Below, one piece after another: positions 1 through 64,000 of a DNA stretch of 64,000 nucleotides. The stretch covers positions 1,959,001 through 2,023,000 of the forward strand of contig NZ_JAHSTX010000001.1 in NCBI RefSeq assembly GCF_019145375.1. Reading direction: 5' to 3'. How positions within the stretch are numbered: position 1 is the stretch's first letter; every line of letters begins with the position of its first letter. The notes beneath the pieces are model-generated. The model did no database searches, was not told where the DNA came from, and saw only the letters and a program-made list of their open reading frames with translations. The position numbers and the translations under genes were made by a program. Source of the stretch: Pseudomonas triticicola. GTDB taxonomy: Bacteria; Pseudomonadota; Gammaproteobacteria; Pseudomonadales; Pseudomonadaceae.

Positions 1-653
1 AAGTGCTTGAGCCGATCGTCGGTGAAAACTACGAAGTCGGTATCAAGGGCGAATATTTCGACGGCGCGCTGAACGGCAGCGTGGCGGTGTTCCAGATGGA
101 CCAGACCAACCGCGCCACCCAGGCAGCGACCCAACTCGGCTGCCCGGAACTGACCTGCTACGAAACCTCCGGCAAAGTCCGCGCCCAAGGCGTGGACATG
201 GAACTGCAAGGTGCGCTGACCGAGCAATGGCAAGTCGGCGCCGGCTACACCTACACCCGCGCCCACTACATCAAGGACGAAAACCCGGCCAACAATAACC
301 AGAAATTCGACACCGACATGCCCGAGCACCTGTTCAAGGTCTCCACCGTGTATCGTTTCAAAGGCCCGCTGGAAAAACTGCGCGTGGGCGGCAACGTGTA
401 CTGGCAGAGCCGCATGTACAACGACATCGCTCTGGCCAACGGCGGCAGCTATCGCCTCGAACAGGGCGGCTACGCGGTCACCGACCTGATGGCCGGTTAC
501 GAGGTCAACAAGCACCTCGACCTGCAGGTCAACGCCAACAACATTTTCGACCGCAAGTACTATTCCTCCATCGCCACCGACGTGACCTGGGGCTCGACCG
601 ATAACTACGGCACCCCGCGCAGCTACATGATGACGGCCAAGTACAAGTTCTGA
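1..653 (+). CDS. TonB-dependent siderophore receptor, C-terminal part (cut by window start)
   Basis: Only the last ~217 residues of an outer-membrane beta-barrel are present; the reading frame is open to the window edge, so the start lies upstream. The sequence has alternating amphipathic strands, a NNIFDRKYY-type segment near the end that is typical of TonB-dependent receptors, and a C-terminal YKF ending in the terminal aromatic residue expected for BAM-assembled porins and receptors. Family members import ferric siderophores using energy from TonB-ExbBD. The ligand cannot be told from this fragment. A strong hairpin terminator follows the stop, so this is the last gene of its transcript. 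Confidence 0.88.
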   Translation, partial: VLEPIVGENYEVGIKGEYFDGALNGSVAVFQMDQTNRATQAATQLGCPELTCYETSGKVRAQGVDMELQGALTEQWQVGAGYTYTRAHYIKDENPANNNQKFDTDMPEHLFKVSTVYRFKGPLEKLRVGGNVYWQSRMYNDIALANGGSYRLEQGGYAVTDLMAGYEVNKHLDLQVNANNIFDRKYYSSIATDVTWGSTDNYGTPRSYMMTAKYKF

Positions 654-681
654 GGCGATAGCGCTCAGCAAGCACCACACA

Positions 682-713
682 GGGCGCCGGGAGTTTTCCC
701 GGTGCCCTTTTTT
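682..713 (+). terminator. Rho-independent terminator of the TonB receptor gene
   Basis: An 11-bp stem (682-692 with 697-707, one G-U pair) closes a 4-nt loop and is followed directly by six T residues (708-713). It lies 29 bp after the receptor stop codon and before the next start. Confidence 0.9.
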
Positions 714-780
714 GCAGGTTCATTAGGCAAGGCCGGCAATTACCGATAGTCTCTGGCGACACTTTCGCGAAGCACCGGCC

Positions 781-1974
781 ATGCCCCAGACAGATTTCTC
801 CTCCGACCTCCAGGCCATCGGCAGCATTGACGCTGTGCCGGTGATCCTGAGCATGGTCAAGCACATCACCGGTATGCGCTTCGCCGCCGTAGCGCGGGTC
901 ACCGAGAGCAAGTGGATCGCCTGCGCCGTGGATGATTCGATTGACTTCGGCCTGTTGCCCGGCGGCGAACTGGTGCTGGAATCGACGATTTGTCATGAGA
1001 TCCGTCAGCACCATCAGCCGGTGATCTTCGGCCATGCCAGCCAGCACCCGCTGTTCTCCACGCACCACACGCCGAAAACCTACGGTCTGGAAAGCTACAT
1101 CTCCATTCCGATCATCAAGGCCGATGGCGAATTCTTCGGCACGCTGTGCGCCATTGATTCGGTGCCGGCGAACCTTGACGACCCGGCCATCGAAAAGACC
1201 CTCACCCTCTTCGCCCAACTGATTGCGATGAGCCTGGATACCCAAGGCCATTTGCACGCGACCAAAACCGCGCTGGCCGATGCCAACGAAATGGGCCGTC
1301 TGCGCGAGCAGTTCATCGCCGTTCTGGGCCATGACTTGCGCACGCCACTCAGTGCCATCCGCATGAGTGCCGATCTGCTGGACAGCAAAGTCGAGGACAA
1401 GCGCTCGCGCACGCTGCTGTCGGCGATTCGCACCAGCTCGGTGCGCATGGGCGTGCTGATCGAAAACATCCTCGACTTCGCCCGGGGCCGGCTCGGCAGT
1501 GGCATCCCGGTACAGCGCAAACTGGTCGATGACTTGCAGCAAACGCTGCGCCAGACCCTTGAAGAAATCCAGGTGGCGTACCCGCAGGCGAAGTTTATCG
1601 ATTCGCTGGAGGTACCGGCCGGGGTCTATTGCGACCCGTTGCGGATCAGCCAGTTGTTGTCGAATCTGCTGGGCAACGCCGTGACCCACGGTTCCACGGC
1701 CGAACCGATCTTGCTCAAGGCGTTTGCCGAGGGCGACGAGATCGTCATTTCGCTGACCAACCAGGGCACGCCGATCCCGCCTGCGCTGATGCCGCTGCTG
1801 TTCGAACCGTTTTCCCGTTCCGAAGCAGGCCAGCGTCATGAAGGGTTGGGACTGGGCTTGTACATTGCCGGGCAGATTGCCAATGCGCACAACGGCACCT
1901 TGAGCGTGACATCCGACCGTGAAACCGGCACCTGTTTTGTCGCGCGCTTCCCTGCCCACTTCAAGTGGGTCTGA
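781..1974 (+). CDS. GAF-domain sensor histidine kinase
   Basis: This 397-residue cytoplasmic kinase has no membrane segment. Residues ~15-155 form a GAF sensor domain, which would bind a small ligand or chromophore. The HisKA dimerisation domain follows with an H-box (GHDLRTPLSAIR; phosphoacceptor His184). A HATPase_c domain occupies ~280-395, with N-box SNLLGNAVTHG and a G-box containing GLGLGLYIA. It autophosphorylates His184 and passes phosphate to a response regulator. No regulator is encoded next to it, so the partner is elsewhere (orphan kinase). The ATG at 781 lacks a clear ribosome binding site, so the exact start is less certain than the function. Confidence 0.9.
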   Translation: MPQTDFSSDLQAIGSIDAVPVILSMVKHITGMRFAAVARVTESKWIACAVDDSIDFGLLPGGELVLESTICHEIRQHHQPVIFGHASQHPLFSTHHTPKTYGLESYISIPIIKADGEFFGTLCAIDSVPANLDDPAIEKTLTLFAQLIAMSLDTQGHLHATKTALADANEMGRLREQFIAVLGHDLRTPLSAIRMSADLLDSKVEDKRSRTLLSAIRTSSVRMGVLIENILDFARGRLGSGIPVQRKLVDDLQQTLRQTLEEIQVAYPQAKFIDSLEVPAGVYCDPLRISQLLSNLLGNAVTHGSTAEPILLKAFAEGDEIVISLTNQGTPIPPALMPLLFEPFSRSEAGQRHEGLGLGLYIAGQIANAHNGTLSVTSDRETGTCFVARFPAHFKWV

Positions 1975-1982
1975 GCGCCGCT

Positions 1983-2915
1983 CTAAGTATTCAGTGGCGT
2001 CTGCGGCGTGTCCGGGTTGAGCTGGCGGCGGCGGAACTGGCCCGGTGGCTGGCCATGAATCTGGCGAAACCGCCGGGAGAAATAGGCCTCATCGGCGAAC
2101 CCGCACAACCGCGCCACCTCGCCCACCGAGCGCGTACTGTTGAGCAGGAAGTTGCGCGCCGCGTGCATGCGCCGCTCCAGCACCAGCTCGGTGAAGGTCT
2201 TGCCGATCTCTTTGCGCAGCCAGTGCGTCAGGTAGGTCGGTGACAGATAGGTCGCAGCGGCGACTTTGATCAGGTTGAGATCAGGATCGGCGATGTTCTT
2301 CCGCAAATACTCGAACATGCGGCTCAAGGCGTCGCGACGACTGTTCTCGGCGGCATTCTCTTCCGCCAGACGCTTGAGCGGCTCGGCGTAGAGAAAACAC
2401 ACGCTACCGATCATCTGCAGCAACAAGCCCTTGAGCATTTCCCGCGTGCCGAACTGACGGTTCTCATCGAGTGCGCGCATCTGTTCGATCAGGCCGCAGA
2501 CCTGAGCGAAATCCTCATCGTTCAAAATGAAATCCAGATGTTCCTGAAAGCGGAACGGCGACAGCTCAGGCGCGAGCAGGATCGACACCTCTTCCAGATC
2601 CATCGGGTCGCATTGCAGATGCGGCAAGAGAAACGTCTGGGAAAAATTGATGACGATGAAATTGCTGTCTGCGGGATGCGGAATCACGTGCACGCGGTGC
2701 GGCAGGATGAACGCCAGAGTGTTGCGCGGGAATGGCCGCTGCACGCTGCCGATGTGCTGCACGGTGTCGCCACCGAGGTTGATCTGGATCTGGAAGTACT
2801 CGTGCCGGTGAGGCGCGGTTTCGGCGCGCCGCCCCTTTTTGTCGCGAATGTAGAAATCGGTCAATTCGCTGCGTTGCTGCATGACGTAGGTCGGGATACG
2901 GCTGGGTGAAGACAT
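1983..2915 (-). CDS. AraC-family transcriptional regulator
   Basis: A 310-residue protein with an N-terminal cupin-like sensor half (about residues 20-170) and a C-terminal AraC/XylS double helix-turn-helix at about 205-300, including the conserved SVGEVARLCGFADEAYFSRRFR pattern (shown split: SVGEVARLCGFAD, then EAYFSRRF). The start has a GGAGGA about ten bases upstream. It is transcribed away from the catabolic operon beginning at 3457, across a 541-bp intergenic region, and is the obvious candidate for its inducer-dependent activator. The ligand is unknown. Confidence 0.88.
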   Translation of the reverse strand: MSSPSRIPTYVMQQRSELTDFYIRDKKGRRAETAPHRHEYFQIQINLGGDTVQHIGSVQRPFPRNTLAFILPHRVHVIPHPADSNFIVINFSQTFLLPHLQCDPMDLEEVSILLAPELSPFRFQEHLDFILNDEDFAQVCGLIEQMRALDENRQFGTREMLKGLLLQMIGSVCFLYAEPLKRLAEENAAENSRRDALSRMFEYLRKNIADPDLNLIKVAAATYLSPTYLTHWLRKEIGKTFTELVLERRMHAARNFLLNSTRSVGEVARLCGFADEAYFSRRFRQIHGQPPGQFRRRQLNPDTPQTPLNT

Positions 2916-3456
2916 GGGCAGAAGGTCCTCCGGGCAGTGAGGTAGCGCCTGTCATCTTGCAGGGTTGGGCGGTGGCCGGCAATGAGTCATACGATGACGT
3001 TGGCTTTTTTGAAAGAAGCCTCGCCATGTGCCTGTCCAAAAACCGCATTATTATAAAAATACAATTAGTCGTTATTTTTCATACGCTTGGGATTTGAATC
3101 TGATCTTTATTCTCAAGACAAATCGTATTTATCTTTTTGGACACGTTCGCCAAACCCACTTTTTTCAAGAAAAAACGTTCTAACCCATCGGTTGATTTAG
3201 AACCGTTGTACGACCACTGTAATGACCAACGCAGCCCAACCTCTTTCAAAAACAATCAAAGGTGCGCACGTCATGATCCTGCTATTTCCCCTCGCCGCCC
3301 CGCCCGATCTCCCCTGGAAATCAATCGCACAAAGACTTTCCTGAACGTCTGAACGCCGCGCTGCAACCCGTTCGCTTGCCTTGCCCCACACGTTGCGGGC
3401 AACGGCATCGGCTGCTCGAAAAATCTCGACTCTTCTAACAATAACGAGGTCTCCGC
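2916..3456. promoter_or_regulatory. 541-bp divergent intergenic region, AT-rich, with inverted repeats
   Basis: No convincing gene is seen here. The first ~80 bp are GC-rich and the stretch from about 3040 to 3280 is clearly AT-rich compared with the neighbours. An inverted repeat GTCAT-ACG-ATGAC lies at 2986-2998 close to the AraC start, and CGGTT-N7-AACCG lies at 3189-3205. These could be operators for the AraC or another regulator. The MFS gene has its own ribosome binding site (GAGG) just before 3457, implying a long leader or a promoter anywhere in this region. Confidence 0.5.
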
Positions 3457-4806
3457 ATGTCCAACTCCCATTCTTCCAGTGCCACGGTGCCGCCGGTGAT
3501 TGCCGGTGCACGCGATGCCGTTTCGGCGCAGCGTCTGCCTACCCGGCGGCGCTGGTTCATGCTGTCGTTGCTGCTGATCGCGACGATCATCAATTACATC
3601 GACCGGGTGAACATCTCGATCGCCGCGCCGTTCATGGCCAAGGACCTGGGCCTGGACAAGATCGAGATGGGCCTGATCTTTTCCGCGTTCGCCTGGACCT
3701 ATGCCTTGGCGCTGGTGCCGGCCGGGTTCATCGCTGACCGGTTTGGCTCGCGCTTCACCTACGGCGTTTCGCTGATCAGTTGGTCGACCGTCACCGTTTG
3801 CCAGGGTTTCGCCACGGGGTTTGCCTCGCTGTTCGGCCTGCGCCTGGCGGTCGGCGCCATGGAAGCCCCGGCTTTTCCGGCCAACAGCCGCGCGGTGACG
3901 GTGTGGTTCCCGGCGCGGGAACGCGGGATGGCCAGCAGCATTTACGTGTGCGGCCAGTACCTCGGCACGGCGCTGTTCACCGGCGCGCTGCTGTGGCTGG
4001 CGACCACCTTTGACTGGCGCCACGTGTTCTACAGCACCGGCGCACTCGGCATCGTCTTCGGTGTGCTGTGGCTGTACCTGTATCGCGATCCGCTGAACTG
4101 CAAGAAGGTCAGCCAGGAAGAATTGAAGTACATCGAAACCGGCGGCGGTCTGGTCAAGAGCAGCCAGGAGCGCACCCGCTTCAACTGGCGGCAGATTGCC
4201 GAGCTGTTCAGCTATCGGCAGATCTGGGCGATCTGCATCGGCAAGTTCGCCAGCACCTCGGCGCTGTACTTCTTCCTCACCTGGTTCCCGACCTACCTGA
4301 TCGAAGAACGCAAACTGACCATGATCAAGGCCGGGATCTTCGCCGTGCTGCCCTTCGTCGGTGCGACCGTGGGAATCCTGCTGGCCGGCATCGTTTCCGA
4401 CTTGCTTATCCGTCGCGGCTATTCGATGTCGTTTGCGCGCAAGTTGCCGCTGGTGGTCGGTTCGATGCTGGGCATGTCGATCGTGCTGGTGAATTTCACC
4501 GATTCCAACCTGATCTGCATCGCCGTGTTGACCATCGCGTTCTTCGCCCAAGGCATCGCGTCCTCGTCGTGGGCGGCGGTATCGGAAGTGGCGCCAAAAG
4601 AGCTGATCGGCCTCACCGGCGGCATTACCAGCCTGGCGGCGAACATCGGCGGCATCGTCACGCCGATCGTGATCGGCGCCATCGTCCACGCCACCGGCAC
4701 CTTCGCCTATGCCTTCTGGTTTATCGGCGGCGTGGCTCTGATCGGCACCCTCTCCTATTCGTTACTGCTCGGACGCCTGTATCGCATCGAGCTGAAGGTG
4801 CGCTGA
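3457..4806 (+). CDS. MFS transporter of the anion:cation symporter (ACS) family
   Basis: A 449-residue, 12-helix permease. The start of the first transmembrane segment reads INYIDRVNISIAAP, the hallmark of the ACS family (glucarate, galactonate, phthalate and tartrate carriers), and a DRFGSR loop motif A follows the second helix. It should import an organic or sugar acid with protons at the inner membrane. It is the first gene of an operon with an FAH-family hydrolase, an SDR and a D-2-hydroxyacid dehydrogenase, so the imported compound is probably their substrate precursor. The start codon follows a GAGG ribosome binding site. Confidence 0.9.
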   Translation: MSNSHSSSATVPPVIAGARDAVSAQRLPTRRRWFMLSLLLIATIINYIDRVNISIAAPFMAKDLGLDKIEMGLIFSAFAWTYALALVPAGFIADRFGSRFTYGVSLISWSTVTVCQGFATGFASLFGLRLAVGAMEAPAFPANSRAVTVWFPARERGMASSIYVCGQYLGTALFTGALLWLATTFDWRHVFYSTGALGIVFGVLWLYLYRDPLNCKKVSQEELKYIETGGGLVKSSQERTRFNWRQIAELFSYRQIWAICIGKFASTSALYFFLTWFPTYLIEERKLTMIKAGIFAVLPFVGATVGILLAGIVSDLLIRRGYSMSFARKLPLVVGSMLGMSIVLVNFTDSNLICIAVLTIAFFAQGIASSSWAAVSEVAPKELIGLTGGITSLAANIGGIVTPIVIGAIVHATGTFAYAFWFIGGVALIGTLSYSLLLGRLYRIELKVR

Positions 4807-4911
4807 GGCGAAATACCCGGATTTGTCCAAACGCAGGCGGCTTTCGTCCAACTTCGCCGACGCCAGCCGCCGTACGCTGCCCTTTCAAACAGGATGACCC
4901 GCAGGATGAAC

Positions 4912-5598
4912 ATGACTGAATACGTCTTTACCCCGGATCTGCCGGTGACCTTGCCGGTCCTCGGCACCGAGCAGCGCTTCCCGGTCGGCCGGGTGTTCTG
5001 TGTCGGCCGCAACTACCCGTGGCCGGACACTCAAGGCCAGTCGCGCCAGCCGCCAGTGTTTTTCATGAAACCGGCAAGCTGCGTGGTCGATGCCGTCGGC
5101 GACGTCGCCTTCCCCTCAGTGTGCGAGGACTTCGTTCACGAAATCGAACTGGTCGTCGCCATCGGTGAAGGCGGCGCCAATATCCCCGAGGATCAAGCGC
5201 TCGCCTACGTCTGGGGCTACGCCGCCGGCCTCGACCTGACTCGCCGCGATGTGCAACGCGCAGCCAAGAGCAACGGCCTGCCGTGGGAAGGCGCCAAGGT
5301 GTTCGACGGCGCCGCGCCGATGACTGCCGTCGTCCCGGTGAGCCGCAGCGGCCATCCCGAGGGCGAGTTGTGGCTGAACGTCAACGGCGAAGAACGCCAG
5401 CGCGACAACCTCGACAGCCAGATCTGGTCGGTCAGCGAAGTAATCGCGCGCATCTCGCAATCCGTGGCCCTGCGCGCCGGCGACCTGATCATGACCGGCA
5501 GCCCCGCCGGCGTTGACAGTCTGCAACCCGGCGACGTGATCAACGCCGGCATCGACGGCATCGGCGAATTGGAAATGCGCGTCGGCCCACGGCCCTGA
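4912..5598 (+). CDS. Fumarylacetoacetate hydrolase (FAH) family protein
   Basis: A single-domain FAH-family enzyme of about 228 residues. It keeps the metal-binding pattern: an ExE pair in VHEIELVVAIG, the downstream Asp in GLDLTRRD, the Lys in GAKVFDG, and the C-terminal TGSPAGV...PGD loop. Such enzymes cleave C-C bonds in 2,4-diketo acids or decarboxylate oxaloacetate-like substrates. Three in-frame ATGs exist (4894, 4906, 4912). The last has AGGA five bases upstream (4903-4906) and is preferred. With the following SDR it suggests a diketo-acid cleavage giving pyruvate plus a second acid; the substrate is inference. Confidence 0.86.
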   Translation: MTEYVFTPDLPVTLPVLGTEQRFPVGRVFCVGRNYPWPDTQGQSRQPPVFFMKPASCVVDAVGDVAFPSVCEDFVHEIELVVAIGEGGANIPEDQALAYVWGYAAGLDLTRRDVQRAAKSNGLPWEGAKVFDGAAPMTAVVPVSRSGHPEGELWLNVNGEERQRDNLDSQIWSVSEVIARISQSVALRAGDLIMTGSPAGVDSLQPGDVINAGIDGIGELEMRVGPRP

Positions 5599-5631
5599 TT
5601 CCAGCGGATTGAGAAAAAGGACAACAACAAT

Positions 5632-6390
5632 ATGACGACCCCTTTGAAAGTCGCGCTGGTCACCGGCGCCGGCAGTGGCATCGGCCGCGCCGTGGCGCTG
5701 GGCCTGATGGCCGACGGCTTCACCCTCGTGCTCGCCGGTCGCCGGCCCGAGCCCTTGCAAGCGCTGGCCGAACTGGCGCAGAGCCAGGGTCACCAAGCAC
5801 TGGCGGTACCCACCGACGTGCGTGATCCGGCCAGTGTCGACGTGCTGTTCGCGACCATTGCCGAGGTCTACGGGCGCCTCGATGTGGTCTTCAACAACGC
5901 CGGCGTCAACGCCCCCGCCGTGCCGCTGGATGAACTGACCTTTGAGCAGTGGCGCAATGTGATCGACACCAACCTCAACGGTGTCTTTCTCTGCGCTCGC
6001 GGCGCGTTCGGGCTGATGCGCAGACAACAGCCGCAGGGCGGACGAATCATCAACAACGGCTCGATTTCCGCACACACACCGCGCCCGTTCAGCAGCGCCT
6101 ACACCGCGAGCAAACACGCCGTGCTCGGCCTGACCAAATCCCTGGCGCTGGACGGCCGCGAATTCAACATCGCCTGCAGCCAGATCGACATCGGCAATGC
6201 CCTCACGGAAATGTCGGTGCGCATGACCAAAGGCGTACGCCAGGCCAACGGCAGCATCGCCGTCGAGCCGATGGTCGACGTCAAACACGTCGCCGATGCG
6301 GTGCGCTACATCGCCGGCCTGCCGCTGTCGGCCAACGTCCTGAACATGACCGTCATGGCCAGCGCCATGCCGTTTGCCGGCCGCGGTTGA
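5632..6390 (+). CDS. Short-chain dehydrogenase/reductase (SDR)
   Basis: A 252-residue classical SDR with the Rossmann motif TGAGSGIG (residues 11-18), the NNAG motif (88-91) and the catalytic Ser144, Tyr157 and Lys161 (YTASK). AAGGA precedes the ATG by about ten bases. It oxidises or reduces an alcohol/ketone with NAD(P). It lies 33 bp after the FAH-family gene. In the non-phosphorylative L-rhamnose and L-fucose routes an SDR makes the 2,4-diketo acid that an FAH-family hydrolase then splits, so the same pair of steps is plausible here. Confidence 0.9.
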
Positions 6391-6421
6391 GCCGGCCTTT
6401 TTATTGCGTAACGAGGTAGCC

Positions 6422-7378
6422 ATGAAGCCAGAAATCCTGCAACTGAGCCCGATCCTGATCCCGCAAATCAACGCGCGTCTGGACCAACTGTTCACCGTAC
6501 GCCGCTACTACCAGCAAGCGGACAAACCCGCCTACATAAACCAACACGGCGCCAGCATTCGCGGCGTCATCACTGGCGGCCACACCGGCATCAGCCAGGC
6601 GCTGATGGCGCAACTGCCGAACCTGGAAGTCGTCGCGGTCAACGGCGTCGGCACCGACGCCGTTGACCTGGCCTACGCCCGCGACCGCGGCATCCGCGTC
6701 ACCGCCACCATCGGCGCCCTCACCGAAGACGTTGCCGACCTCGCCATCGGCCTGCTCATCTCGGTCTGTCGCGGCCTGTGCACCAGCGACCGCTACGTGC
6801 GCTCAGGCCAATGGCCACAAAGCCCGACCCCACTCGCCCCGCTGCCCTTGGCCCGACAAGTCTCCGGCATGCGCATCGGCATCGTCGGCATGGGCCGCGT
6901 CGGCCGCGCCATCGCCACCCGCGCCGCCGCCTTCGGCTGCCCGATCAGCTACACCGACCTGCAACCGATGAGCGACGTCCCCCACACCTTCGTCGCCGAC
7001 CTCAAACAACTGGCCCGCGACAGCGACGCCCTGATCCTCGCCGCCGCGGCGGACAAGGGCGAAGCGATCATTGACGCGCAAGTGCTGCAAGCGCTGGGCA
7101 AGGACGGTTATCTGATCAACGTCGCCCGGGGCAAACTGGTGAATGAGACGGATCTGGTTGCCGCGCTTTCGGCTGGGGAAATCGCCGGGGCTGGGCTGGA
7201 TGTGTTTGTCGATGAACCGAATGTGCCTGAAGCGTTGTTTGGTAATGAACAAGTGGTGCTGCAACCGCATCGGGCCAGCGCCACCTTGCAGACTCGCACG
7301 CGGATGGGGGAAATGGTGGTGGCGAGTCTGGTTGATACGTTTGCGGGGAAAGTGCCGGTTGGGTGTGTGACGGGGTGA
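6422..7378 (+). CDS. D-isomer-specific 2-hydroxyacid dehydrogenase (glyoxylate/hydroxypyruvate reductase type)
   Basis: A 318-residue NAD(P)-dependent dehydrogenase with nucleotide motif GIVGMGRVGRA (about 153-163) and the full catalytic set of the family: Arg236 (INVARG), Glu265 (VDEP) and His283 (QPHRAS). The ATG at 6422 has GAGGT seven bases upstream. It is the last gene of the operon and could reduce glyoxylate or hydroxypyruvate or oxidise the hydroxy acid released by the hydrolase. Codon use becomes less GC-rich at third positions toward the 3' end. Confidence 0.9.
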   Translation: MKPEILQLSPILIPQINARLDQLFTVRRYYQQADKPAYINQHGASIRGVITGGHTGISQALMAQLPNLEVVAVNGVGTDAVDLAYARDRGIRVTATIGALTEDVADLAIGLLISVCRGLCTSDRYVRSGQWPQSPTPLAPLPLARQVSGMRIGIVGMGRVGRAIATRAAAFGCPISYTDLQPMSDVPHTFVADLKQLARDSDALILAAAADKGEAIIDAQVLQALGKDGYLINVARGKLVNETDLVAALSAGEIAGAGLDVFVDEPNVPEALFGNEQVVLQPHRASATLQTRTRMGEMVVASLVDTFAGKVPVGCVTG

Positions 7379-7746
7379 ATGGTTGTTTGGGATAGGCTGC
7401 AGATTGCGTTGAGTCAGTGAAATCCAGCCCCCTCACCCCAGCCCTCTCCCCCCAGGGGGCGAGGGGGAAAGGGAGCAGATCTTCGTTGAATCCAAGAACG
7501 AGCTCGACGCAGAGTCTCAGGTCGGCGCATCTTCAACAAACACCTAGACCAAGTCCCCTCTCCCTCTGGGAGAGGGTTAGGGTGAGGGCCGTCCCTGGAG
7601 AAACCGGATCGCAAGACAAAAGAACACTCCCCAATCATCGTGTTGCCTGATACACAGCCTTCGCGAGCAGGCTCGCTTCCACAGAAAAGCAAAAGCAAAA
7701 GCAAAAGATCGCAGCCTTCGGCAGCTCCTACACACGATGAGCGTTA
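7379..7746. repeat. Intergenic repeat block: two CCCTCACCC-type hairpins and one REP
   Basis: No gene is seen. Copies of the Pseudomonas CCCTCACCCCAGCCCTCTCCC palindrome occur at 7428-7475 and, inverted, at 7554-7590. A single REP-like element (TCGCGAGCAGGCTCGC core) occurs at 7660-7683. Next to it is a short AAAAGC reiteration (7684-7707) followed by the sequence ATCGCAGCCTTCGGCAGC. The first hairpins, close to the dehydrogenase stop, may also end its transcript. Confidence 0.8.
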
Positions 7747-8080
7747 GCTCGAGTAAAGCTTTTGATCCTGGAGCCCGTCGGCAGGCTGAGCGGAGGGATT
7801 GATCCGGGGGTGGGAGCGCAGCGAACGTCTGGCGCAGCCAGACACAGCGGAAGGAGGTGCAGCGGAGCAAACCGGAGCCGCTGCGCCCGGATCGATCCCG
7901 GAGCGAAGGAACCCCGAGCCCCAGCGAGCGGGCCGAACGTCAGGGCGCAGCCTTTTGGTTACTTTTTGGCGTTTGAAAAAGTGACCCGCTGTAAGAGCGG
8001 AACCGTAATCAGCCACACCCGCAGAAACGGATATACACCCAAACCCGAAGAGCATGGTCGGCCCAAAGGCCGCCAAGTCC
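7747..8080. other. Gene-free intergenic stretch that looks like a dispersed Pseudomonas element
   Basis: Short open frames exist but show no recognisable protein family and no ribosome binding site. The segment around 7951-8010 (TTTTGGTTACTTTTTGGCG, then TTTGAAAAAGTGACCCGC) resembles a sequence I recall from many Pseudomonas intergenic regions. I therefore call it a dispersed non-coding element; that recollection cannot be checked here. Confidence 0.4.
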
Positions 8081-8115
8081 AAAAAAAAACCCCACAACCG
8101 AAAACCAGTGTGGGG
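8081..8115 (-). terminator. Rho-independent terminator downstream of the small lipoprotein gene
   Basis: On the minus strand a perfect 7-bp stem (TGTGGGG/CCCCACA, 8109-8115 with 8090-8096) with a 12-nt loop is followed by nine T residues (8081-8089 as A on the plus strand). It lies about 65 bp beyond the stop at 8179. A second A-run (8117-8124) on the other side makes it look bidirectional, but the plus-strand side lacks T residues. Confidence 0.8.
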
Positions 8116-8178
8116 CAAAAAAAATGGTTGGTTGCGGCCAACCAAAGGAGCTCTGTCAAAACCATTCAAGCGCTCAGA

Positions 8179-8520
8179 TCAAATACACTCCTGAGCCGCC
8201 CGCTCAAAACTCGAAGGCAACAAATTCGACGCCAGCAAATGCCGTTCATAAATGAACACCTTGCCGCCCTTCCCCGCCTTGTACGCCTCCAGCACGTTAT
8301 CCGCCGACACCTTGCTCGGCACCACAATCCGATAACTGCGCTGACTCTGCGAAACCGTCGGATTCAACGCACTGCCCTGCAACTTCGGCACCACGCACTC
8401 GGCGTACTGCGCCGGCGTCTTGCTGGTCTGCAAGGTCAGGGTCGGATCGTTCGGCGCCGAAGCGCAACCGGCGAGCAACAGGGAAACAAAAGCCATGGCT
8501 GGCACGAATAAAGGACGCAT
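8179..8520 (-). CDS. Small predicted lipoprotein, function unknown
   Basis: A 113-residue protein with a type II signal peptide: MRPLFVPAMAFVSLLLAGC ends in the lipobox LLAGC with Cys19 as the lipidated residue. The mature ~95 residues are polar, with no recognised domain. AGGAT stands eight bases before the ATG. It is a single-gene unit ending at the terminator at 8081-8115. I do not recognise a function. Confidence 0.8.
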   Translation of the reverse strand: MRPLFVPAMAFVSLLLAGCASAPNDPTLTLQTSKTPAQYAECVVPKLQGSALNPTVSQSQRSYRIVVPSKVSADNVLEAYKAGKGGKVFIYERHLLASNLLPSSFERAAQECI

Positions 8521-8606
8521 CTGGGTAAATCCTGAAAATAAAGGTTCGGTTCAACCGGCAACGGTTAGACTTCACGGCGCCGCCGTTGCCATTTACGTTT
8601 TAAGAA

Positions 8607-9248
8607 TCAGCTCGACGCCACCAGGGCCTTGAGCGACACATCGAACTGCTTCAGCGCATTGAGTTGCAGGTCACGCTGCTGATTGATCTGCGCGGCGATC
8701 TGCGGCGCCGCCTGGTTGTGCACCCACACCGAAGGCAACTCTTGCTCGATCGCCCCCTCGGCCTTGCCGATGTACTGCAGATCGGCGTCGTAGAACCGTG
8801 CAGAGAAGCGCGCCTCGACCAAACTGTTACGCTGAGTCAGCAAGCGGTTGAAGGTGTCGAGCTTGACCACCACGTCCGGATGGGCCTGAACCAGCGCATC
8901 GAGGTTGTCGTAGACGGTCACCGAGACGAACTGCTGTTGCAGCGAACTCACCAGCCAGTCGAGGGCCAGTTCCGGGTCGGAGCTGCCGACAAAGGCGTCG
9001 CGGATTCGCGAGTCCAGTGCGTCTTTCGCGCCGTTCAGCGCCATGTCGTGGTAACGCTCCAGATACTGCAGGTTCTGCAACGTGTTCTCGCTCAACAACA
9101 CACCCACGGTCTGCGTGTGCTGCAACGCCGAGGCGCTGGCGGCGATGGGTTGCAGGTGACACGACCGGGCGTCGTCTGCGTAAGCCGGTGCAGTAACCAC
9201 CCCGCCCATCAGCAGGGCGATCATTGCCAGTCGAGTCAGAATGTTCAT
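8607..9248 (-). CDS. Exported protein of unknown function
   Basis: A 213-residue protein beginning MNILTRLAMIALLMGG, a Sec signal peptide likely cleaved after AYA (VVTAPAYA). AAGGA lies nine bases before this ATG, which is why it is chosen over starts further upstream in the same frame. The mature part is mostly helical with no metal, nucleotide or catalytic motif that I recognise. It lies divergently from the small gene at 9416. Periplasmic location is inferred from the signal. Confidence 0.78.
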   Translation of the reverse strand: MNILTRLAMIALLMGGVVTAPAYADDARSCHLQPIAASASALQHTQTVGVLLSENTLQNLQYLERYHDMALNGAKDALDSRIRDAFVGSSDPELALDWLVSSLQQQFVSVTVYDNLDALVQAHPDVVVKLDTFNRLLTQRNSLVEARFSARFYDADLQYIGKAEGAIEQELPSVWVHNQAAPQIAAQINQQRDLQLNALKQFDVSLKALVASS

Positions 9249-9415
9249 CGCGCAATTTCCTTGAGCTGCGTCTTCGATGGAGGCGATTTTCCGCCGATCG
9301 CCGGCAAAGCAGAACTTGCGTTTCTTGATGGTCACTATTACTTCCAGCAATAGTTGCGCGTCGCGCAGACTGATGCACACTGAGCACATTCAAGAAAAAT
9401 GATGAGGGTCTCGCC

Positions 9416-9664
9416 TTGAGAACGTTTGATCTGATCCGTGACGCCGTGCTGCCCGAATATCGCGATCGCGTAGCCGAATACCTGATGCAGTACGAAAGCG
9501 TCCTGCTGGACAAAAACACCCGCGATGCGCAATTGATCCGCGACACTGCCCAGCAACTGCGCGGTTATCTGCGCGGGCTAAACACCACGCGGGTGCTGGG
9601 CATGGCCTATTGGGAAGAGCTCGATCGCCGCGTGGTAGACACCTGGCTAAGCCCGCAAGAGTGA
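9416..9664 (+). CDS. Small conserved-looking protein, TTG start
   Basis: An 82-residue acidic, helical, soluble protein with no known motif. It begins with TTG; GAGGG lies about seven bases upstream and no ATG fits the frame as well. It ends 105 bp before the diguanylate cyclase gene. Function unknown. Confidence 0.65.
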   Translation: MRTFDLIRDAVLPEYRDRVAEYLMQYESVLLDKNTRDAQLIRDTAQQLRGYLRGLNTTRVLGMAYWEELDRRVVDTWLSPQE

Positions 9665-9769
9665 CCGCTGGAGCGCCGGTGGTCCGCCCGGCAACGCGCC
9701 CCCTGCGAAAAACCTGACCAAACGCTTACAATCGCAGGCCTATTGCCATACAGACAGGCCTGCCCGGAA

Positions 9770-10927
9770 ATGCCGCTCGACCCGCCAACGATGCTGACCA
9801 TCACGATCGCCCTCGCAGCCGCTGCCGCGCTGTACCTGGCAGTCGAGTGGCGCAGCATCCGTGAGCCTTCGCTACTGTTCTGGAGCGCCGGTTTCGCCAC
9901 CATCACCATCGGTTCCACCCTCGCGCTGCTGCGCAGCAGCGGTTTTCTGCTGCTCGGCATCTGGTTCGCCAACGGCTTGCTGGTGACCGCGCATTTCTTT
10001 TTCCTGCTCGGCGTGGCGCGCTTCACCCAGACCCGACTGTCGCCGGCGTGGTACCTGATTTTCGCGACGTGGCTGATCATGTTGATGTTGCCGGACGGCC
10101 CGCTGTGGTCCAAGGCCATGCTGGTGGCCAACTCGCTGCTGGTGGCGATCCCGACACTCAAGGCCAGTTCGCTGCTGCGCCCGCACGGCAAGTCGTTGAG
10201 CGTTGGTGCGGTGCAATTGCGCTATGTGCTGCTCGGTCACGGTATCTTTTATGTGGCCAAGGCCCTGACCGTAGTGATCCCCGGCACCCTTATCGATCTG
10301 GCGGCGTTTCGTGGCGAGATCATTCAGATCTCGCTGGTCGAAGGCGCGATGGCGATCATGTTGATCGCCCTGTCGATGACCGGCACCGAGCGTTATCGCC
10401 GGGAAAAGCAGATCGCCCGCCTCGCCGAGCGCGATCCGCTCACGGCCCTCTACAACCGCCGCGCCCTGGAAAAGCGCACGCCTCGCCTGCTGGCCGGCGT
10501 ATCCGCGCAAAGGCCGGGTGCATTGTTGTTGATCGATATCGACAACTTCAAACTGGTCAACGACCAGTACGGGCATATCGCCGGTGATCGCTTGCTGATT
10601 GCCCTGAGCGAGATGATCCGCGCCCAGCTGCCGCCCCATGCGCTGACGGCGCGGCTGGGTGGCGATGAGTTTCTGATGCTGCTCAACAACGCCTCAGCCG
10701 AAGCCATCCTTGAACTGGGCAATGCCTTGCGCGAACAGTTTCTGGCCTTGGCGTCGCACACCTATCCCACGTCCGCTGCGGTGACTTTGAGCATCGGCGC
10801 CACCCTGTTCGACAAACCGCCGGCCAGTCTGGCGGCGCTGATCGAACTTGGCGACGCCGCGCTCTACGAGTCCAAACGCGGCGGCCGCAACCGCTTGCGC
10901 CTGTCCGGCCTCGCCACTCCAGGATGA
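9770..10927 (+). CDS. Membrane-anchored diguanylate cyclase (GGDEF)
   Basis: A protein of about 385 residues with some six hydrophobic helices in the first ~205 residues and a C-terminal GGDEF domain. The signature RLGGDEF is intact at about 295-301 and the metal-binding DIDNFKLVND segment precedes it, so it should make cyclic di-GMP from two GTP. No inhibitory RxxD is obvious before the signature. The N-terminal membrane part would sense an unknown signal. ATG 9770 is chosen; ATG 9791 is an alternative. The stop overlaps the region just before the thioesterase gene, so the two are probably cotranscribed. Confidence 0.88.
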   Translation: MPLDPPTMLTITIALAAAAALYLAVEWRSIREPSLLFWSAGFATITIGSTLALLRSSGFLLLGIWFANGLLVTAHFFFLLGVARFTQTRLSPAWYLIFATWLIMLMLPDGPLWSKAMLVANSLLVAIPTLKASSLLRPHGKSLSVGAVQLRYVLLGHGIFYVAKALTVVIPGTLIDLAAFRGEIIQISLVEGAMAIMLIALSMTGTERYRREKQIARLAERDPLTALYNRRALEKRTPRLLAGVSAQRPGALLLIDIDNFKLVNDQYGHIAGDRLLIALSEMIRAQLPPHALTARLGGDEFLMLLNNASAEAILELGNALREQFLALASHTYPTSAAVTLSIGATLFDKPPASLAALIELGDAALYESKRGGRNRLRLSGLATPG

Positions 10928-10935
10928 CCCACGCC

Positions 10936-11451
10936 ATGTCCAGACATGACACCCCGCTGCAAGACCTCGCCGCCCCCGAAGGCGTTTGTTACGGCTGCGG
11001 CGGCCGCAATCCGCAAGGCCTGCACGTAAAAAGTCGTTGGGATGAGGACGGCAGCCACGTCATCGCCGAGCATATGCCCGAAGCCCAATACTGCGGCTGG
11101 CCGGATCTGGTTTACGGCGGGCTGATCGCCATGCTGGTCGACTGTCACTCCAACTGGACCGCCATGGCCTGGCACTACCGCGCAGAAAACCGCGAAGCCG
11201 GCAGCCTGCCGCGCATCGACTGCGTCACCGGTAACCTTGGGATCAAGTTCATCAAGCCAACGCCGATGGGCGTACCGCTGCTCTTGCGCGCACGGGTCGA
11301 AGGTGAAGTCGGGCGCAAGACCCGGGTGATTTGCGAAGTGTATGCGGGGGAAGTGCTGACGGCAGTGGGTGATTCGGTGTTTGTGCGGGTGGATACGGGG
11401 CAGTTGGCGGATGCAGCGCATGGCCGCGAAAGCCAAAGCCCCTCACCCTAG
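10936..11451 (+). CDS. PaaI-type hotdog-fold thioesterase
   Basis: A ~171-residue 4HBT-superfamily protein. It starts with a CYGCGGRNPQGLH segment, then has YGGLIAMLVDCHSNWTA, the helix carrying the acidic residue used by PaaI-like acyl-CoA thioesterases, and a C-terminal beta-sheet. It would hydrolyse an acyl-CoA of unknown chain. ATG 10936 has AGGA eleven bases upstream; an ATG at 10924 overlaps the preceding stop by four bases and is an alternative. The last residues (SQSPSP) and the stop codon are encoded by the first copy of the CCCTCACCCTAG repeat. Confidence 0.82.
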   Translation: MSRHDTPLQDLAAPEGVCYGCGGRNPQGLHVKSRWDEDGSHVIAEHMPEAQYCGWPDLVYGGLIAMLVDCHSNWTAMAWHYRAENREAGSLPRIDCVTGNLGIKFIKPTPMGVPLLLRARVEGEVGRKTRVICEVYAGEVLTAVGDSVFVRVDTGQLADAAHGRESQSPSP

Positions 11452-11801
11452 CCCTAGCCCTCTCCCAAAGGGAGAGGGAACTGACCGAGGTGCTTGGTGC
11501 AGATACATCGACCTGGGAAACCGAGTCGAACTCAAATCTTGAAAAGCCCCTCACCCTAGCCCTCTCCCAGAGGCAGAGGGAACTGACCGCGGTGTTTGGT
11601 GCAGATACGCCGACCCGGGAAACCGAGTCGAACTCAAATCCTGAAAAGCCCCTCACCCTAGCCCTCTCCCGGAGGGAGAGGGAACTGACCGAGTTGTACA
11701 TGCGAAGTACGCCGACCCGAGATACCGAGTCGAATGCAGGTTTTGAACACCACACAAATCGGCTCCCTCTCCCTCGGGAGAGGGCTGGGGTGAGGGGCTG
11801 C
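11439..11801. repeat. Tandem ~102-bp repeat array with CCCTCACCCTAGCCCTCTCCC hairpins
   Basis: Units start with CCCCTCACCCTAG at 11439, 11547 and 11649 (108 and 102 bp apart; the first copy carries six extra bases). Each unit holds a CTCTCCC/GGGAGAG hairpin, then AACTGACC and a ~60-bp spacer with GACCCGGGAAACCGAGTCGAA-like sequence. An inverted copy (GGGAGAGGGCTGGGGTGAGGGG) closes the array at about 11764-11801. The remaining DNA to 11857 holds nothing else recognisable. Confidence 0.9.
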
Positions 11802-11857
11802 GGGTCAAGCCACGCAGCCACACTCAAGCCGAAAGCGAAACGTTCTGAGCCAGCTCT

Positions 11858-14062
11858 TCAACGCGACAAAGCCGCCACACCCGCCCGCGCCGCATGCAGC
11901 TTTTTATAGCTTTCGATCAAGCGCAAATGCCGGTCCAGCCCTTCCAGCTTCATGCTCGTTGGCGTCAAACCGTAAAAGCGCACACTGCCATTCACCGAAC
12001 CAATCGCCGCATCCATACGCTCGTCACCAAACATCCGGCGGAAGTTAGCCTCGTAGTCTTCCAGCTCGAGATCCTCGTCCAGCTCCATCTCCAGCACCAC
12101 ATTCACAGCCTGATAGAACAAGCCGCGCTCAACAGTGTTGTCGTTGTATTGCAGGAACGCCTCAACCAGATCCTTCGCCTCGTCAAACTTCTGCAGTGCG
12201 AGGTAGATCAGCAGGCGCAGTTCCAGAATCGTCAGCTTGCCCCATGGTGTGTTGTCATCGAACTCGATGCCGATCAGCGTGGTGATATCGGTGTAGTCGT
12301 CCTGCTCGCTGCGTTCCAACCCCTGAACGAGGTTGCGCAGGCCAACCTTACTGAGGTTGTGCAGATTGAGGATGTCGGCGCGGAATTGCAGGGCTTTGTT
12401 GGTGTTGTCCCAGATCAGGTCTTCGACCGGGTAGATCTCCGAGTAATCCGGCACGAGGATGCGGCAGGCGTTGGCGCCGATGTGCTCGTAGACCGCCATG
12501 TAGACTTCCTTGCCCATGTCTTCGAGGATGCCGAACAGGGTCGCGGCTTCTTCGGCGTTGGAGTTTTCGCCTTGGCCCGAGAAGTCCCACTCGACAAATT
12601 CGAAGTCTGGCTTGGCACTGAAGAAGCGCCACGACACCACACCGCTGGAATCGATGAAGTGCTCGACGAAGTTGTTCGGTTCGGTCACTGCCTGTCCCGA
12701 GAACGTCGGCTGCGGCAAGTCGTTGAGGCCTTCGAAACTGCGGCCCTGGAGCAGTTCGGTCAGGCTGCGTTCCAGCGCGACTTCCAGGCTCGGGTGCGCG
12801 CCGAACGAGGCGAAGACGCCGCCAGTGCGCGGGTTCATCAGGGTCACGCACATCACCGGGAATTCACCGCCCAGCGAGGCGTCCTTGACCAGCACCGGGA
12901 AGCCCTGCTCTTCCAGGCCCTTGATGCCGGCGAGGATGCTCGGGTATTTCTCCAGTACCTCTTGCGGTACGTCCGGCAGGGCCATTTCGCCTTCGAGAAT
13001 TTCGCGTTTGACTGCGCGCTCGAAAATTTCCGACAGGCACTGCACCTGCGCTTCGGCCAAGGTGTTGCCAGCGCTCATGCCGTTGCTCAGGTAGAGGTTT
13101 TCGATCAGGTTGGACGGGAAGTACACCACTTCACCGTCCGACTGACGCACGAACGGCAGCGAGCAGATGCCGCGCTGGGTGTTGCCGGAGTTGGTGTCGT
13201 ACAGGTGCGAACCGCGCAGCTCGCCGTCGCGGTTGTAAATGCCGAGGGTGTATTCGTCGAGGATTTCGCTCGGTAACTCGTCTTTCGGCCCCGGCTTGAA
13301 CCACTGCTCATCCGGGTAATGGACGAATTCTGCATTGGCGATGTCTTCGCCCCAGAACTGATCGTTGTAGAAGAAGTTGCAGTTCAGGCGCTCGATGAAC
13401 TCGCCCAGTGCCGAAGCCAGCGCGCCTTCCTTGGTCGCGCCCTTGCCGTTGGTGAAGCACATCGGCGAATGCGCATCGCGAATGTGCAGCGACCAGACGT
13501 TGGGCACGATGTTGCGCCACGAAGCGATTTCGATCTTCATGCCGAGGTCGGCAAGGATCTTCGACATGTTGGCGATGGTCTGTTCCAGCGGCAGGTCCTT
13601 GCCGGCAATGTAAGTGCCCGCCTGGGAATCGGACTGCGGCATCAACAAGGCCTGGGCATCGGCGTCGAGGTTGTCGACTTCTTCGATGATGAACTCGGGG
13701 CCGGTCTGCACCACTTTCTTCACGGTGCAGCGGTCGATGGAACGCAGGATGCCCTGGCGATCCTTGTCCGAGATATCGGCGGGCAATTCGACCTGAATCT
13801 TGAAGATCTGGTTGTAGCGGTTTTCCGGGTCGACGATGTTGTTCTGCGACAGGCGAATGTTCTCTGTCGGGATGTTGCGCGTGTCGCAGTACAGCTTGAC
13901 GAAGTAAGCCGCGCACAAGGCCGACGACGCCAGGAAGTAGTCGAACGGCCCCGGTGCCGAGCCATCGCCCTTGTAGCGAATGGGCTGATCGGCGATCACC
14001 GTGAAGTCGTCGAACTTGGCTTCAAGTCGAAGGTTGTCGAGAAAGTTGACCTTGATTTCCAT
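11858..14062 (-). CDS. OsmC domain / YcaO domain fusion protein
   Basis: A 734-residue protein. Residues 1-~140 are OsmC-like, including GDGSAPGPFDYFLASSALCAA with the family cysteine. From about 165 on it is YcaO-like, with the ATP-binding region (EGALASALGEFIERLNC, EAQVQCLSEIFERAVKREI) and a C-terminal helical, TPR-like region. YcaO proteins use ATP to activate backbone amides, or, in the Escherichia coli YcaO group, affect ribosomal protein S12 methylthiolation. OsmC proteins reduce organic peroxides. Length and order match the OsmC/YcaO proteins of gammaproteobacteria. There is no precursor peptide gene nearby, so it is unlikely to be a RiPP enzyme. Confidence 0.92.
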   Translation of the reverse strand: MEIKVNFLDNLRLEAKFDDFTVIADQPIRYKGDGSAPGPFDYFLASSALCAAYFVKLYCDTRNIPTENIRLSQNNIVDPENRYNQIFKIQVELPADISDKDRQGILRSIDRCTVKKVVQTGPEFIIEEVDNLDADAQALLMPQSDSQAGTYIAGKDLPLEQTIANMSKILADLGMKIEIASWRNIVPNVWSLHIRDAHSPMCFTNGKGATKEGALASALGEFIERLNCNFFYNDQFWGEDIANAEFVHYPDEQWFKPGPKDELPSEILDEYTLGIYNRDGELRGSHLYDTNSGNTQRGICSLPFVRQSDGEVVYFPSNLIENLYLSNGMSAGNTLAEAQVQCLSEIFERAVKREILEGEMALPDVPQEVLEKYPSILAGIKGLEEQGFPVLVKDASLGGEFPVMCVTLMNPRTGGVFASFGAHPSLEVALERSLTELLQGRSFEGLNDLPQPTFSGQAVTEPNNFVEHFIDSSGVVSWRFFSAKPDFEFVEWDFSGQGENSNAEEAATLFGILEDMGKEVYMAVYEHIGANACRILVPDYSEIYPVEDLIWDNTNKALQFRADILNLHNLSKVGLRNLVQGLERSEQDDYTDITTLIGIEFDDNTPWGKLTILELRLLIYLALQKFDEAKDLVEAFLQYNDNTVERGLFYQAVNVVLEMELDEDLELEDYEANFRRMFGDERMDAAIGSVNGSVRFYGLTPTSMKLEGLDRHLRLIESYKKLHAARAGVAALSR

Positions 14063-14282
14063 GCGGGATTACCAGAATACGGCTAAACGAATGGTGGCCA
14101 TTATCCGGTTTTTGTGCGGGAAGTCTCGCCCTTTCGGGATTCGCCGCTGGCCGGCGGTTCTGGAAATTCCAACGGATTCGCTACACTTTGAAAAAATCCA
14201 GGCGATACCAATAACAACAATCTGAACATTGTGCGCTCGCCATTGTTCTAGATTCAGAAGACACCGGATCAAGGACGAGCAC

Positions 14283-16892
14283 ATGGCCGTTACTCTCCCT
14301 GCGCAGCCAATCCCCACCCCGCAACGCGCCGTGACCCGGCGCCTGGCCATCGCCGTTGGCGCACTGTTCATTGCGGGTGTCATCGCCGCGATCAGCACCT
14401 TGCTTGGCATTGCCAATACCCTTGACGCGAAGGATCTGGAACAGAACCAGTTCTATTCCGTGCGCGCCGTGGAAAACCGCATCACCGCGTCGAAAAGCTA
14501 CATCACCAGTTATGCCTACTGGACCCGCGCCTATGAGGCCTTGAGCGGGCCGATCGACGTCAACTGGGCCTACACCGAACAGAACATGGGCAAGACACTG
14601 TTCACCAGCGACGGCTACGACGGCGTGTTCGTCCTTGATCGCAATCGCACCAAGTACGCGGTGATTCGCGGGCAGATGGTCGAAACCGACGTGGCCACGG
14701 TGCTGCAAGCGCCCGCCTCGGCGCTGGTCGAGCAAGTGCTGAGCCAGCCTGATCTGACCAAGCCGATCAGCAGTTATTCATTGTTCGAAGGCTGGCCGGC
14801 GTTGATCACCGCTGCCGCGATCATTCCCAACGACGAGCGCCCGCTGGATGAACTGAGAAACACCTCGGTGCTGGTGTTCGTCGACAAGCTGACCCCGACC
14901 AAACTGCGCAAGATCGGCAGCGGTTATGGCCTGACGAACCTGACCCTGGCCCCGGATGACACCATTGAAAAAGGCCATCCAAGCGTGCCGCTCGACAGCA
15001 CCGGCTACAGCCTGGTCGCCGACCTGCAACGGCCCGGTCAGCAATTGTTGTGGACGCTGGTGCCGCCGCTCGGCGCGACGTTTCTGGTGCTGATGCTGCT
15101 GACGGCATACTTTTTCCGCCACGCCCTGCGCTCTTCGCAATACGTCGACAACAGTATCCATGCGATGCAGGCGTCGAATCAGGCCCTTGAAGCCGCCAAT
15201 CATGCGCTAGAAGCCAGTGAAGAACGCTTTCGCGCCGTGGCCGAAGCGGCTTCGGACTGGATCTGGGAAGTTGATGATCAGTTGGCGCTGACCTATCTGT
15301 CGGCGCGCTTCAGCGAAGTCACCGGCTACCCGCAAGCCCTGTGGCTGGGCCAGGACATCGGCGAATTACTGACTTGCGACACCACGCCACTGGAGCTGTG
15401 GCTGCGCAAACTCAGCGAAGAAAACAGCGCCGGCGATTTGCGCTGCACTTATCGCGATCACTCCGGGCAGCCACGCCACTGCCGGCTCTCGGCGCGGCCG
15501 ATTTTCGACAAGGACAGCGTCGTCGGCTATCGCGGTACTGCCAGCGATATCACCGACGAAGTCGCCGCCCATGCGCAGATCCAGCACCTGTCGATGCATG
15601 ACGCCCTGACCGGTCTGCCCAACCGCAACAAACTGGCGCGTTATCTGGATGAAGTGCTGATATTGAAAGAACACTCGCCACCGCTGTCGCTGCTGATGAT
15701 CGATCTGGACAACTTCAAACCGATCAACGATTCCCTCGGCCATCCTGCCGGTGACGCGGTTCTCCAGGAAGTCGCCACGCGTCTGCGCGAATGCACCCGC
15801 GAGCACGACCTCGTCGCCCGCCTCGGTGGTGATGAATTCGTCGTGGTGCTCAATGGCATGGACAGCCATAACGAGATCGACAAATTCTGCACACGGCTGA
15901 TCGGCAGCCTGCATCAGCCGATCCTCTACGAACATCATCCGCTGCATATCGGCGCCAGTGTCGGCATCGCCCTGAGTCGCCGGCACGGTTTCGTCGCCAG
16001 CGATCTGATCCGCTATGCCGACATCGCGCTGTATCAGGCCAAATCCGACGGCAAGAACACCTGGTGCTATTTCGAAGCGCACATGAGCGACCAGATCCAG
16101 ACGCGCCGGCAAATGGAAGATGACCTGCGCCATGCGCTCAAACACAACGAATTCGTCTTGCACTATCAGCCGCGCTACAAGGTCGATGGCAAGCACATCG
16201 TCTCGGTGGAGGCGCTGGTGCGCTGGCAGCATCCGACCCAGGGCTTGCTCGGGCCGGACGTGTTCATTCCGCTGGCCGAGCAGACCGACCTGATCGTACC
16301 CCTGGGCCGCTGGGTGTTGCGCGAAGCCTGCGAGACTGCGCTGGAATGGCCCCATGACATTCTGCTGTCGGTCAACCTCTCGCCTGCGCAGTTCGCCCTC
16401 AGCGATGTCGTCGAGGATGTTCGCGAAGTGCTGGTGGCTACGCGTTTCCCCGCAAGCCGTCTGGAGCTGGAGATCACTGAAAACGTGATGCTCAACGACA
16501 CCGATGGCGCGCTGACCACCATGAACCAGCTCAAGGAGCTCGGCGTACGCCTGAACATGGACGACTTCGGCACCGGTTATTCGTCGCTCGGTTATCTGCG
16601 CGCTTATCCGTTCGACGGGATCAAGATCGACAAACGCTTTATCGCCTCGATCAGCAGCGGCACCAACGACCGTGCCGTGGTGCAGGCGATCATTGGCTTG
16701 GGCAAGGCCATGGGGCTGACGGTGACCGCCGAAGGCGTCGAGACCGAGGAGCAACTGGCAATTCTCGGTAAAGATCAATGCAACGAGGTGCAGGGTTATT
16801 TCATGAGTCGGCCGATCGACAAGGCGGCTTTTGCTGATCTGCTACGCGCTTCGCGACTGTCGCTGGTGAGCAAAAAAGGTCGGGTGACGTGA
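14283..16892 (+). CDS. CHASE4-PAS-GGDEF-EAL cyclic di-GMP enzyme
   Basis: An 869-residue membrane protein starting at ATG 14283 (AAGGA upstream). It has a transmembrane helix at about 20-45, a periplasmic CHASE4-like domain to ~255, a second helix at ~260-280 and a short coiled coil. A PAS domain (~300-425), a GGDEF domain with intact RLGGDEF and an EAL domain follow. The EAL domain carries VEALVRW, ELEITENVM, MDDFGTGYSSL, KIDKRFI and TAEGVET, so its metal and catalytic residues are present. Both synthesis and hydrolysis of c-di-GMP are possible from the sequence. It ends three bases before the convergent cioB stop. Confidence 0.92.
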   Translation: MAVTLPAQPIPTPQRAVTRRLAIAVGALFIAGVIAAISTLLGIANTLDAKDLEQNQFYSVRAVENRITASKSYITSYAYWTRAYEALSGPIDVNWAYTEQNMGKTLFTSDGYDGVFVLDRNRTKYAVIRGQMVETDVATVLQAPASALVEQVLSQPDLTKPISSYSLFEGWPALITAAAIIPNDERPLDELRNTSVLVFVDKLTPTKLRKIGSGYGLTNLTLAPDDTIEKGHPSVPLDSTGYSLVADLQRPGQQLLWTLVPPLGATFLVLMLLTAYFFRHALRSSQYVDNSIHAMQASNQALEAANHALEASEERFRAVAEAASDWIWEVDDQLALTYLSARFSEVTGYPQALWLGQDIGELLTCDTTPLELWLRKLSEENSAGDLRCTYRDHSGQPRHCRLSARPIFDKDSVVGYRGTASDITDEVAAHAQIQHLSMHDALTGLPNRNKLARYLDEVLILKEHSPPLSLLMIDLDNFKPINDSLGHPAGDAVLQEVATRLRECTREHDLVARLGGDEFVVVLNGMDSHNEIDKFCTRLIGSLHQPILYEHHPLHIGASVGIALSRRHGFVASDLIRYADIALYQAKSDGKNTWCYFEAHMSDQIQTRRQMEDDLRHALKHNEFVLHYQPRYKVDGKHIVSVEALVRWQHPTQGLLGPDVFIPLAEQTDLIVPLGRWVLREACETALEWPHDILLSVNLSPAQFALSDVVEDVREVLVATRFPASRLELEITENVMLNDTDGALTTMNQLKELGVRLNMDDFGTGYSSLGYLRAYPFDGIKIDKRFIASISSGTNDRAVVQAIIGLGKAMGLTVTAEGVETEEQLAILGKDQCNEVQGYFMSRPIDKAAFADLLRASRLSLVSKKGRVT

Positions 16893-16895
16893 ATC

Positions 16896-17897
16896 TCAAC
16901 CATCGCTGGCAACGCGCACTTTGCCGCTGAACACGCGGAAACCGAAGGTGTTGTAGGCCAGCGTGATGGGGATCAGCACGGCGAATCCGACCAGCATGAA
17001 GATCTGGCTGGTCGGGCTTGAGGCTGCTTCGCTCAAGGTCAGATCCGGCGGAATGATGAAAGGAAATAGCGCGACCAGCATCACCGCAAAAGCCAAGACG
17101 AAAATGCCCAGTGCGGCGAACAGCGGGATGAAGTCGAAGCGGCTGTGAAAGCCTTTGCTGAATACCCATCCTAGAGCACCAAGGATGAGCCCTGCCGGCA
17201 ACCACAGCCGAATATCGGCAAGCCGCCGGGCGTATTGCGGCTGCAACGTCGCCGTCCATGCGATCAGCACCAGCAATAACGCCACAACGACCAGCGACAG
17301 CACGCGGGCCTCGCGCGCCGAGTGCTGCTGCAGTTCATCACGGGTGCGCCAGTACAACCAGCACGTCCCCAGCCAGACGTAACCGAGCACCAGCACAAAA
17401 CCACAGGACACCGGGAACGGATTCAGCCAGTCGCGGCCATCGCCGTGGTACTGACCGCCCTGATGCGCAACGCCCTGCACCAACGTGCCAAGCACCATGC
17501 CTTGAACCAATCCGCTCACCAGCGACGCAACTGACAACACGCCGTCGACCATGCGCTTGCCCTGTCCGTTTGGCGCATAGTCCCGAAACTCCAAGGCCAT
17601 GGCGCGCGCAATCAATGCCAAAAACATCACGATAAAAGGAACGTACAGCGCCGGCAGCAGAATCGCGTATGCCAGCGGAAACAACGCAAGCAAACCACCA
17701 CCGCCGAGCACCAGCCAGGTTTCGTTGGCGTCCCACACCGGCAGAATCGTCACCGCCATGGTCCGGCGCTGCTGGCTGCAGGAAGTCAGCCCCATAAGCA
17801 TGCCGACGCCCAGATCGGTGCCGTCGAGCACCACGTAGTTCATCACCGAGAACGCCAGCGCGGCGGCGCACAACAGAGTCAGCCAGTCCGTGTCCAT
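16896..17897 (-). CDS. cioB: Cytochrome bd-type (cyanide-insensitive) quinol oxidase subunit II
   Basis: A 333-residue integral membrane protein with about eight helices. It starts with WLTLLCAAALAFSVMNYVVLDGTDLGVG, the conserved first helix of CydB/CioB. GRDWLNPFPVSCG and WDANETWLVLGGGGLLALFP are also characteristic (each given in part). It partners CioA to reduce oxygen to water with electrons from ubiquinol. It starts 12 bases after the cioA stop, so both are one operon. No small CydX-like gene is visible downstream, where the opposing GGDEF-EAL gene ends after three bases. Confidence 0.94.
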   Translation of the reverse strand: MDTDWLTLLCAAALAFSVMNYVVLDGTDLGVGMLMGLTSCSQQRRTMAVTILPVWDANETWLVLGGGGLLALFPLAYAILLPALYVPFIVMFLALIARAMALEFRDYAPNGQGKRMVDGVLSVASLVSGLVQGMVLGTLVQGVAHQGGQYHGDGRDWLNPFPVSCGFVLVLGYVWLGTCWLYWRTRDELQQHSAREARVLSLVVVALLLVLIAWTATLQPQYARRLADIRLWLPAGLILGALGWVFSKGFHSRFDFIPLFAALGIFVLAFAVMLVALFPFIIPPDLTLSEAASSPTSQIFMLVGFAVLIPITLAYNTFGFRVFSGKVRVASDG

Positions 17898-17909
17898 GTC
17901 TGCGCCTCC

Positions 17910-19283
17910 TCAGTGCCCGGTTTCGTCGGCCAGGGTTGGCTGCGGCCCCGGTTGATCCTGCTGCGGCGGTTCGCGCAACAGACGCAGCAATACCCAAAGG
18001 CCAATGGCGAAAATCAGCAGATAGAACAGCAGAATCAGCCACGTCGACCCGACCACTTGAGCCCTGGACACTGATGACAGACTGTCCGCCGTGCGCATCA
18101 ATCCGTAAACCGTAAACGGCTGTCGCCCCACTTCGGTGACGACCCAGCCGCTGAGCATCGCCAGGAACCCGGCCGGCGCCAGCAGCACGCACGCGCCCAG
18201 CCAGCGACGCGCCGTGTACAGGCGATTACGTCGGCGCAGGATCAGGCTGACCACACCCTGCCCAAGCATCAACAGCCCCAGCCCGACCATCAGTCGGAAC
18301 GCGAAAAACACCGGCGGCACGGGCGGGATGTCCTCAGGCGGGAACTCATCAAGCGCGGCGATGGTGCTGGTCAGGTCATGCTGCAGGTACAGGGAACCAA
18401 TGCGCGGAATCGCCACTTCCCAGTGGTTGCGGCGCTCTTGCATATCCGGCCATGCGAACAGCCGCAGTGGCTCCCCCGCGCCTTCTGGCGGGCGCGTCCA
18501 TGAGCCTTCGATGGCCGCCACTTTCTGCGGCTGGGCGTGCAAACTGTGCCGGCCATGCAGATCGCCGACAACAATCTGCACCGGCATCAGCAGCGCAATC
18601 ACCCACAGCGCCATGGAAAATTGCAGGCGAGCGCGCGGGTTTTCCCGGGCCTGGCGCAATTGCCAGGCGCTGATCCCGGCAATCAGCGTCGCGCTGCCGA
18701 TGAACACGGCGAGCAACATATGCGCCAAGCGATAGGGAAACGAGGGATTGAAGATGATCGCCCACCAATCCTCGGCGAGGAAACGCCCGTCGGCGCCAAT
18801 CGAATAGCCGGCGGGGGTCTGCATCCACGAGTTGGCAGAAAGAATCCAGAACGCGCTGATCAGCGAGCCCACCGCCACCGCGCAAGTGGCGAAAAAATGC
18901 AGGCGCGGACCGACCTTTTTCAGACCGAAGAGCATGATGCCGAGAAAACCCGCTTCGATGAAAAACGCTGCCATCACCTCATAGAACATCAACGGGCCGA
19001 GGACATCACCGGCCTGCACCGACAGCCGCGACCAGTTCAGGCCGAACTGATACTCCAGAATCAACCCCGACGCCGTGCCCACCGCGACATTGAGAGCAAA
19101 CACCTTGAGCCAGTAGCGATAGACATCCAGATAAACCTGACGCCCGGTCCTCAACCACGACGCTTCCAGCACCATGAGGAAATGCGCCAGACCGATGCTG
19201 AACGCCGCCAGCACGATGTGAAAGCTGATCGTGATCGCGAACTGGGCGCGGGCCGCCATCAGGGCGGAATCAACAGGCTCCAT
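17910..19283 (-). CDS. cioA: Cytochrome bd-type (cyanide-insensitive) quinol oxidase subunit I
   Basis: A 457-residue CydA/CioA homologue with a His at position 22 (ISFHIVLA), matching the high-spin haem ligand, and a second His in YRLAHML. The Q-loop is short, as in cyanide-insensitive oxidases. The quinol-site segment reads GWVVTEVGRQPF, where most CydA proteins have GRQPW, a conservative change. It conserves energy at the inner membrane while tolerating cyanide, nitric oxide and low oxygen. First gene of cioAB; the glyoxalase-like gene upstream ends only three bases before it, so a longer transcript is possible. Confidence 0.94.
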   Translation of the reverse strand: MEPVDSALMAARAQFAITISFHIVLAAFSIGLAHFLMVLEASWLRTGRQVYLDVYRYWLKVFALNVAVGTASGLILEYQFGLNWSRLSVQAGDVLGPLMFYEVMAAFFIEAGFLGIMLFGLKKVGPRLHFFATCAVAVGSLISAFWILSANSWMQTPAGYSIGADGRFLAEDWWAIIFNPSFPYRLAHMLLAVFIGSATLIAGISAWQLRQARENPRARLQFSMALWVIALLMPVQIVVGDLHGRHSLHAQPQKVAAIEGSWTRPPEGAGEPLRLFAWPDMQERRNHWEVAIPRIGSLYLQHDLTSTIAALDEFPPEDIPPVPPVFFAFRLMVGLGLLMLGQGVVSLILRRRNRLYTARRWLGACVLLAPAGFLAMLSGWVVTEVGRQPFTVYGLMRTADSLSSVSRAQVVGSTWLILLFYLLIFAIGLWVLLRLLREPPQQDQPGPQPTLADETGH

Positions 19284-19286
19284 CCA

Positions 19287-19676
19287 TCAGCCGCTGTAGA
19301 ACACAGCAAGCTTGTTGCCTTCGGGATCGCGCAGATAGGCCACGTAAAAGTCCGGCGTATAGGCCTCGCGAGTGCCAGGCGCGCCTTCGTCGCTACCGCC
19401 ATGGTCGAGCCCGGCCTTGTGCACCTGATCAACCTTGTGCCGCGAGTCGGCGCGGAACGCCGGCATCATGCCGTTGCCCGGAGTTGCCGGCTGGTCATTG
19501 AAAGGCTTTGAAATGTGCACACTGCCGGGGCCGTTGGACTTGTCGGCGCAATCGGGCAGGTAAAAACAATAGTGTTCCTCGCGATCATGCCGGTAGCCAA
19601 GCGGTGTCAGGATCGCCTTGTAGAAAACCGCCGAACGCTCGACATCGTTGGCGCCGATAAACAGATAACTGAGCAT
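19287..19676 (-). CDS. VOC (glyoxalase/bleomycin resistance) superfamily protein
   Basis: A 129-residue protein with the betaalphabetabetabeta layout of the vicinal oxygen chelate fold. It begins MLSYLFIGANDVERSAVFY and ends with the YLRDPEGNKLAVFY strand that usually carries a metal-binding Glu or its neighbour. GGAGGA stands seven bases before the ATG. Substrate unknown; the group includes lactoylglutathione lyase-like proteins of uncertain role. Confidence 0.85.
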   Translation of the reverse strand: MLSYLFIGANDVERSAVFYKAILTPLGYRHDREEHYCFYLPDCADKSNGPGSVHISKPFNDQPATPGNGMMPAFRADSRHKVDQVHKAGLDHGGSDEGAPGTREAYTPDFYVAYLRDPEGNKLAVFYSG

Positions 19677-19699
19677 GGGATGTCCTCCGATGGCAGCTG

Positions 19700-19915
19700 T
19701 CAGCGCTGTGGCTGTTCCTCGTTCAGGGTGAAAACGTTGCCGGCGTCACGCACCAACTGGCGCCATTCGGCACTGGTGATCAGGCCTTGCTCCTCCATCA
19801 GATCTGCAGCTTTGAGCAGTTCGTCGTACTGCTGTTCGGGATCCAGATCGGCCTCGGTCTGCTCCGCCATTTTGCGCCATGCCGCCAGTGATGCCTTTTT
19901 TTGCTGATCGAACAT
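19700..19915 (-). CDS. Small acidic helical protein, function unknown
   Basis: A 71-residue protein (MFDQQKKASLAAWRKMAEQ...) rich in charged helix-forming residues, with a short hairpin-like EEQGLITSAEWRQL segment that resembles SHOCT-type oligomerisation motifs. AGGAGA lies eight bases before the ATG. It precedes the VOC gene by 23 bp and is probably cotranscribed with it. Confidence 0.68.
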   Translation of the reverse strand: MFDQQKKASLAAWRKMAEQTEADLDPEQQYDELLKAADLMEEQGLITSAEWRQLVRDAGNVFTLNEEQPQR

Positions 19916-20054
19916 ACGGGTATCTCCTGAGGACTTACCCGGTAGAAAAATCAGCGCGACAGAGGTTCAGGTCAGACGACGGATGGAGTTGTCCTCACCG
20001 GAACGGCATGTCGACATCAGCGCATGCGTCAGCGGCAAGGGTCGGTTGGCGCCG

Positions 20055-21578
20055 TCACACATGCTCCTCGACGCGCTCGGTGCGCTGCGCATGTTCTGCC
20101 CATTCAATCGCATCCGCGCAGCAGAACGCATGTCGACCATTGATTTCCAGCGCTGAGGTGAAGAAAAACTGCCCGACCGTGAGTTCGCCCACGGCATGGA
20201 TCTGTCGGGCAGCGCCGGTACGGCCGATCAGGCAGTAGTTGTCAGGGTCAACGCAGATCCCGCCCATCGGATGAGGTGTGGCCGCACCGCTGCCGATCAG
20301 CGACGTCAGCAAGGCTGAATCCAGCCTGTGCGCATCCCTGGGAAAACCCGTGGCATGGATCAGCCGATCGTAGGCATGTTCCCAGCCTGCCCCACGCAGA
20401 ATCAGCCCTTGGGAGTCAACCGGTTGGGGCGCGGCGAACGCTCCGCTGACAAACTCCAGTTGGCCGCTGCGTAGATAAGCGAGGATCTTGCGCGCGTTTT
20501 CCGTCGGGATGGAAACCCGATACGCCATGAAAAAGCTGAAGTACTCGCTCATGAAGCGGGCTTGTGCAGTGTCGTCCAGCGCCTGCCAGAGATGCTCGAC
20601 GAAGCCGTTGGTGGCGTAGAGGATCGCCTGCCACAGCCGCGGCGCCTGCGAAACCTGGATCTCGTGCTCGATAAAACTGACGATATCCGTCGGCGGCGCT
20701 GGCAAAGGGATCACCGCGCTGCTCGACGCCGGATCATGGGCGGCCAGTTCCTTGCGAAACAGCGCGACCAGATCACTGATCTGCAATGGCCCGTGTTGCG
20801 CAACCAGCGCGCGCACGCCCTCACGCGTCAGGTGCCTGAGTTCGACACGCTCCTGGGTGCCTCGCACCACTGGAAAATAGCCGCTGCGCGAATGCATGCG
20901 AATCGGCCCGCGATGACCGCCCTCGATCAAGGCAATGACCGTATCGATAGCGCTGAGCCGCGCACCGATCACAGCCACGCGCTCGTGGGGAGCAATCGTT
21001 TCGAGCAAACGGGAGACCGGATAAGGCGTTGTCAGCACACGCTCGTCGCAACGCTCCGGGTCCTTTTTCCCGCCCAGAGGGCCACAGAACAGAAAGACCT
21101 TCTGCGTAGCGATGCTGACGCCACAACGGGTGCGCACGGTTTCACTGCCGTCGATGAAATCGATGGCGCAGACCTCGGCATTGATCAGCACAATCTGACA
21201 GCCCAATGACGCGCCGCGCAGGACGAGCTTGCGTACCTGGTCTTTCAGGTACAGGCCAAACAAGGCACGGGGCGCAAAACTGTCCGCTTCTGGTTCGAAG
21301 CCGGCAAAGGCCGGGCGCCAGGCGGCGGGATATGCCAGCAGCCATTGCAGGAAATGCCCCGGCAGGTGCGGATACGGCGAGATGTACGCAGTTTTGGTAT
21401 TGAGGATATTGCTCGGCAGGTCCGCCTCGTAAGCGGCGCCATGACCGAACGCTTCGCGTTTCTCGAAAAGGTACACCGTCCCCGCTGGCGCGCTGCGTTC
21501 GGCCACGCGATCGAGATGACGCTGCAGGAAGGCGATAGCCGTCGCGCCGCAGCCGACGATTGCAAAAGCATGCTTCAT
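20055..21578 (-). CDS. FAD/NAD(P)-binding oxidoreductase (NAD_binding_9 type)
   Basis: About 507 residues; ATG 21578 has AAGGA nine bases upstream. The N-terminus carries the FAD Rossmann motif IVGCGATAIAFL, and ERVAVIGARLSAIDTV forms a second nucleotide motif near residue 200. IHATGFPRD near 420 is the ATG motif seen in flavoprotein monooxygenases. Proteins of this fold include N-hydroxylating and ring-hydroxylating enzymes, but most are uncharacterised. It is the last gene of the eight-gene operon and would supply an oxidation step, possibly N-hydroxylation (inference). No further minus-strand gene of the operon follows within 130 bp. Confidence 0.8.
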   Translation of the reverse strand: MKHAFAIVGCGATAIAFLQRHLDRVAERSAPAGTVYLFEKREAFGHGAAYEADLPSNILNTKTAYISPYPHLPGHFLQWLLAYPAAWRPAFAGFEPEADSFAPRALFGLYLKDQVRKLVLRGASLGCQIVLINAEVCAIDFIDGSETVRTRCGVSIATQKVFLFCGPLGGKKDPERCDERVLTTPYPVSRLLETIAPHERVAVIGARLSAIDTVIALIEGGHRGPIRMHSRSGYFPVVRGTQERVELRHLTREGVRALVAQHGPLQISDLVALFRKELAAHDPASSSAVIPLPAPPTDIVSFIEHEIQVSQAPRLWQAILYATNGFVEHLWQALDDTAQARFMSEYFSFFMAYRVSIPTENARKILAYLRSGQLEFVSGAFAAPQPVDSQGLILRGAGWEHAYDRLIHATGFPRDAHRLDSALLTSLIGSGAATPHPMGGICVDPDNYCLIGRTGAARQIHAVGELTVGQFFFTSALEINGRHAFCCADAIEWAEHAQRTERVEEHV

Positions 21579-21628
21579 CAAGATATTTCCTTGTCTGGAA
21601 CCGCATCCTTACGTTGCAGCCAAGCGCT

Positions 21629-22816
21629 TCAAGCGATGGCTGTGAGGCATTCCTTGAGGCGCAATGCCCCGGTTTTCACCTGCTCGGTATCGCCGGAGTA
21701 CGACAGTCGCACGTGCCCCGCAGCGCCGAAGAAACTGCCGGGGATCAGCGCCACGCCGTACTCCTCCAGCAACAGCGTACAGAACGTTTCGTCATCGCTG
21801 ATCAGCTTGCCGCGCAGCGACTTGCCCAGCGCCGGGCGGATGTCCATGAACAGATAGAACGCTCCCGCCGGCACGCAAAAGTTCAGATGCGGCGTGCCTT
21901 GCAAAATCGTCAGCAGTGTCTGCCGCTGCTGCGCCAGCCGCTCTCTTGCCGCCAGGGAAAAAGCCTGGTCGCCGTTGAACGCCGCCGCCGCGGCCGCTGC
22001 TGGAATCGGTGGCAGGTTGGAAATCGAATTCGAGTTGAGGGTGGTCACGGCCGCCGCAACCCGTTCATCCGCCGCCATCAAACCGACGCGCCAGCCGGGC
22101 ATGCCATACATTTTCGAAACACTGTCGATCTTGATGATCCGGTCCCTCAAGTCCGGAGCGACCGACAGCAGGCTCGGGCACGTCGGCATGTCATAGACGA
22201 AGCGCTGATAAACATCGTCGGAGATGATCCAGACGTCTTTCTCACGCAGCACTTCGGCCAGCGCGCCCAACTCCTGCGCCGTATACACCGCGCCGGTCGG
22301 GTTGCCCGGCGAGTTGAGCAGCACCACGCGCACCGAGTCCGACAGCGCTTCTTCGAGGACTTGCGCGGTCATCTTGAAGCCGGTCTGCGCGGTGCAGGCC
22401 ACATCGACCACGCCGGCGCCGACCAGCTCGGCAATGTCGAAATAGGTCGGCCAGCAAGGGCTGGCGACGAGGATATGGTCGCCGGGACAAATGATCGCGC
22501 GCAACACACTGAACAGCAGATGCTTGGCACCGAGGCCGGCGACCAGGTTGGTCTCAGCGTAAAAGTCAAAACCCTGCCGGTGCAAATAGCCCTTGTACGC
22601 CGCGAGCAATGCCGCATCGCCCTGGCTCGAACCGTATCCGCCGCTGTGTTCGCCGGCGGCTTTGACGGCCGCCTCGATGATATGCGCCGCGGGCAGAAAA
22701 CCCGGTACGCCGACGCCCAGGTCGATGACCGGCCGTGACATCTCGCGAACTTTTTGCACCACCCCGAGGATCGGGCAAAACCGTGCGAACTCCAGATCTG
22801 GTGAAAGACCGGGCAT
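21629..22816 (-). CDS. Fold-type I aminotransferase (class I/II, PLP)
   Basis: A 395-residue protein; ATG 22816 is preceded by AAGGAGA nine bases upstream. It contains NSPGNPTGAVY, the Asp200-Asp-Val-Tyr (ISDDVY) element, and SVSKMYGMPGWRVG with the PLP-binding Lys235. The C-terminal HVRLSYS carries the substrate-carboxylate Arg. It transfers an amino group between an amino acid and a 2-oxo acid. It starts 17 bases after the aldehyde dehydrogenase homologue and next to an aldolase that forms or cleaves 4-hydroxy-2-oxo acids. It may therefore aminate a 4-hydroxy-2-oxo acid to a gamma-hydroxy amino acid (inference). Confidence 0.9.
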   Translation of the reverse strand: MPGLSPDLEFARFCPILGVVQKVREMSRPVIDLGVGVPGFLPAAHIIEAAVKAAGEHSGGYGSSQGDAALLAAYKGYLHRQGFDFYAETNLVAGLGAKHLLFSVLRAIICPGDHILVASPCWPTYFDIAELVGAGVVDVACTAQTGFKMTAQVLEEALSDSVRVVLLNSPGNPTGAVYTAQELGALAEVLREKDVWIISDDVYQRFVYDMPTCPSLLSVAPDLRDRIIKIDSVSKMYGMPGWRVGLMAADERVAAAVTTLNSNSISNLPPIPAAAAAAAFNGDQAFSLAARERLAQQRQTLLTILQGTPHLNFCVPAGAFYLFMDIRPALGKSLRGKLISDDETFCTLLLEEYGVALIPGSFFGAAGHVRLSYSGDTEQVKTGALRLKECLTAIA

Positions 22817-22833
22817 GGACAGATCTCCTTGGG

Positions 22834-23712
22834 TCAGGCTGCGCATTCGGCCACACGGCCACGCGCCATGAGCACAGCCATATGCGTGGCCGTCGCCGTA
22901 ATGATGTCGAGGTTGCCGGCACTTGGATCGAGGAAATCCCCTGCCCCTTCGACCCGCACCATGGTGAACAGACGCCCTTCGCTGTAATGCAGATCGACAA
23001 TTACCTGGTAACCCGGTACAGCCGATTGCACCTGCGCCACCGCACGCTCGATCTCTCGCCGGGTGGCGGGCAGATCGACGTGTTCGATCAACGCCGACAC
23101 AGCGGTCTGCATGTAGACGTTGGGCTTGGCCGGGTTGATATTGAGGATCGCTTTGACGCTGTTGCACCCGGTGAAATGGCTCAGAGCGTTTTCCGTGGTG
23201 GTGATGTAGTTGCTCAGGTTGCGCCGCGTGGCAGGTCCGGCACTTTGCGCACTGATCGAGGACACCACCTCGATATAGCGCACACCCGGATTGGCCCGGG
23301 CAATCGCGGCGGCGAGCGGAATCGAAGCCTGGCCGCCGCAGGTGATCATGTTGATGTTGTTGGCGTCGGCCAGCGCTACGCCATTGAGTGACGGCACGCA
23401 GAGTACGCCCAGAGACGCCGGGGTCAGATTGATGATCGCTTTGCCGGCCTCGATCAGGCGCGGCGCATGTGCTTCATGGTCCGCGGCCGAAGTCGCATCG
23501 AACACCACGTCGAAATCGTTGATGCGCGCAAACAGTCCGTCGATGCCGTCCGCCGTGGTCGACACACCGCGTTCGCGGGCGAAGGCCAGGCCTGAAGAGC
23601 TCAACGAGCGGCCGGCGACCACCGTGCACTCCAGTTCCGGATGGGCCAGTACCTTGCAGAGAATGTCGCAGCCGATATTGCCGCTGCCGATGATGGCGAT
23701 TTTCAAAGTCAT
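22834..23712 (-). CDS. Acylating acetaldehyde dehydrogenase homologue (MhpF/DmpF family)
   Basis: A 292-residue protein with the NAD motif IIGSGNIGCD (7-16) and the active-site segment TCGGQASIP, with nucleophile Cys125. It carries the conserved SISAQSAGPATRRN and INPAKP segments of the family. These enzymes convert an aldehyde to its acyl-CoA, fed through a channel from the partner aldolase. GGAG lies six bases before the start, and the gene begins 14 bases after the aldolase stop. The pair is kept, but no catechol ring-cleavage genes are nearby, so its role here is probably not meta-cleavage catabolism. Confidence 0.88.
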   Translation of the reverse strand: MTLKIAIIGSGNIGCDILCKVLAHPELECTVVAGRSLSSSGLAFARERGVSTTADGIDGLFARINDFDVVFDATSAADHEAHAPRLIEAGKAIINLTPASLGVLCVPSLNGVALADANNINMITCGGQASIPLAAAIARANPGVRYIEVVSSISAQSAGPATRRNLSNYITTTENALSHFTGCNSVKAILNINPAKPNVYMQTAVSALIEHVDLPATRREIERAVAQVQSAVPGYQVIVDLHYSEGRLFTMVRVEGAGDFLDPSAGNLDIITATATHMAVLMARGRVAECAA

Positions 23713-23726
23713 TTGGAGCTCCGGAT

Positions 23727-24734
23727 TCAGGCGACGACGGATTGAGACAGACGGCTGGCGACCGAGATGATCAGATCTTCCTGGCCGGCCACGGCGTTGC
23801 AGCGAGCCAGTTCCTCATAGATCCGGCGCGGCTCGACCTGGAACTCGGACGCTGCCCGCGCCACGTGTTTTTCAAAACCACTGCAGACGCCATAAAGCCC
23901 GCTGATGAGGTTGGCCGTTTTGACCACGGTCGGAGTTTTCACCGGAGTGAAATCTGCGAGATCGTCAACCGCCCGACACAAGTCGAAGACATTCACACCC
24001 GTGTCGAACTGATAGCGTTCGAGCACTGCGCAGAGCACTTCCAGCTGAGTGTTGCCGGCGCCCGCACCGAAGCCGCGCATGCAGCCATCAATGATCGTCG
24101 CGCCGGCCTGCGCCGCCGCCAGCGAGTTGGCGATGGCCAGCCCGAGGTTGTTGTGGCCGTGAAAGCCCACGGGAATGTCGAGCTCGCGGACCAGCAGAGC
24201 GATTTTCTCGCGGGTGCTGTCGGGGTCGAAATGTCCGGCCGAGTCCATCAGCACCAAGGCATTGGCGCCGTAGCGTTGCTGTTTCAAAGCCTCTTCGAGC
24301 AAGGTCGACGCGCTGGCCATGTGGGTCATCATCAACACCCCATGGACGAACGCACCTTTACTGCGCGCGTGCTCGATATAACTCTCGGTGACGCTCGCCT
24401 CGGTGCAGTGCGAGGCAATGCGCAACACCTCGACGCCGATGCTCAGCGCGGTGTCGATGTCGCTCAGCCGCGAAAACCCCGGAATCATGTGCACGCCCAG
24501 CCGAGTGTGCGTGAGGTTGGCGCGCGCGGTTTCCAGCATCTGCACGTCGCTGTGGCGCGCCAGTCCCAGTTGCAGCGAGGATGCGCCGAGGCCGTTGCCA
24601 TGGCCGACTTCGACCACGCTCAGGCCGCAGCCATCGACCGCGCGACAGTAAGCGGCGATGTCTTCCAGGCTCAACGAATGGGAGACCGCGTGATTTCCGT
24701 CGCGCAGCGTTGGGTCGTGAATGGCAATACTCAT
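23727..24734 (-). CDS. 4-hydroxy-2-oxovalerate aldolase homologue (DmpG/MhpE family)
   Basis: A 335-residue TIM-barrel protein. It has Arg11-Asp12 and His15 in TLRDGNHAV, the metal ligands His192 and His194 in GFHGHNNLG and the C-terminal communication domain with AGQEDLI. The segment that in characterised members reads GYAGVYSSF is GLYGVCSGF here, so the second tyrosine, likely the catalytic one, is Cys284. HGDGL is HGNGL. The family cleaves 4-hydroxy-2-oxo acids to pyruvate and an aldehyde, reversibly. The altered residues and the cluster context suggest a changed substrate or the synthetic direction (inference). Confidence 0.86.
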   Translation of the reverse strand: MSIAIHDPTLRDGNHAVSHSLSLEDIAAYCRAVDGCGLSVVEVGHGNGLGASSLQLGLARHSDVQMLETARANLTHTRLGVHMIPGFSRLSDIDTALSIGVEVLRIASHCTEASVTESYIEHARSKGAFVHGVLMMTHMASASTLLEEALKQQRYGANALVLMDSAGHFDPDSTREKIALLVRELDIPVGFHGHNNLGLAIANSLAAAQAGATIIDGCMRGFGAGAGNTQLEVLCAVLERYQFDTGVNVFDLCRAVDDLADFTPVKTPTVVKTANLISGLYGVCSGFEKHVARAASEFQVEPRRIYEELARCNAVAGQEDLIISVASRLSQSVVA

Positions 24735-24772
24735 CGAGATCAAATCCTTGTGTATTCGAAGGGTGGTGGCGA

Positions 24773-25825
24773 TTACGGCTCGGTCTGAGGCTGGGGCAAA
24801 GGCGCGGGCTGTTCCTGGAACAGGCGCTTGGGCAGAAACACCGGCGAAACGTGGATGATCGACATGCGCACCACGTGGTTGAGCATCACGAACGCCGGGT
24901 CGAGCTTGAGCAGCAATGCGGCTGCGGTCATCACCTCGACGCCGCCCGGCACCCATGACATGAACAGGGTCAGAAACGGTTTGCCGGTCAGTTTGCTCAT
25001 CACGAACGCGACCAGCAGCGTGGTGCAGAAGGTCAGCGCAGTGACCACCAGCCCGGCGCGGATATAACGCACGACATCTTTGAAAGTGATGTCCTTGAGG
25101 CGAATACCGATCAGCCCGCCCAGCAGGATCAGCGCGATCACCGCGAACGGATCGGGCACATGCAGATTGGCCTCGGGAAAACCGACATTGACAGCGGCGG
25201 TGCACAGCAAGCCGGTCAGCATGTACGGCGCCGGGACATCGAAACGTTCCAGCAGATAGCCGGCGAGCACCGCGGCAATGGCCGGCGGTATCACGCTCAG
25301 CCAGTTATCCAGTGTGCCCAGCGCCGGTGCCACGCTATCGGCATGGCCACCGGCAATGATCGTGACCACGGCCAGCAGCGCAAGCAGGCGCACGATGTGC
25401 ACAAAAGCGATGCGTCCCGAGGCGGGCCCCTGCTCGCCCGACACCGTCATCACCGCCGCCATTGCGCCAGGAATCGAGCCCAGCAGGCTTTCGATGTGCC
25501 CCCACTTTTCCATGCGCCGCAGCCAGTTGTAGCCGACGAAGATCTGCGTGGTCATGCAAATCAGCAGGCCGACCAGAATGCTGAAGTCGGTCAACTCCCG
25601 CATCATCGACGCGGTGACAATCGAACCGACACTGATCCCCAGCAGCAGTTGCACAGTGGCCACGAAGGGATACGGCATGCGCATGCGCACCCCCAGCTTG
25701 CTCAGCGCAGTGACTGCGCAAATGGCGCCGATCAGGTCGCCGAGCGGAAACCCGGTCAGGTAACCGAGCCAGGCGCCGAACGCTGCCACCGGAATCGGAA
25801 TAAGGCTTTCAATCAGCTTGTTCAT
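24773..25825 (-). CDS. AbrB-family integral membrane protein
   Basis: A 350-residue membrane protein with about ten helices arranged as two related halves. Each half has a glycine/proline-rich stretch (LLGSIPGAMAAVMT and FMSWVPGGVEVMTAA) diagnostic of the AbrB duplication (formerly annotated as ammonia monooxygenase-like). Function in the family is poorly defined; transport or regulation has been proposed. It sits inside the operon, between the ATP-grasp and the aldolase genes, and could move the product or a precursor across the inner membrane. The C-terminal tail is proline-rich (EQPAPLPQPQ). No clear ribosome binding site. Confidence 0.87.
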   Translation of the reverse strand: MNKLIESLIPIPVAAFGAWLGYLTGFPLGDLIGAICAVTALSKLGVRMRMPYPFVATVQLLLGISVGSIVTASMMRELTDFSILVGLLICMTTQIFVGYNWLRRMEKWGHIESLLGSIPGAMAAVMTVSGEQGPASGRIAFVHIVRLLALLAVVTIIAGGHADSVAPALGTLDNWLSVIPPAIAAVLAGYLLERFDVPAPYMLTGLLCTAAVNVGFPEANLHVPDPFAVIALILLGGLIGIRLKDITFKDVVRYIRAGLVVTALTFCTTLLVAFVMSKLTGKPFLTLFMSWVPGGVEVMTAAALLLKLDPAFVMLNHVVRMSIIHVSPVFLPKRLFQEQPAPLPQPQTEP

Positions 25826-25911
25826 GGGCTATCCACTTTTCTGAAGGCGTGAGCATCCCGTCCAGCGACGGAAGTCAACGCTGTTTGATGTCGTCAGGAC
25901 ATGGGCAAGAG

Positions 25912-27153
25912 CTAGTGCGCCGCAGCGGTCTCGATGGCGGCCCAGTCACAACTGTCGTGGAACCACTGCTCGACCTGATACAGCATGTCGCGCAACTCGG
26001 CCTCGTTCTGGCCCGCCACAATGGCGTTGAGGATTTCGGAATTGGTGAATTTCATGTTGCTGTAGGAGGTCATTTTTTCCGCCGAGATGCGGTATTCCAG
26101 CACGCCTCCAAGCGGGCAATCCCGGGGCACATCGCGCAGCAGACCGACACGCGGCGGAATGCTGATATGCCCGACCATGCGCAGCGGCTCGGTCATCGGT
26201 TCAGGCCGGTAGGCCGGATCGTGGAGCGCGCGCAGAAAAGCCATGCGCGGGTCGATGCCCCAGGCGTGGGTGATCTCCTGATTGAAAAACACTCCGCCCA
26301 GGCGCGAGGCGATTTCGCAGAGCACGATCTCGTCGTTTTCATCGACGAACAGCTCCAGGTGAAACAGCATCGTCGGTTCGGATGGCAGAACCCGTTCAAC
26401 CAGCGCACGCGCATAGTCGACCAGGCGATCACGCATCGGATTGTGCGCATCGAGCATGTGCAAGTCATGGGATTTGCCGCCGAGAAAATCCAGCGCCGAG
26501 GTCATCACACGTACCGGCGACACCAGAATCGGCCGGCCCTCGATGTACAGGCCATTGACGATGTAATGACTGCCGCGCACGTACTTTTCAATCATCAGAT
26601 TGTGGAACGTGGTCGAGGTCTGGCCGAGCAGCCAATCGCGCATTCGCGCCATGTCGCGTAACACCACGACGCCGTTGGAACCGCGCCCGTCGCGCGGTTT
26701 GATCACCACCGGAAAACCGTGCAGATCGCTGAACCGTACCGCCTCGGTGGCGTTGCTGATGGTGGCCATTTCGGCGATGGCAAAGCCGCACTCGCGGGTG
26801 CGCTGTTTCATCAGGAATTTGTCCCGGTAGAACATCGCACGCTCTTGCGCACCGACGCTGATCCCGAGCCGGTCATTGATACGCGCTACGCGCAATACAT
26901 CAATTTCCGCCAGCGCCACGCACAACGGTGCGTGCAGTTCGCGGGCGATTTCATAGACGTCGATTTCGACCAGCGCGTTGTCATTGAAGTTGTCGAACAG
27001 CTGATAGCGCACTGTGTCGCCCAGATGCGCCGCGATTTCCTGCGCGCGAGAGGCACAACTCAACAGGACGCCTTCACGGCCAAGCGCAACCGACCAGTCT
27101 TCGGCGCGGTGCTGGAGAATAATTTTCGGCGGGCAAAACACGATGAGCTGCAT
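25912..27153 (-). CDS. ATP-grasp ligase
   Basis: A 413-residue protein from ATG 27153, which has AAGGA eight bases upstream; an upstream ATG at 27177 is less well supported. The ATP-grasp core runs from about 110 to 300: VVIKPRDGRGSNG holds the nucleotide-binding Lys152 and the flexible loop, IEKYVRGSHYIVNG the middle strand, and LFHLELF...EIVLCEIASRLGG the Mg-binding acidic pair. Such enzymes join a carboxylate to an amine through an acyl phosphate, often amino acid to amino acid. A copy of the shared 29-bp motif stands about 100 bp upstream, suggesting an internal promoter. Confidence 0.88.
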   Translation of the reverse strand: MQLIVFCPPKIILQHRAEDWSVALGREGVLLSCASRAQEIAAHLGDTVRYQLFDNFNDNALVEIDVYEIARELHAPLCVALAEIDVLRVARINDRLGISVGAQERAMFYRDKFLMKQRTRECGFAIAEMATISNATEAVRFSDLHGFPVVIKPRDGRGSNGVVVLRDMARMRDWLLGQTSTTFHNLMIEKYVRGSHYIVNGLYIEGRPILVSPVRVMTSALDFLGGKSHDLHMLDAHNPMRDRLVDYARALVERVLPSEPTMLFHLELFVDENDEIVLCEIASRLGGVFFNQEITHAWGIDPRMAFLRALHDPAYRPEPMTEPLRMVGHISIPPRVGLLRDVPRDCPLGGVLEYRISAEKMTSYSNMKFTNSEILNAIVAGQNEAELRDMLYQVEQWFHDSCDWAAIETAAAH

Positions 27154-27254
27154 ACGGGCTTCCTTGCGATCTTGCATGGTTCATAGAGCGCCTGCCCCAC
27201 CGTGGCGGGACAGGTGCAAAGCTGGGTTATCTTGAACAGAAGCGGTGATTCTGG

Positions 27255-27283
27255 CCAATACCGATTACGTCCTTATTGATACC
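27255..27283. promoter_or_regulatory. Shared 29-bp motif, copy 1 (upstream of the ATP-grasp gene)
   Basis: The sequence is CCAATACCGATT, eight variable bases, ATTGATACC, with ATACC repeated 21 bp apart (two helical turns). It straddles the stop codon of the oxidase gene and lies 102-130 bp before the ATP-grasp start, in the same orientation as copy 2. Probable binding site of the LysR regulator at 29450. Confidence 0.6.
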
Positions 27284-28134
27284 TGTTCCATGCTGTTGGT
27301 CGCCTGATCGAGGATTTTCTCGCATTCACGCATGACCTCAGCCTTGCGCTGAAGGTACTCGACGAAAATTTCCTGCGCGGCGGACTCCACAACGCTGATG
27401 CCCATCGCTTCGACAAAGGCTTCAACCGCGGCGACCGCGTGAGCAAAGTGATTACTTTCGGTGCCGCCGGTGTGCACGGTGACCCAGGCGACCGTCGATC
27501 TGACCTTGGCGGCCGGCACGCCCATGTCACGCTCGAACCACTGCGTGAACAACGGGTGAATGAATTCCACCTCGCCATGGGTGTACACCTCATGCACCAG
27601 AGTCGTGAGCAAACCTTGCAGCAGATCTCGGTCACGCAGGCGCCGGGCGTCGGTCCAGTCTTTGAAGGACTGCGCCGAAGGCAGGCAGTTCTCTTTCAAC
27701 AGCCATTGGTCATCACCACAGATCGGTGTGGCCATGTTGTAGAACAGCTCGGAGTGCAGGGTGTTGCCCAACGCGCCGAGATCCTCGTCGGTGATGCGTT
27801 GCAGGCTGCCGCACACGCGGTACAGACGATCCGCCGCTTCGCTGTGCTGTTCCGAGCGCGCCAGCAAAGTGATGCGACTGGCGAGGCCAGACACGCTGGC
27901 GGCCGAGTTGTTGGTTTTCGACCAACTGCCGAAGAACGTGCGCAGCGGGGCAGCAGCATGGTGGCGCGAAGTCAGGGTCTGGAAGGAGCGCTCGATGTCG
28001 ACCAGCTCTGCCTCCTGACTGCGAAACGCCTCTACCAACGCTTGCTGCAGAACACCGGTGGGCATGTCGCCGAGCACGGGTTCAATGACGGACAATAACG
28101 GGCTTTGCAGCGTCAGCAGGTTACTCACGGTCAT
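27265..28134 (-). CDS. Heme-oxygenase-like fold putative diiron oxidase (HDO/TenA-like)
   Basis: A 289-residue all-helical protein. It shows the spaced ligand pattern of heme-oxygenase-like diiron oxidases: Glu182 ... His193 in HEVYTHGEVEFIHPLF, and His221 with Glu226-Ser-Asn-His229 in HTGGTESNHFAH. Glu129 in LHSELFYNM is a further candidate from an earlier helix. Known members N-oxygenate amines, desaturate or fragment amino acids and fatty acids (SznF, BesC, UndA). Helix assignments are by eye, and a TenA-like hydrolase remains possible. The start overlaps the MFS stop by four bases (ATGA), so translation is coupled. Confidence 0.72.
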   Translation of the reverse strand: MTVSNLLTLQSPLLSVIEPVLGDMPTGVLQQALVEAFRSQEAELVDIERSFQTLTSRHHAAAPLRTFFGSWSKTNNSAASVSGLASRITLLARSEQHSEAADRLYRVCGSLQRITDEDLGALGNTLHSELFYNMATPICGDDQWLLKENCLPSAQSFKDWTDARRLRDRDLLQGLLTTLVHEVYTHGEVEFIHPLFTQWFERDMGVPAAKVRSTVAWVTVHTGGTESNHFAHAVAAVEAFVEAMGISVVESAAQEIFVEYLQRKAEVMRECEKILDQATNSMEQVSIRT

Positions 28135-29354
28135 CTGACATTTTCCTTGTTGGATGATGAATCAAGCGCTTTGAGCGCAGAAGCGCCGGCCATGACCGGC
28201 AATGCAGGAACCTTCCAGCCGCGACGAATCACCAGCAGCGGCAAAATCTGGAACGTCATGATCAGTGCAATGCACGCTGGCCAGCCGCCAATCTCCCAGA
28301 GCGTGCCCGGCACAAAAGCACCAAAACTGCCGCCCAGGTAATAGCTGGTCAGATACAGGCCCACGGCGCCGGCCTTGTCCAAGCGAGCATGGGCGGTGAT
28401 AAATGCGTTGGCGGCGGCCTGAGCAAGGAACACTCCGGTAGAACTCAGCGCCAGGCCGGCAATGATCAGCCACAGCGGGGACGTCAATGTCAGCAGTGAG
28501 CCGGTGATTCCCAGGCACGCTGCGGCTGTGATCAATTCGCTGCGCGGCCGCGCCTTGCCCAGACGCCCGGCAATCGGCACCACCACCAGCGCCAGCAGGA
28601 ACACCGAATAAATCGCCCCGAGGGCGCCGGTGCTCAGGGAAAACGGCGCGCGACTCAGGTGCAGGCCGACGTAGGTGAATGTCGCAATCTGCGCAAACAG
28701 CACACAAAACCCCACGGCATAGGCGGCCAGCAACGGTGTGCTGAAACGTTCGGCATGCCAACCCCGACGGTCCGCCGGCAACTGAACCGTGGCGCGCGGA
28801 TTGCGCGGCAAAAACCAGGCAATGGCCAGCCCGAGAATCAGGCTCAGACTTGCCAGCATCGCCAGCGCGAGGCGCCAGTCGGCAAACTCGGTGACCCATC
28901 CGGTGAGAAACCGCCCGCAGAATCCGCCGAGCACGGTGCCGGCCACGTAGACACTGGTCACTTCGGTCACTGCGCCGTCTCTCCAGCGCACGCCGATGTA
29001 GGCAATGCTGGTGGCAAACACGACGGGTATCAGCAGGCCCTGAACCGCCCGCCAGAGCAGAAATTCAGCAAAACTGCTCGCCCACGCCGCCAGTAACGCT
29101 GGCAGCGCCAACGAGATCGCGGCCAGCGCGATGACCCGGTGCTGCTCGGCTCGCACGGTGAGCCGGCCGACAAACAACGCGGCAACGGCCACCGCCAGCG
29201 TGGTGACGGTGATGCTCCAACTGGCCTGCCGGGCAGACACGTCGAACGCCGAGGCAAGCGGATCAAGCAGCCCCTGCGTTGCATAAAGGTTGATAAAGGC
29301 CGCGCATCCCGCCAGAAACAGGGCGACCCGAGGACAAAACAGGCGAAGGCTCAT
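28131..29354 (-). CDS. MFS transporter (YnfM-like, 12 helices)
   Basis: A ~407-residue permease from ATG 29354. It has twelve hydrophobic segments and a VGRLTVRAEQHRV loop in the motif A position, as in YnfM-type drug or metabolite exporters. A TTG 24 bases upstream is an alternative start. It is the promoter-proximal gene of the eight-gene operon and lies divergent from a LysR gene, an arrangement common for exporters that protect a producer from its own product (inference). Confidence 0.88.
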   Translation of the reverse strand: MSLRLFCPRVALFLAGCAAFINLYATQGLLDPLASAFDVSARQASWSITVTTLAVAVAALFVGRLTVRAEQHRVIALAAISLALPALLAAWASSFAEFLLWRAVQGLLIPVVFATSIAYIGVRWRDGAVTEVTSVYVAGTVLGGFCGRFLTGWVTEFADWRLALAMLASLSLILGLAIAWFLPRNPRATVQLPADRRGWHAERFSTPLLAAYAVGFCVLFAQIATFTYVGLHLSRAPFSLSTGALGAIYSVFLLALVVVPIAGRLGKARPRSELITAAACLGITGSLLTLTSPLWLIIAGLALSSTGVFLAQAAANAFITAHARLDKAGAVGLYLTSYYLGGSFGAFVPGTLWEIGGWPACIALIMTFQILPLLVIRRGWKVPALPVMAGASALKALDSSSNKENVR

Positions 29355-29449
29355 AAGAAATGTTCGTAATAATTTCAAACACTTTTATAAGATGGGCTGT
29401 CTGAAGGATCCAATACCGATTTCTGACCGATTGATACCCAGGGATGAAC
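29355..29449. promoter_or_regulatory. Divergent promoter region of the biosynthetic operon, with motif copy 2
   Basis: This 95-bp spacer separates the MFS exporter (minus) from the LysR gene (plus). Motif copy 2 (CCAATACC..., 29410-29438) ends 11 bp before the LysR ATG and is 56-84 bp from the MFS start, fitting activation of the operon and autorepression of the regulator. A TATAAGAT at 29386-29393 could serve as a -10 element for the LysR gene. Confidence 0.62.
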
Positions 29450-30349
29450 ATGATCGATCTGCGCCGTTTGCGTTATTTTCTCGTCGTCAGCGACGAATTG
29501 CATTTCGGCCGCGCCGCGGTGCGTCTGCACATCGCCCAGCCGCCGCTGACCCGGCAGATTTCAGCGCTGGAAACAGAACTGGGCTTTCGCTTGTTCGACC
29601 GCAGCACGCGCAACGTCACGCTGACGTCCGAGGGTCGACACTTTCTGCCGTATGCGCGGGCCGTGCTGGAGCAAGTCGACCTGACAGCAGCCATCACCAG
29701 CAAACTGGCATCCGGCTCGGCCGGGCATCTGGCCGTGGGTTATGCCAGTTCGATCGCACTTTCGGATATTTTCAGCCAGACCATCCAGACCTTTTGCTCG
29801 TCGTATCCCGACGTGCAGTTGACCGTGGAAGAAGGCGCTTCGAGCACGCAATGCGCGCAAATCGTTGAAGGGCGCCTGGACATTGGCATGAGCCGCATGC
29901 GCCCGGCGGATGCGAACCCGGACATTCAGGTCATCTGCCTGGACAACGAGCCATTGATGGCCGCCGTACCCAGTGACAGTGCCCTCGCCGAGCTGAGCCA
30001 TGTAACTCTGGCCGAGTTGAGCGCCTTTCCTTTGATCGCCTTCCCGACCGACTACGGCTCAGCCTTGAACGACATCATCGCCGCGCTGTACCGGCGCAAC
30101 GATCTGGTGCCGCGATCGGGGCCGAGTGGCAAACAGATCACCTCGATCATTGCACTGGTCGCCGCTGGCCGGGGCGTTGCGGTTGTGCCGCAATGCACAC
30201 AGGCCCTGGTCAAACGCGGCGTGACTTATCGACCGCTGGCCGAACCCAGCGCCACGGCGCCGTTACTGGTATTGACGCGAAAACGCGAGCGCAGCCCGCT
30301 GGTCAAGGCATTTGTCGACGTGATCGAGCAGACCTTGCGCACCAACTGA
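29450..30349 (+). CDS. LysR-family transcriptional regulator of the biosynthetic cluster
   Basis: A 299-residue LTTR: an N-terminal winged helix (LRRLRYFLVVSDELHFGRAA, then QPPLTRQISALE) and a C-terminal two-lobe effector-binding domain. ATG 29450 has AGGGA five bases upstream; ATG 29444 is an in-frame alternative. Divergent from the MFS exporter and adjacent to a candidate binding site that recurs inside the operon, it is likely the pathway-specific regulator. It converges on ppk2 with 43 bp between stops. Confidence 0.9.
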   Translation: MIDLRRLRYFLVVSDELHFGRAAVRLHIAQPPLTRQISALETELGFRLFDRSTRNVTLTSEGRHFLPYARAVLEQVDLTAAITSKLASGSAGHLAVGYASSIALSDIFSQTIQTFCSSYPDVQLTVEEGASSTQCAQIVEGRLDIGMSRMRPADANPDIQVICLDNEPLMAAVPSDSALAELSHVTLAELSAFPLIAFPTDYGSALNDIIAALYRRNDLVPRSGPSGKQITSIIALVAAGRGVAVVPQCTQALVKRGVTYRPLAEPSATAPLLVLTRKRERSPLVKAFVDVIEQTLRTN

Positions 30350-30392
30350 ATAACGCCTGCGCCTGCGCGGTGGAAGGTCTGCACAGCAATCC

Positions 30393-31208
30393 TCAGAATT
30401 TTTCCGCGACACGCTTGTACGGATAATCCGGTTCTTTGTACTTGCCCGGCTTCTGTCGTTTCGGCAACTCGACCTTGTCGCGCTTGACCTCTTCATAGGG
30501 AATGCGACTGAGCAAGTCCGTGATGATGTTCAGCCGCGCGCGACGTTTGTCATTGGAGTCGGCGACCCTCCACGGCGCCCAATCGGTATCGGTATGCCTG
30601 AACATCTCGTCCCGCGCCCGTGAGTAGTCATACCAGCGACTGTAGGATTTCAGATCCATTGGTGTCAGTTTCCAGATCTTGCGCCCGTCATTGATTCGCG
30701 CTTCGAGCCGGCGGGTCTGTTCCTCTGGACTGACCTCAAGCCAGTACTTGAGCAGGATCACCCCCGAATCGACGATGGCGTTCTCCACCCAAGGGATCGA
30801 CTTGAGAAACTTGTCGGCCTGTTCTTCCGTGCAGAAGCCCATGACCCGTTCGACGCCGGCGCGGTTGTACCAACTGCGGTCGAAAATCACCACCTCACCG
30901 CCTGCCGGCAGATGCGGTAGGTAGCGCTGCACATGCATCTGGCTCTTTTCGCGATCGGTTGGCGCTGGCAATGCCATCACCCGGAACACCCGTGGGCTGA
31001 CGCGCTCCGTGATCGCCTTGATCACCCCGCCCTTGCCCGCACCGTCGCGCCCTTCGAAAACAATACACACCTTGACACCTTTGGCGATGACCCACTCCTG
31101 CAGCTTGACCAGCTCAACGTGGAGCTTGCGCAGCTGTTCGAGATAGTCCTTGTTTTTCAAGCGCGGACGTTCAATTGCCTTTGCAGGTTTCTTCTTGTCT
31201 TTCGCCAT
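30393..31208 (-). CDS. ppk2: Polyphosphate kinase 2
   Basis: A 271-residue PPK2 of the single-domain class. Walker A FEGRDGAGKGG lies at about 51-61, Walker B with FDRSWYNRAGVE at ~109-120 and the lid segment DGRKIWKLTPMDLKSY further on; these are the diagnostic motifs. It transfers phosphate between polyphosphate and nucleoside mono- or diphosphates. ATG 31208 follows GAGG/AGG; an upstream frame extension exists but lacks support. Confidence 0.94.
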   Translation of the reverse strand: MAKDKKKPAKAIERPRLKNKDYLEQLRKLHVELVKLQEWVIAKGVKVCIVFEGRDGAGKGGVIKAITERVSPRVFRVMALPAPTDREKSQMHVQRYLPHLPAGGEVVIFDRSWYNRAGVERVMGFCTEEQADKFLKSIPWVENAIVDSGVILLKYWLEVSPEEQTRRLEARINDGRKIWKLTPMDLKSYSRWYDYSRARDEMFRHTDTDWAPWRVADSNDKRRARLNIITDLLSRIPYEEVKRDKVELPKRQKPGKYKEPDYPYKRVAEKF

Positions 31209-31397
31209 GAACCTGTCCTCGCGCTTCAACAGCCCGCTGAAATTGTTTATTGACCCGATGGCCCTGATCCGTGAGGTTAGTTCACGCCCGATTGTTTGCC
31301 ATTGCCGGGCAAAAAAGCCGGATCGCCATGTGTTTCCTGCGTTTGTTCCGACGTCGCACTGTTCATTGCCCGATCCCCTGTTTGCTGGAGTTTTTCG

Positions 31398-33524
31398 ATG
31401 CCGTCGCCCAAATCATTGCCCACTGCCCTGCTCGGTCTGGCCCTGGCCTGCCCGGCAATGGCCGAGACCCAGGGACTGGAGCTGGGGCAAGTGCTGATTT
31501 CGGCGGACGAGCGCAGCGGCACCGATGCAGCGGTGGAAGAGGCCGGAACACGCCTCGAACAGGTGCCCGGCGGCACCAACGTGGTCGACCTGCGCCAGCC
31601 GTTGCAGGGCCGCGTTGCTAGCAATCAGGATGTGCTCGCCTATCAGCCGGGGGTGTATGCCCAGTCGGCGGGCAACGAAGGCGTAAAGATTTCCATCCGT
31701 GGTTCAGGCATCAACCGCGCACCCGGTGCCCACGCCTCGGGGCTGTACACGATGCTGGATGGCCTGCCACTGACCGGCCCGGGCGGCACACCATATGAAT
31801 TGCTCGAGCCGCTGTGGGTCGACCATGTCGAAGTGCTGCGCGGCGCCAATGGCTTTGATCGCGGCGCGCTGGCGCTGGGCGGCGCTATCGATTACGTCAG
31901 CCACACCGGTTACACCGCGCCAAAGCTGCAAGTGCGCTACGCCACTGGCAGCCATGGCTATCAGCAGCGCCAGGTCAGCTCCGGGCAAGTCCTGGGAGAT
32001 TTCGATTACTACGTGTCCCTGACCGGTGCCAATGCCGACGGCTATCAGGACCACACCGCCAGCGAGAGCAAAGGCCTGATCGCCAACTTCGGCTATCGCT
32101 TCAACCCGAATCTGGAAACCCGCTTCTACTTCCGCTATCGCGAAACCGAAAACGACCTCGCCGGTCGCGTGACCAAGCATTCCATCGAACACAGCCCACG
32201 GGCAGCCAACCCGGCGTATGTGGCTCGCGATGACAGCCGCAAGCAGCCCGGCAGTACCTTCATCGGCAACAAGACCACGTTCTATCTCGATGACGATTCG
32301 AGCATCCAGACCGGCCTCGCCTACCACGACTACCCGATGGATTTGCGCGAAGGCCCGAACCGGCTGAAGGTGGCATACACCGACGTCAGCGGCACCTTCG
32401 ACTACAAGCGCCGCGACACCCTGTTCGGCATGGAAAGCCGCAGCAATGTCGGCCTGCGCGTGACCAAGCACCTGCCCAACGACGGCGCCAGCGAGTTCGT
32501 GCGCATCCCGAGTGGCAACACCGCCAGCTATGCCCCGGGCACGCGGATGCGCAATTTCACTTATCAGGGTTCGGACACCGTGCTGCATTTCGGCAATGAC
32601 CTGGAAATTGCCGACGACCTCTGGCTGACCACCGGCCTTGCCGCCATCTACACCCGCCGCGAAAGCGCCGTGACCTATCCGCAGGGTGGCGGCAAGACCA
32701 GCCTCAGTGATTGGGACTATGCTCCGCGCATCGGCCTGCGCTACCAGATCACCCCAGACGTGCAAGTGTTCGGCAACCTCAGCCGCTCCGTCGAAGCGCC
32801 GCACCCGTGGTCGCTGATCTACAGCTCCAACGTGCGCTTCCCTGCCGGCAATGGCGCCGCCACCGGCACCCAGCGCGACCCGGTCGAACTGCAAAACCAG
32901 ACCGCAACCACTCTGGAACTTGGCGGCCGTGGCGACAGCCATTTGGGCGAATGGAGCCTGGCCTGGTACTACGCGCAAGTTCGTCACGAACTGCTCTCGG
33001 TGCTGCCGGACGCCAACGCCGTCACGCCCTACGAACTCAACGCCAGCCCGACCGTGCACCAGGGCATCGAGGCCAGCCTCAACAGCAAACTCTGGACCGC
33101 CGCCGACGGCCGCCAGCTGAGCTTGCGCCAGGCCTACACCTTCAGCGACTTCCACTACCGCGACGACGAACGCTTCGGCGACAACCGCCTGCCGGGCCTG
33201 CCGATGCATTATTACCAGGGCGAACTGCGTTACGACTGGCCGCAGGGTTTCTTCGCCGCCGTGAACACACAATTGGTGTCCAAAGTTGCCGTGGACTACG
33301 CCAACAGCTACTACGCCGACCCTTACGCCCTGTTCGGCGCCACGCTGGGCTACAACGCGCCGAAGGGCGACTGGCAAGGCTGGGTCGACATGCGCAACCT
33401 GACCGGCAAGCGTTATGCGGCAACGGTCACGCCGGGGTATGACGACAAAGGTCTGGATGCTGCGCGGTCGACTCCGGGTGAAGGGATGGGGGTTTATGTT
33501 GGGGTTTCGTGGAGTTTGCTATAA
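31398..33524 (+). CDS. TonB-dependent outer-membrane receptor
   Basis: A 708-residue receptor from ATG 31398 (GGAG eight bases upstream) with a signal peptide ending CPAMA. The plug domain (about 45-190) has DVLAYQPGVYAQ, IRGSG and LRGANGFDRGALALGGAIDY; the barrel follows and ends with VGVSWSLL. It has no N-terminal signalling extension, so it is not a sigma/anti-sigma linked transducer. It imports an iron chelate or other large ligand; the substrate cannot be read. A REPIN follows the stop. Confidence 0.9.
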   Translation: MPSPKSLPTALLGLALACPAMAETQGLELGQVLISADERSGTDAAVEEAGTRLEQVPGGTNVVDLRQPLQGRVASNQDVLAYQPGVYAQSAGNEGVKISIRGSGINRAPGAHASGLYTMLDGLPLTGPGGTPYELLEPLWVDHVEVLRGANGFDRGALALGGAIDYVSHTGYTAPKLQVRYATGSHGYQQRQVSSGQVLGDFDYYVSLTGANADGYQDHTASESKGLIANFGYRFNPNLETRFYFRYRETENDLAGRVTKHSIEHSPRAANPAYVARDDSRKQPGSTFIGNKTTFYLDDDSSIQTGLAYHDYPMDLREGPNRLKVAYTDVSGTFDYKRRDTLFGMESRSNVGLRVTKHLPNDGASEFVRIPSGNTASYAPGTRMRNFTYQGSDTVLHFGNDLEIADDLWLTTGLAAIYTRRESAVTYPQGGGKTSLSDWDYAPRIGLRYQITPDVQVFGNLSRSVEAPHPWSLIYSSNVRFPAGNGAATGTQRDPVELQNQTATTLELGGRGDSHLGEWSLAWYYAQVRHELLSVLPDANAVTPYELNASPTVHQGIEASLNSKLWTAADGRQLSLRQAYTFSDFHYRDDERFGDNRLPGLPMHYYQGELRYDWPQGFFAAVNTQLVSKVAVDYANSYYADPYALFGATLGYNAPKGDWQGWVDMRNLTGKRYAATVTPGYDDKGLDAARSTPGEGMGVYVGVSWSLL

Positions 33525-33545
33525 GACCCAACGCGAGATTCAAAT

Positions 33546-33633
33546 GTGGGAGCGAGCCTGCTCGCGAAAACGGTGTACCAGTCGTGAATTATTCGACTGA
33601 CACGACGCCTTCGCGAGCAGGCTCGCTCCCACA
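33546..33633. repeat. REPIN (inverted pair of REP elements)
   Basis: Two copies of the GTGGGAGCGAGCCTGCTCGC palindrome, at 33546-33568 and inverted at 33610-33633, flank a ~40-bp spacer. This is the usual arrangement of mobile REP doublets in fluorescent pseudomonads. The rest of the spacer to 33760 shows nothing else. Confidence 0.9.
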
Positions 33634-33760
33634 GTTGGCTTTGTGGTGCTGGTTAGAAGGGCGCAGGATTCAAATCTCTGGACGAGAATCATCGTGACAG
33701 CACGTCTCCTCGACTGATCAGACAACCATCATTCTCCATAGAAAATAACGGATTAGTCTC

Positions 33761-34546
33761 ATGGATACTTCCCAAGAAAACCCATTGGAAACATCACTCC
33801 GGCTGGCCGCGGACGAACCCGCGCATCGCCCTGAGTTCTATCGAACCCTACTGGACTCGACCGTCTACATCCTCGGCACCGCCGGTGCGGCGCAAGGCCA
33901 TGTCAATCTCGAAGCCGGCAGCAACATCAGCATCGCCCATTGGCAGAAGCCCGATGGCACGCCGGTCATTCCGTTCTTCTCCTCACTGCCGACGCTGCAA
34001 CAATCCATCGACAGCGAACAGAGCTATGTGGAGATACCGGCCCGATCATTGTTCGAAATCACGCTGGGCGCGCTGCTCTTTCTGAATCCGAAGTCGCCGT
34101 ACGGCAAGGAATTTCTTCCGGATGAAGTGCAACGCCTGCTCTCAGGCGAAATCGGCCGGCCCGCCACGCAGCGTACCGTCGAAAAAGAAACCAACGTCTT
34201 GCTTGGACAGCCTTCGGACTACCCATCGACGATGGTCCATTCGCTCTCGCAATTGCTGGCCAAACACGCCAATGTGAAACGCGCGTTCCTGGCGCTGATG
34301 CACGACGCCTCGGTTGATGAAAAGCCGCACCTGATCGTGGGCATCGAAGCGGATGGCGATATCGAACAGGTCATGCGCGAAGCCGGCAATGTCGCTGGGG
34401 ACACAGCCCCCGATGGCGGACCAGTTGATTTTTGCCGCGTGCTGACGGGACAAGCCGGGCTGAGTGATTACTTCCTCAAGGAAACCAAGCCATTCTACGA
34501 ACGCAAGGCACCGAGCAAGCTGCGTTCGTTCTTTGGCTTTGGTTGA
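33761..34546 (+). CDS. sseB: SseB family protein (enhanced serine sensitivity)
   Basis: A 261-residue protein with two SseB halves: the N-terminal domain includes FYRTLLDSTVYILG, IPFFSSLPTLQQ and LFEITLGALLFLNPKSPYGKEF (given in part), and the C-terminal domain runs from about 140. The family was named from an E. coli serine-sensitivity phenotype and its biochemistry is unknown. No ribosome binding site is strong. A stand-alone gene. Confidence 0.85.
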   Translation: MDTSQENPLETSLRLAADEPAHRPEFYRTLLDSTVYILGTAGAAQGHVNLEAGSNISIAHWQKPDGTPVIPFFSSLPTLQQSIDSEQSYVEIPARSLFEITLGALLFLNPKSPYGKEFLPDEVQRLLSGEIGRPATQRTVEKETNVLLGQPSDYPSTMVHSLSQLLAKHANVKRAFLALMHDASVDEKPHLIVGIEADGDIEQVMREAGNVAGDTAPDGGPVDFCRVLTGQAGLSDYFLKETKPFYERKAPSKLRSFFGFG

Positions 34547-34671
34547 CAGTCGCCTGCAGGCCGCTTGATCAGCAGGCCAGTGATCGATTCTGATGAGCGT
34601 AACCTTGGATTCTCTCAACCCGCCCTCATAACAGTGGTATCCCCACATCGTCTCGAGAGGAAGCACACACC

Positions 34672-35178
34672 ATGACCACTGAAACCGAAACTGCCATTCT
34701 CGCCGGCGGCTGCTTCTGGGGCATGCAGGATTTATTGCGCCGCTATCCGGGTGTGCTGAAAACCCGCGTCGGCTATACCGGCGGCGATGTGCCGAATGCG
34801 ACCTATCGCAACCACGGCAACCACGCCGAAGCCATCGAGATCGAGTTTGATCCGGCCGTGATCAGCTACCGGCAGATCCTTGAGTTCTTCTTCCAGATCC
34901 ACGACCCGAGCACGCCTAACCGTCAGGGCAACGATCTTGGCCCGAGCTACCGCTCGGCGATCTACTACCTGAACGACGAGCAGCGCGCCGTCGCTGAGGA
35001 CACCGCCGCCGATGTCGACGCATCGAAATTGTGGCCGGGCCGAGTGGTTACGGAAATCGAACCGGCGGGGCCGTTCTGGGAAGCGGAACCCGAGCATCAG
35101 GATTACTTGGAGCGGATTCCGAACGGCTACACCTGCCACTTCATCCGACCGAACTGGAAATTGCCGAAGCGCGGTTGA
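34672..35178 (+). CDS. msrA: Peptide methionine sulfoxide reductase A
   Basis: A 168-residue MsrA of the short form. The catalytic motif GCFWG (Cys14) and the conserved [19 protein letters not shown] and [10 protein letters not shown] segments are present. It reduces S-methionine sulfoxide in proteins with thioredoxin. GAGGAAG precedes the ATG. There is no fused MsrB domain and no C-terminal resolving Cys pair is visible. Confidence 0.95.
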
Positions 35179-35232
35179 AGAGACGGAATCGGCGGGGCTT
35201 CAGTGCTTCGCCACCGCCCCGCCCTGATCAAC

Positions 35233-36456
35233 TCACAAATGCACTGGCAAAGCCGCTGAGCCCGGCTCCGGCACATCGACATTGACCTTCAGTGCAATCA
35301 GCAGCGCGGCCAGCAACATCAGAATTCCAGCCGCTACAAACACGCCATTGATACCGCTGAAACTGAACACCGAACCGCCAGCGGCGGCGCCTGCGGCAAT
35401 CGCTGACTGCACCGATGCGACCACCATGCCGCCTGCGCTTTCGGCCTGATCGGGTATCGAGCGCGCCACCCAGTTCGACCATGCGACCGGCACGCCACCA
35501 AAGGCCATCCCCCACAGCGCCAAGAGCAACGCCTGCCCGGTGACCGACGCCGGTAACCCGACCAACGCCAGAGCAGCAACGCCCACCAACACTGGCATCA
35601 GCACCAGTGTTGCGCGTGGATTGCGCTGCAACAGCCAGCCGGCGAACAGCGTGCCGGCAAAGTTCGCCACGCCGAAACCAAGGAGCATCAGTGCCAGCAT
35701 CTGCGGGCCGACGCCGGTGGTGCTTTCCAGAAATGGCCTGATATAGGTGAACAACGCGAAATGGCCGGTATGCACCAATACACAGCCGAACATGCCGACG
35801 GCAATGCCCGGTCGCAGCAACACCTCAAGCACCGTACGCAGGCGTGACGGACGATGCGGCGCCAGACTGGGTAGCGTGAACATCTGAAAGACCAGCGTCA
35901 CCACGCCCACCGCTGCTGCTGCGAAAAACGCACTGCGCCAGCCAAACTGGCCGCCGAGATAGCTGCCCAACGGCACCGCGACCACGGTCCCCACGGCGAT
36001 CCCGCTGAAGATGATCGACAGCGCCCGTGGCAGCAGCGCCGCCGGCACCAGGCGCATCGCCACGGCCGCCGCCATGCTCCAGAATCCGCCCAGAGCTATG
36101 CCCAAAAGGATGCGCATGATCAGCAACACTGCGAGGCTGGACGACAGCGCCACCAGCAGATTCGAAGCAATCATCAATGCCGAAAAGCCGAGTAATACCA
36201 GCCGCCGATCAAGGCTGCGCGTCAACCCTGGCACCAGCAATCCGGCAAACAGCGCCACCACTGCGGTCACCGTCACCGCTTGCCCTGCCAGCGCTTCGCT
36301 GACGCCGAGATCGAGCGCCATCGGTGTCAGCAGGCTGGCCGGCAGATATTCCGCCGTGAGCAGACCAAACACACCCATCGCCAGTGAAAACACCGCCATC
36401 CACGCAGGCACCAGCGGCTCCTCGTCAGTTCGCCCATCACCTACACGTTCATTCAT
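35233..36456 (-). CDS. MFS transporter (DHA1-type efflux, NepI/AraJ-like)
   Basis: A 407-residue, 12-helix efflux protein with GLLTAEYLPASLLTPMA in helix 1 and RILLGIALGGFWSMAAA in helix 4 (motif-like), as in the AraJ/NepI group. Divergent from the AraC gene at 36555 with 98 bp between starts, a common regulator-exporter pair. Substrate unknown. GAGGGAG precedes the start. Confidence 0.88.
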   Translation of the reverse strand: MNERVGDGRTDEEPLVPAWMAVFSLAMGVFGLLTAEYLPASLLTPMALDLGVSEALAGQAVTVTAVVALFAGLLVPGLTRSLDRRLVLLGFSALMIASNLLVALSSSLAVLLIMRILLGIALGGFWSMAAAVAMRLVPAALLPRALSIIFSGIAVGTVVAVPLGSYLGGQFGWRSAFFAAAAVGVVTLVFQMFTLPSLAPHRPSRLRTVLEVLLRPGIAVGMFGCVLVHTGHFALFTYIRPFLESTTGVGPQMLALMLLGFGVANFAGTLFAGWLLQRNPRATLVLMPVLVGVAALALVGLPASVTGQALLLALWGMAFGGVPVAWSNWVARSIPDQAESAGGMVVASVQSAIAAGAAAGGSVFSFSGINGVFVAAGILMLLAALLIALKVNVDVPEPGSAALPVHL

Positions 36457-36554
36457 TTCAAGACTCCCTCGGACATTTCGAGAGCGCAGTCTATTGGCGG
36501 CAAACCGGATGATCTATGATGCACAGCCTTGAACTTTTGATCGAAACCCCGAAC

Positions 36555-37511
36555 ATGAGCAGCATAGATTCCTTCTCCGTGTCCTCAGACCTCATCACCG
36601 AGTTGCTGCGCAGCATGCGTCTGCGTGGCGTGCAATATCGGCGGATCCACGCTGGTCCGCCGTATGGCCTGGGTTTCAGCGACAAGCCCGGCCATGCGTA
36701 TTTCCACTTCGTTGCCGCTGGATCGACGGTGTTGCGACTGGAGGACAGCAGCCTGTACGAGTTGTCAGCAGGCAATGCGGTGTTCATCGCCCACGGTGCC
36801 GCGCACCAATTGCTGTCACACCCAAACGCCGAAGTGCAGGACATTGACAGCGCCGTCGCCGCACCGCTCGGCGACACGGTCTGCGCGGTGCAGGTCGGAC
36901 ACAGCGCCGATTCGCCCGACAGCGCCCTGCTCTTCAGTGGCTGCATGGAGTTCGAGCTCGGCAGCCTGCAAGGCCTCGGTCGGCTGATGCCGGGACTGAT
37001 GCTGATCGACGCCGGCGGCCAGCGTTATCCGGGACTCATGCCGATCCTCGCGACCATGGAACGCGAAGTCAGCGCCGCGCGCATTGGCTTCGCCGGCATT
37101 CTCGCGCGCCTTGCCGACGTAGTGGCGGCAATGATTGTTCGCGGCTGGGTCGAATGCGCTTGCGGCAATGCCTCCGGTCTCGTCGCCGCCCTGCGCGACC
37201 CTCGCCTGGCGCAGGCCTTGCTGGCCCTGCACCAACAACCGGGGCGCGACTGGAGCGTCGCCGAACTCGCAACGCTGTGCAACACCTCACGCTCGGTCTT
37301 CGCCGAACGCTTCCAGACCACCCTCGGCACCCCGCCGCTGCGCTACGCCACCGAACTGCGCATGCGCCTGGCCAGTCAGTGGCTTACCCTGGAAAGACTG
37401 CCGATCGACGAAGTGGCGCAGCGCTTGGGCTACACCTCCCAAGCGGCGTTCAGTCGTGCATTCAAGCGGATAACGGGAAGCTCACCGGGAGCGAGTCGGC
37501 GCCAGCGCTGA
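36555..37511 (+). CDS. AraC-family regulator with cupin_6 sensor domain
   Basis: A 318-residue protein. Residues ~10-190 form the AraC-type cupin with the AGPPYGLGF and YFHFVAAGS elements; ~205-310 form the AraC double HTH (SVAELATLCNTSRSVFAERF and IDEVAQRLGYTSQAAFSRAF, both conserved). Two ATGs upstream (36516, 36519) are in frame but also lack a good ribosome binding site, so the start is uncertain by 13 residues. Likely regulates the divergent MFS gene. Confidence 0.88.
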   Translation: MSSIDSFSVSSDLITELLRSMRLRGVQYRRIHAGPPYGLGFSDKPGHAYFHFVAAGSTVLRLEDSSLYELSAGNAVFIAHGAAHQLLSHPNAEVQDIDSAVAAPLGDTVCAVQVGHSADSPDSALLFSGCMEFELGSLQGLGRLMPGLMLIDAGGQRYPGLMPILATMEREVSAARIGFAGILARLADVVAAMIVRGWVECACGNASGLVAALRDPRLAQALLALHQQPGRDWSVAELATLCNTSRSVFAERFQTTLGTPPLRYATELRMRLASQWLTLERLPIDEVAQRLGYTSQAAFSRAFKRITGSSPGASRRQR

Positions 37512-37831
37512 AGACGAGAATCGCCGTAACAGAGCCGCTCTCATTATGTGCCCCCCCCCGGATTCTGCCCAACACCGCGCTCGCCCGCTCACGGATAACC
37601 GAGCCTACGAGACACAGCGCTTTTGCCTACAAATCTTACGGAAGTCGCTGTCTTGCCCGCTTACCCTCCGCAATTTATCGTTTCCCCGTCGCCACCTGAG
37701 AGTTGAAAGCGCTGGGCACATTCGACTTTGTGCAAACAGGTCAGACGAAAAAGGTGTTGTTGACGTATCCGTCACTCCTACCTAATCTGCTCCCATCCCG
37801 CCCAAGGCAGTACGCCGTTCTAATCATCCAG
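37512..37831. other. Gene-free intergenic region with a C9 tract
   Basis: No coding region with a plausible start is visible. The DNA becomes less GC-rich than the flanking AraC gene and includes a run of nine C at 37551-37559. It probably holds the promoter of the following NYN gene, but no -35/-10 pair stands out. Confidence 0.4.
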
Positions 37832-37860
37832 AACGTGCCAAACCCTTGGGCGTTTTTTTT
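37832..37860 (+). terminator. Terminator-like hairpin immediately before the NYN gene
   Basis: AACG..CCAA (37832-37841) pairs with TTGG.CGTT (37846-37854) around an ACCC loop with a small internal bulge, followed by a run of eight T (37853-37860). Only AGGTAAAAAAC separates it from the ATG at 37872. It may end transcription from upstream or act as an attenuator in the leader of the NYN gene. Confidence 0.6.
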
Positions 37861-37871
37861 AGGTAAAAAAC

Positions 37872-38630
37872 ATGCCCACTGCGGTGTTAGTCGATGGCGC
37901 CTTTTTCATCAAACGTTTTCGACGAATCGAACCTCAAAACGCCTGCAACGCTGAACGCGCGGCCGATCTGGTCCATCGATGGGCAACCGCCCACCTCCTC
38001 AATAAAACCTTGACCCGTCCAACGGGCCCCATTCGAGAGCTACGACAACGAGCCAGGAAAGAGCTTTACCGTATCTTCTTTTATGATTGCCCCCCACTGG
38101 ACACCAAACAGCACAACCCAATAAGCAAAAAAGCTGTGGATTTTTCCAGGTCCAGGGAGGCGGCATTTCGCAAAGAGCTGCACTCCAGACTGCGAAGTAA
38201 ACGTAAGCTGGCGTTACGACTTGGACATCTGTCGAAGGATGTCAGATGGACCATCAAACCCGCAAAAATCGCTGAGCTGTTGAAAGGCAAAATCCAGATG
38301 ACTGACCTTATGGAAAATGACGTCAGTATTGAGACCCGTCAAAAAGGTGTCGATATGCGGATCGGCATTGATGTCGCGTCGCTGTCCTTTAAACAGCAGG
38401 TCGATCAGATAGTGTTGATAGCAGGCGACGCAGACTTTGTTCCAGCCGCAAAAATGGCAAGGCGAGAAGGTGTGGACTTCATTCTCGATCCGATGTGGCA
38501 GAGCATTCCCGATAGCTTGATGGAGCACATAGACGGTTTGCGCTCAACATGCCCCAAGCCGCCGCTTCGTGAAAATAAGGCGGCGATCTTGGAGATGCAG
38601 CAACCAGGTTCAGTCATTGGTGAGAAATAA
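37872..38630 (+). CDS. NYN domain (PIN-like) protein, putative ribonuclease
   Basis: A 252-residue protein of the LabA/DUF88 NYN family. The acidic metal-binding residues are Asp8 (VDGAFF), Asp161 and Asp167 (GVDMRIGIDVAS) and Asp186/Asp188 (IAGDADFVPAAK). NYN domains are Mg-dependent RNases, and some sit in defence islands. AGGT lies seven bases upstream. The gene is clearly lower in GC than its neighbours (about 50 per cent by eye) and sits alone between unrelated genes, which suggests horizontal acquisition. Confidence 0.85.
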   Translation: MPTAVLVDGAFFIKRFRRIEPQNACNAERAADLVHRWATAHLLNKTLTRPTGPIRELRQRARKELYRIFFYDCPPLDTKQHNPISKKAVDFSRSREAAFRKELHSRLRSKRKLALRLGHLSKDVRWTIKPAKIAELLKGKIQMTDLMENDVSIETRQKGVDMRIGIDVASLSFKQQVDQIVLIAGDADFVPAAKMARREGVDFILDPMWQSIPDSLMEHIDGLRSTCPKPPLRENKAAILEMQQPGSVIGEK

Positions 38631-38653
38631 TGGTACTGGTATCCCCGTCTACT

Positions 38654-39415
38654 TCAGCCCCCCAATTTCCCCAGCCCCGCGCCCACCCGCTCAGCAGCCT
38701 GAAAATCCCCACGCGCCTCCAACTCCTGCGCCACTCGCCGCAACTGCTCAACCGTCAATCCCACATTCAGACTGATCTTCAAATGCGACTCCAGCTGTGA
38801 TTCCACCCCAGCCATTGCCGCCAGCGCGCCAACCGTCGCCAATTCCCGATCCGTCCATGCCAAGTTGTCGCGGGCGAAGATGTCGCCAAACAGATGCACC
38901 TTCAAAAACTGATCGATCGCCGGGGCGAATTCGAACAGTGGGCCGGACACTGGCGCACCGACCAGACGAGTCTGATTGTCGGTGCCGAGTTCAGTGAGCG
39001 CATATCCCGACGGAACCGGACCCGGCTCGCGTCCCGGCACGTCTTCGATGCCCCGCGCGGCGCGTTCCTGCAAAACCTTCATCAGCAATGACAAGGCGTT
39101 GAGGCTGCGCGGGAATCCGGCGTAGGCGTACAGCTGCACCAGAATTTCCTTGGTCTCGCTGATGCTCAGCCCGGCATCAAGACCACGATTGAGTGCGTCG
39201 TGCAAACGCGGCATGTCGCCGATTGCAGCGTTGGCGGCAATCGGGGCGATGGCCAGTTGCTTAGGGGTCAGAGGCTGTTCTTTCATGATCGGTTTCTCCG
39301 GTGATCGGGAAGGATTGGCGCAGAGAGGATTGACGCAGGCTGCACTGGCGAGGACCGCGCAGCCGAGGGCCACAATGCGCAAAAGGCGCCCTTGATTTAA
39401 CGATTTCTGGTTCAT
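38654..39415 (-). CDS. Exported carboxymuconolactone decarboxylase-family protein
   Basis: A 253-residue protein from ATG 39415 (GGAG upstream) with an N-terminal signal containing the possible lipobox LASAAC. Two CMD/AhpD-like helical repeats follow (ILVQLYAYAGFPRSLNAL near 95 and the ELATVGALAAMAGVESQLESH region near 195). The AhpD CxxC pair is absent, so it is not a peroxide reductase. Last gene of a three-gene operon whose products all carry signal peptides. Confidence 0.85.
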   Translation of the reverse strand: MNQKSLNQGRLLRIVALGCAVLASAACVNPLCANPSRSPEKPIMKEQPLTPKQLAIAPIAANAAIGDMPRLHDALNRGLDAGLSISETKEILVQLYAYAGFPRSLNALSLLMKVLQERAARGIEDVPGREPGPVPSGYALTELGTDNQTRLVGAPVSGPLFEFAPAIDQFLKVHLFGDIFARDNLAWTDRELATVGALAAMAGVESQLESHLKISLNVGLTVEQLRRVAQELEARGDFQAAERVGAGLGKLGG

Positions 39416-39427
39416 CAATGACTCTCC

Positions 39428-39865
39428 TCACTCATGCAGAGTGAACGTCACCCGCACATCGCCGCGCCCCAAGACTTCGGCCAAGTCCTGCGGGCGTTCG
39501 ATGCGGCCAAGACGCGAATAGCGGTAGGACGAATCGAAGGTCTTGTAGAAGACCACCAACGTATCGTCGCCATACAAAAGGAAATCGCCGTTGTGGATCG
39601 TGCCCGGCCGGTAGGGCTGGGTGGGCAATGGCGGCTGCACGGTGGCGTATTTTTCATTGCCGTGCAGGTCGGTCATGTCCAGGCTCAGCGGCAATCGCGT
39701 GAGCAATTGCCGCGTACTCAGGTTGTCATCCAGAGCAATGGCAAAACGCTGTTTTCCGACGGTCATCCACATCGTGCTGGCCTCCATAGCGGTCGGTGCA
39801 GACAGAGCAACGGGCAGCCATGCCATCAGTACGAATCCCTTCCAGCCGTTGGCAAAAAACCGCAT
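39428..39865 (-). CDS. Exported cyclophilin-like fold protein
   Basis: A 145-residue protein with a signal peptide (MRFFANGWKGFVLMAWLPVALSA) and a beta-rich domain of the cyclophilin-like family 2: LPLSLDMTDLHGNEKYA, GDFLLYGDDTLVVFYK and a final VTFTL strand. These small proteins lack the peptidyl-prolyl isomerase catalytic Arg pattern and their function is unknown. GGAG lies seven bases before the ATG; 24 bases separate it from the upstream hydrolase gene. Confidence 0.84.
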   Translation of the reverse strand: MRFFANGWKGFVLMAWLPVALSAPTAMEASTMWMTVGKQRFAIALDDNLSTRQLLTRLPLSLDMTDLHGNEKYATVQPPLPTQPYRPGTIHNGDFLLYGDDTLVVFYKTFDSSYRYSRLGRIERPQDLAEVLGRGDVRVTFTLHE

Positions 39866-39889
39866 CGCTTTGCTCCGTCGCGTTGAAAG

Positions 39890-40918
39890 TTACTTCAGGT
39901 TGCTCTTGAAGAACTGCGTCAGCTTGGCAAAAGGAATCAGCTCGACCCGGTCGTACAGATCGACATGACCGGCATTCGGCACGATCACCAGTTCTTTCGG
40001 CTGCCCCGCCAACCGGAACGCCTCTTCGCTGAACTCACGGGAGTGCGCGTCTGCACCGGCAATAAACAACATCGGGCGCGGCGAGATGCTCTCGATATCG
40101 ACGAACGGATAGAAGTTCATGAACTTGGTGTTGCTGCTCAGCGTCGGCCGCGTGGTCTGTTGCGGCGTCGAGCTGGCCGGGGTGAATTCGCCGCGCGGGG
40201 TGCGGTAGAAATCGAAGAATTCACGCTGGATCGGATGGGTGTCGGCTTTCAGTTCCAGCACCGTGCCGCCGGTGTATTCGACCTTGCCACCGGTGAACTC
40301 GGCGTAACGCTGCTCGGCCGCTTGCGCAATGATCTGCTTGCGCTGCTCAAGGCTTTGCGAATGCTTTAGGCCGTCACGGTTGGCGGCGCCCATGTCATAC
40401 ATGCTGACCGTGGCGATGGCTTTCATGCGCGGGTCGATTTTCGCCGCGCTGATCACGAAGCTGCCGCTACCGCAGATGCCCAACACGCCGATGCGCTCGC
40501 GGTCGATGAATGGCCGTGTGCCGAGGTAATCGACGGCCGCGCTGAAGTCTTCGGCATACATGTCCGGCAACACCGCGTTGCGCGGCGCGCCCTCGCTTTC
40601 GCCCCAGAACGACAGATCCAGCGATAGGGTGACAAAGCCCTGCTCCGCCAGTTTCTGCGCATACAGATTGGCGCTCTGCTCCTTTACCGCGCCCATCGGA
40701 TGGCCAACGATAATCGCCGCGCTACGCGCTGCCGGGTCGAGTCCTTTAGGCACAAACAGGTTGCCCGCCACGGTGAGTTGATATTGGTTTTTGAAACTGA
40801 CCTTCTGCACGGTCACCTTGTCGCTCTTGAAGAAATTGTCGGCACCGTGGGACATGTCAGCTCCGAATGCAGTAAATGAACTCAGGAGAAACCCGAGCAG
40901 TATGAACAGTCGTTTCAT
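39890..40918 (-). CDS. Exported alpha/beta hydrolase (dienelactone hydrolase-like)
   Basis: A 342-residue protein with signal peptide (cleavage likely after AFG-A, residue 20). The alpha/beta hydrolase core has IIVGHPMGAVKE, and the nucleophile elbow reads GICGS with Cys149 in the nucleophile position, as in dienelactone hydrolases. A C-terminal His in VPNAGHVDLYD completes the triad; the acid is probably in IAGADAHS. AAGGACG precedes the start. First gene of the exported three-gene operon, divergent from a LysR gene. Confidence 0.87.
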   Translation of the reverse strand: MKRLFILLGFLLSSFTAFGADMSHGADNFFKSDKVTVQKVSFKNQYQLTVAGNLFVPKGLDPAARSAAIIVGHPMGAVKEQSANLYAQKLAEQGFVTLSLDLSFWGESEGAPRNAVLPDMYAEDFSAAVDYLGTRPFIDRERIGVLGICGSGSFVISAAKIDPRMKAIATVSMYDMGAANRDGLKHSQSLEQRKQIIAQAAEQRYAEFTGGKVEYTGGTVLELKADTHPIQREFFDFYRTPRGEFTPASSTPQQTTRPTLSSNTKFMNFYPFVDIESISPRPMLFIAGADAHSREFSEEAFRLAGQPKELVIVPNAGHVDLYDRVELIPFAKLTQFFKSNLK

Positions 40919-41053
40919 GGGGGGCGTCCTTGATCGAGAAACCAGGCGAGGCCGGGATGGAGGTATTGTTGCGCAGGCTCGAGGCTTTGATTAGCTAATG
41001 AGTGCTTACTGCGGTTATAAACACTGCTAATCAATAAACCTGAGCATTGCGCC
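40919..41053. promoter_or_regulatory. Divergent promoter with ATTAGC operator sites
   Basis: The region holds a perfect inverted repeat TTGATTAGC (40987-40995) and GCTAATCAA (41026-41034) with a 30-bp spacer, plus the 10-bp palindrome ATTAGCTAAT at 40990-40999. This gives three ATTAGC half-sites. A TTATAA near 41014-41019 lies between them. This layout fits binding of the neighbouring LysR regulator. Confidence 0.72.
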
Positions 41054-41962
41054 ATGGCCAAACCCAACTTCAATGACCTGCTCGCCTTCGTCACGGTTGC
41101 CCGCAGCGGCAGCTTCACCCGCGCGGCGGTGCAACTGGGCGTGACGCAATCGGCGGTGAGCCAGGTAGTCTCGGCGCTGGAAGCGCGTCTGAAAATTCGC
41201 CTGCTGACCCGCACCACACGTAGCGTGTCACTGACGGCGGCCGGCGAACGTTTGCTGCACACCGTGGGTCATCGTTTCGATGAAATCGAAGCCGAGCTGG
41301 ACGCGCTGACCGAGTTGCGCGACAAGCCTGCCGGTACGGTGCGCATCACCTGCGGCGACAACATCATCAAGACCACCCTGCTGCCCAAGCTGACGCCGTT
41401 GCTGCTGCAGTACCCGGACATCAAGCTCGAGTTCGATATCAACTACGGTTTCCGCGACATCGTTGCCGACCGCTTCGATGCCGGCGTGCGTTTCAGCGAT
41501 ACCGTCGCCCAGGACATGATCGCCGTACCGATCGGCCCGCCGCTGCGCATGGCCGTCGTCGCCTCGCCCGACTACTTTGCCCGGCACCCCGCCCCGCAAC
41601 ATCCGCGCGAGCTGGCGGCGCACCGCTGCATCGACATTCGATTTCCGACCTACGACGGTGTCGATGCCTGGGAATTCGAGCGTCAGGGCAAAAAGCTGAA
41701 AGTGCGGGTCGACGGCCAACTGGTGTTCAATTCCACCGTGCACATCGCCGACGCGGCCGTGAACGGGCTGGGGATTGCCTACCTGCCTGAAGACGAGTTC
41801 GGTGCGCATCTGGCCGAAGGGCGTTTGGTCAGAGTACTGGAAGACTGGTGCGAACCGTTCGGTGGCTTCCACCTCTACTACCCCAGCCGCCGTCAACCGT
41901 CGCCGGCGTTTTCACTGGTGGTGGACGCGTTGCGCGTGGTGAGAGATCCAGCCCCGTTGTAG
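41054..41962 (+). CDS. LysR-family transcriptional regulator
   Basis: A 302-residue LTTR of the CrgA/DsdC-like group: N-terminal HTH (FVTVARSGSFTRAAVQLGV, then TQSAVSQVVSALEARL) and an effector domain from about 90 containing GTVRITCGDNIIKTTLLPKL and VADRFDAGVR. It is divergent from the exported hydrolase operon and probably controls it through the ATTAGC sites. No strong ribosome binding site. Confidence 0.91.
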   Translation: MAKPNFNDLLAFVTVARSGSFTRAAVQLGVTQSAVSQVVSALEARLKIRLLTRTTRSVSLTAAGERLLHTVGHRFDEIEAELDALTELRDKPAGTVRITCGDNIIKTTLLPKLTPLLLQYPDIKLEFDINYGFRDIVADRFDAGVRFSDTVAQDMIAVPIGPPLRMAVVASPDYFARHPAPQHPRELAAHRCIDIRFPTYDGVDAWEFERQGKKLKVRVDGQLVFNSTVHIADAAVNGLGIAYLPEDEFGAHLAEGRLVRVLEDWCEPFGGFHLYYPSRRQPSPAFSLVVDALRVVRDPAPL

Positions 41963-42533
41963 GAGCGAGGCAGCTCGCGATAGCGTCGGCACATCCAACA
42001 GAGTAAGTGCCAGACCCACCGCTTTCGCGAGCAGGCTCGCTCCCACAGGGATTTGCGTCAGCCCCCGGAAATCAATCGATTCCCAAGTCCAATGTGGGAG
42101 CGAGCCTGCTCGCGAAGGCGTCAGGTCAGTGAATTGATGGCAAGGCTGACCCAGCGCTTTCGCGAGCAGGCTCGCTCCCACAGGTTTTTGCGTCAGACCC
42201 CGGAAATCAATCGATTCACAAGTCCAATGTGGGAGCGAGCCTGCTCGCGAAGGCGTCAGGTCAGTGAGTTGATGGCCAGGCTGACCCAGCGCTTTCGCGA
42301 GCAGGCTCACTCCCACAGAGATTTGCGTCAGACCCCGCAAATCAATCGTTTCACAAGTGCACTGTGAGCGAGCTTGCTCGCGAAGGCGTCAGGTCAGCGA
42401 ATTGATGGCCAGGCTGTCCCAGCGCTTTCGCGAGCAGGCTCGCTCCCACAGGGTTTTGCGTCAGATCCCGAAATCAATCGATTCACAAATCCATTGTGGG
42501 AGCGAGCCTGCTCGCGAAGGCGCCAGACCAGCC
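41961..42533. repeat. Tandem array of REPINs with a ~135-bp period
   Basis: Forward REP copies start at 42094, 42229, 42364 (degenerate) and 42496, 135, 135 and 132 bp apart. Each is followed by a spacer with CAGGCTGACCCAGCGC and an inverted REP, then TTGCGTCAGACCCCGGAAATC. A half-unit precedes them (42021-42050) and a degenerate copy is at about 41961-41989. At least three full units share over 85 per cent identity by eye. No gene is seen in this stretch. Confidence 0.92.
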
Positions 42534-42566
42534 ACATCATCTCTGTATCCCAGCCCCGCGGCACCC

Positions 42567-42812
42567 TCACAACTTCGGCACGTCCCCGGTCGCCTCGGCA
42601 ATCGTCGCCAAGGTTTCCTCCATGCTGGCGATGTCTTCTTGCAGCTTTTGAAACACCAGATCCAGCGACTCGGGAGCGTCCACGGTCTGATGGCCACGCA
42701 GCGACTCGACGCTGGCGCTCTCCACGTGCTGGAGAATGTCGACACTTTCTCGCAGTGCCAACAGCTGATCGAAGATCGCCGCAATCTGCGCCTGGCTGCG
42801 GGTGCTCATCAT
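42567..42812 (-). CDS. Small helical protein, function unknown
   Basis: An 81-residue acidic, coiled-coil-like protein (heptad-type leucines from ~10 to 75). ATG 42812 overlaps the stop of the preceding gene by four bases (ATGA), so the two are translationally coupled. No recognised domain. Confidence 0.7.
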   Translation of the reverse strand: MMSTRSQAQIAAIFDQLLALRESVDILQHVESASVESLRGHQTVDAPESLDLVFQKLQEDIASMEETLATIAEATGDVPKL

Positions 42813-43339
42813 TTCCACCCAAGCCTGGCAATGATCTCGCGCCGGTACGGCGTGTCAATCTGCGCCGGCACCTGTTCGATATAGTCGCGCGCTTGTTCGT
42901 GCGCTGCGCCGCTCAACCCGGCCAGATAAGAAACTGCGTCGTCGACATTCGGCACCAGGCCTTCAATGTTCTTGAATCTGGCGGGCAGCGCCGTCCAGAT
43001 CACCGCATCGAGTTGCCGAGGAATTGCCCATTCGGCGAGCATGCCCATCGGCGAGGTACCGACGGTGAAACTGCCGATGCCATCCTCCCTGCCCTCCGGC
43101 ACGCCTTCTCGAATACGCAGGAGTTCGCGGGCCTGATCGAGATCGGTCACGTCGAGGACCGACCACAGCACTTTGCACGGCGGCGCGTTCGCGCTTATGG
43201 CTGTAGTCAACTCGCCAGTGTCACTGACGCGAACGAAGTCGATCGGTACCTGCGGCCCGTCGGCAAACCACTCGCTGGCCAGCGGCAAGCCGTCCGGTTT
43301 CCAGATCAGTGAGCCCCATCCCAGACATGCAATGACCAT
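42809..43339 (-). CDS. Conserved hypothetical protein with a GGCT-like N-terminus
   Basis: A 176-residue protein beginning MVIACLGWGSLIWKPDGLPL, which resembles the YGS(L/I)-type substrate loop start of gamma-glutamylcyclotransferase-like proteins. The rest is not recognised. AAGGG lies nine bases before the ATG. It forms a two-gene unit with the overlapping small coiled-coil gene. The GGCT link rests on one motif and is tentative. Confidence 0.68.
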   Translation of the reverse strand: MVIACLGWGSLIWKPDGLPLASEWFADGPQVPIDFVRVSDTGELTTAISANAPPCKVLWSVLDVTDLDQARELLRIREGVPEGREDGIGSFTVGTSPMGMLAEWAIPRQLDAVIWTALPARFKNIEGLVPNVDDAVSYLAGLSGAAHEQARDYIEQVPAQIDTPYRREIIARLGWK

Positions 43340-43388
43340 AAATCAGACCCTTCTGAAGAAACGATGAACACAGAAAAGAACAGCCTGC

Positions 43389-43613
43389 TCAGCCTTTGGT
43401 TTTTCGCGGGTCGGCTGCGCGCGGAAAGGTGCGTTCTTCCTGGATCGTCCCGTCCTCTTTATGGATTTTCAGCGAGGCGGTTTTGTCCTGCAGATAGTCG
43501 CTGGCGATTTGGGTGATCTCGGCTTTGGTCGCAGCCGTTTTCGACGCACGCTGCGCGCCCTCTTTGACCAGTTCCCAGCGCTGCTGGTTTTTGTTGATGT
43601 GGTAGTTATCCAT
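43389..43613 (-). CDS. DUF2188-type small protein
   Basis: A 74-residue basic protein: MDNYHINKNQQRWELVKEGA, then RASKTAATKAEI and a GTIQEERTFP C-terminal strand, the layout of DUF2188 proteins. AAAGGTG is five bases before ATG 43613, while a second AAGGA abuts the start codon itself. Function unknown. Confidence 0.8.
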   Translation of the reverse strand: MDNYHINKNQQRWELVKEGAQRASKTAATKAEITQIASDYLQDKTASLKIHKEDGTIQEERTFPRAADPRKTKG

Positions 43614-44185
43614 TCCTTCACCTTTGACGTGAATATGTGACCGGTAATGGATTGACCTTGGCCGGTTCAGAGAGTTTGAAAGAAATAGCGATGCGCTCTG
43701 TGCCACGTAATCACCAGCGGCATTCCGTTCTCTATCACTTCGACGATCGATAGCTAGCGCATGAAGTGCTGTGGAGGTGAAAAATCCGCTGAAACGAAAA
43801 AGCGCAAATACTTATACAAAGCTTGTCGCCCTTCCTGCGCTTATTGATTAATACCTTCGCCAATGGACGACTGCGCAATGCATTAACGGCTTTTAAAAAT
43901 TTCAATACTGATTAGCCATCATCGTCACGGTTGCGGTTCTGCTTTTTCTTCGGCCTCTATTGCCAATGTTGAAAAAGACACATTTTGTTTCATCCAATCA
44001 ATCGATGGATCCAACGCTCCGACAAACGGTAGCCTTGTAGAAGTCCTTTAATTTCAAATGGATGATCATTGGCACAGTGCCATTTCGGTTACTCGCCAAA
44101 AATCAGGCAGCCTTATTTCAAACTCCCTATCTATGGTTTTAAAACCATCCGTGGACGTCCGCCCAGCCATATACAGGGAGTAGTA
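43614..44185. promoter_or_regulatory. 572-bp AT-rich region upstream of the giant adhesin, with a perfect palindrome
   Basis: No gene is seen. The stretch from about 43780 to 44060 is AT-rich against a GC-rich genome. A perfect palindrome TGGCACAGTGCCA (6-bp arms, central A) lies at 44070-44082, 104 bp before the adhesin ATG. It is a candidate operator. No sigma-54 -12 box is spaced correctly from its TGGCAC. Confidence 0.5.
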
Positions 44186-47100
44186 ATGGACAACATCGTC
44201 ATCGCCGACAAAGCCAATTCTCAGCTCACCGCCCAGAACTGGGGCAATGTTCAGCTCAGTCAGCCTTCAGTTGTACAAATGCCGGTTAGGCCCGATCAAT
44301 TGGCGTCGACCAGTCGCAGCGGTCAGGACTTGATCGTCAATCTGAAGTCTGGCGAGCAAATCAAAATCTCCAATTTCTTTGTCACCAGCCCTGACGGCGT
44401 GCCCAATGACATTGTCTTTCAGGGTGACGACGCGACGCTGTGGCAGGCGCGCTACAGCGCCGAGCCGTTCAATGGCTTTACCTTTGACGAAATCAATTCG
44501 CTGGACGAGCTGATCGCTGGCGTCGGTGTGGTGGATGGCGCAACGCCGGCCTGGGCGATTGCCGGGCTTGGCCTGTTGGGCGCGGGTGGTGCGGCGGCCG
44601 CTGCGGGCGGAAGTGGCGGCGGCGGCGGAGGTGGTGGCGGTGGCGGTGGCGACGCGACGCCTCCTGCGCCCGCGACCGGATTAACCTTGTCGGCCGATGG
44701 CCGGGTGCTGAGTGGTTTTGGCGAAGCTGGCAGTGTCGTTCAGGTACGCGATGCAGCCGGCAACATTTTGGGTTCCGGAACCGTTGGCGCCGATGGCAGT
44801 TTCCAGGTCGACCTGGGTACGCCACAGAACAATGGCCAGCCGCTCGACGTCACGCTCACCGACCCTGCGGGCAACGTTTCGACGCCGGGTACGGTCACTG
44901 CGCCGGATACCACCGCGCCCACCGCGCCAGGCAATCTCAGCGTGAGCGCCGATGGCACGCAACTCGGCGGCACCGGTGAAGTCGGCTCGACCATCCAGGT
45001 GCGCGCCGCCGATGGCAGCCTGCTCGGCAGCGCCGTGGTTGCAGCCGATGGCACCTTCAGCGTCGCCCTCAGCCCCGCGCAAACCGGCGGTCAGCCGCTG
45101 ACAGTGAATGCCACCGATGCCGCAGGCAACACCTCGACCGGCGCAACGATCAGCGCGCCGGAGATCGTCGAACCGACGACGCCAGGCAATCTTGGTTTGA
45201 GCAGCGACGGCAGCCAACTGACCGGCACCGCCCGGGCTGGCACCACGATCGAAGTCCGTGCCGCCAACGGCGAATTGCTCGGGCGCGCGGCGGTGGCCGC
45301 TGACGGTACTTTCCTGCTGACGCTGATTCGTGCGCAGGCCAACGGTGAAACCTTCAGTGTCGTGGCGGTCAACAGCGCCGGTGCACAATCGCCGGCCGTT
45401 ACCTTCAATGCGCCGGACATCACCGGCCCCGGTACTGCGACGGATCTGGCGGTGAGCAGCGATGGCCTCTCGGTGACCGGCCGTGGCGAACCCGGTAGCA
45501 CAGTCAGCGTCACCAATGCGCAAGGCACGCTGCTCGGCACGGCTTTGGTCGCCGCCGATGGCTCGTTCACCGTGCAACTCAACGCCGCGCAAGTCGATGG
45601 TGAGGCGCTGAGCGTGCTGGTCACCGACGCCGCCGGCAACCCTTCGCCAGCAGCGACCGTTATCGCCATTGATCTCGATGGCCTGACCCAGCCGAGCGAC
45701 GTTGCCCTGAGCGTGGATGGCCTGCAGATGAAAGGGCGCGGCCAGGCCGGATCAACGATCACGGTACGCGACGCCAACGGCAACATACTCGGCTCGGCAG
45801 TGGTCGCTGCGGATGGCACGTTCACGGTGCAATTGAGCAGCCCGCAGAACAATGGTGAGACGTTGCAGATCAGTGCCAGCGACGCCGCTGGCAACACCTC
45901 CGCCCCATTGACCTATGTAACGCCTGACACCCAAGGGCCGACGCCGCTGACGGGCGTTACGCTCGACGCCCAAGGGCAGACGCTGACCGGCAAAGGCGAA
46001 GTCGGCGCTTCGATTACCGTGCGCGATCCGGCCGGCAATATCATCGGCACCGGCACCGTGGGTGGCGACGGCAATTTCACGGTAAACCTCTCGACCCCAC
46101 AGACCGATGCGCAACAGCTGCAAGTGATCCAGACCGACGCGGACGGCAATCCTTCGGCGCCGGTCAACGTGATCGCACCCGATCTGACCACGCCGGTTGC
46201 CGTGACCGATGTAAGCATTTCCGCCAATGGCGCCGTGGTCTCCGGCGCGGGTCAGATCGGCGCCACCGTTACTGTCACTGACACCAACGGGACCGTGCTG
46301 GGAACAGCTTTGGTCGGCAGCAACGGCCGGTTCGAAGTCACCCTGTCCTCGCCACAAACCAATGGCCAGAACCTCAGCGTTGTGCAGAGCGATGGCTCGC
46401 CTTCAGGCTCGCCGGCAGTTCCAGTTGAAGCGCCGGATATCCAGGCTCCAACGGCTCCTTCGGATCTGACGCTGAATGCAGGTGGCACTGAACTGAGTGG
46501 CACCGGCGAGCCCGGTGCCACGGTGTCGGTCAAGGATTCGGCCGGCAATGTGTTGGGCACCGCGATCGTCGACGGCAGCGGCGCCTTTACAGTGCCGCTG
46601 AACAGCCCGCAGATCGAAGGCCAGCAACTGCAAGTCAGCCAATCGGATGGCGTAAATGTTTCGCCCAGCACACCACTGACGGCGACGGACAGCACCGCGC
46701 CGCTGGCGCCTGACAATGTCGTGCTCGCCAGTAACGGCGTGACCTTGACCGGCACCGGGCAAGCGGGCAGCACCGTAACCGTCATCGCGCCCGACGGTAC
46801 GGTGCTTGGCACTACGGTGGTCGCCAGCGACGGCAATTTCAGCGTCAACCTGAGTCCGGCTCAGCTCGACGGTCAGGTGCTGAACGTGATCCAGACCGAC
46901 GCGAGCGCCCTGCCCTCGCCGGCCACGCCGGTCACCGCACCGGACATCACCGCGCCGCCTGCACCGACCGGGCTGGCCGTCGATCCTTCAGGTGCCACGG
47001 TCACCGGTACCACGCAGCCCAATAACACGGTGCAAGTGCTGGATGCCGACGGCAACGTCATCGGCACTGCGACCGCTGACGGCACGGGCGCCTTCACGGT

Positions 47101-50100
47101 CAACCTCGACACGGCACAGACCAATGGCGAAGCCTTGCAAGTCGTGGTGTCGGATGGCGCCAACAGTTCGCTTCCCGGCAGCGTCACCGCGCCGGACAGC
47201 ACCCCGCCGGCAGCGGTCAGCGATCTCGCGCTCAACCCGGCCGGCACGCAGGTCTCTGGCCTTGCCGAACCGGGCACCACGGTCACCGTCAGCATTGCCG
47301 GCGGTGGCGCTGTGCTGGGCACCGCGACGGCCGATGCGGATGGCCGCTTTGTCGTGACCCTCAGCCCACCGGCCGAGCCTGGCGGCAATCTGGAAGTCAT
47401 CAGCACGGATAGCGGCGGCAATGATTCGCCCGTCGTGCCGCTGGCAGGTCTGGACGGTAGCCAGGTCGCGACCCCGACCGATCTGGCCTTGAGTGCCGAT
47501 GGTTTCACCCTGACCGGCGCCGGTACGCCCGGTTGCACCGTGACGGTGACCAGCAGCAGCGGCGCTGTGCTCGGCTCCGGGCTGATCAACAGCTTCGGCC
47601 GCTTCACCCTGTTGCTCAATAGCAAACAGATCAACGCGCAAGTTCTCCAGGTGACGGCCACCAGTCCCGACGGTGACGTGTCGATTCCGGGCACGGTGAC
47701 GGCGATCGATGGCACGGCGCCGGACGCTGTGACCGATCTGGCGCTGAATGCCAACGGCACGACACTCACTGGACGCGGAGAGGCCGGGGCGACGGTCACT
47801 GTCACCGACGCCACAGGTACGGTGCTCGGTACTGCACTGGTCGCCAGCAATGGCACGTTCAGCCTGACGCTGACGCCGGCACAACTTAATGGTCAGGCGC
47901 TTACCGCGATCCAGAGCGACGCCGCCGGCAACCTGTCGCAACCCGCCGGCATCATTGCCACCGATCTGCAACCGCCAGCCGCAGCGACTGGCGTTACGAT
48001 CAATGACGTCGGCACCGTGGTCAAAGGCCAAGGCGAAGCCGGCAGCACCGTGACCGTGCGCGATGCCGCCGGTAACGTGTTGGCGACCGGCGTAGTCGAT
48101 CAGAGCGGCAACTTCCAGGTCTCCCTGCCCAACGCGCAGAACACCGGCGAAACCCTGCAGGTCACTCTGACCGACGCAAATGGCAACGCCTCGACTTCCA
48201 CTGGCGTGATCACCGTTGACGGCACCCCGCCGGCCGCTGTGCAGAATCCGCTGATCAGCGCCGATGGCAGCACCCTCAGCGGCACGGGTGAGGCTGGCGC
48301 AACAGTCAATGTCACCACCGCCAACGGCGCCCTGCTGGGCAGCGCCGTGGTTGGCGCGGATGGTTCGTTCACTGTGACCCTGGCGCCAGCGCCGAGCAAT
48401 GGCGAGGCATTGGCGATCAGCCAGACCGACCCTGCCGGCAATGTCTCGCCGTCGACCAGTGTCAACGCACCCGATATCAGCCCACCAGCTGCACTGACCC
48501 AAGTCGCGGTGAATGCTGACGGCGTCACCGTCACTGGTCATGGCGAACCGGGCGCAACGGTGTCCGTGCGCAGCGCCGACGGCACCTTGCTCGGCACCGC
48601 GCAGGTCGGCAGTGGCGGCGCGTTCACTGTCACGCTGAACGCAGCACAACTGAATGCCGAAGTGCTGACCGTCACTCAGGAAGACCCGCCGGGCAACGTT
48701 TCGACGGCGGTTGAAGTCATCGCCGCGGATTTGACCGCGCCGGCGATTCCGAGCGCATTGACCCTCAATGCTGCCGGCGTGCAACTGGCCGGTAACGCCG
48801 AGGCCGGCAGCACGGTGACCGTGCGCGACAGCCAGGGCAATCTTCTCGGGACCACCACGGCGGCCGCAAACGGCACTTTCCAGATTACCCTCAACAGTCC
48901 GCAAACCAATGGCCAGTCGCTGAACGTGACGGCCACCGATGCGGCAGGCAATCCGTCGGCCCCGGCAATCGTCAATGCGGTCGATAGCACGGCGCCGTTG
49001 GTAGCGAGCGATCTGGCGGTGAGCGCCAATGGTGCCACCCTGACCGGCATCGGTGAGGTCGGCGCCAGCGTGGAAGTTCGTGATGCCGGCGGTGTTTTGC
49101 TGGGTACTGCGACCGTTGCCAGCAATGGCAATTTCAGCGTCACGTTGTCCCCGGCGGCGGTGGCTGGATCGAATCTTTCCGTGGTGCAGATCGATGCAGC
49201 CGGCAACACCGGACCGGCGGCGCCGGTGACTGCACCGGGCAATCTGGCGGAAAGTGCACCGACCAACCTGGCCCTCAGCGCCGACGGTCTGACCCTCACC
49301 GGCTCGGCCACCGCCGGCAGCACCGTGAGCATTCGCAATGCCTCGGGCGTGTTGCTCGGCAGCGCGCTGGTGGCGGCCAATGGCACTTTCAGCGTCACCC
49401 TCAACGCCGCGCAACTCAACGGCGAACAGCTGTCTGCCGTGGCGACGTCGAGCACCGGTATCAACTCGTCGCCGACCGATTACACCGCTGCCGATATCGC
49501 CGCGCCAACGCCGCTCAGCGAACTGAGTCTGGCACCGAACGGCACGGCCCTGACCGGGCGCGGTGAAGCCGGCGCCACAGTGACCGTGCTCGGCACCGGC
49601 GGAGTGGTTCTCGGCAGCGCGGTGGTGGCGGCCAACGGCACATTCAGCGTCACCCTCAGCCCGGCACAAACCTCTGGCCAGACTTTGAGCCTGAGCCAGG
49701 CCGACACCGCCGGCAACGAATCCAACAGCGTCAACCTGATCGCCCCGGACCTGCTCGCGCCCAATCCGCCGGCGGCGCTGGTGGCAAGCACTGACGGCAC
49801 CTTGCTGTCGGGTACCGGTGAGGCCGGCACCACGGTCAACGTGTACAACGCCGCCGGAGCGCTGGTCGGGACCGGCACCGTGAGCATCGACGGCACGTTT
49901 GCGATCACCCTGGCCACGCCGCAAGCCAATGGCCAGGCGCTGACCGTGTCGCTGACGGATGCGGCGGGCAACACCTCGGCAGCCACGCCGTTCACTTCGG
50001 TCGACAGCACACCGCCAGCGGCCGTTTCGCAACTGAGCATCGGCGGCGACGGCGCAAGCCTGACCGGGCGCGGCGAACCGGGCGCGCAGGTGCGCGTCAT

Positions 50101-53100
50101 CGACAGCGACGGCAACGTGCTTGGCACCGCCGTGGTCAGCGCGACCGGTACCTTCACCCTGCCACTGAACCCGGCGTTGACCAACGCCGAAGTGATCACC
50201 GTGGTCCAGGCCGACGCAGCGGGCAACGACTCGCCGGCAGTGAACCTGACCACGCCGGACTTCACCCCGCCTGATCCACTGGACAACGTCGATATCAACT
50301 CGTCCGGCGCGCTGGTCATCGGTACTGGCGAACCCGGCGCGACCGTGACCGTGCGCGATGCCAACGGCACTTTGCTCGGCACCAGCGTGGTGCTCGGCGA
50401 CGGCACCTTCAGCGTCACCCTCAATCCGCCGCAGATCAATGAACAGATCCTCAGCGTGCAGCAGGCCGATCCACCCGGCAACGTCAGCGCCCCGGTGACG
50501 GTCACCGCACCGGATCTGACCCCGCCAGCGACGCCGGCCGATCTGCAGCTGAATGCCGATGGCGACACCCTCACCGGGACCGGCGAAGTCGGCGCCATTG
50601 TCCGCGTGACATCCGCAGACGGTACCGAACTGGGCACCGGCACCGTGGGCAGCGATGGCCGTTTCCAGATCACCGTGACTCCGGTGCAAACCAATGGCCA
50701 AGCGCTGTTCGTGGTGTTGGCGGATGCGGCCGGCAATGCCTCGCCTGCCGGCACCCTGACGGCGCCTGACAGCACACCTCCTGCAGCACTGACCGATGTC
50801 GAGATCGACGCCAGCGGCAGCCTCATCACCGGCTCCGGTGCGACGGGCTCGCAGGTAGTCGTCACCAACGCGGTGGGCACCATCGTTGGCACCGGCACCG
50901 TGGCGGCCGATGGCAGTTTCAGCGTGACGCTCGACCAGCCGCTGCTCAACGGTGAAGCCTTGTCGGTGATCCAGCGTGATGCGGCTGGCAACCCTTCGCC
51001 GATCGTGTCCGTCACTGCGCCGGACATCACCCTGCCCGCTGCGCCCACCGGCCTCGTTCTTACGTCCGACGGCGTGACACTGACCGGTACCGGGGAAGCC
51101 GGCGCCACGGTGCGCGTGCTCAGCGCGACTGGCACGGTACTGGGCTCGGCAACCGTGACCGGCAATGGCTCGTTCAGCGTGACTCTCAACCCGCCGCAGG
51201 TGAATGGCGAGCTGTTGAGCGTCAATCAGACTGATCCGGCTTCAAACGTTTCACCCACAGCACCTCTGCAAGCAGGCGACAGCACTGATCCACTGGAAGT
51301 GGCCGACCTCAACGTCAGCCAGGACGGCTTGACCGTCACCGGTACCGGCGAGCCCGGCGCAACCGTCACCGTGCTTGACGGCGCGGTGGTGCTCGGCACA
51401 GCGACGGTGGCGGCAGATGGCAGCTTCAGCGTCACGTTGTCGGCTGCGCAACTCGATGGCCGCGCACTGTCGGTCGTGCAGGCCGACGCACAAAACAACC
51501 AGTCCGAGCCCGTTCTGGTCGACGCGCCGGACAGCACTGCACCGATCGCACCAACGGTGACATCGCTGACCGGCGCCGGCACCTTGCTCACCGGGACCGC
51601 CGAAGCCGGCAGCACCGTGACTGTGCTGTCCGCCACCGGCACCGTGCTCGGCACAGCGGTGGCATTGGGCGACGGCACCTACACAGTCACGCTGAATCCG
51701 GCTCAGGCCAATGGTCAGTTGTTGTCGGTGATCGCGACGGACGAGGCGCAAAACGCATCGCCAGTGCTGCTCTACCCGGCGGCAGATACCACGGCTCCGG
51801 ATGCCGTCACCGGTCTGACCATCAGCGGCGATCTGAGCCAGCTCGCCGGTCGTGGCGAAGCCGGCGCGAGTGTCGAGGTGACCGATGCGCTGGGCAATGT
51901 TGTCGGCACCGGCACGGTCGCGGCCAACGGCACATTCCTGATCGATCTGGATCCGGGCATCACTGCCGGCCAGGTGCTGACAGTAAATCAAACAGACGTC
52001 GCGACTAACGTGTCCGCAGACGCCGACCTGACTGTTCCGGCAGTGCCAGCGCCGGCTGCGCCGGACAATCTTGTGCTGACAGCAGACGGCGTGACGCTGA
52101 CCGGCACGGCGGCGATCGGCACCACCATCAATGTCTACGCGCCGGACAACAGCCTGATCGGCACCGGCGTCACCGGCGGGGATGGCACGTTCAGCGTGGT
52201 GCTGACGCCTGCGCAAACCAACGGCCAAAGCCTCGAAGTCACCGCCAACACTCCGCTGGGGGGTGCCTCGCTGCCGACTGAAATCACCGCAGGTGACACC
52301 TCGGCGCCGGCGCCGCTCAGCGATCTGGCGGTCAATGCCAGCGGCACATTGGTCACCGGTCGCGGCGAAGTCGGCGCGTCGGTGACCATCACCGGCACTG
52401 GCGGCGTGGTGTTGGGCAATGCGACGGTTGGCGCCAATGGCACCTTCAGCGCACAGCTCAATACGCCGCAGGTCAACGGTCAGGTGCTCAATGCGACACA
52501 GACCGATGCGTCCAACAACAGCTCATCCGGGCTTAACGTAACTGCGCCCGATATCACTCCCCCGGCCGCTCCGACGGCGTTGGTACTCAGCGGTGCCGGT
52601 CTGGTCCTCGGCGGGCTCGGTGAAGCCGGCGCCACCGTCACTGTTCGCGGTGCAGGTGGCACGGTGCTGGGCACTGCGACGGTGGCGGGCAATGGCTCGT
52701 TCTCGGTGACCTTGTCCTCCGCCCAACTCAACGGCCAGCAACTGAGCGTCACGCAGAGCGATGCGGCGGGCAACGTTTCGCCGGTTACCAACCTCAGCGT
52801 CGCCGATACCACCGCGCCGGCGCCGCTGAGCAATGTCAGCCTGAACGGCACCGGCCTGGCGGTCAGCGGCACGGGTGAAGCCGGCGCGACCGTCAGCGTG
52901 ACCAACGCAGCCGGTACCGTCCTCGGCACCGCCGTGGTCAATGCCGGCGGCACCTTCACCGTACAACTGTCCAGCGCGCAACTGAACGGCCAACAACTCA
53001 ACGTCCAACAAGCCGACCCGACGGGCAATCTGTCGCAGGTCTTCAACCTGACGGCCCCTGACGTACAGGCGCCGATCGCGGCCAGCGGTCTGACGCTCGC

Positions 53101-55912
53101 TGCCAACGGTCTGACGTTGAGCGGTACGGGTGAAGCCGGTGCGACGGTCAACGTCTACGGCCCGGGCGGCGCGCTGATTGGCACTACTACCGTGGGCAGT
53201 GGCGGCACGTTCAGCTTCAACCTGAACACCGCGCAACTCGACGGGCAGCTGTTGACCGTGCGTCTGGTCGACCCGGCCGGCAATCTGTCGCCCAATGCCA
53301 GCCTGACAGCGCCGGACATTACCGCACCCGGCGCGCCGACTGGCGTCAGCGTCAATGGCAGCGGCACCGTGCTCACGGGCGTCGGCGTGCCCGGTTCGAC
53401 CATCAGCGTGCTCGGCGTCGGTGGTGTGGTGCTCGGCACCGCCACCGTCGCTGCAAACGGCAGCTTCTCCGTGGCACTGGCCTCGGCGCAGATCAACAGC
53501 CAGGTACTCAGCGTCACCCAGGCGGATCCGAGCGGCAACGTATCGGCTGCGGCGACCGCGACGGCGCCAGACCTGACGCCTCCAGCGGCGGCCACGGCGC
53601 TGCTGGTCGGTGCCGATGGCATGACTGTCACCGGTACCGGCGAAGCCGGCGCAACCGTGACCATCAAGTCGGCCAGCGGCGCCGTTCTCGGCACCGCCAC
53701 GGTCAACAACCTCGGCGTGTTTACCGTCACCCTGAACAGCGCGCAGATCAACGGTGAGAACCTCACCATCAACCTCAGCGACGCACGCGGCAACGTTTCG
53801 GTGGCAGCCAACGTCATTGCGCCGGACGTCGACGTCAACGCGCCAGTGATCGCCAGCGATAACCTCGCCGTCGGCACCGTCACCCTGGCCCCGGTCACCG
53901 CCTCGCAGACCTTCAACGACTCGTTCACCACGCTGCTGGCCGGATTCTCGAAAACCTTCACCTTCACCGTGGCCGGCGGCACGCGTCTTGATCCAACCCT
54001 GACGCTGACCACCAGCAGTCTGATTTCGCTGATCGATGGCGTCGTCTATACCCTGCAAGTCAAGGATGCCAGCGGCAACTGGGTGACTCTGGATGTCAAC
54101 GGCAGCGGCGGCCTGCTTGACCTGATCGCGCTCGCCGGCCAGGGCGTACGGGTCGACATCGGTAACCTGCTGTCAGGCGATTATCGACTGACGGTTTCGA
54201 GCACCGGCATCGGCGTGCTGACCACGGTCAATACCCAGCTGCAACTGGATGTCAGCAGCCTGACCCAGTTCAACGGCATTGCCGGGCCAGCGGTGACTGG
54301 CAACGTCATCACCAACGTTGGCGTCGATGGCACGGCCGATCAGACCGGCCCGGACAACGGCGCGCAGTTGCAGATCTTCAAGAACGGCGCCTGGGTCAGC
54401 GCCGGCGCCGGCACCACGGTGCAAGGGTTGTACGGCACGCTGACCATCGACGCCAACGGCAACTACAGCTACAAACCGAACGGCAGTGTCGGCAGCGTCG
54501 GCAAGGTCGACGTGTTCAACTACCAACTGGTGCACCCGAACGGCTTGAGCGACACCGCCAATCTGTACGTGCGCATCGACAGCCCGCAAGCCAGCGAAGT
54601 GTGGAATGACGCCAACCTTGGCAGCCCGGCACTGGTGGTGGATGCCACAGCGGACATCGCCTCGACTGACGTCACCCTGATCAACCGTGAAGTCACCACC
54701 AACTCTGCCCTTGGCACGTTCAATGTGCTGCTGGGCGGCGGCAGCGGTAACTACAACACGGTGGTCGCGGCCGATACCGTCAGTGACCTGACCGTGGTGG
54801 TCAATTCGAGCAACCTGTTGGCGCTGCTCGGTTCGATGACGGTGGGCCTGTACAAACTCAATACGGCGACCAACCAGTACGTGCTGGTGAAAAGCTACGG
54901 CGGCAATGCCTTGCTCAATCTCGGCGGCGGCAACTACGGGATCAAGTTCGACGACCAGACCGCCGGCAGTTATCAGGTACGGGTGGCAGTGGGCGGCCTC
55001 GGCCTGCTGACCAGCGTCAACACCAGCCTGATCAACGTCGCGACCTACAACAATCAGTTCGTGGTCGGCAGCTACACGCCCGTGTCAGGCAATCTGCTCA
55101 CCGACACCGCTGGCGGCGGCGCCGATGTGTTGGGCTCGGTCTACACCTTGCTCAGCGTGTTGGTCGCCGGCAGTTACGTGGCGCCGGGTCACAACGGCGT
55201 CTCGCTGGTCGGCAACTACGGCACCCTGCTGGTCCAGGCCAACGGCAGCTACACCTACACGCTCAAGGCCGGGCTGACCGATGCGGTGATCGGCCAGGAA
55301 GACACCTTCACCTACCAACTCACCCACCCCAACGGCACCGTGGATACCGCGACGCTGACCATCGACCTGGACAAGGCCGGCGCTTTCGCCAGCACCGCGT
55401 TCTCGGCCCTGGCCAGCGATGACCTCGGTCTGGCCCATGTCGCTGGCAGCGAACTGATCCAGGGCTCCGAAGGCAACGACACCCTCGACGGCTCGCACGG
55501 TGGCGCCGTCACGCTGCAAGGTGGCGGCGGCGACGACACGCTGATCGTCGCCGACCAGCAGTTCGCTTCCGTCGATGGCGGCAGCGGTACCGACACCCTG
55601 CTCTGGGCCGGTGGCGACGTGTCGATCAACCTCGGCGATCTGCAGAGCAAGATCCACAACGTCGAAATCCTCGATCTCAACCATTCCAGTGCGGTCGCGC
55701 TGACACTGAATCTCAGCGATCTGCTGGCGATTACCTCTTCGGACAACAACACCCTGCTGATCAAGGGTGACGACAGGGACAGCGTGCACATGACCGATGG
55801 CTGGGTCGCCGATGGCACGCAACAGGCCGACGGCATCGACTATGTTCAATACACGGCGCAGGAGGATCCGAGCCACCACTTGTGGGTACAGAACGGCATT
55901 CAAGTGGTTTGA
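44186..55912 (+). CDS. Giant BapA/LapF-type adhesin secreted by type I secretion
   Basis: A 3,908-residue surface adhesin from ATG 44186 (GGGAG seven bases upstream). Residues 1-~135 form a BapA-like prefix (SGQDLIVNLKSGEQIKISNFF) ending in ATPAWAIAGLGLLGAGG, an alanine run and twelve glycines. Residues 163-~3220 are 36 Ig-like repeats of about 85 residues (pattern LTLSADG..LTGTGEAGATVTV..VLGTATV..DGTFSVTL). The C-terminal ~690 residues contain two related VCBS-like modules and a terminal GNDTLDG...GGGGDDTL...GGSGTDTL calcium-binding RTX-like region with the uncleaved C-terminal secretion signal. It would build biofilm and bind surfaces. The type I secretion genes follow directly. Confidence 0.93.
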   Translation: MDNIVIADKANSQLTAQNWGNVQLSQPSVVQMPVRPDQLASTSRSGQDLIVNLKSGEQIKISNFFVTSPDGVPNDIVFQGDDATLWQARYSAEPFNGFTFDEINSLDELIAGVGVVDGATPAWAIAGLGLLGAGGAAAAAGGSGGGGGGGGGGGGDATPPAPATGLTLSADGRVLSGFGEAGSVVQVRDAAGNILGSGTVGADGSFQVDLGTPQNNGQPLDVTLTDPAGNVSTPGTVTAPDTTAPTAPGNLSVSADGTQLGGTGEVGSTIQVRAADGSLLGSAVVAADGTFSVALSPAQTGGQPLTVNATDAAGNTSTGATISAPEIVEPTTPGNLGLSSDGSQLTGTARAGTTIEVRAANGELLGRAAVAADGTFLLTLIRAQANGETFSVVAVNSAGAQSPAVTFNAPDITGPGTATDLAVSSDGLSVTGRGEPGSTVSVTNAQGTLLGTALVAADGSFTVQLNAAQVDGEALSVLVTDAAGNPSPAATVIAIDLDGLTQPSDVALSVDGLQMKGRGQAGSTITVRDANGNILGSAVVAADGTFTVQLSSPQNNGETLQISASDAAGNTSAPLTYVTPDTQGPTPLTGVTLDAQGQTLTGKGEVGASITVRDPAGNIIGTGTVGGDGNFTVNLSTPQTDAQQLQVIQTDADGNPSAPVNVIAPDLTTPVAVTDVSISANGAVVSGAGQIGATVTVTDTNGTVLGTALVGSNGRFEVTLSSPQTNGQNLSVVQSDGSPSGSPAVPVEAPDIQAPTAPSDLTLNAGGTELSGTGEPGATVSVKDSAGNVLGTAIVDGSGAFTVPLNSPQIEGQQLQVSQSDGVNVSPSTPLTATDSTAPLAPDNVVLASNGVTLTGTGQAGSTVTVIAPDGTVLGTTVVASDGNFSVNLSPAQLDGQVLNVIQTDASALPSPATPVTAPDITAPPAPTGLAVDPSGATVTGTTQPNNTVQVLDADGNVIGTATADGTGAFTVNLDTAQTNGEALQVVVSDGANSSLPGSVTAPDSTPPAAVSDLALNPAGTQVSGLAEPGTTVTVSIAGGGAVLGTATADADGRFVVTLSPPAEPGGNLEVISTDSGGNDSPVVPLAGLDGSQVATPTDLALSADGFTLTGAGTPGCTVTVTSSSGAVLGSGLINSFGRFTLLLNSKQINAQVLQVTATSPDGDVSIPGTVTAIDGTAPDAVTDLALNANGTTLTGRGEAGATVTVTDATGTVLGTALVASNGTFSLTLTPAQLNGQALTAIQSDAAGNLSQPAGIIATDLQPPAAATGVTINDVGTVVKGQGEAGSTVTVRDAAGNVLATGVVDQSGNFQVSLPNAQNTGETLQVTLTDANGNASTSTGVITVDGTPPAAVQNPLISADGSTLSGTGEAGATVNVTTANGALLGSAVVGADGSFTVTLAPAPSNGEALAISQTDPAGNVSPSTSVNAPDISPPAALTQVAVNADGVTVTGHGEPGATVSVRSADGTLLGTAQVGSGGAFTVTLNAAQLNAEVLTVTQEDPPGNVSTAVEVIAADLTAPAIPSALTLNAAGVQLAGNAEAGSTVTVRDSQGNLLGTTTAAANGTFQITLNSPQTNGQSLNVTATDAAGNPSAPAIVNAVDSTAPLVASDLAVSANGATLTGIGEVGASVEVRDAGGVLLGTATVASNGNFSVTLSPAAVAGSNLSVVQIDAAGNTGPAAPVTAPGNLAESAPTNLALSADGLTLTGSATAGSTVSIRNASGVLLGSALVAANGTFSVTLNAAQLNGEQLSAVATSSTGINSSPTDYTAADIAAPTPLSELSLAPNGTALTGRGEAGATVTVLGTGGVVLGSAVVAANGTFSVTLSPAQTSGQTLSLSQADTAGNESNSVNLIAPDLLAPNPPAALVASTDGTLLSGTGEAGTTVNVYNAAGALVGTGTVSIDGTFAITLATPQANGQALTVSLTDAAGNTSAATPFTSVDSTPPAAVSQLSIGGDGASLTGRGEPGAQVRVIDSDGNVLGTAVVSATGTFTLPLNPALTNAEVITVVQADAAGNDSPAVNLTTPDFTPPDPLDNVDINSSGALVIGTGEPGATVTVRDANGTLLGTSVVLGDGTFSVTLNPPQINEQILSVQQADPPGNVSAPVTVTAPDLTPPATPADLQLNADGDTLTGTGEVGAIVRVTSADGTELGTGTVGSDGRFQITVTPVQTNGQALFVVLADAAGNASPAGTLTAPDSTPPAALTDVEIDASGSLITGSGATGSQVVVTNAVGTIVGTGTVAADGSFSVTLDQPLLNGEALSVIQRDAAGNPSPIVSVTAPDITLPAAPTGLVLTSDGVTLTGTGEAGATVRVLSATGTVLGSATVTGNGSFSVTLNPPQVNGELLSVNQTDPASNVSPTAPLQAGDSTDPLEVADLNVSQDGLTVTGTGEPGATVTVLDGAVVLGTATVAADGSFSVTLSAAQLDGRALSVVQADAQNNQSEPVLVDAPDSTAPIAPTVTSLTGAGTLLTGTAEAGSTVTVLSATGTVLGTAVALGDGTYTVTLNPAQANGQLLSVIATDEAQNASPVLLYPAADTTAPDAVTGLTISGDLSQLAGRGEAGASVEVTDALGNVVGTGTVAANGTFLIDLDPGITAGQVLTVNQTDVATNVSADADLTVPAVPAPAAPDNLVLTADGVTLTGTAAIGTTINVYAPDNSLIGTGVTGGDGTFSVVLTPAQTNGQSLEVTANTPLGGASLPTEITAGDTSAPAPLSDLAVNASGTLVTGRGEVGASVTITGTGGVVLGNATVGANGTFSAQLNTPQVNGQVLNATQTDASNNSSSGLNVTAPDITPPAAPTALVLSGAGLVLGGLGEAGATVTVRGAGGTVLGTATVAGNGSFSVTLSSAQLNGQQLSVTQSDAAGNVSPVTNLSVADTTAPAPLSNVSLNGTGLAVSGTGEAGATVSVTNAAGTVLGTAVVNAGGTFTVQLSSAQLNGQQLNVQQADPTGNLSQVFNLTAPDVQAPIAASGLTLAANGLTLSGTGEAGATVNVYGPGGALIGTTTVGSGGTFSFNLNTAQLDGQLLTVRLVDPAGNLSPNASLTAPDITAPGAPTGVSVNGSGTVLTGVGVPGSTISVLGVGGVVLGTATVAANGSFSVALASAQINSQVLSVTQADPSGNVSAAATATAPDLTPPAAATALLVGADGMTVTGTGEAGATVTIKSASGAVLGTATVNNLGVFTVTLNSAQINGENLTINLSDARGNVSVAANVIAPDVDVNAPVIASDNLAVGTVTLAPVTASQTFNDSFTTLLAGFSKTFTFTVAGGTRLDPTLTLTTSSLISLIDGVVYTLQVKDASGNWVTLDVNGSGGLLDLIALAGQGVRVDIGNLLSGDYRLTVSSTGIGVLTTVNTQLQLDVSSLTQFNGIAGPAVTGNVITNVGVDGTADQTGPDNGAQLQIFKNGAWVSAGAGTTVQGLYGTLTIDANGNYSYKPNGSVGSVGKVDVFNYQLVHPNGLSDTANLYVRIDSPQASEVWNDANLGSPALVVDATADIASTDVTLINREVTTNSALGTFNVLLGGGSGNYNTVVAADTVSDLTVVVNSSNLLALLGSMTVGLYKLNTATNQYVLVKSYGGNALLNLGGGNYGIKFDDQTAGSYQVRVAVGGLGLLTSVNTSLINVATYNNQFVVGSYTPVSGNLLTDTAGGGADVLGSVYTLLSVLVAGSYVAPGHNGVSLVGNYGTLLVQANGSYTYTLKAGLTDAVIGQEDTFTYQLTHPNGTVDTATLTIDLDKAGAFASTAFSALASDDLGLAHVAGSELIQGSEGNDTLDGSHGGAVTLQGGGGDDTLIVADQQFASVDGGSGTDTLLWAGGDVSINLGDLQSKIHNVEILDLNHSSAVALTLNLSDLLAITSSDNNTLLIKGDDRDSVHMTDGWVADGTQQADGIDYVQYTAQEDPSHHLWVQNGIQVV
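44672..53845 (+). repeat. 36 tandem ~255-bp coding repeats of the adhesin
   Basis: Counting the (N/D)(L/V)xLxxDGxxLTG signature gives 36 units; 35 intervals cover 8,919 bp (2,973 codons, 84.9 per unit). The units are diverged rather than identical. In the second half (about units 24-33) they alternate between a Pro and a Leu/Val before the signature, so a two-unit (~510-bp) step seems to have been duplicated. Confidence 0.9.
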
Positions 55913-55955
55913 AACAAGACATCGAACGTTGGTCTCTCAACAGTAAGGGAAGTCT

Positions 55956-57392
55956 GTGGAGTCAGTTTTTCGCCAGAAATGGCCGGTGGTCCTGTTGACC
56001 ATCGGCCTCTACCCCGCTTTCACCGCCGGCGTTCGCGCCGACGACAACCTCGACAGCAGCTTGCGCAGCATCAGCCCGTCGCAACTGCAACAACCGGCAG
56101 GCAATGAAAGCCGTCAGCGCCCTGCCCCTGCTTTAAAAGCGTCTGCCGATGCGGACGCTTTGGGACTGGAACAAGCGGTCAGGCTGGCCGTGGACTGGCA
56201 CCCACGCATCGGCGAAGCCATCGGCACCCTGTTCCAGCAAGGCGAAGGGATCAACGTTGCCGAATCCGGCTATTACCCGCAGGTCACCGGCGGCATCAAG
56301 GGTGGCTACACCAGCGGTTACGGCAGCGATGCCGGCAGCCAGTCGGTGAACATTTCCCTCAAGCAGATGCTGTATGACTTCGGCAAGGTTTCCAGTTCGG
56401 TCGACGCCGCCCGCGCCCGGGTGGCGCGCAGTCAGGCCGGAATTCTGCTGGCGATCGACGACATTGCCCGCGACACCGCCAGGGCCTACATCGAGGTGCA
56501 GCGTTATCAGCGTCTGCTCGAGGTTGCGCGCGAGCAGATTCAGGGCATCGGCGGCATCGTTGACCTGGCCAAACAGCGCAGCGACATGGGCGCCAGCACC
56601 CGTTCCGATATGGTCCAGGCGCAGTCCCGGGCCGAAGGCGCGACGGCCACATTGCAGGAATTCAAGGCGCAATACGCACGCTGGCAAGCGACCCTGACCA
56701 GTCTGCTCGGACGGCGCACCCCGCCGGCAGTCAGCGACGCCGCCGCGCCGACGCTGACTCAGGCCTGCGACGCCTCGCAGATCTCCGACACCCTGCCCGC
56801 CGTTCTCCAAGCGGCTGCGCAACGCACCCAGGCCCAGGCCGAGTTGGCCCAGGCCAAAGCCGAGGCCTACCCGACCCTGTCGCTGCAACCGTCGGTCAAC
56901 CAATACCTGGACGACCACTACGACGATCAGAACTCGCGCGCCGATCGCACTCAAGTGGGGATCTTCCTCAACCTCGAAGTGCCGATCTACCAGGGCGGTG
57001 CGATCAGTGCGCGCAGCCGCGCAGCCGGGCATGCGCTGACCGCAGCGGATTCGGCCGAAGACTTCGCCCGGCTGCAAGCGCGCCAGGGTCTGGCTGAAGC
57101 CCAGGCGCAAACCTCGGGCCTGAACCGGCGGCTGCGCTCGCTGGAATTTCGCCAGACCAGCATCACCGAGGCGCGCATGTTGTATGGCCGCCAGTACCTG
57201 GAACTGGGCACGCGGCCGCTGCTCGACCTGCTCAACGCCGAGCAGGAAATCCATCAGTCGCGCTTCGATCTGGTCAACACCCAGGCTGATCTGCAACGCC
57301 TGCAGATCGACTGCTTCTACAACAGCGGTGCGATTCGCCGGGTCTTCGGCATCGACCACAGCGCCATCCAGAATGTCGAGATCCTGCCATGA
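55956..57392 (+). CDS. TolC-family outer-membrane protein of the adhesin secretion system
   Basis: A 478-residue TolC/LapE-like protein with a GTG start (AAGGGA five bases upstream) and a signal peptide ending GVRA. Two long-helix OEP repeats are visible (GLEQAVRLAVDWHPRIGEA near 65 and the mirrored region near 270). It forms the outer-membrane channel for the adhesin. The stop overlaps the ABC gene start by four bases (ATGA). Confidence 0.92.
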   Translation: MESVFRQKWPVVLLTIGLYPAFTAGVRADDNLDSSLRSISPSQLQQPAGNESRQRPAPALKASADADALGLEQAVRLAVDWHPRIGEAIGTLFQQGEGINVAESGYYPQVTGGIKGGYTSGYGSDAGSQSVNISLKQMLYDFGKVSSSVDAARARVARSQAGILLAIDDIARDTARAYIEVQRYQRLLEVAREQIQGIGGIVDLAKQRSDMGASTRSDMVQAQSRAEGATATLQEFKAQYARWQATLTSLLGRRTPPAVSDAAAPTLTQACDASQISDTLPAVLQAAAQRTQAQAELAQAKAEAYPTLSLQPSVNQYLDDHYDDQNSRADRTQVGIFLNLEVPIYQGGAISARSRAAGHALTAADSAEDFARLQARQGLAEAQAQTSGLNRRLRSLEFRQTSITEARMLYGRQYLELGTRPLLDLLNAEQEIHQSRFDLVNTQADLQRLQIDCFYNSGAIRRVFGIDHSAIQNVEILP

Positions 57393-59551
57393 CCGATGCC
57401 AGCATCACTGTTCCCGAACCCGCTGCTGCCGAAGCTCGCGAGGATTATTCACCGTGGCTGGAAGCGGTGCTGAAGGTCGCCCGTCACTATCGCCTCGACG
57501 TCTCGCCGGAAAGCGTGCGCCTGGCCTCGGTGCACAGCGAAGGCCGCGTCGAAGAAGTGGTTCGGCACATGGCGCGTCAGGCCGGTTTGAGCGTGAAATT
57601 CGCGGTATTCGATAACAAGAGCCTGAGTCGCTGGCGCACGCCGCTGGTGGTGCAACTGCGCGACGGTCAGGTCGGCGTGCTCGAAAGCATCGGCGAAACC
57701 GGCGAGCTGGGCATCTGCTTCAGTGGCGACCAGGGTTTGCAGAGTCGCATGGAGGCTGGCGCGCTCGCCGAGCAGGCATTGCGCACGGTGATTCTGCGTC
57801 CGACGCAACCGGTGGCCGACGTGCGCACCAACGATTACATCAAGCCCTACGACGAGCACTGGTTCCGGCGCATCGTCCTCACCGATCTGCGGCCCTACAG
57901 CCAAGTGATGATCGCCTCACTGGTGGCCAACCTGCTGGGCATGGCCGGGGTGCTGTTTTCCATGCAGGTGTACGACCGGGTGATTCCGGCCGAGTCGCTG
58001 CCGACCCTGTACGTGTTGTTCGGCGGGGTGATGCTGGCGCTGCTGTTCGATTTCGTCATGCGCATTCTACGTCTGCGCATCACTGATGTGCTGGGCAAAC
58101 GCGCCGACTTGCGCGTCTCCGATCTGGTCTTCGGCCATGCCTTGCGTCTGCGTAATTCGGCGCGGCCGAAATCCACCGGTTCGTTCATTTCGCAGTTGCG
58201 CGAGCTGGAGCAGATCCGCGATCTGATCACCTCCAGCACTGCCACGGCACTGGCGGACATGCCGTTTTTCCTGCTGTTCCTGCTGGTGTTCTATTTGATC
58301 GGCGGGCCACTGGTGCTGATTCCACTGGTGGCGCTGGTGTTCATGTTGCTGCCCGGGATCATCGCGCAACCGCGTCTGGCGCGACTGGCCAATGCCTCGA
58401 TGCGTGAAGCGGCGCTGCGCAACGCCATGCTGGTAGAAAGCATTCAGGGCCTCGACGACATCAAGGCATTGCAGGCCGAGCAGCGTTTCCAGCAACAGTG
58501 GAACCAGTACAACGCCGCCTCGGCGGACAGCAGCCTGCGCCTGCGCACCTTGACCAACAGCCTGGTGGCGTGGACGCAGAACGTGCAAGGCGGAGTGTTT
58601 GCGGTGGTAATTGTGTTCGGCGCGCCGATGGTGATTGCCGGTGACTTGACCACCGGCAGTCTGGTCGCGGCGTCGATTCTGTCGTCGCGGATGATGGGGC
58701 CGATGGCGCAACTGACCCACGTACTCACGCGATGGCAGCAGGCCAAGGTCGCGCTCGAAGGCTTGAACCGGATCATGCAGATGCCGGTGGATCATCCCGA
58801 AGGCAGTCAGCGCGTGCACCTGCCGGCGATTCGTGGCGACTACCGCATGCGTCAGGCCAGCTTCCGCTACAGCGAGGAATCGACCCCGGCGCTCAACAAC
58901 ATCGACCTGAGCATTCGGCCCGGCGAGCGCATCGCCCTGCTCGGCCGCAACGGCGCTGGCAAGTCGACGTTGCTGCAAGCACTGGGCGGCGCGATGGATC
59001 TGAGCAGCGGTGAAACCACCCTGGACGGCATCGCCCTCGCGCATCTGGATCCGGCCGACCTGCGCCGCGACGTCGGCCTGCTGTCGCAACAGGCGCGGCT
59101 GTTTCATGGCACCTTGCGCGACAACATCACCCTCGGCGCCGGTCAGGCCAGCGATCAGGAAATCATCGCCGCGCTGACTGTCACTGGCGCGCTGGATTTC
59201 GTTCGGCAGCTGCCCAAAGGCATGGATCATTTAGTGCTTGAAGGTGGCTTGGGCCTGTCGGGCGGTCAGCGTCAGAGCCTGTTGCTGTCGCGCTTGTTGA
59301 TCCGTCAGCCACAAGTGCTGTTGCTCGACGAACCGACGGCCGCGCTCGATGACGTCACCGAGCGTTTGCTGCTGGAAAAACTCGCGACCTGGACCCAGGG
59401 CCGAACGCTGGTGGTCGCCACGCACCGGGTCAGTGTGTTGCAACTGGTCGAGCGGATCATCGTTCTCGACAACGGGCGTATCGTCATTGACGACCACCGC
59501 GACGCGGCATTGGCGCGGCTGCGCGCACCGGGCAAAGGAGTGGCGGTATGA
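57389..59551 (+). CDS. Type I secretion ABC transporter with C39-like domain (LapB-like)
   Basis: A 720-residue protein: residues ~20-140 form a C39-like domain that lacks the catalytic Cys (a non-cleaving CLD), 160-470 form six transmembrane helices, and the ATPase domain follows. Walker A GRNGAGKS lies near 518, the signature LSGGQ near 623, and Walker B VLLLDEPTAALDD near 646. It drives export of the adhesin by ATP hydrolysis. Both junctions are ATGA overlaps, so expression is coupled. Confidence 0.95.
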   Translation: MTDASITVPEPAAAEAREDYSPWLEAVLKVARHYRLDVSPESVRLASVHSEGRVEEVVRHMARQAGLSVKFAVFDNKSLSRWRTPLVVQLRDGQVGVLESIGETGELGICFSGDQGLQSRMEAGALAEQALRTVILRPTQPVADVRTNDYIKPYDEHWFRRIVLTDLRPYSQVMIASLVANLLGMAGVLFSMQVYDRVIPAESLPTLYVLFGGVMLALLFDFVMRILRLRITDVLGKRADLRVSDLVFGHALRLRNSARPKSTGSFISQLRELEQIRDLITSSTATALADMPFFLLFLLVFYLIGGPLVLIPLVALVFMLLPGIIAQPRLARLANASMREAALRNAMLVESIQGLDDIKALQAEQRFQQQWNQYNAASADSSLRLRTLTNSLVAWTQNVQGGVFAVVIVFGAPMVIAGDLTTGSLVAASILSSRMMGPMAQLTHVLTRWQQAKVALEGLNRIMQMPVDHPEGSQRVHLPAIRGDYRMRQASFRYSEESTPALNNIDLSIRPGERIALLGRNGAGKSTLLQALGGAMDLSSGETTLDGIALAHLDPADLRRDVGLLSQQARLFHGTLRDNITLGAGQASDQEIIAALTVTGALDFVRQLPKGMDHLVLEGGLGLSGGQRQSLLLSRLLIRQPQVLLLDEPTAALDDVTERLLLEKLATWTQGRTLVVATHRVSVLQLVERIIVLDNGRIVIDDHRDAALARLRAPGKGVAV

Positions 59552-60744
59552 AGCCGATGATGACCGATGTGCCGGACCCGATGTCCTACCTCGACGGCCG
59601 CGATGAGCGCGCTCTTGCCGGTGGCGCAAAGGTGATCTGGGGTTGCGCGCTGATGCTTGCCTGCTTCATTGCTTGGGCCGCGTGGTTCGAGATCGTCGAA
59701 GTCTCGACCGGCACCGGCAAAGTGGTGCCCAGCTCGCGCGAACAGGTGATTCAGTCGATGGAGGGCGGCATTCTTGAGCAGCTCAACGTCAGCGAAGGCG
59801 CTTTGGTCGAGCGCGGCCAGATCCTCGCGCAATTGGACCCGGTGAAGAACCAGTCCAACGTCGGCGAAAGCGCGGCCAAGTACCGCGCGGCGCTGGCCAG
59901 CGTCAACCGCTTGCAGGCCGAAGTCAGCGAAAAGCCGCTGACCTTCGACGCATCGCTGCAGGAATTCCCCGATCTGATCCGCGCCGAAACCGAGCTCTAC
60001 CAGACCCGGCGCAAAGGTCTGGCGGAAACCCTCGACGGTATTCAGAGCTCGCTGAAACTGGTGCGCAGCGAACTCGCGATCACTGAAAATCTGGCGAAGA
60101 TCGGCGCCTCGAGCCGGGTCGAAGTGCTGCGCCTGACCCGTCAGCGCTCGGAGCTGGAATTGAAGGCCACCGAAGCCCGCTCCGATTACATGGTCCGCGC
60201 CCGCGAAGACCTGGCCAAGGCCAACGCCGAAGCGCAGATACTCGAAGCGGTGATCCGTGGGCGCACCGATTCACTATCGCGCCTGACACTGCGCTCGCCG
60301 GTGCGCGGCATCGTCAAGGACATCGAGGTCAGCACGATTGGCGGCGTCATTGCGCCCAACGGCCAGGTCATGCAGATCGTGCCGCTCGATGAACAACTGC
60401 TGATCGAGACGCGCATCTCGCCGCGCGACATCGCCTTCATTCATCCGGGCCAGGCGGCGAAAGTGAAAATCACCGCCTATGACTATTCGATCTACGGCAG
60501 CCTCGACGGCGAAGTGGTGACGATCTCGCCGGACACGATTCAGGACGAAGCCAAGCCGGAAATCTTCTACTACCGCGTGTTCATCCGTACCGCGTCGGAT
60601 GAACTGCGCAACAAGGCCGGCAAACGCTTCGCCATCGTGCCCGGGATGATCGCCACGGTGGACATCCGTACCGGCGAAAAAACCGTGCTGGATTACCTGA
60701 TCAAACCGCTCAACCGCGCCCGCGAAGCGTTGCGCGAACGTTGA
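59548..60744 (+). CDS. HlyD-family periplasmic adaptor (LapC-like)
   Basis: A 398-residue membrane fusion protein with one transmembrane helix at about 32-52 (VIWGCALMLACFIAWAAW). The lipoyl half (VIQSMEGGILEQLNVSEGALV) and a coiled-coil hairpin from ~110 to 230 follow, then the beta-barrel. It links the ABC transporter to the TolC channel. It overlaps the ABC gene by ATGA and its stop abuts the convergent lipoprotein protease stop (TGATCA). Confidence 0.94.
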   Translation: MKPMMTDVPDPMSYLDGRDERALAGGAKVIWGCALMLACFIAWAAWFEIVEVSTGTGKVVPSSREQVIQSMEGGILEQLNVSEGALVERGQILAQLDPVKNQSNVGESAAKYRAALASVNRLQAEVSEKPLTFDASLQEFPDLIRAETELYQTRRKGLAETLDGIQSSLKLVRSELAITENLAKIGASSRVEVLRLTRQRSELELKATEARSDYMVRAREDLAKANAEAQILEAVIRGRTDSLSRLTLRSPVRGIVKDIEVSTIGGVIAPNGQVMQIVPLDEQLLIETRISPRDIAFIHPGQAAKVKITAYDYSIYGSLDGEVVTISPDTIQDEAKPEIFYYRVFIRTASDELRNKAGKRFAIVPGMIATVDIRTGEKTVLDYLIKPLNRAREALRER

Positions 60745-61398
60745 TCAGCGGCTGGCCAGTTTGGTCGCTGGTGGCGTCGTCGGAGTGATGCTGGCCTGAT
60801 AGCGCGACCACTCGCGATTGATCTCCGCGTACGGCAAAAAGATGCTCACGCGCGGTTGATCGAGCAAGTCTTTGCGCTTGAGGCGGCTGACGTCGTCACG
60901 GGTGAGGAACGCCACGTTGATGCCAACCACTTTGCCGTCGGCGGAAAACACCGGCCCGCCGGACATGCCTTTGGCCAGCGCGCCATTATGGGTGCCGTAA
61001 AGCACGTTGCCCTCTTTGACGTCGAGGCGAACCATGGCCGGCAACGCCTGGCCGGTGCCCTTGACCGACATGTACAGCGAATTGAAGCCCACCGAAGTCA
61101 GCTCCTCGCCCGGCTTGTAGCCGCGCCACGCCGGCACGCTATTGGCCTTGTGGCGGAAGAACTGCACGTCTGCCTGCCCTTGGAAAACCGTGCCCGACAA
61201 GTAAGGAATGTGCTTCACCGTCACGGCGAAGTCTTCGTTCCATTGCACAGCCGAACCCATCAGCACGTAAGGCAAAGGCGCGCCGGAGTGAACGACAAAG
61301 GCTTGGTCTAAAACAGGATCCTGAACAAAAGCGACTGGCATTCCATTGCACCCGCTGAGCAGCAACGACGCTGCAACAAGTGACTTGAGGGGGCGCAT
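60745..61398 (-). CDS. Lipoprotein trypsin-like serine protease
   Basis: A ~217-residue protein from ATG 61398 with a lipobox LLLSGC (Cys17). The trypsin-like catalytic residues are His63 (VTVKHIP), Asp77 (GQADVQFF) and Ser146 in GMSGGPVFS. The size and layout fit an S1-type protease anchored to the cell envelope. It converges on the adhesin secretion operon with no spacer between stops. It could cleave an envelope or surface protein, perhaps the adhesin (speculative). No ribosome binding site is strong; a TTG 36 bases upstream is in frame but unsupported. Confidence 0.82.
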   Translation of the reverse strand: MRPLKSLVAASLLLSGCNGMPVAFVQDPVLDQAFVVHSGAPLPYVLMGSAVQWNEDFAVTVKHIPYLSGTVFQGQADVQFFRHKANSVPAWRGYKPGEELTSVGFNSLYMSVKGTGQALPAMVRLDVKEGNVLYGTHNGALAKGMSGGPVFSADGKVVGINVAFLTRDDVSRLKRKDLLDQPRVSIFLPYAEINREWSRYQASITPTTPPATKLASR

Positions 61399-61579
61399 TT
61401 TCGGTACATCTTGAGGTGAGGAGAGGTGCTGCAATATGTCATTGCGCCATCACTTTTAGCAATAGGCTCAGCCTACCGCTTGTCGGCGTGCGATATAGTG
61501 AGTTAATGATTGGATCCAAGCAATTTCCCGGCAATGCACGCAATCAACAGCGAATTAACGCAAATGATCGCGATTGTCT

Positions 61580-63469
61580 TCAACCAGGTCGGGTGATCCC
61601 ATGCTGACGAAGCTTGCGGTACAGCGTATTGCGGCTGATCCCCAGACGACGGGCAACTCGCGCGACATGCCAGTGTTCAGCTTCGATCATGCTGAGCAGA
61701 GTTTGCCGTTCGGATACGCCCAGTGGATCGTCAACAGGTTGGTCGTCACTTGCGGGCAGTAACTCGTGCACGTCCTCCAGCGTGACCCGGCCGTCCACCG
61801 CCAACGCCACCAGCGTACGCAAACAGGTGCGCAGTTGCCGGACGTTGCCCGGCCAGGGCTGAGCCAGCAAGCGCTCTCGAACTCCCGCTTGCAGCCGCAC
61901 AGTGGCGCCCGCCGCTTCTTCGCGCAGCAGCAGGTCGAGCAGACGGCCCTTGTCGGAACGCTCGCGCAGCGGTGGCAGTTCCACGGCGAAACCGCCAACG
62001 CGATAGAACAGGTCCTCGCGCAGGCGTCCGTCGGCCACGCAGGCTTGCAGATTCTGGTGGCTGGCGCTGATCAGGCGTACATCGAGCGGTCGCGGCGTTG
62101 CGCTGCCCAACGGCACGACCTGACGCTCTTCGAGCACGCGCAGCAGACGGGTCTGTAGCGCGAGGGGCATGTCGCCAATTTCGTCGAGAAACAGAATGCC
62201 GCCATGGGCCTGCTCAAGCTTGCCGACCATGCCGTCCTTGCGCGCGCCGGTGAAGCTGCCGCCGCGATAGCCGAACAGCTCGCTTTCGATCAACGTCTCG
62301 GGGATCGCCGCGCAGTTGATCGCGACAAACGGCTGGCCGGCGCGGGAGCTGGCGCGATGCAGCGCTGCCGCAAAGGCCTCCTTGCCGGTGCCGGTTTCAC
62401 CTTGCAGAAACACCGGCACGTCACGCTCCAGTACACGCAACGCGCGAGCGAATCCGCGTTGCAGGCGCGGGTCTTCCAGGCACACGCGCTCATCCTTGAT
62501 TGGCGGGACAGGCGCAAGGGTCAACGGCGCGGAGCGGATCGGTTCGCGCAACTGGCCGTAGAACAGGCGTCCATCTATCAACCGCATCGGCCAGCAGACG
62601 TGCGCCTGGGCACTGGCCTGATTGAGCAACTGCTCCATCGGCGTTTCCAGCAGCATCGTCAACGACTGCCCGACCATCTGCTCGCGGCTCAGGCCCAACA
62701 GATCCAGCGCCGCCGCATTCACCGAACAGATCCGCGCACTCTCGTCGAAGCTGAGCAGGCCTTCACCCAGCAGCCCGACAAACCCGGCGTCGGGATGAAA
62801 CCGCAGCAAATAGCGCTGCGGATCGTGGCCAAGGAAAAAACAGCTCTCGATCAACCTGGCCGACAGATTGGTCAGGGCCATGGCCTTGAAGCGTTGCTCA
62901 AGGCTGCTTTCCTCGCGCACGGAGGAAAGGTTGAGCACGGCAAGCAACTCACCGCTGGCGTCGAATATCGGACTGGCCGAACAGGTCAGGCCGACGTGCT
63001 GGCCACGGAAATGCTCGTCGCGGCGAATGGTCACGTGCTGGCGCTCGACCAGGCAGGTGCCGACGCCGTTGGTGCCCTCGTGCTCCTCGCTCCAGACCGA
63101 GCCGAGCCACAGCCCGGAGCGCTGGAACTCGCCGCGTTCGGCTTCGTTGAACACGCTGTCGATCGCCACGCCGCGCGCATCGGTGAGCAGCACGACATGG
63201 CCGTCACGTCCCAGTTGCTGGTGCAGGCTGTTCATCTGCCAGTGCGCAACGGAAATGATGTGTTCCAGCGGCGCACGGTGTTCGCGCAAACGCGCCTGTT
63301 CGAGCACATCCGGCGCGCGGCGGCTGGCCGGATCGAGCTGGTATTGATCCAGGCAGCGCCGCCACGAACGGGTGATCGCCAGGTCTGCCGCCGCGCTGTG
63401 GCTGGCAACAGAGCCCTGCACGGCTTGCAGTACCTGGCGCGCGTGGGCATTGATCGAGGCCGGTTTCAT
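61580..63469 (-). CDS. AcoR-like sigma-54-dependent transcriptional activator
   Basis: A 629-residue activator from ATG 63469. It has a GAF sensor domain (~70-210; GSVWSEEHEGTNGVGTCL is a signature), a PAS-like domain (~225-290) and an AAA+ domain with Walker A GETGTGKE (~356) and Walker B GGILFLDEIGD. The sigma-54 contact loop reads GSFTGA instead of the common GAFTGA (~402). A Fis-type HTH ends the protein (VARVARRLGISRNTLYRKLR). It senses a ligand and activates a sigma-54 promoter; the consensus site at 63656 before the divergent gene is the obvious target. Confidence 0.93.
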   Translation of the reverse strand: MKPASINAHARQVLQAVQGSVASHSAAADLAITRSWRRCLDQYQLDPASRRAPDVLEQARLREHRAPLEHIISVAHWQMNSLHQQLGRDGHVVLLTDARGVAIDSVFNEAERGEFQRSGLWLGSVWSEEHEGTNGVGTCLVERQHVTIRRDEHFRGQHVGLTCSASPIFDASGELLAVLNLSSVREESSLEQRFKAMALTNLSARLIESCFFLGHDPQRYLLRFHPDAGFVGLLGEGLLSFDESARICSVNAAALDLLGLSREQMVGQSLTMLLETPMEQLLNQASAQAHVCWPMRLIDGRLFYGQLREPIRSAPLTLAPVPPIKDERVCLEDPRLQRGFARALRVLERDVPVFLQGETGTGKEAFAAALHRASSRAGQPFVAINCAAIPETLIESELFGYRGGSFTGARKDGMVGKLEQAHGGILFLDEIGDMPLALQTRLLRVLEERQVVPLGSATPRPLDVRLISASHQNLQACVADGRLREDLFYRVGGFAVELPPLRERSDKGRLLDLLLREEAAGATVRLQAGVRERLLAQPWPGNVRQLRTCLRTLVALAVDGRVTLEDVHELLPASDDQPVDDPLGVSERQTLLSMIEAEHWHVARVARRLGISRNTLYRKLRQHGITRPG

Positions 63470-63715
63470 TGTTGTTGTTCTCCGCTTCGGTGAAGACACG
63501 GGTGTGTCCGCAGCTTAGATGAAAAGCTCGTTGCGGGGGAATTTCGCGCCGAGTGACACAGTGTCATCCGCGATTCTCGAATTTGTGACATGTCGCCTGT
63601 GCCAAGCCTTGTCGGCCTTTGCATCAAACGCTCTGGCCCGCGTCTTTCAAGGAGATGGCCCAAGCCTTGCTCTGATGCCATGGCTTACCAAAACAACAAG
63701 ATCGGGAGTGGCCCC
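63470..63715. promoter_or_regulatory. Sigma-54 promoter and upstream palindromes for the divergent gene
   Basis: On the plus strand TGGCCCAAGCCTTGCT (63656-63671) fits the -24/-12 consensus with correct spacing: GG at 63657-63658 and GC at 63669-63670. Upstream lie the perfect palindrome TGACACAGTGTCA (63554-63566) and GACATGTC (63587-63594). These suit the binding sites of the AcoR-like activator, 60-100 bp upstream of the promoter. Confidence 0.75.
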
Positions 63716-64000
63716 ATGAACATCGCTATTGAAACCCCTTTGCAATCGCCAACAGCGCAACTCGCCGCTTGGGTCGAACGCCTCGGCGAACGTCTGGCGC
63801 AACGAGATGTGGACGGCACGCTGGAGCTGTTTGCCGAAGAATGTCACTGGCGTGACTTGCTGCTGTTCAGCTGGAACCTCGTCACCCTGGAAGGCAAACC
63901 GGCGATTCGCGACATGCTGGAAACACGCCTTGAGCAGACCCGGCCCGAACGCTGGCAACTCGAAGGTGAAGCCACGCTTAGCGATGGCGTGCTTGAAGGC
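63716..64000 (+). CDS. SnoaL/NTF2-like N-terminus of a larger oxidoreductase (cut by window end)
   Basis: The frame starts at ATG 63716 (GGGAG seven bases upstream) and is open to the window edge (95 codons). The visible part, ERLGERLAQRDVDGTLELFAEECHWRDLL..., is a SnoaL-like NTF2 fold. In pseudomonads that domain is often fused in front of a flavin monooxygenase, with an AcoR-type regulator next door; the fusion is inference. It is probably the sigma-54-driven target of the divergent regulator. Confidence 0.75.
   Translation, partial: MNIAIETPLQSPTAQLAAWVERLGERLAQRDVDGTLELFAEECHWRDLLLFSWNLVTLEGKPAIRDMLETRLEQTRPERWQLEGEATLSDGVLEG

Follow-up and report, generated by a model that had tools for sequence, protein, structure and literature searches.

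A modular, sharply bounded Pseudomonas gene block with a changed-pocket pyruvate aldolase and a predicted antimetabolite pathway

What might be made by a compact run of genes in Pseudomonas triticicola that sets a predicted heme-oxygenase-like dimetal oxidase (HDO) beside an ATP-grasp ligase, an aldolase and an aminotransferase, and do these enzymes all work on one molecule? The run lies at positions 20055..30349 of our window, the whole 64,000-nt stretch of contig NZ_JAHSTX010000001.1 analysed here. The original prediction was that pyruvate and an aldehyde are condensed, that the product is transaminated to an amino acid such as 4-hydroxynorvaline, and that this could be oxidised by the HDO/flavoenzyme, ligated to a second amino acid and exported. 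Our data favor, at a probability of about 0.5, a transferable operon whose product would be a small, exported peptide or amino-acid antimetabolite, and in which HDO1 and an MFS gene would form a separately acquired cassette dispensable to the core.

Gene content and layout

Nine genes are present, eight on the minus strand and a divergent LysR gene on the plus strand (family matches in brackets):

29444..30349, plus strand: divergent LysR-type regulator (LysR_substrate and HTH_1)
28131..29354, minus strand: predicted MFS exporter, pairing with the HDO (MFS_1)
27265..28134, minus strand: HDO1, predicted heme-oxygenase-like dimetal oxidase (no Pfam or NCBIfam model)
25912..27153, minus strand: ATP-grasp ligase, L-amino-acid-ligase-like (PF13535, ATP-grasp_4)
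24773..25825, minus strand: AbrB-type polytopic membrane protein, putative exporter (PF05145, TIGR03082)
23727..24734, minus strand: DmpG-type class II pyruvate aldolase with a changed pocket (HMGL-like and DmpG_comm, TIGR03217)
22834..23712, minus strand: DmpF-type acylating aldehyde dehydrogenase (AcetDehyd-dimer, TIGR03215)
21629..22816, minus strand: class I/II aminotransferase (PF00155, Aminotran_1_2)
20055..21578, minus strand: predicted FzmM-like flavin N-monooxygenase (NAD_binding_9, PF13454-type)

Longest-ORF calling produces shadow ORFs in high-GC loci, and loci were re-read using tblastn and codon-position GC. Starts were refined for the MFS (29354), ATP-grasp (27153), aldolase (24734), aminotransferase (22816) and flavoenzyme (21578) genes; the ATP-grasp start has AAGGAAG upstream and yields a product of 413 aa, matching most close relatives in length. 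Family searches and coordinates bore out the predicted gene content. In transcription order, the MFS and HDO genes overlap by 4 nt and the subsequent gaps are 111, 86, 38, 14, 17, and 50 nt, so that the description of the genes as having short gaps or overlaps suits most junctions, though two gaps are not very short. No sigma-70 promoter was found in the intergenic region (one site in 19600-30500 versus 2.2 in shuffled sequence). A role in anti-phage defence was also considered and rejected, the three proteins tried (HDO, ATP-grasp, and flavoenzyme) having no PADLOC match.

The aldolase branch and the core enzymes

The aldolase and dehydrogenase scored 330 bits against TIGR03217 (cut-off 286) and 317 against TIGR03215 (cut-off 282), respectively. 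Residue mapping on 1nvm indicated that aldolase R17, D18, H21, H200, and H202, which we take to be the catalytic residues of a DmpG-type enzyme, are kept, as is the dehydrogenase catalytic Cys125 in all copies read. In these respects the pair resembles DmpG-DmpF (1nvm) and BphI-BphJ; it differs in lying on a separate branch, in lacking a catabolic hydratase, and in having His82 and Cys284 at BphI positions 87 and 290. His/Cys occupied these positions in 13 of 13 distinct cluster copies (the window and 12 others), in place of the Leu/Tyr of DmpG-type enzymes. In BphI, according to a published study, Leu87 and Tyr290 set aldehyde and (4S) specificity (PMC3962088). Engineering to invert BphI has targeted both of these positions.

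The aldolase tree left out the window copy (L094) and nine repeat loci (L105, L111-L117, and L145), and none by length. His87 rows (17 of 39) fell on one side of a branch with support 97/100, and 18 of the 22 other rows carried Leu/Tyr. Outside the cluster, His87 aldolases had nucleotide-sugar or ThDP genes as neighbours in L139-L142 and formed part of a dehydrogenase-aldolase-aminotransferase trio in L143.

DmpF and DmpG are best known as catabolic enzymes, and the block could be a catabolic or detoxifying operon, in which transamination of an amino acid would yield 4-hydroxy-2-oxovalerate, whose cleavage would give pyruvate and acetyl-CoA; the scores above both family cut-offs agree with this, as do flavoenzyme relatives that adjoin CoA-transferase-like genes. 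However, hydratase- or decarboxylase-like motifs of meta-cleavage catabolism (written after the Leu/Tyr loci had been seen) adjoined 13 of 18 Leu/Tyr loci versus 0 of 17 His87 loci, and none occurred in window positions 15000-35000. A Pfam check of the motifs found FAA_hydrolase in 6/6 tested, and the family search of the nine genes found no catabolic hydratase. Breakdown would need neither an ATP-grasp ligase nor exporters, and the differing pocket residues and the aldolase relatives in loci resembling sugar biosynthesis also speak against this reading, which we consider improbable.

Since the aldolase, dehydrogenase, and aminotransferase travel together, catalytic residues are kept, no second DmpG-type copy occurs in the genome (other matches are partial and 27–32% identical), and no catabolic hydratase gene lies in the block, the natural reading is that a 4-hydroxy-2-oxo acid is formed and then transaminated. 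The predicted route through aldol condensation and transamination is supported to this extent; acetaldehyde is only a candidate aldol partner, because residues of the aldehyde pocket and of C4 stereochemistry differ.

The remaining core enzymes suggest later steps. The best solved relatives of the aminotransferase are aspartate aminotransferases, and its PLP lysine is kept in the copies read. The ATP-grasp protein shares a related domain with an L-amino acid ligase (PDB 4wd3, E 2.8e-14), from which dipeptide formation is predicted. The "FAD/NAD(P) enzyme" of the original prediction can be narrowed to an FzmM-like protein. PDB sequence relatives were absent at E 1 with a single sequence and emerged only with a profile. 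With 476 of 507 residues aligned, the protein shares the FzmM-type fold, which comprises FAD and NADPH domains and an inserted helical domain. Asn60 aligned to FzmM Asn62 (Asn in 37/37 rows), and the profile gave no reliable cover of the domain holding FzmM Arg266/276/409/412/416/577. The enzyme differs from the aspartate N-hydroxylases FzmM and CreE in that the window has Thr13 in place of Arg13 of the aspartate entry chamber (37/37 rows, the window's among them, carry T, S, A, or P there), and no nitrosuccinate lyase family occurs among the nine genes. It was found in 2/398 genomes of the phylum sample, the window's own included; in the further genome it sits with a CoA-transferase-like and cupin set. 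Its tree has long branches and was used only for the closeness of the window, Thioclava, and Pseudomonas rows.

In the reading we prefer, we infer the aldolase direction, substrates, step order, product, and AbrB role as follows. The DmpF-like enzyme would reduce an acyl-CoA, in the default case acetyl-CoA, and the resulting aldehyde would be joined to pyruvate by the DmpG-like aldolase, giving a 4-hydroxy-2-oxo acid that probably has a (4R) or relaxed configuration or derives from an aldehyde more polar than acetaldehyde. The aminotransferase would yield a gamma-hydroxy-alpha-amino acid, the flavoenzyme may N-oxygenate an alpha-amino group (to a hydroxylamine, oxime, or nitro group), the ligase would couple the unusual amino acid with another, and export of the product would fall to AbrB. 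HDO1, with its MFS cassette, may oxidise a common amino acid or tailor the peptide.

HDO1 and the modular distribution of the block

HDO1 had zero Pfam or NCBIfam matches and zero PDB sequence relatives at E 10, and a PF14518 search of the genome matched four other places but not this gene. Its AlphaFold model (pLDDT 93) has the seven-helix heme-oxygenase-like fold of HDO enzymes and matches UndA, CADD, HrmI, PolF, BesC, FlcD, RohS, and SznF (among the matches listed), along with proteins that share this fold but are not HDOs, TenA and PqqC among them. By sequence, candidates for the 3 His/3 carboxylate ligands that an HDO carries on three core helices (E117, H127, E182 or E188, H221, E226, H229, and H232) were conserved in 28–30 of the 30 rows, one of which is the window's, and in 4/4 HDO2 paralogues read. 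The modeled fold thus agrees with the predicted "HDO-like oxidase", with metal binding and O2-dependent oxidation as predicted functions.

By sequence comparison, the block is a transferable, modular, and sharply bounded unit. The DNA homology shared with L010, L013, L105, and L097 runs from 20055 to 30334-30351, and island boundaries and an empty site were identified. The whole set recurs in 7/28 Pseudomonas HDO loci (L009-L014 and L035), indicating co-conservation beyond chance. LysR-MFS-HDO was present in 27 of the 28, the exception being PA7 (L031), with a piece of the MFS gene only.

This recurrence, together with the single operon and the MFS/HDO overlap, fits a single integrated pathway, with the HDO oxidising aldolase-derived 4-hydroxynorvaline before the ATP-grasp ligates it. 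HDO and ATP-grasp also co-occurred in 10 of 398 sampled Pseudomonas genomes, versus 1.1 expected if relatedness is ignored; yet HDO occurred without ATP-grasp in 18 genomes and ATP-grasp without HDO in 6. Two Pseudomonas loci (L097 and L098, from genomes G221 and G123 outside the 28 HDO-positive ones) carry the same six core genes directly after LysR, without MFS or HDO, and the window HDO is 67–81% identical to copies in 21/28 loci whose visible region lacks an aldolase gene. Related sets on roseobacter plasmids (L089 and L091: ATP-grasp, PF13454 flavoenzyme, AbrB, a second ATP-grasp (LAL_C2), dmpG, dmpF, and aminotransferase) also lack HDO and MFS, and in L015 and L023 LysR-MFS-HDO1 stands by itself, no further pathway gene being visible. 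Since HDO and MFS are thus dispensable, the aldolase-derived amino acid is not necessarily the substrate of the HDO; this part of the original prediction is weakened, and a single integrated pathway seems rather unlikely.

The separate occurrences of cassette and core also raise the reading that two pathways share one promoter, an HDO1-MFS product and a core product being released as a cocktail under the same LysR. One LysR type adjoins both units, and each has its own transporter (MFS or AbrB). Against this, MFS-HDO lies inside the core operon, not beside the core, in 7/7 complete loci, and in L022 and L099 only ATP-grasp and AbrB accompany the HDO, which hints at a functional tie; we judge two pathways unlikely. 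Smaller modules also occur: four Pseudomonas carry a triad of ATP-grasp, flavoenzyme, and AbrB (L100-L103, of which L103 is a 7.5-kb contig), and Photobacterium (L093) has ATP-grasp-MFS-flavoenzyme, with an MFS gene in place of AbrB. AbrB adjoins ATP-grasp in L022 and L097-L099 and shares a small gene set with it in L089, L091, and L100-L103.

Relation to known pathways

The logic of the preferred pathway is not new, as rhizocticin, nikkomycin, phosphonoalamides, and mangotoxin precede it. The rhizocticin and nikkomycin peptidyl pathways, like that proposed here, use aldol addition to a 4-hydroxy-2-oxo acid, an aminotransferase, and an ATP-grasp ligase, and NikA/NikB of nikkomycin are homologues of DmpF/DmpG. 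They differ in their aldehyde partner (phosphonoacetaldehyde or picolinaldehyde) and tailoring enzymes, and we know of no HDO in either. The beta-ethynylserine (bes) cluster includes the halogenase BesD, which has no counterpart among the nine genes.

In phosphonoalamide biosynthesis (pnaABCD), an unusual 2-oxo acid is likewise trapped by a dedicated aspartate-aminotransferase-like enzyme and joined by ATP-grasp ligases, but that acid comes from PEP mutase, not an aldolase, and the minimal pnaABCD includes no HDO or flavin N-hydroxylase (PMC11867202). Mangotoxin (mboABCDEF), an antimetabolite peptide of Pseudomonas, likewise comes from a small operon in which an HDO accompanies ATP-grasp ligases; it is built from Leu, Ala, and Arg, its cluster has the Fe-S flavin reductase MboB and deiminase MboE, and the main text of the source names no aldolase, dehydrogenase, aminotransferase, or FzmM-like enzyme among its five enzymes (PMC13185094). 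The nine genes here include no Fer2, FAD_binding_6, or amidinotransferase family, as would mark MboB- or MboE-type proteins. MboA was absent from the 50 structural matches listed for the HDO1 model, which has no bearing on kinship. The original prediction knew of no described cluster with this set, and we found none in the literature; the mangotoxin study reports at least 25 HDO plus ATP-grasp cluster types (PMC13185094), and the present set may be among them.

Taken jointly, and tentatively, a natural DmpG/DmpF branch may have turned from catabolism to biosynthetic C–C bond forming through Leu87-to-His and Tyr290-to-Cys/Phe/Val changes. The 4-hydroxy-2-oxo acids so formed, (4R) or polar-substituted, would go into peptides and, at sister loci, into unusual sugars; here, a gamma-hydroxy amino acid would be oxidised by two unrelated O2-using enzymes, the FzmM-like N-hydroxylase and the HDO, and the result would be an N-oxygenated dipeptide from a class that has yet to be isolated. 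HDO cassettes appear to pass between biosynthetic modules, so that an HDO beside an ATP-grasp gene is by itself uninformative about the HDO's role. The locus offers a concrete, testable orphan pathway whose limits are sharply drawn. It also suggests that some class II pyruvate aldolases form a natural biosynthetic branch in which the stereocontrol positions are altered; such enzymes may find use in biocatalysis, and their genes could guide genome mining for gamma-hydroxy amino acids and branched sugars.

Content and borders of the block

Gene and family searches of the window recovered nine genes where the original prediction had placed them (20055..30349: a plus-strand LysR gene, then minus-strand MFS, HDO, ATP-grasp, AbrB, aldolase, dehydrogenase, aminotransferase and flavoenzyme genes). 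The aldolase and dehydrogenase scored above curated equivalog-model cut-offs in the family search, and no family model matched the HDO (heme-oxygenase-like dimetal oxidase) in the family-model search. The HDO places the window in a Pseudomonas: it shares 94% identity with a protein of Pseudomonas sp. EB276, and its nearest named loci in an alignment scan were from that genus.

When window 13001-36000 was compared with L010, L013, L105 and L097, counting only matches over 150 bases, DNA homology began at 20055 and stopped at 30334-30351, and the flanking sequence available for these loci gave no match. At L160 (genome G019), flanking sequence is present at 78-85% (13001-16834, 19727-19987 and 30393-33520) and the block is absent, with ~1.2 kb of repeated sequence in between and no open stretch above 105 codons. 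Since its homology borders are sharp and the flanks occur at L160 without it, the block behaves as an island of nine genes. The adjoining 16896-19676, carrying cytochrome bd oxidase I and II and a glyoxalase-like gene, is also absent at the empty site. Elsewhere, 44069-60744 holds a 3947-aa BapA-type adhesin ORF, whose first third contains BapA_N and Big_6 repeats. Behind it lie the genes of a type I secretion set (outer membrane efflux, ABC and HlyD).

The cluster had been predicted to be undescribed, and a literature search (titles and abstract starts, among the matches listed) returned no description of the nine-gene set. That status is provisional, because this set may be among the 25 HDO plus ATP-grasp cluster types of PMC13185094.

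Modular occurrence of HDO1 and the core genes

The HDO alignment scan kept 80 of 99 loci found, 28 of them from Pseudomonas. The complete nine-gene set occurred in seven of these 28 and LysR-MFS-HDO-ATP-grasp-AbrB in one (L022); LysR-MFS-HDO stood alone in two (L015, L023), and in P. aeruginosa PA7 (L031) the HDO lies among housekeeping-like genes with an MFS fragment. The remaining 17 continue from LysR-MFS-HDO into genes for an aminotransferase and another HDO-like protein, with a second MFS in 16/17 and PEP mutase in 15/17. This two-HDO arrangement, a second Pseudomonas cassette, was seen at L016-L021, L024-L030, L032, L036, L037, L053, L108 and L109, most with the second MFS and a protein bearing the PEP mutase motif EDKxxxxxNS. 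It resembles a phosphonate pathway that contains two HDOs; no such cluster was named in the literature search (titles and abstract starts, among the matches listed).

A 413-aa family without a Pfam match adjoins the HDO in 45 of the 52 other loci, most of which also encode two further proteins, one glycosyltransferase-like and one AMP-binding. The order of these four genes is conserved across most of L039-L088 (Bacteroidota, Sphingomonas, Chromobacterium and others), making this a third HDO context. An HDO1 homologue (62%) immediately precedes a very large NRPS-like ORF, at least 3286 aa long and read as NRPS by eye, in Telmatospirillum (L033, 3409-14224), and a distant HDO relative (32%) immediately precedes an MFS gene on an Azospirillum plasmid (L092, 7959-10085), another HDO-MFS pair.

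Among 398 evenly sampled Pseudomonas genomes, HDO1 (E <= 1e-50) was found in 28, the ATP-grasp (E <= 1e-60) in 16 and both in 10. Two of the six ATP-grasp-only genomes (L097, L098) carry LysR and the six-gene core (ATP-grasp to flavoenzyme; 71-86% identity) without MFS-HDO. The other four (L100-L103) hold an ATP-grasp, flavoenzyme and AbrB triad with the other block genes absent, an absence limited at L103 by a 7.5-kb contig. ATP-grasp matches also fell on 10 plasmids, two of which supplied gene content: the Phaeobacter and Leisingera plasmids encode ATP-grasp, flavoenzyme, AbrB, a second ATP-grasp (LAL_C2 domain), dmpG, dmpF and aminotransferase, and lack HDO and MFS. Their aldolases are 72-73% identical to the window's and their flavoenzymes only 28%. 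Thioclava (L090, 10001-11515) and a genome of the window's own family (L104) carry flavoenzyme relatives (60% and 38-39%) next to genes for a cupin and a CoA-transferase-like protein.

The aldolase pocket and its neighbours

Mapped on DmpG (1nvm), the window aldolase has unchanged metal ligands and acid-base residues, and His82/Cys284 replace Leu88/Tyr291 (BphI Leu87/Tyr290). In BphI, the C4 carbon was modelled between Leu87 and Tyr290, Y290F/S lost stereocontrol, and L87N/Y290F and L87W/Y290F used (4R) in place of (4S), as described in PMC3962088. The His/Cys pair was found in 13/13 distinct cluster copies.

Aldolase relatives (E <= 1e-40) occurred in 28/299 genomes of a phylum sample, the window's own counted. 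In a midpoint-rooted tree of 39 rows, in which the program's warning marks the placement of L118 and L143 as uncertain, a branch supported at 97/100 separates the 17 His87 rows from the other 22, which are Leu/Tyr (18), Ile/Tyr (1) or Phe/His (3). Five His87 rows lie outside the cluster, with Phe or Val at BphI 290. One adjoins a class I/II aminotransferase; the other four loci (L139-L142) have neighbours like those of nucleotide-sugar loci (ThDP-enzyme, epimerase, ferredoxin-reductase or DegT-type), and their DmpG/DmpF homologues probably serve an unusual or branched sugar.

Neighbours were classed by hydratase-like and 4-oxalocrotonate-decarboxylase-like motifs. Within L117-L138, such a neighbour was present in 13/18 Leu/Tyr loci and 0/4 of the others, and six put to Pfam all matched FAA_hydrolase. 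The motifs, written after the Leu/Tyr loci had been viewed, were found at 0/17 His87 loci and nowhere in window 15000-35000.

A candidate pathway and a possible role of HDO1

Assigning each step from family and fold, and inferring direction and order, we propose that an acyl-CoA would be converted to an aldehyde, which would undergo aldol addition with pyruvate; the product would then be transaminated, N-oxygenated (putatively by the FzmM-like flavoenzyme), ligated and exported. The set resembles mangotoxin biosynthesis in pairing an HDO with ATP-grasp ligases (PMC13185094) and phosphonoalamide biosynthesis in pairing a dedicated aminotransferase with ATP-grasp ligases (as outlined in PMC11867202).

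HDO chemistry and family size are treated in PMC13108848. The HDO structure model is confident. Other HDOs head its list of structural matches; TenA, PqqC and heme oxygenase, which share this fold, come further down. Conserved His and Glu residues of HDO1 fit a candidate metal site; His181 and His186 are present in HDO1 and absent from the HDO2 paralogues. Because HDO1 is also found with LysR and MFS alone, it may be able to act on a ubiquitous cell substrate, or on products made elsewhere.
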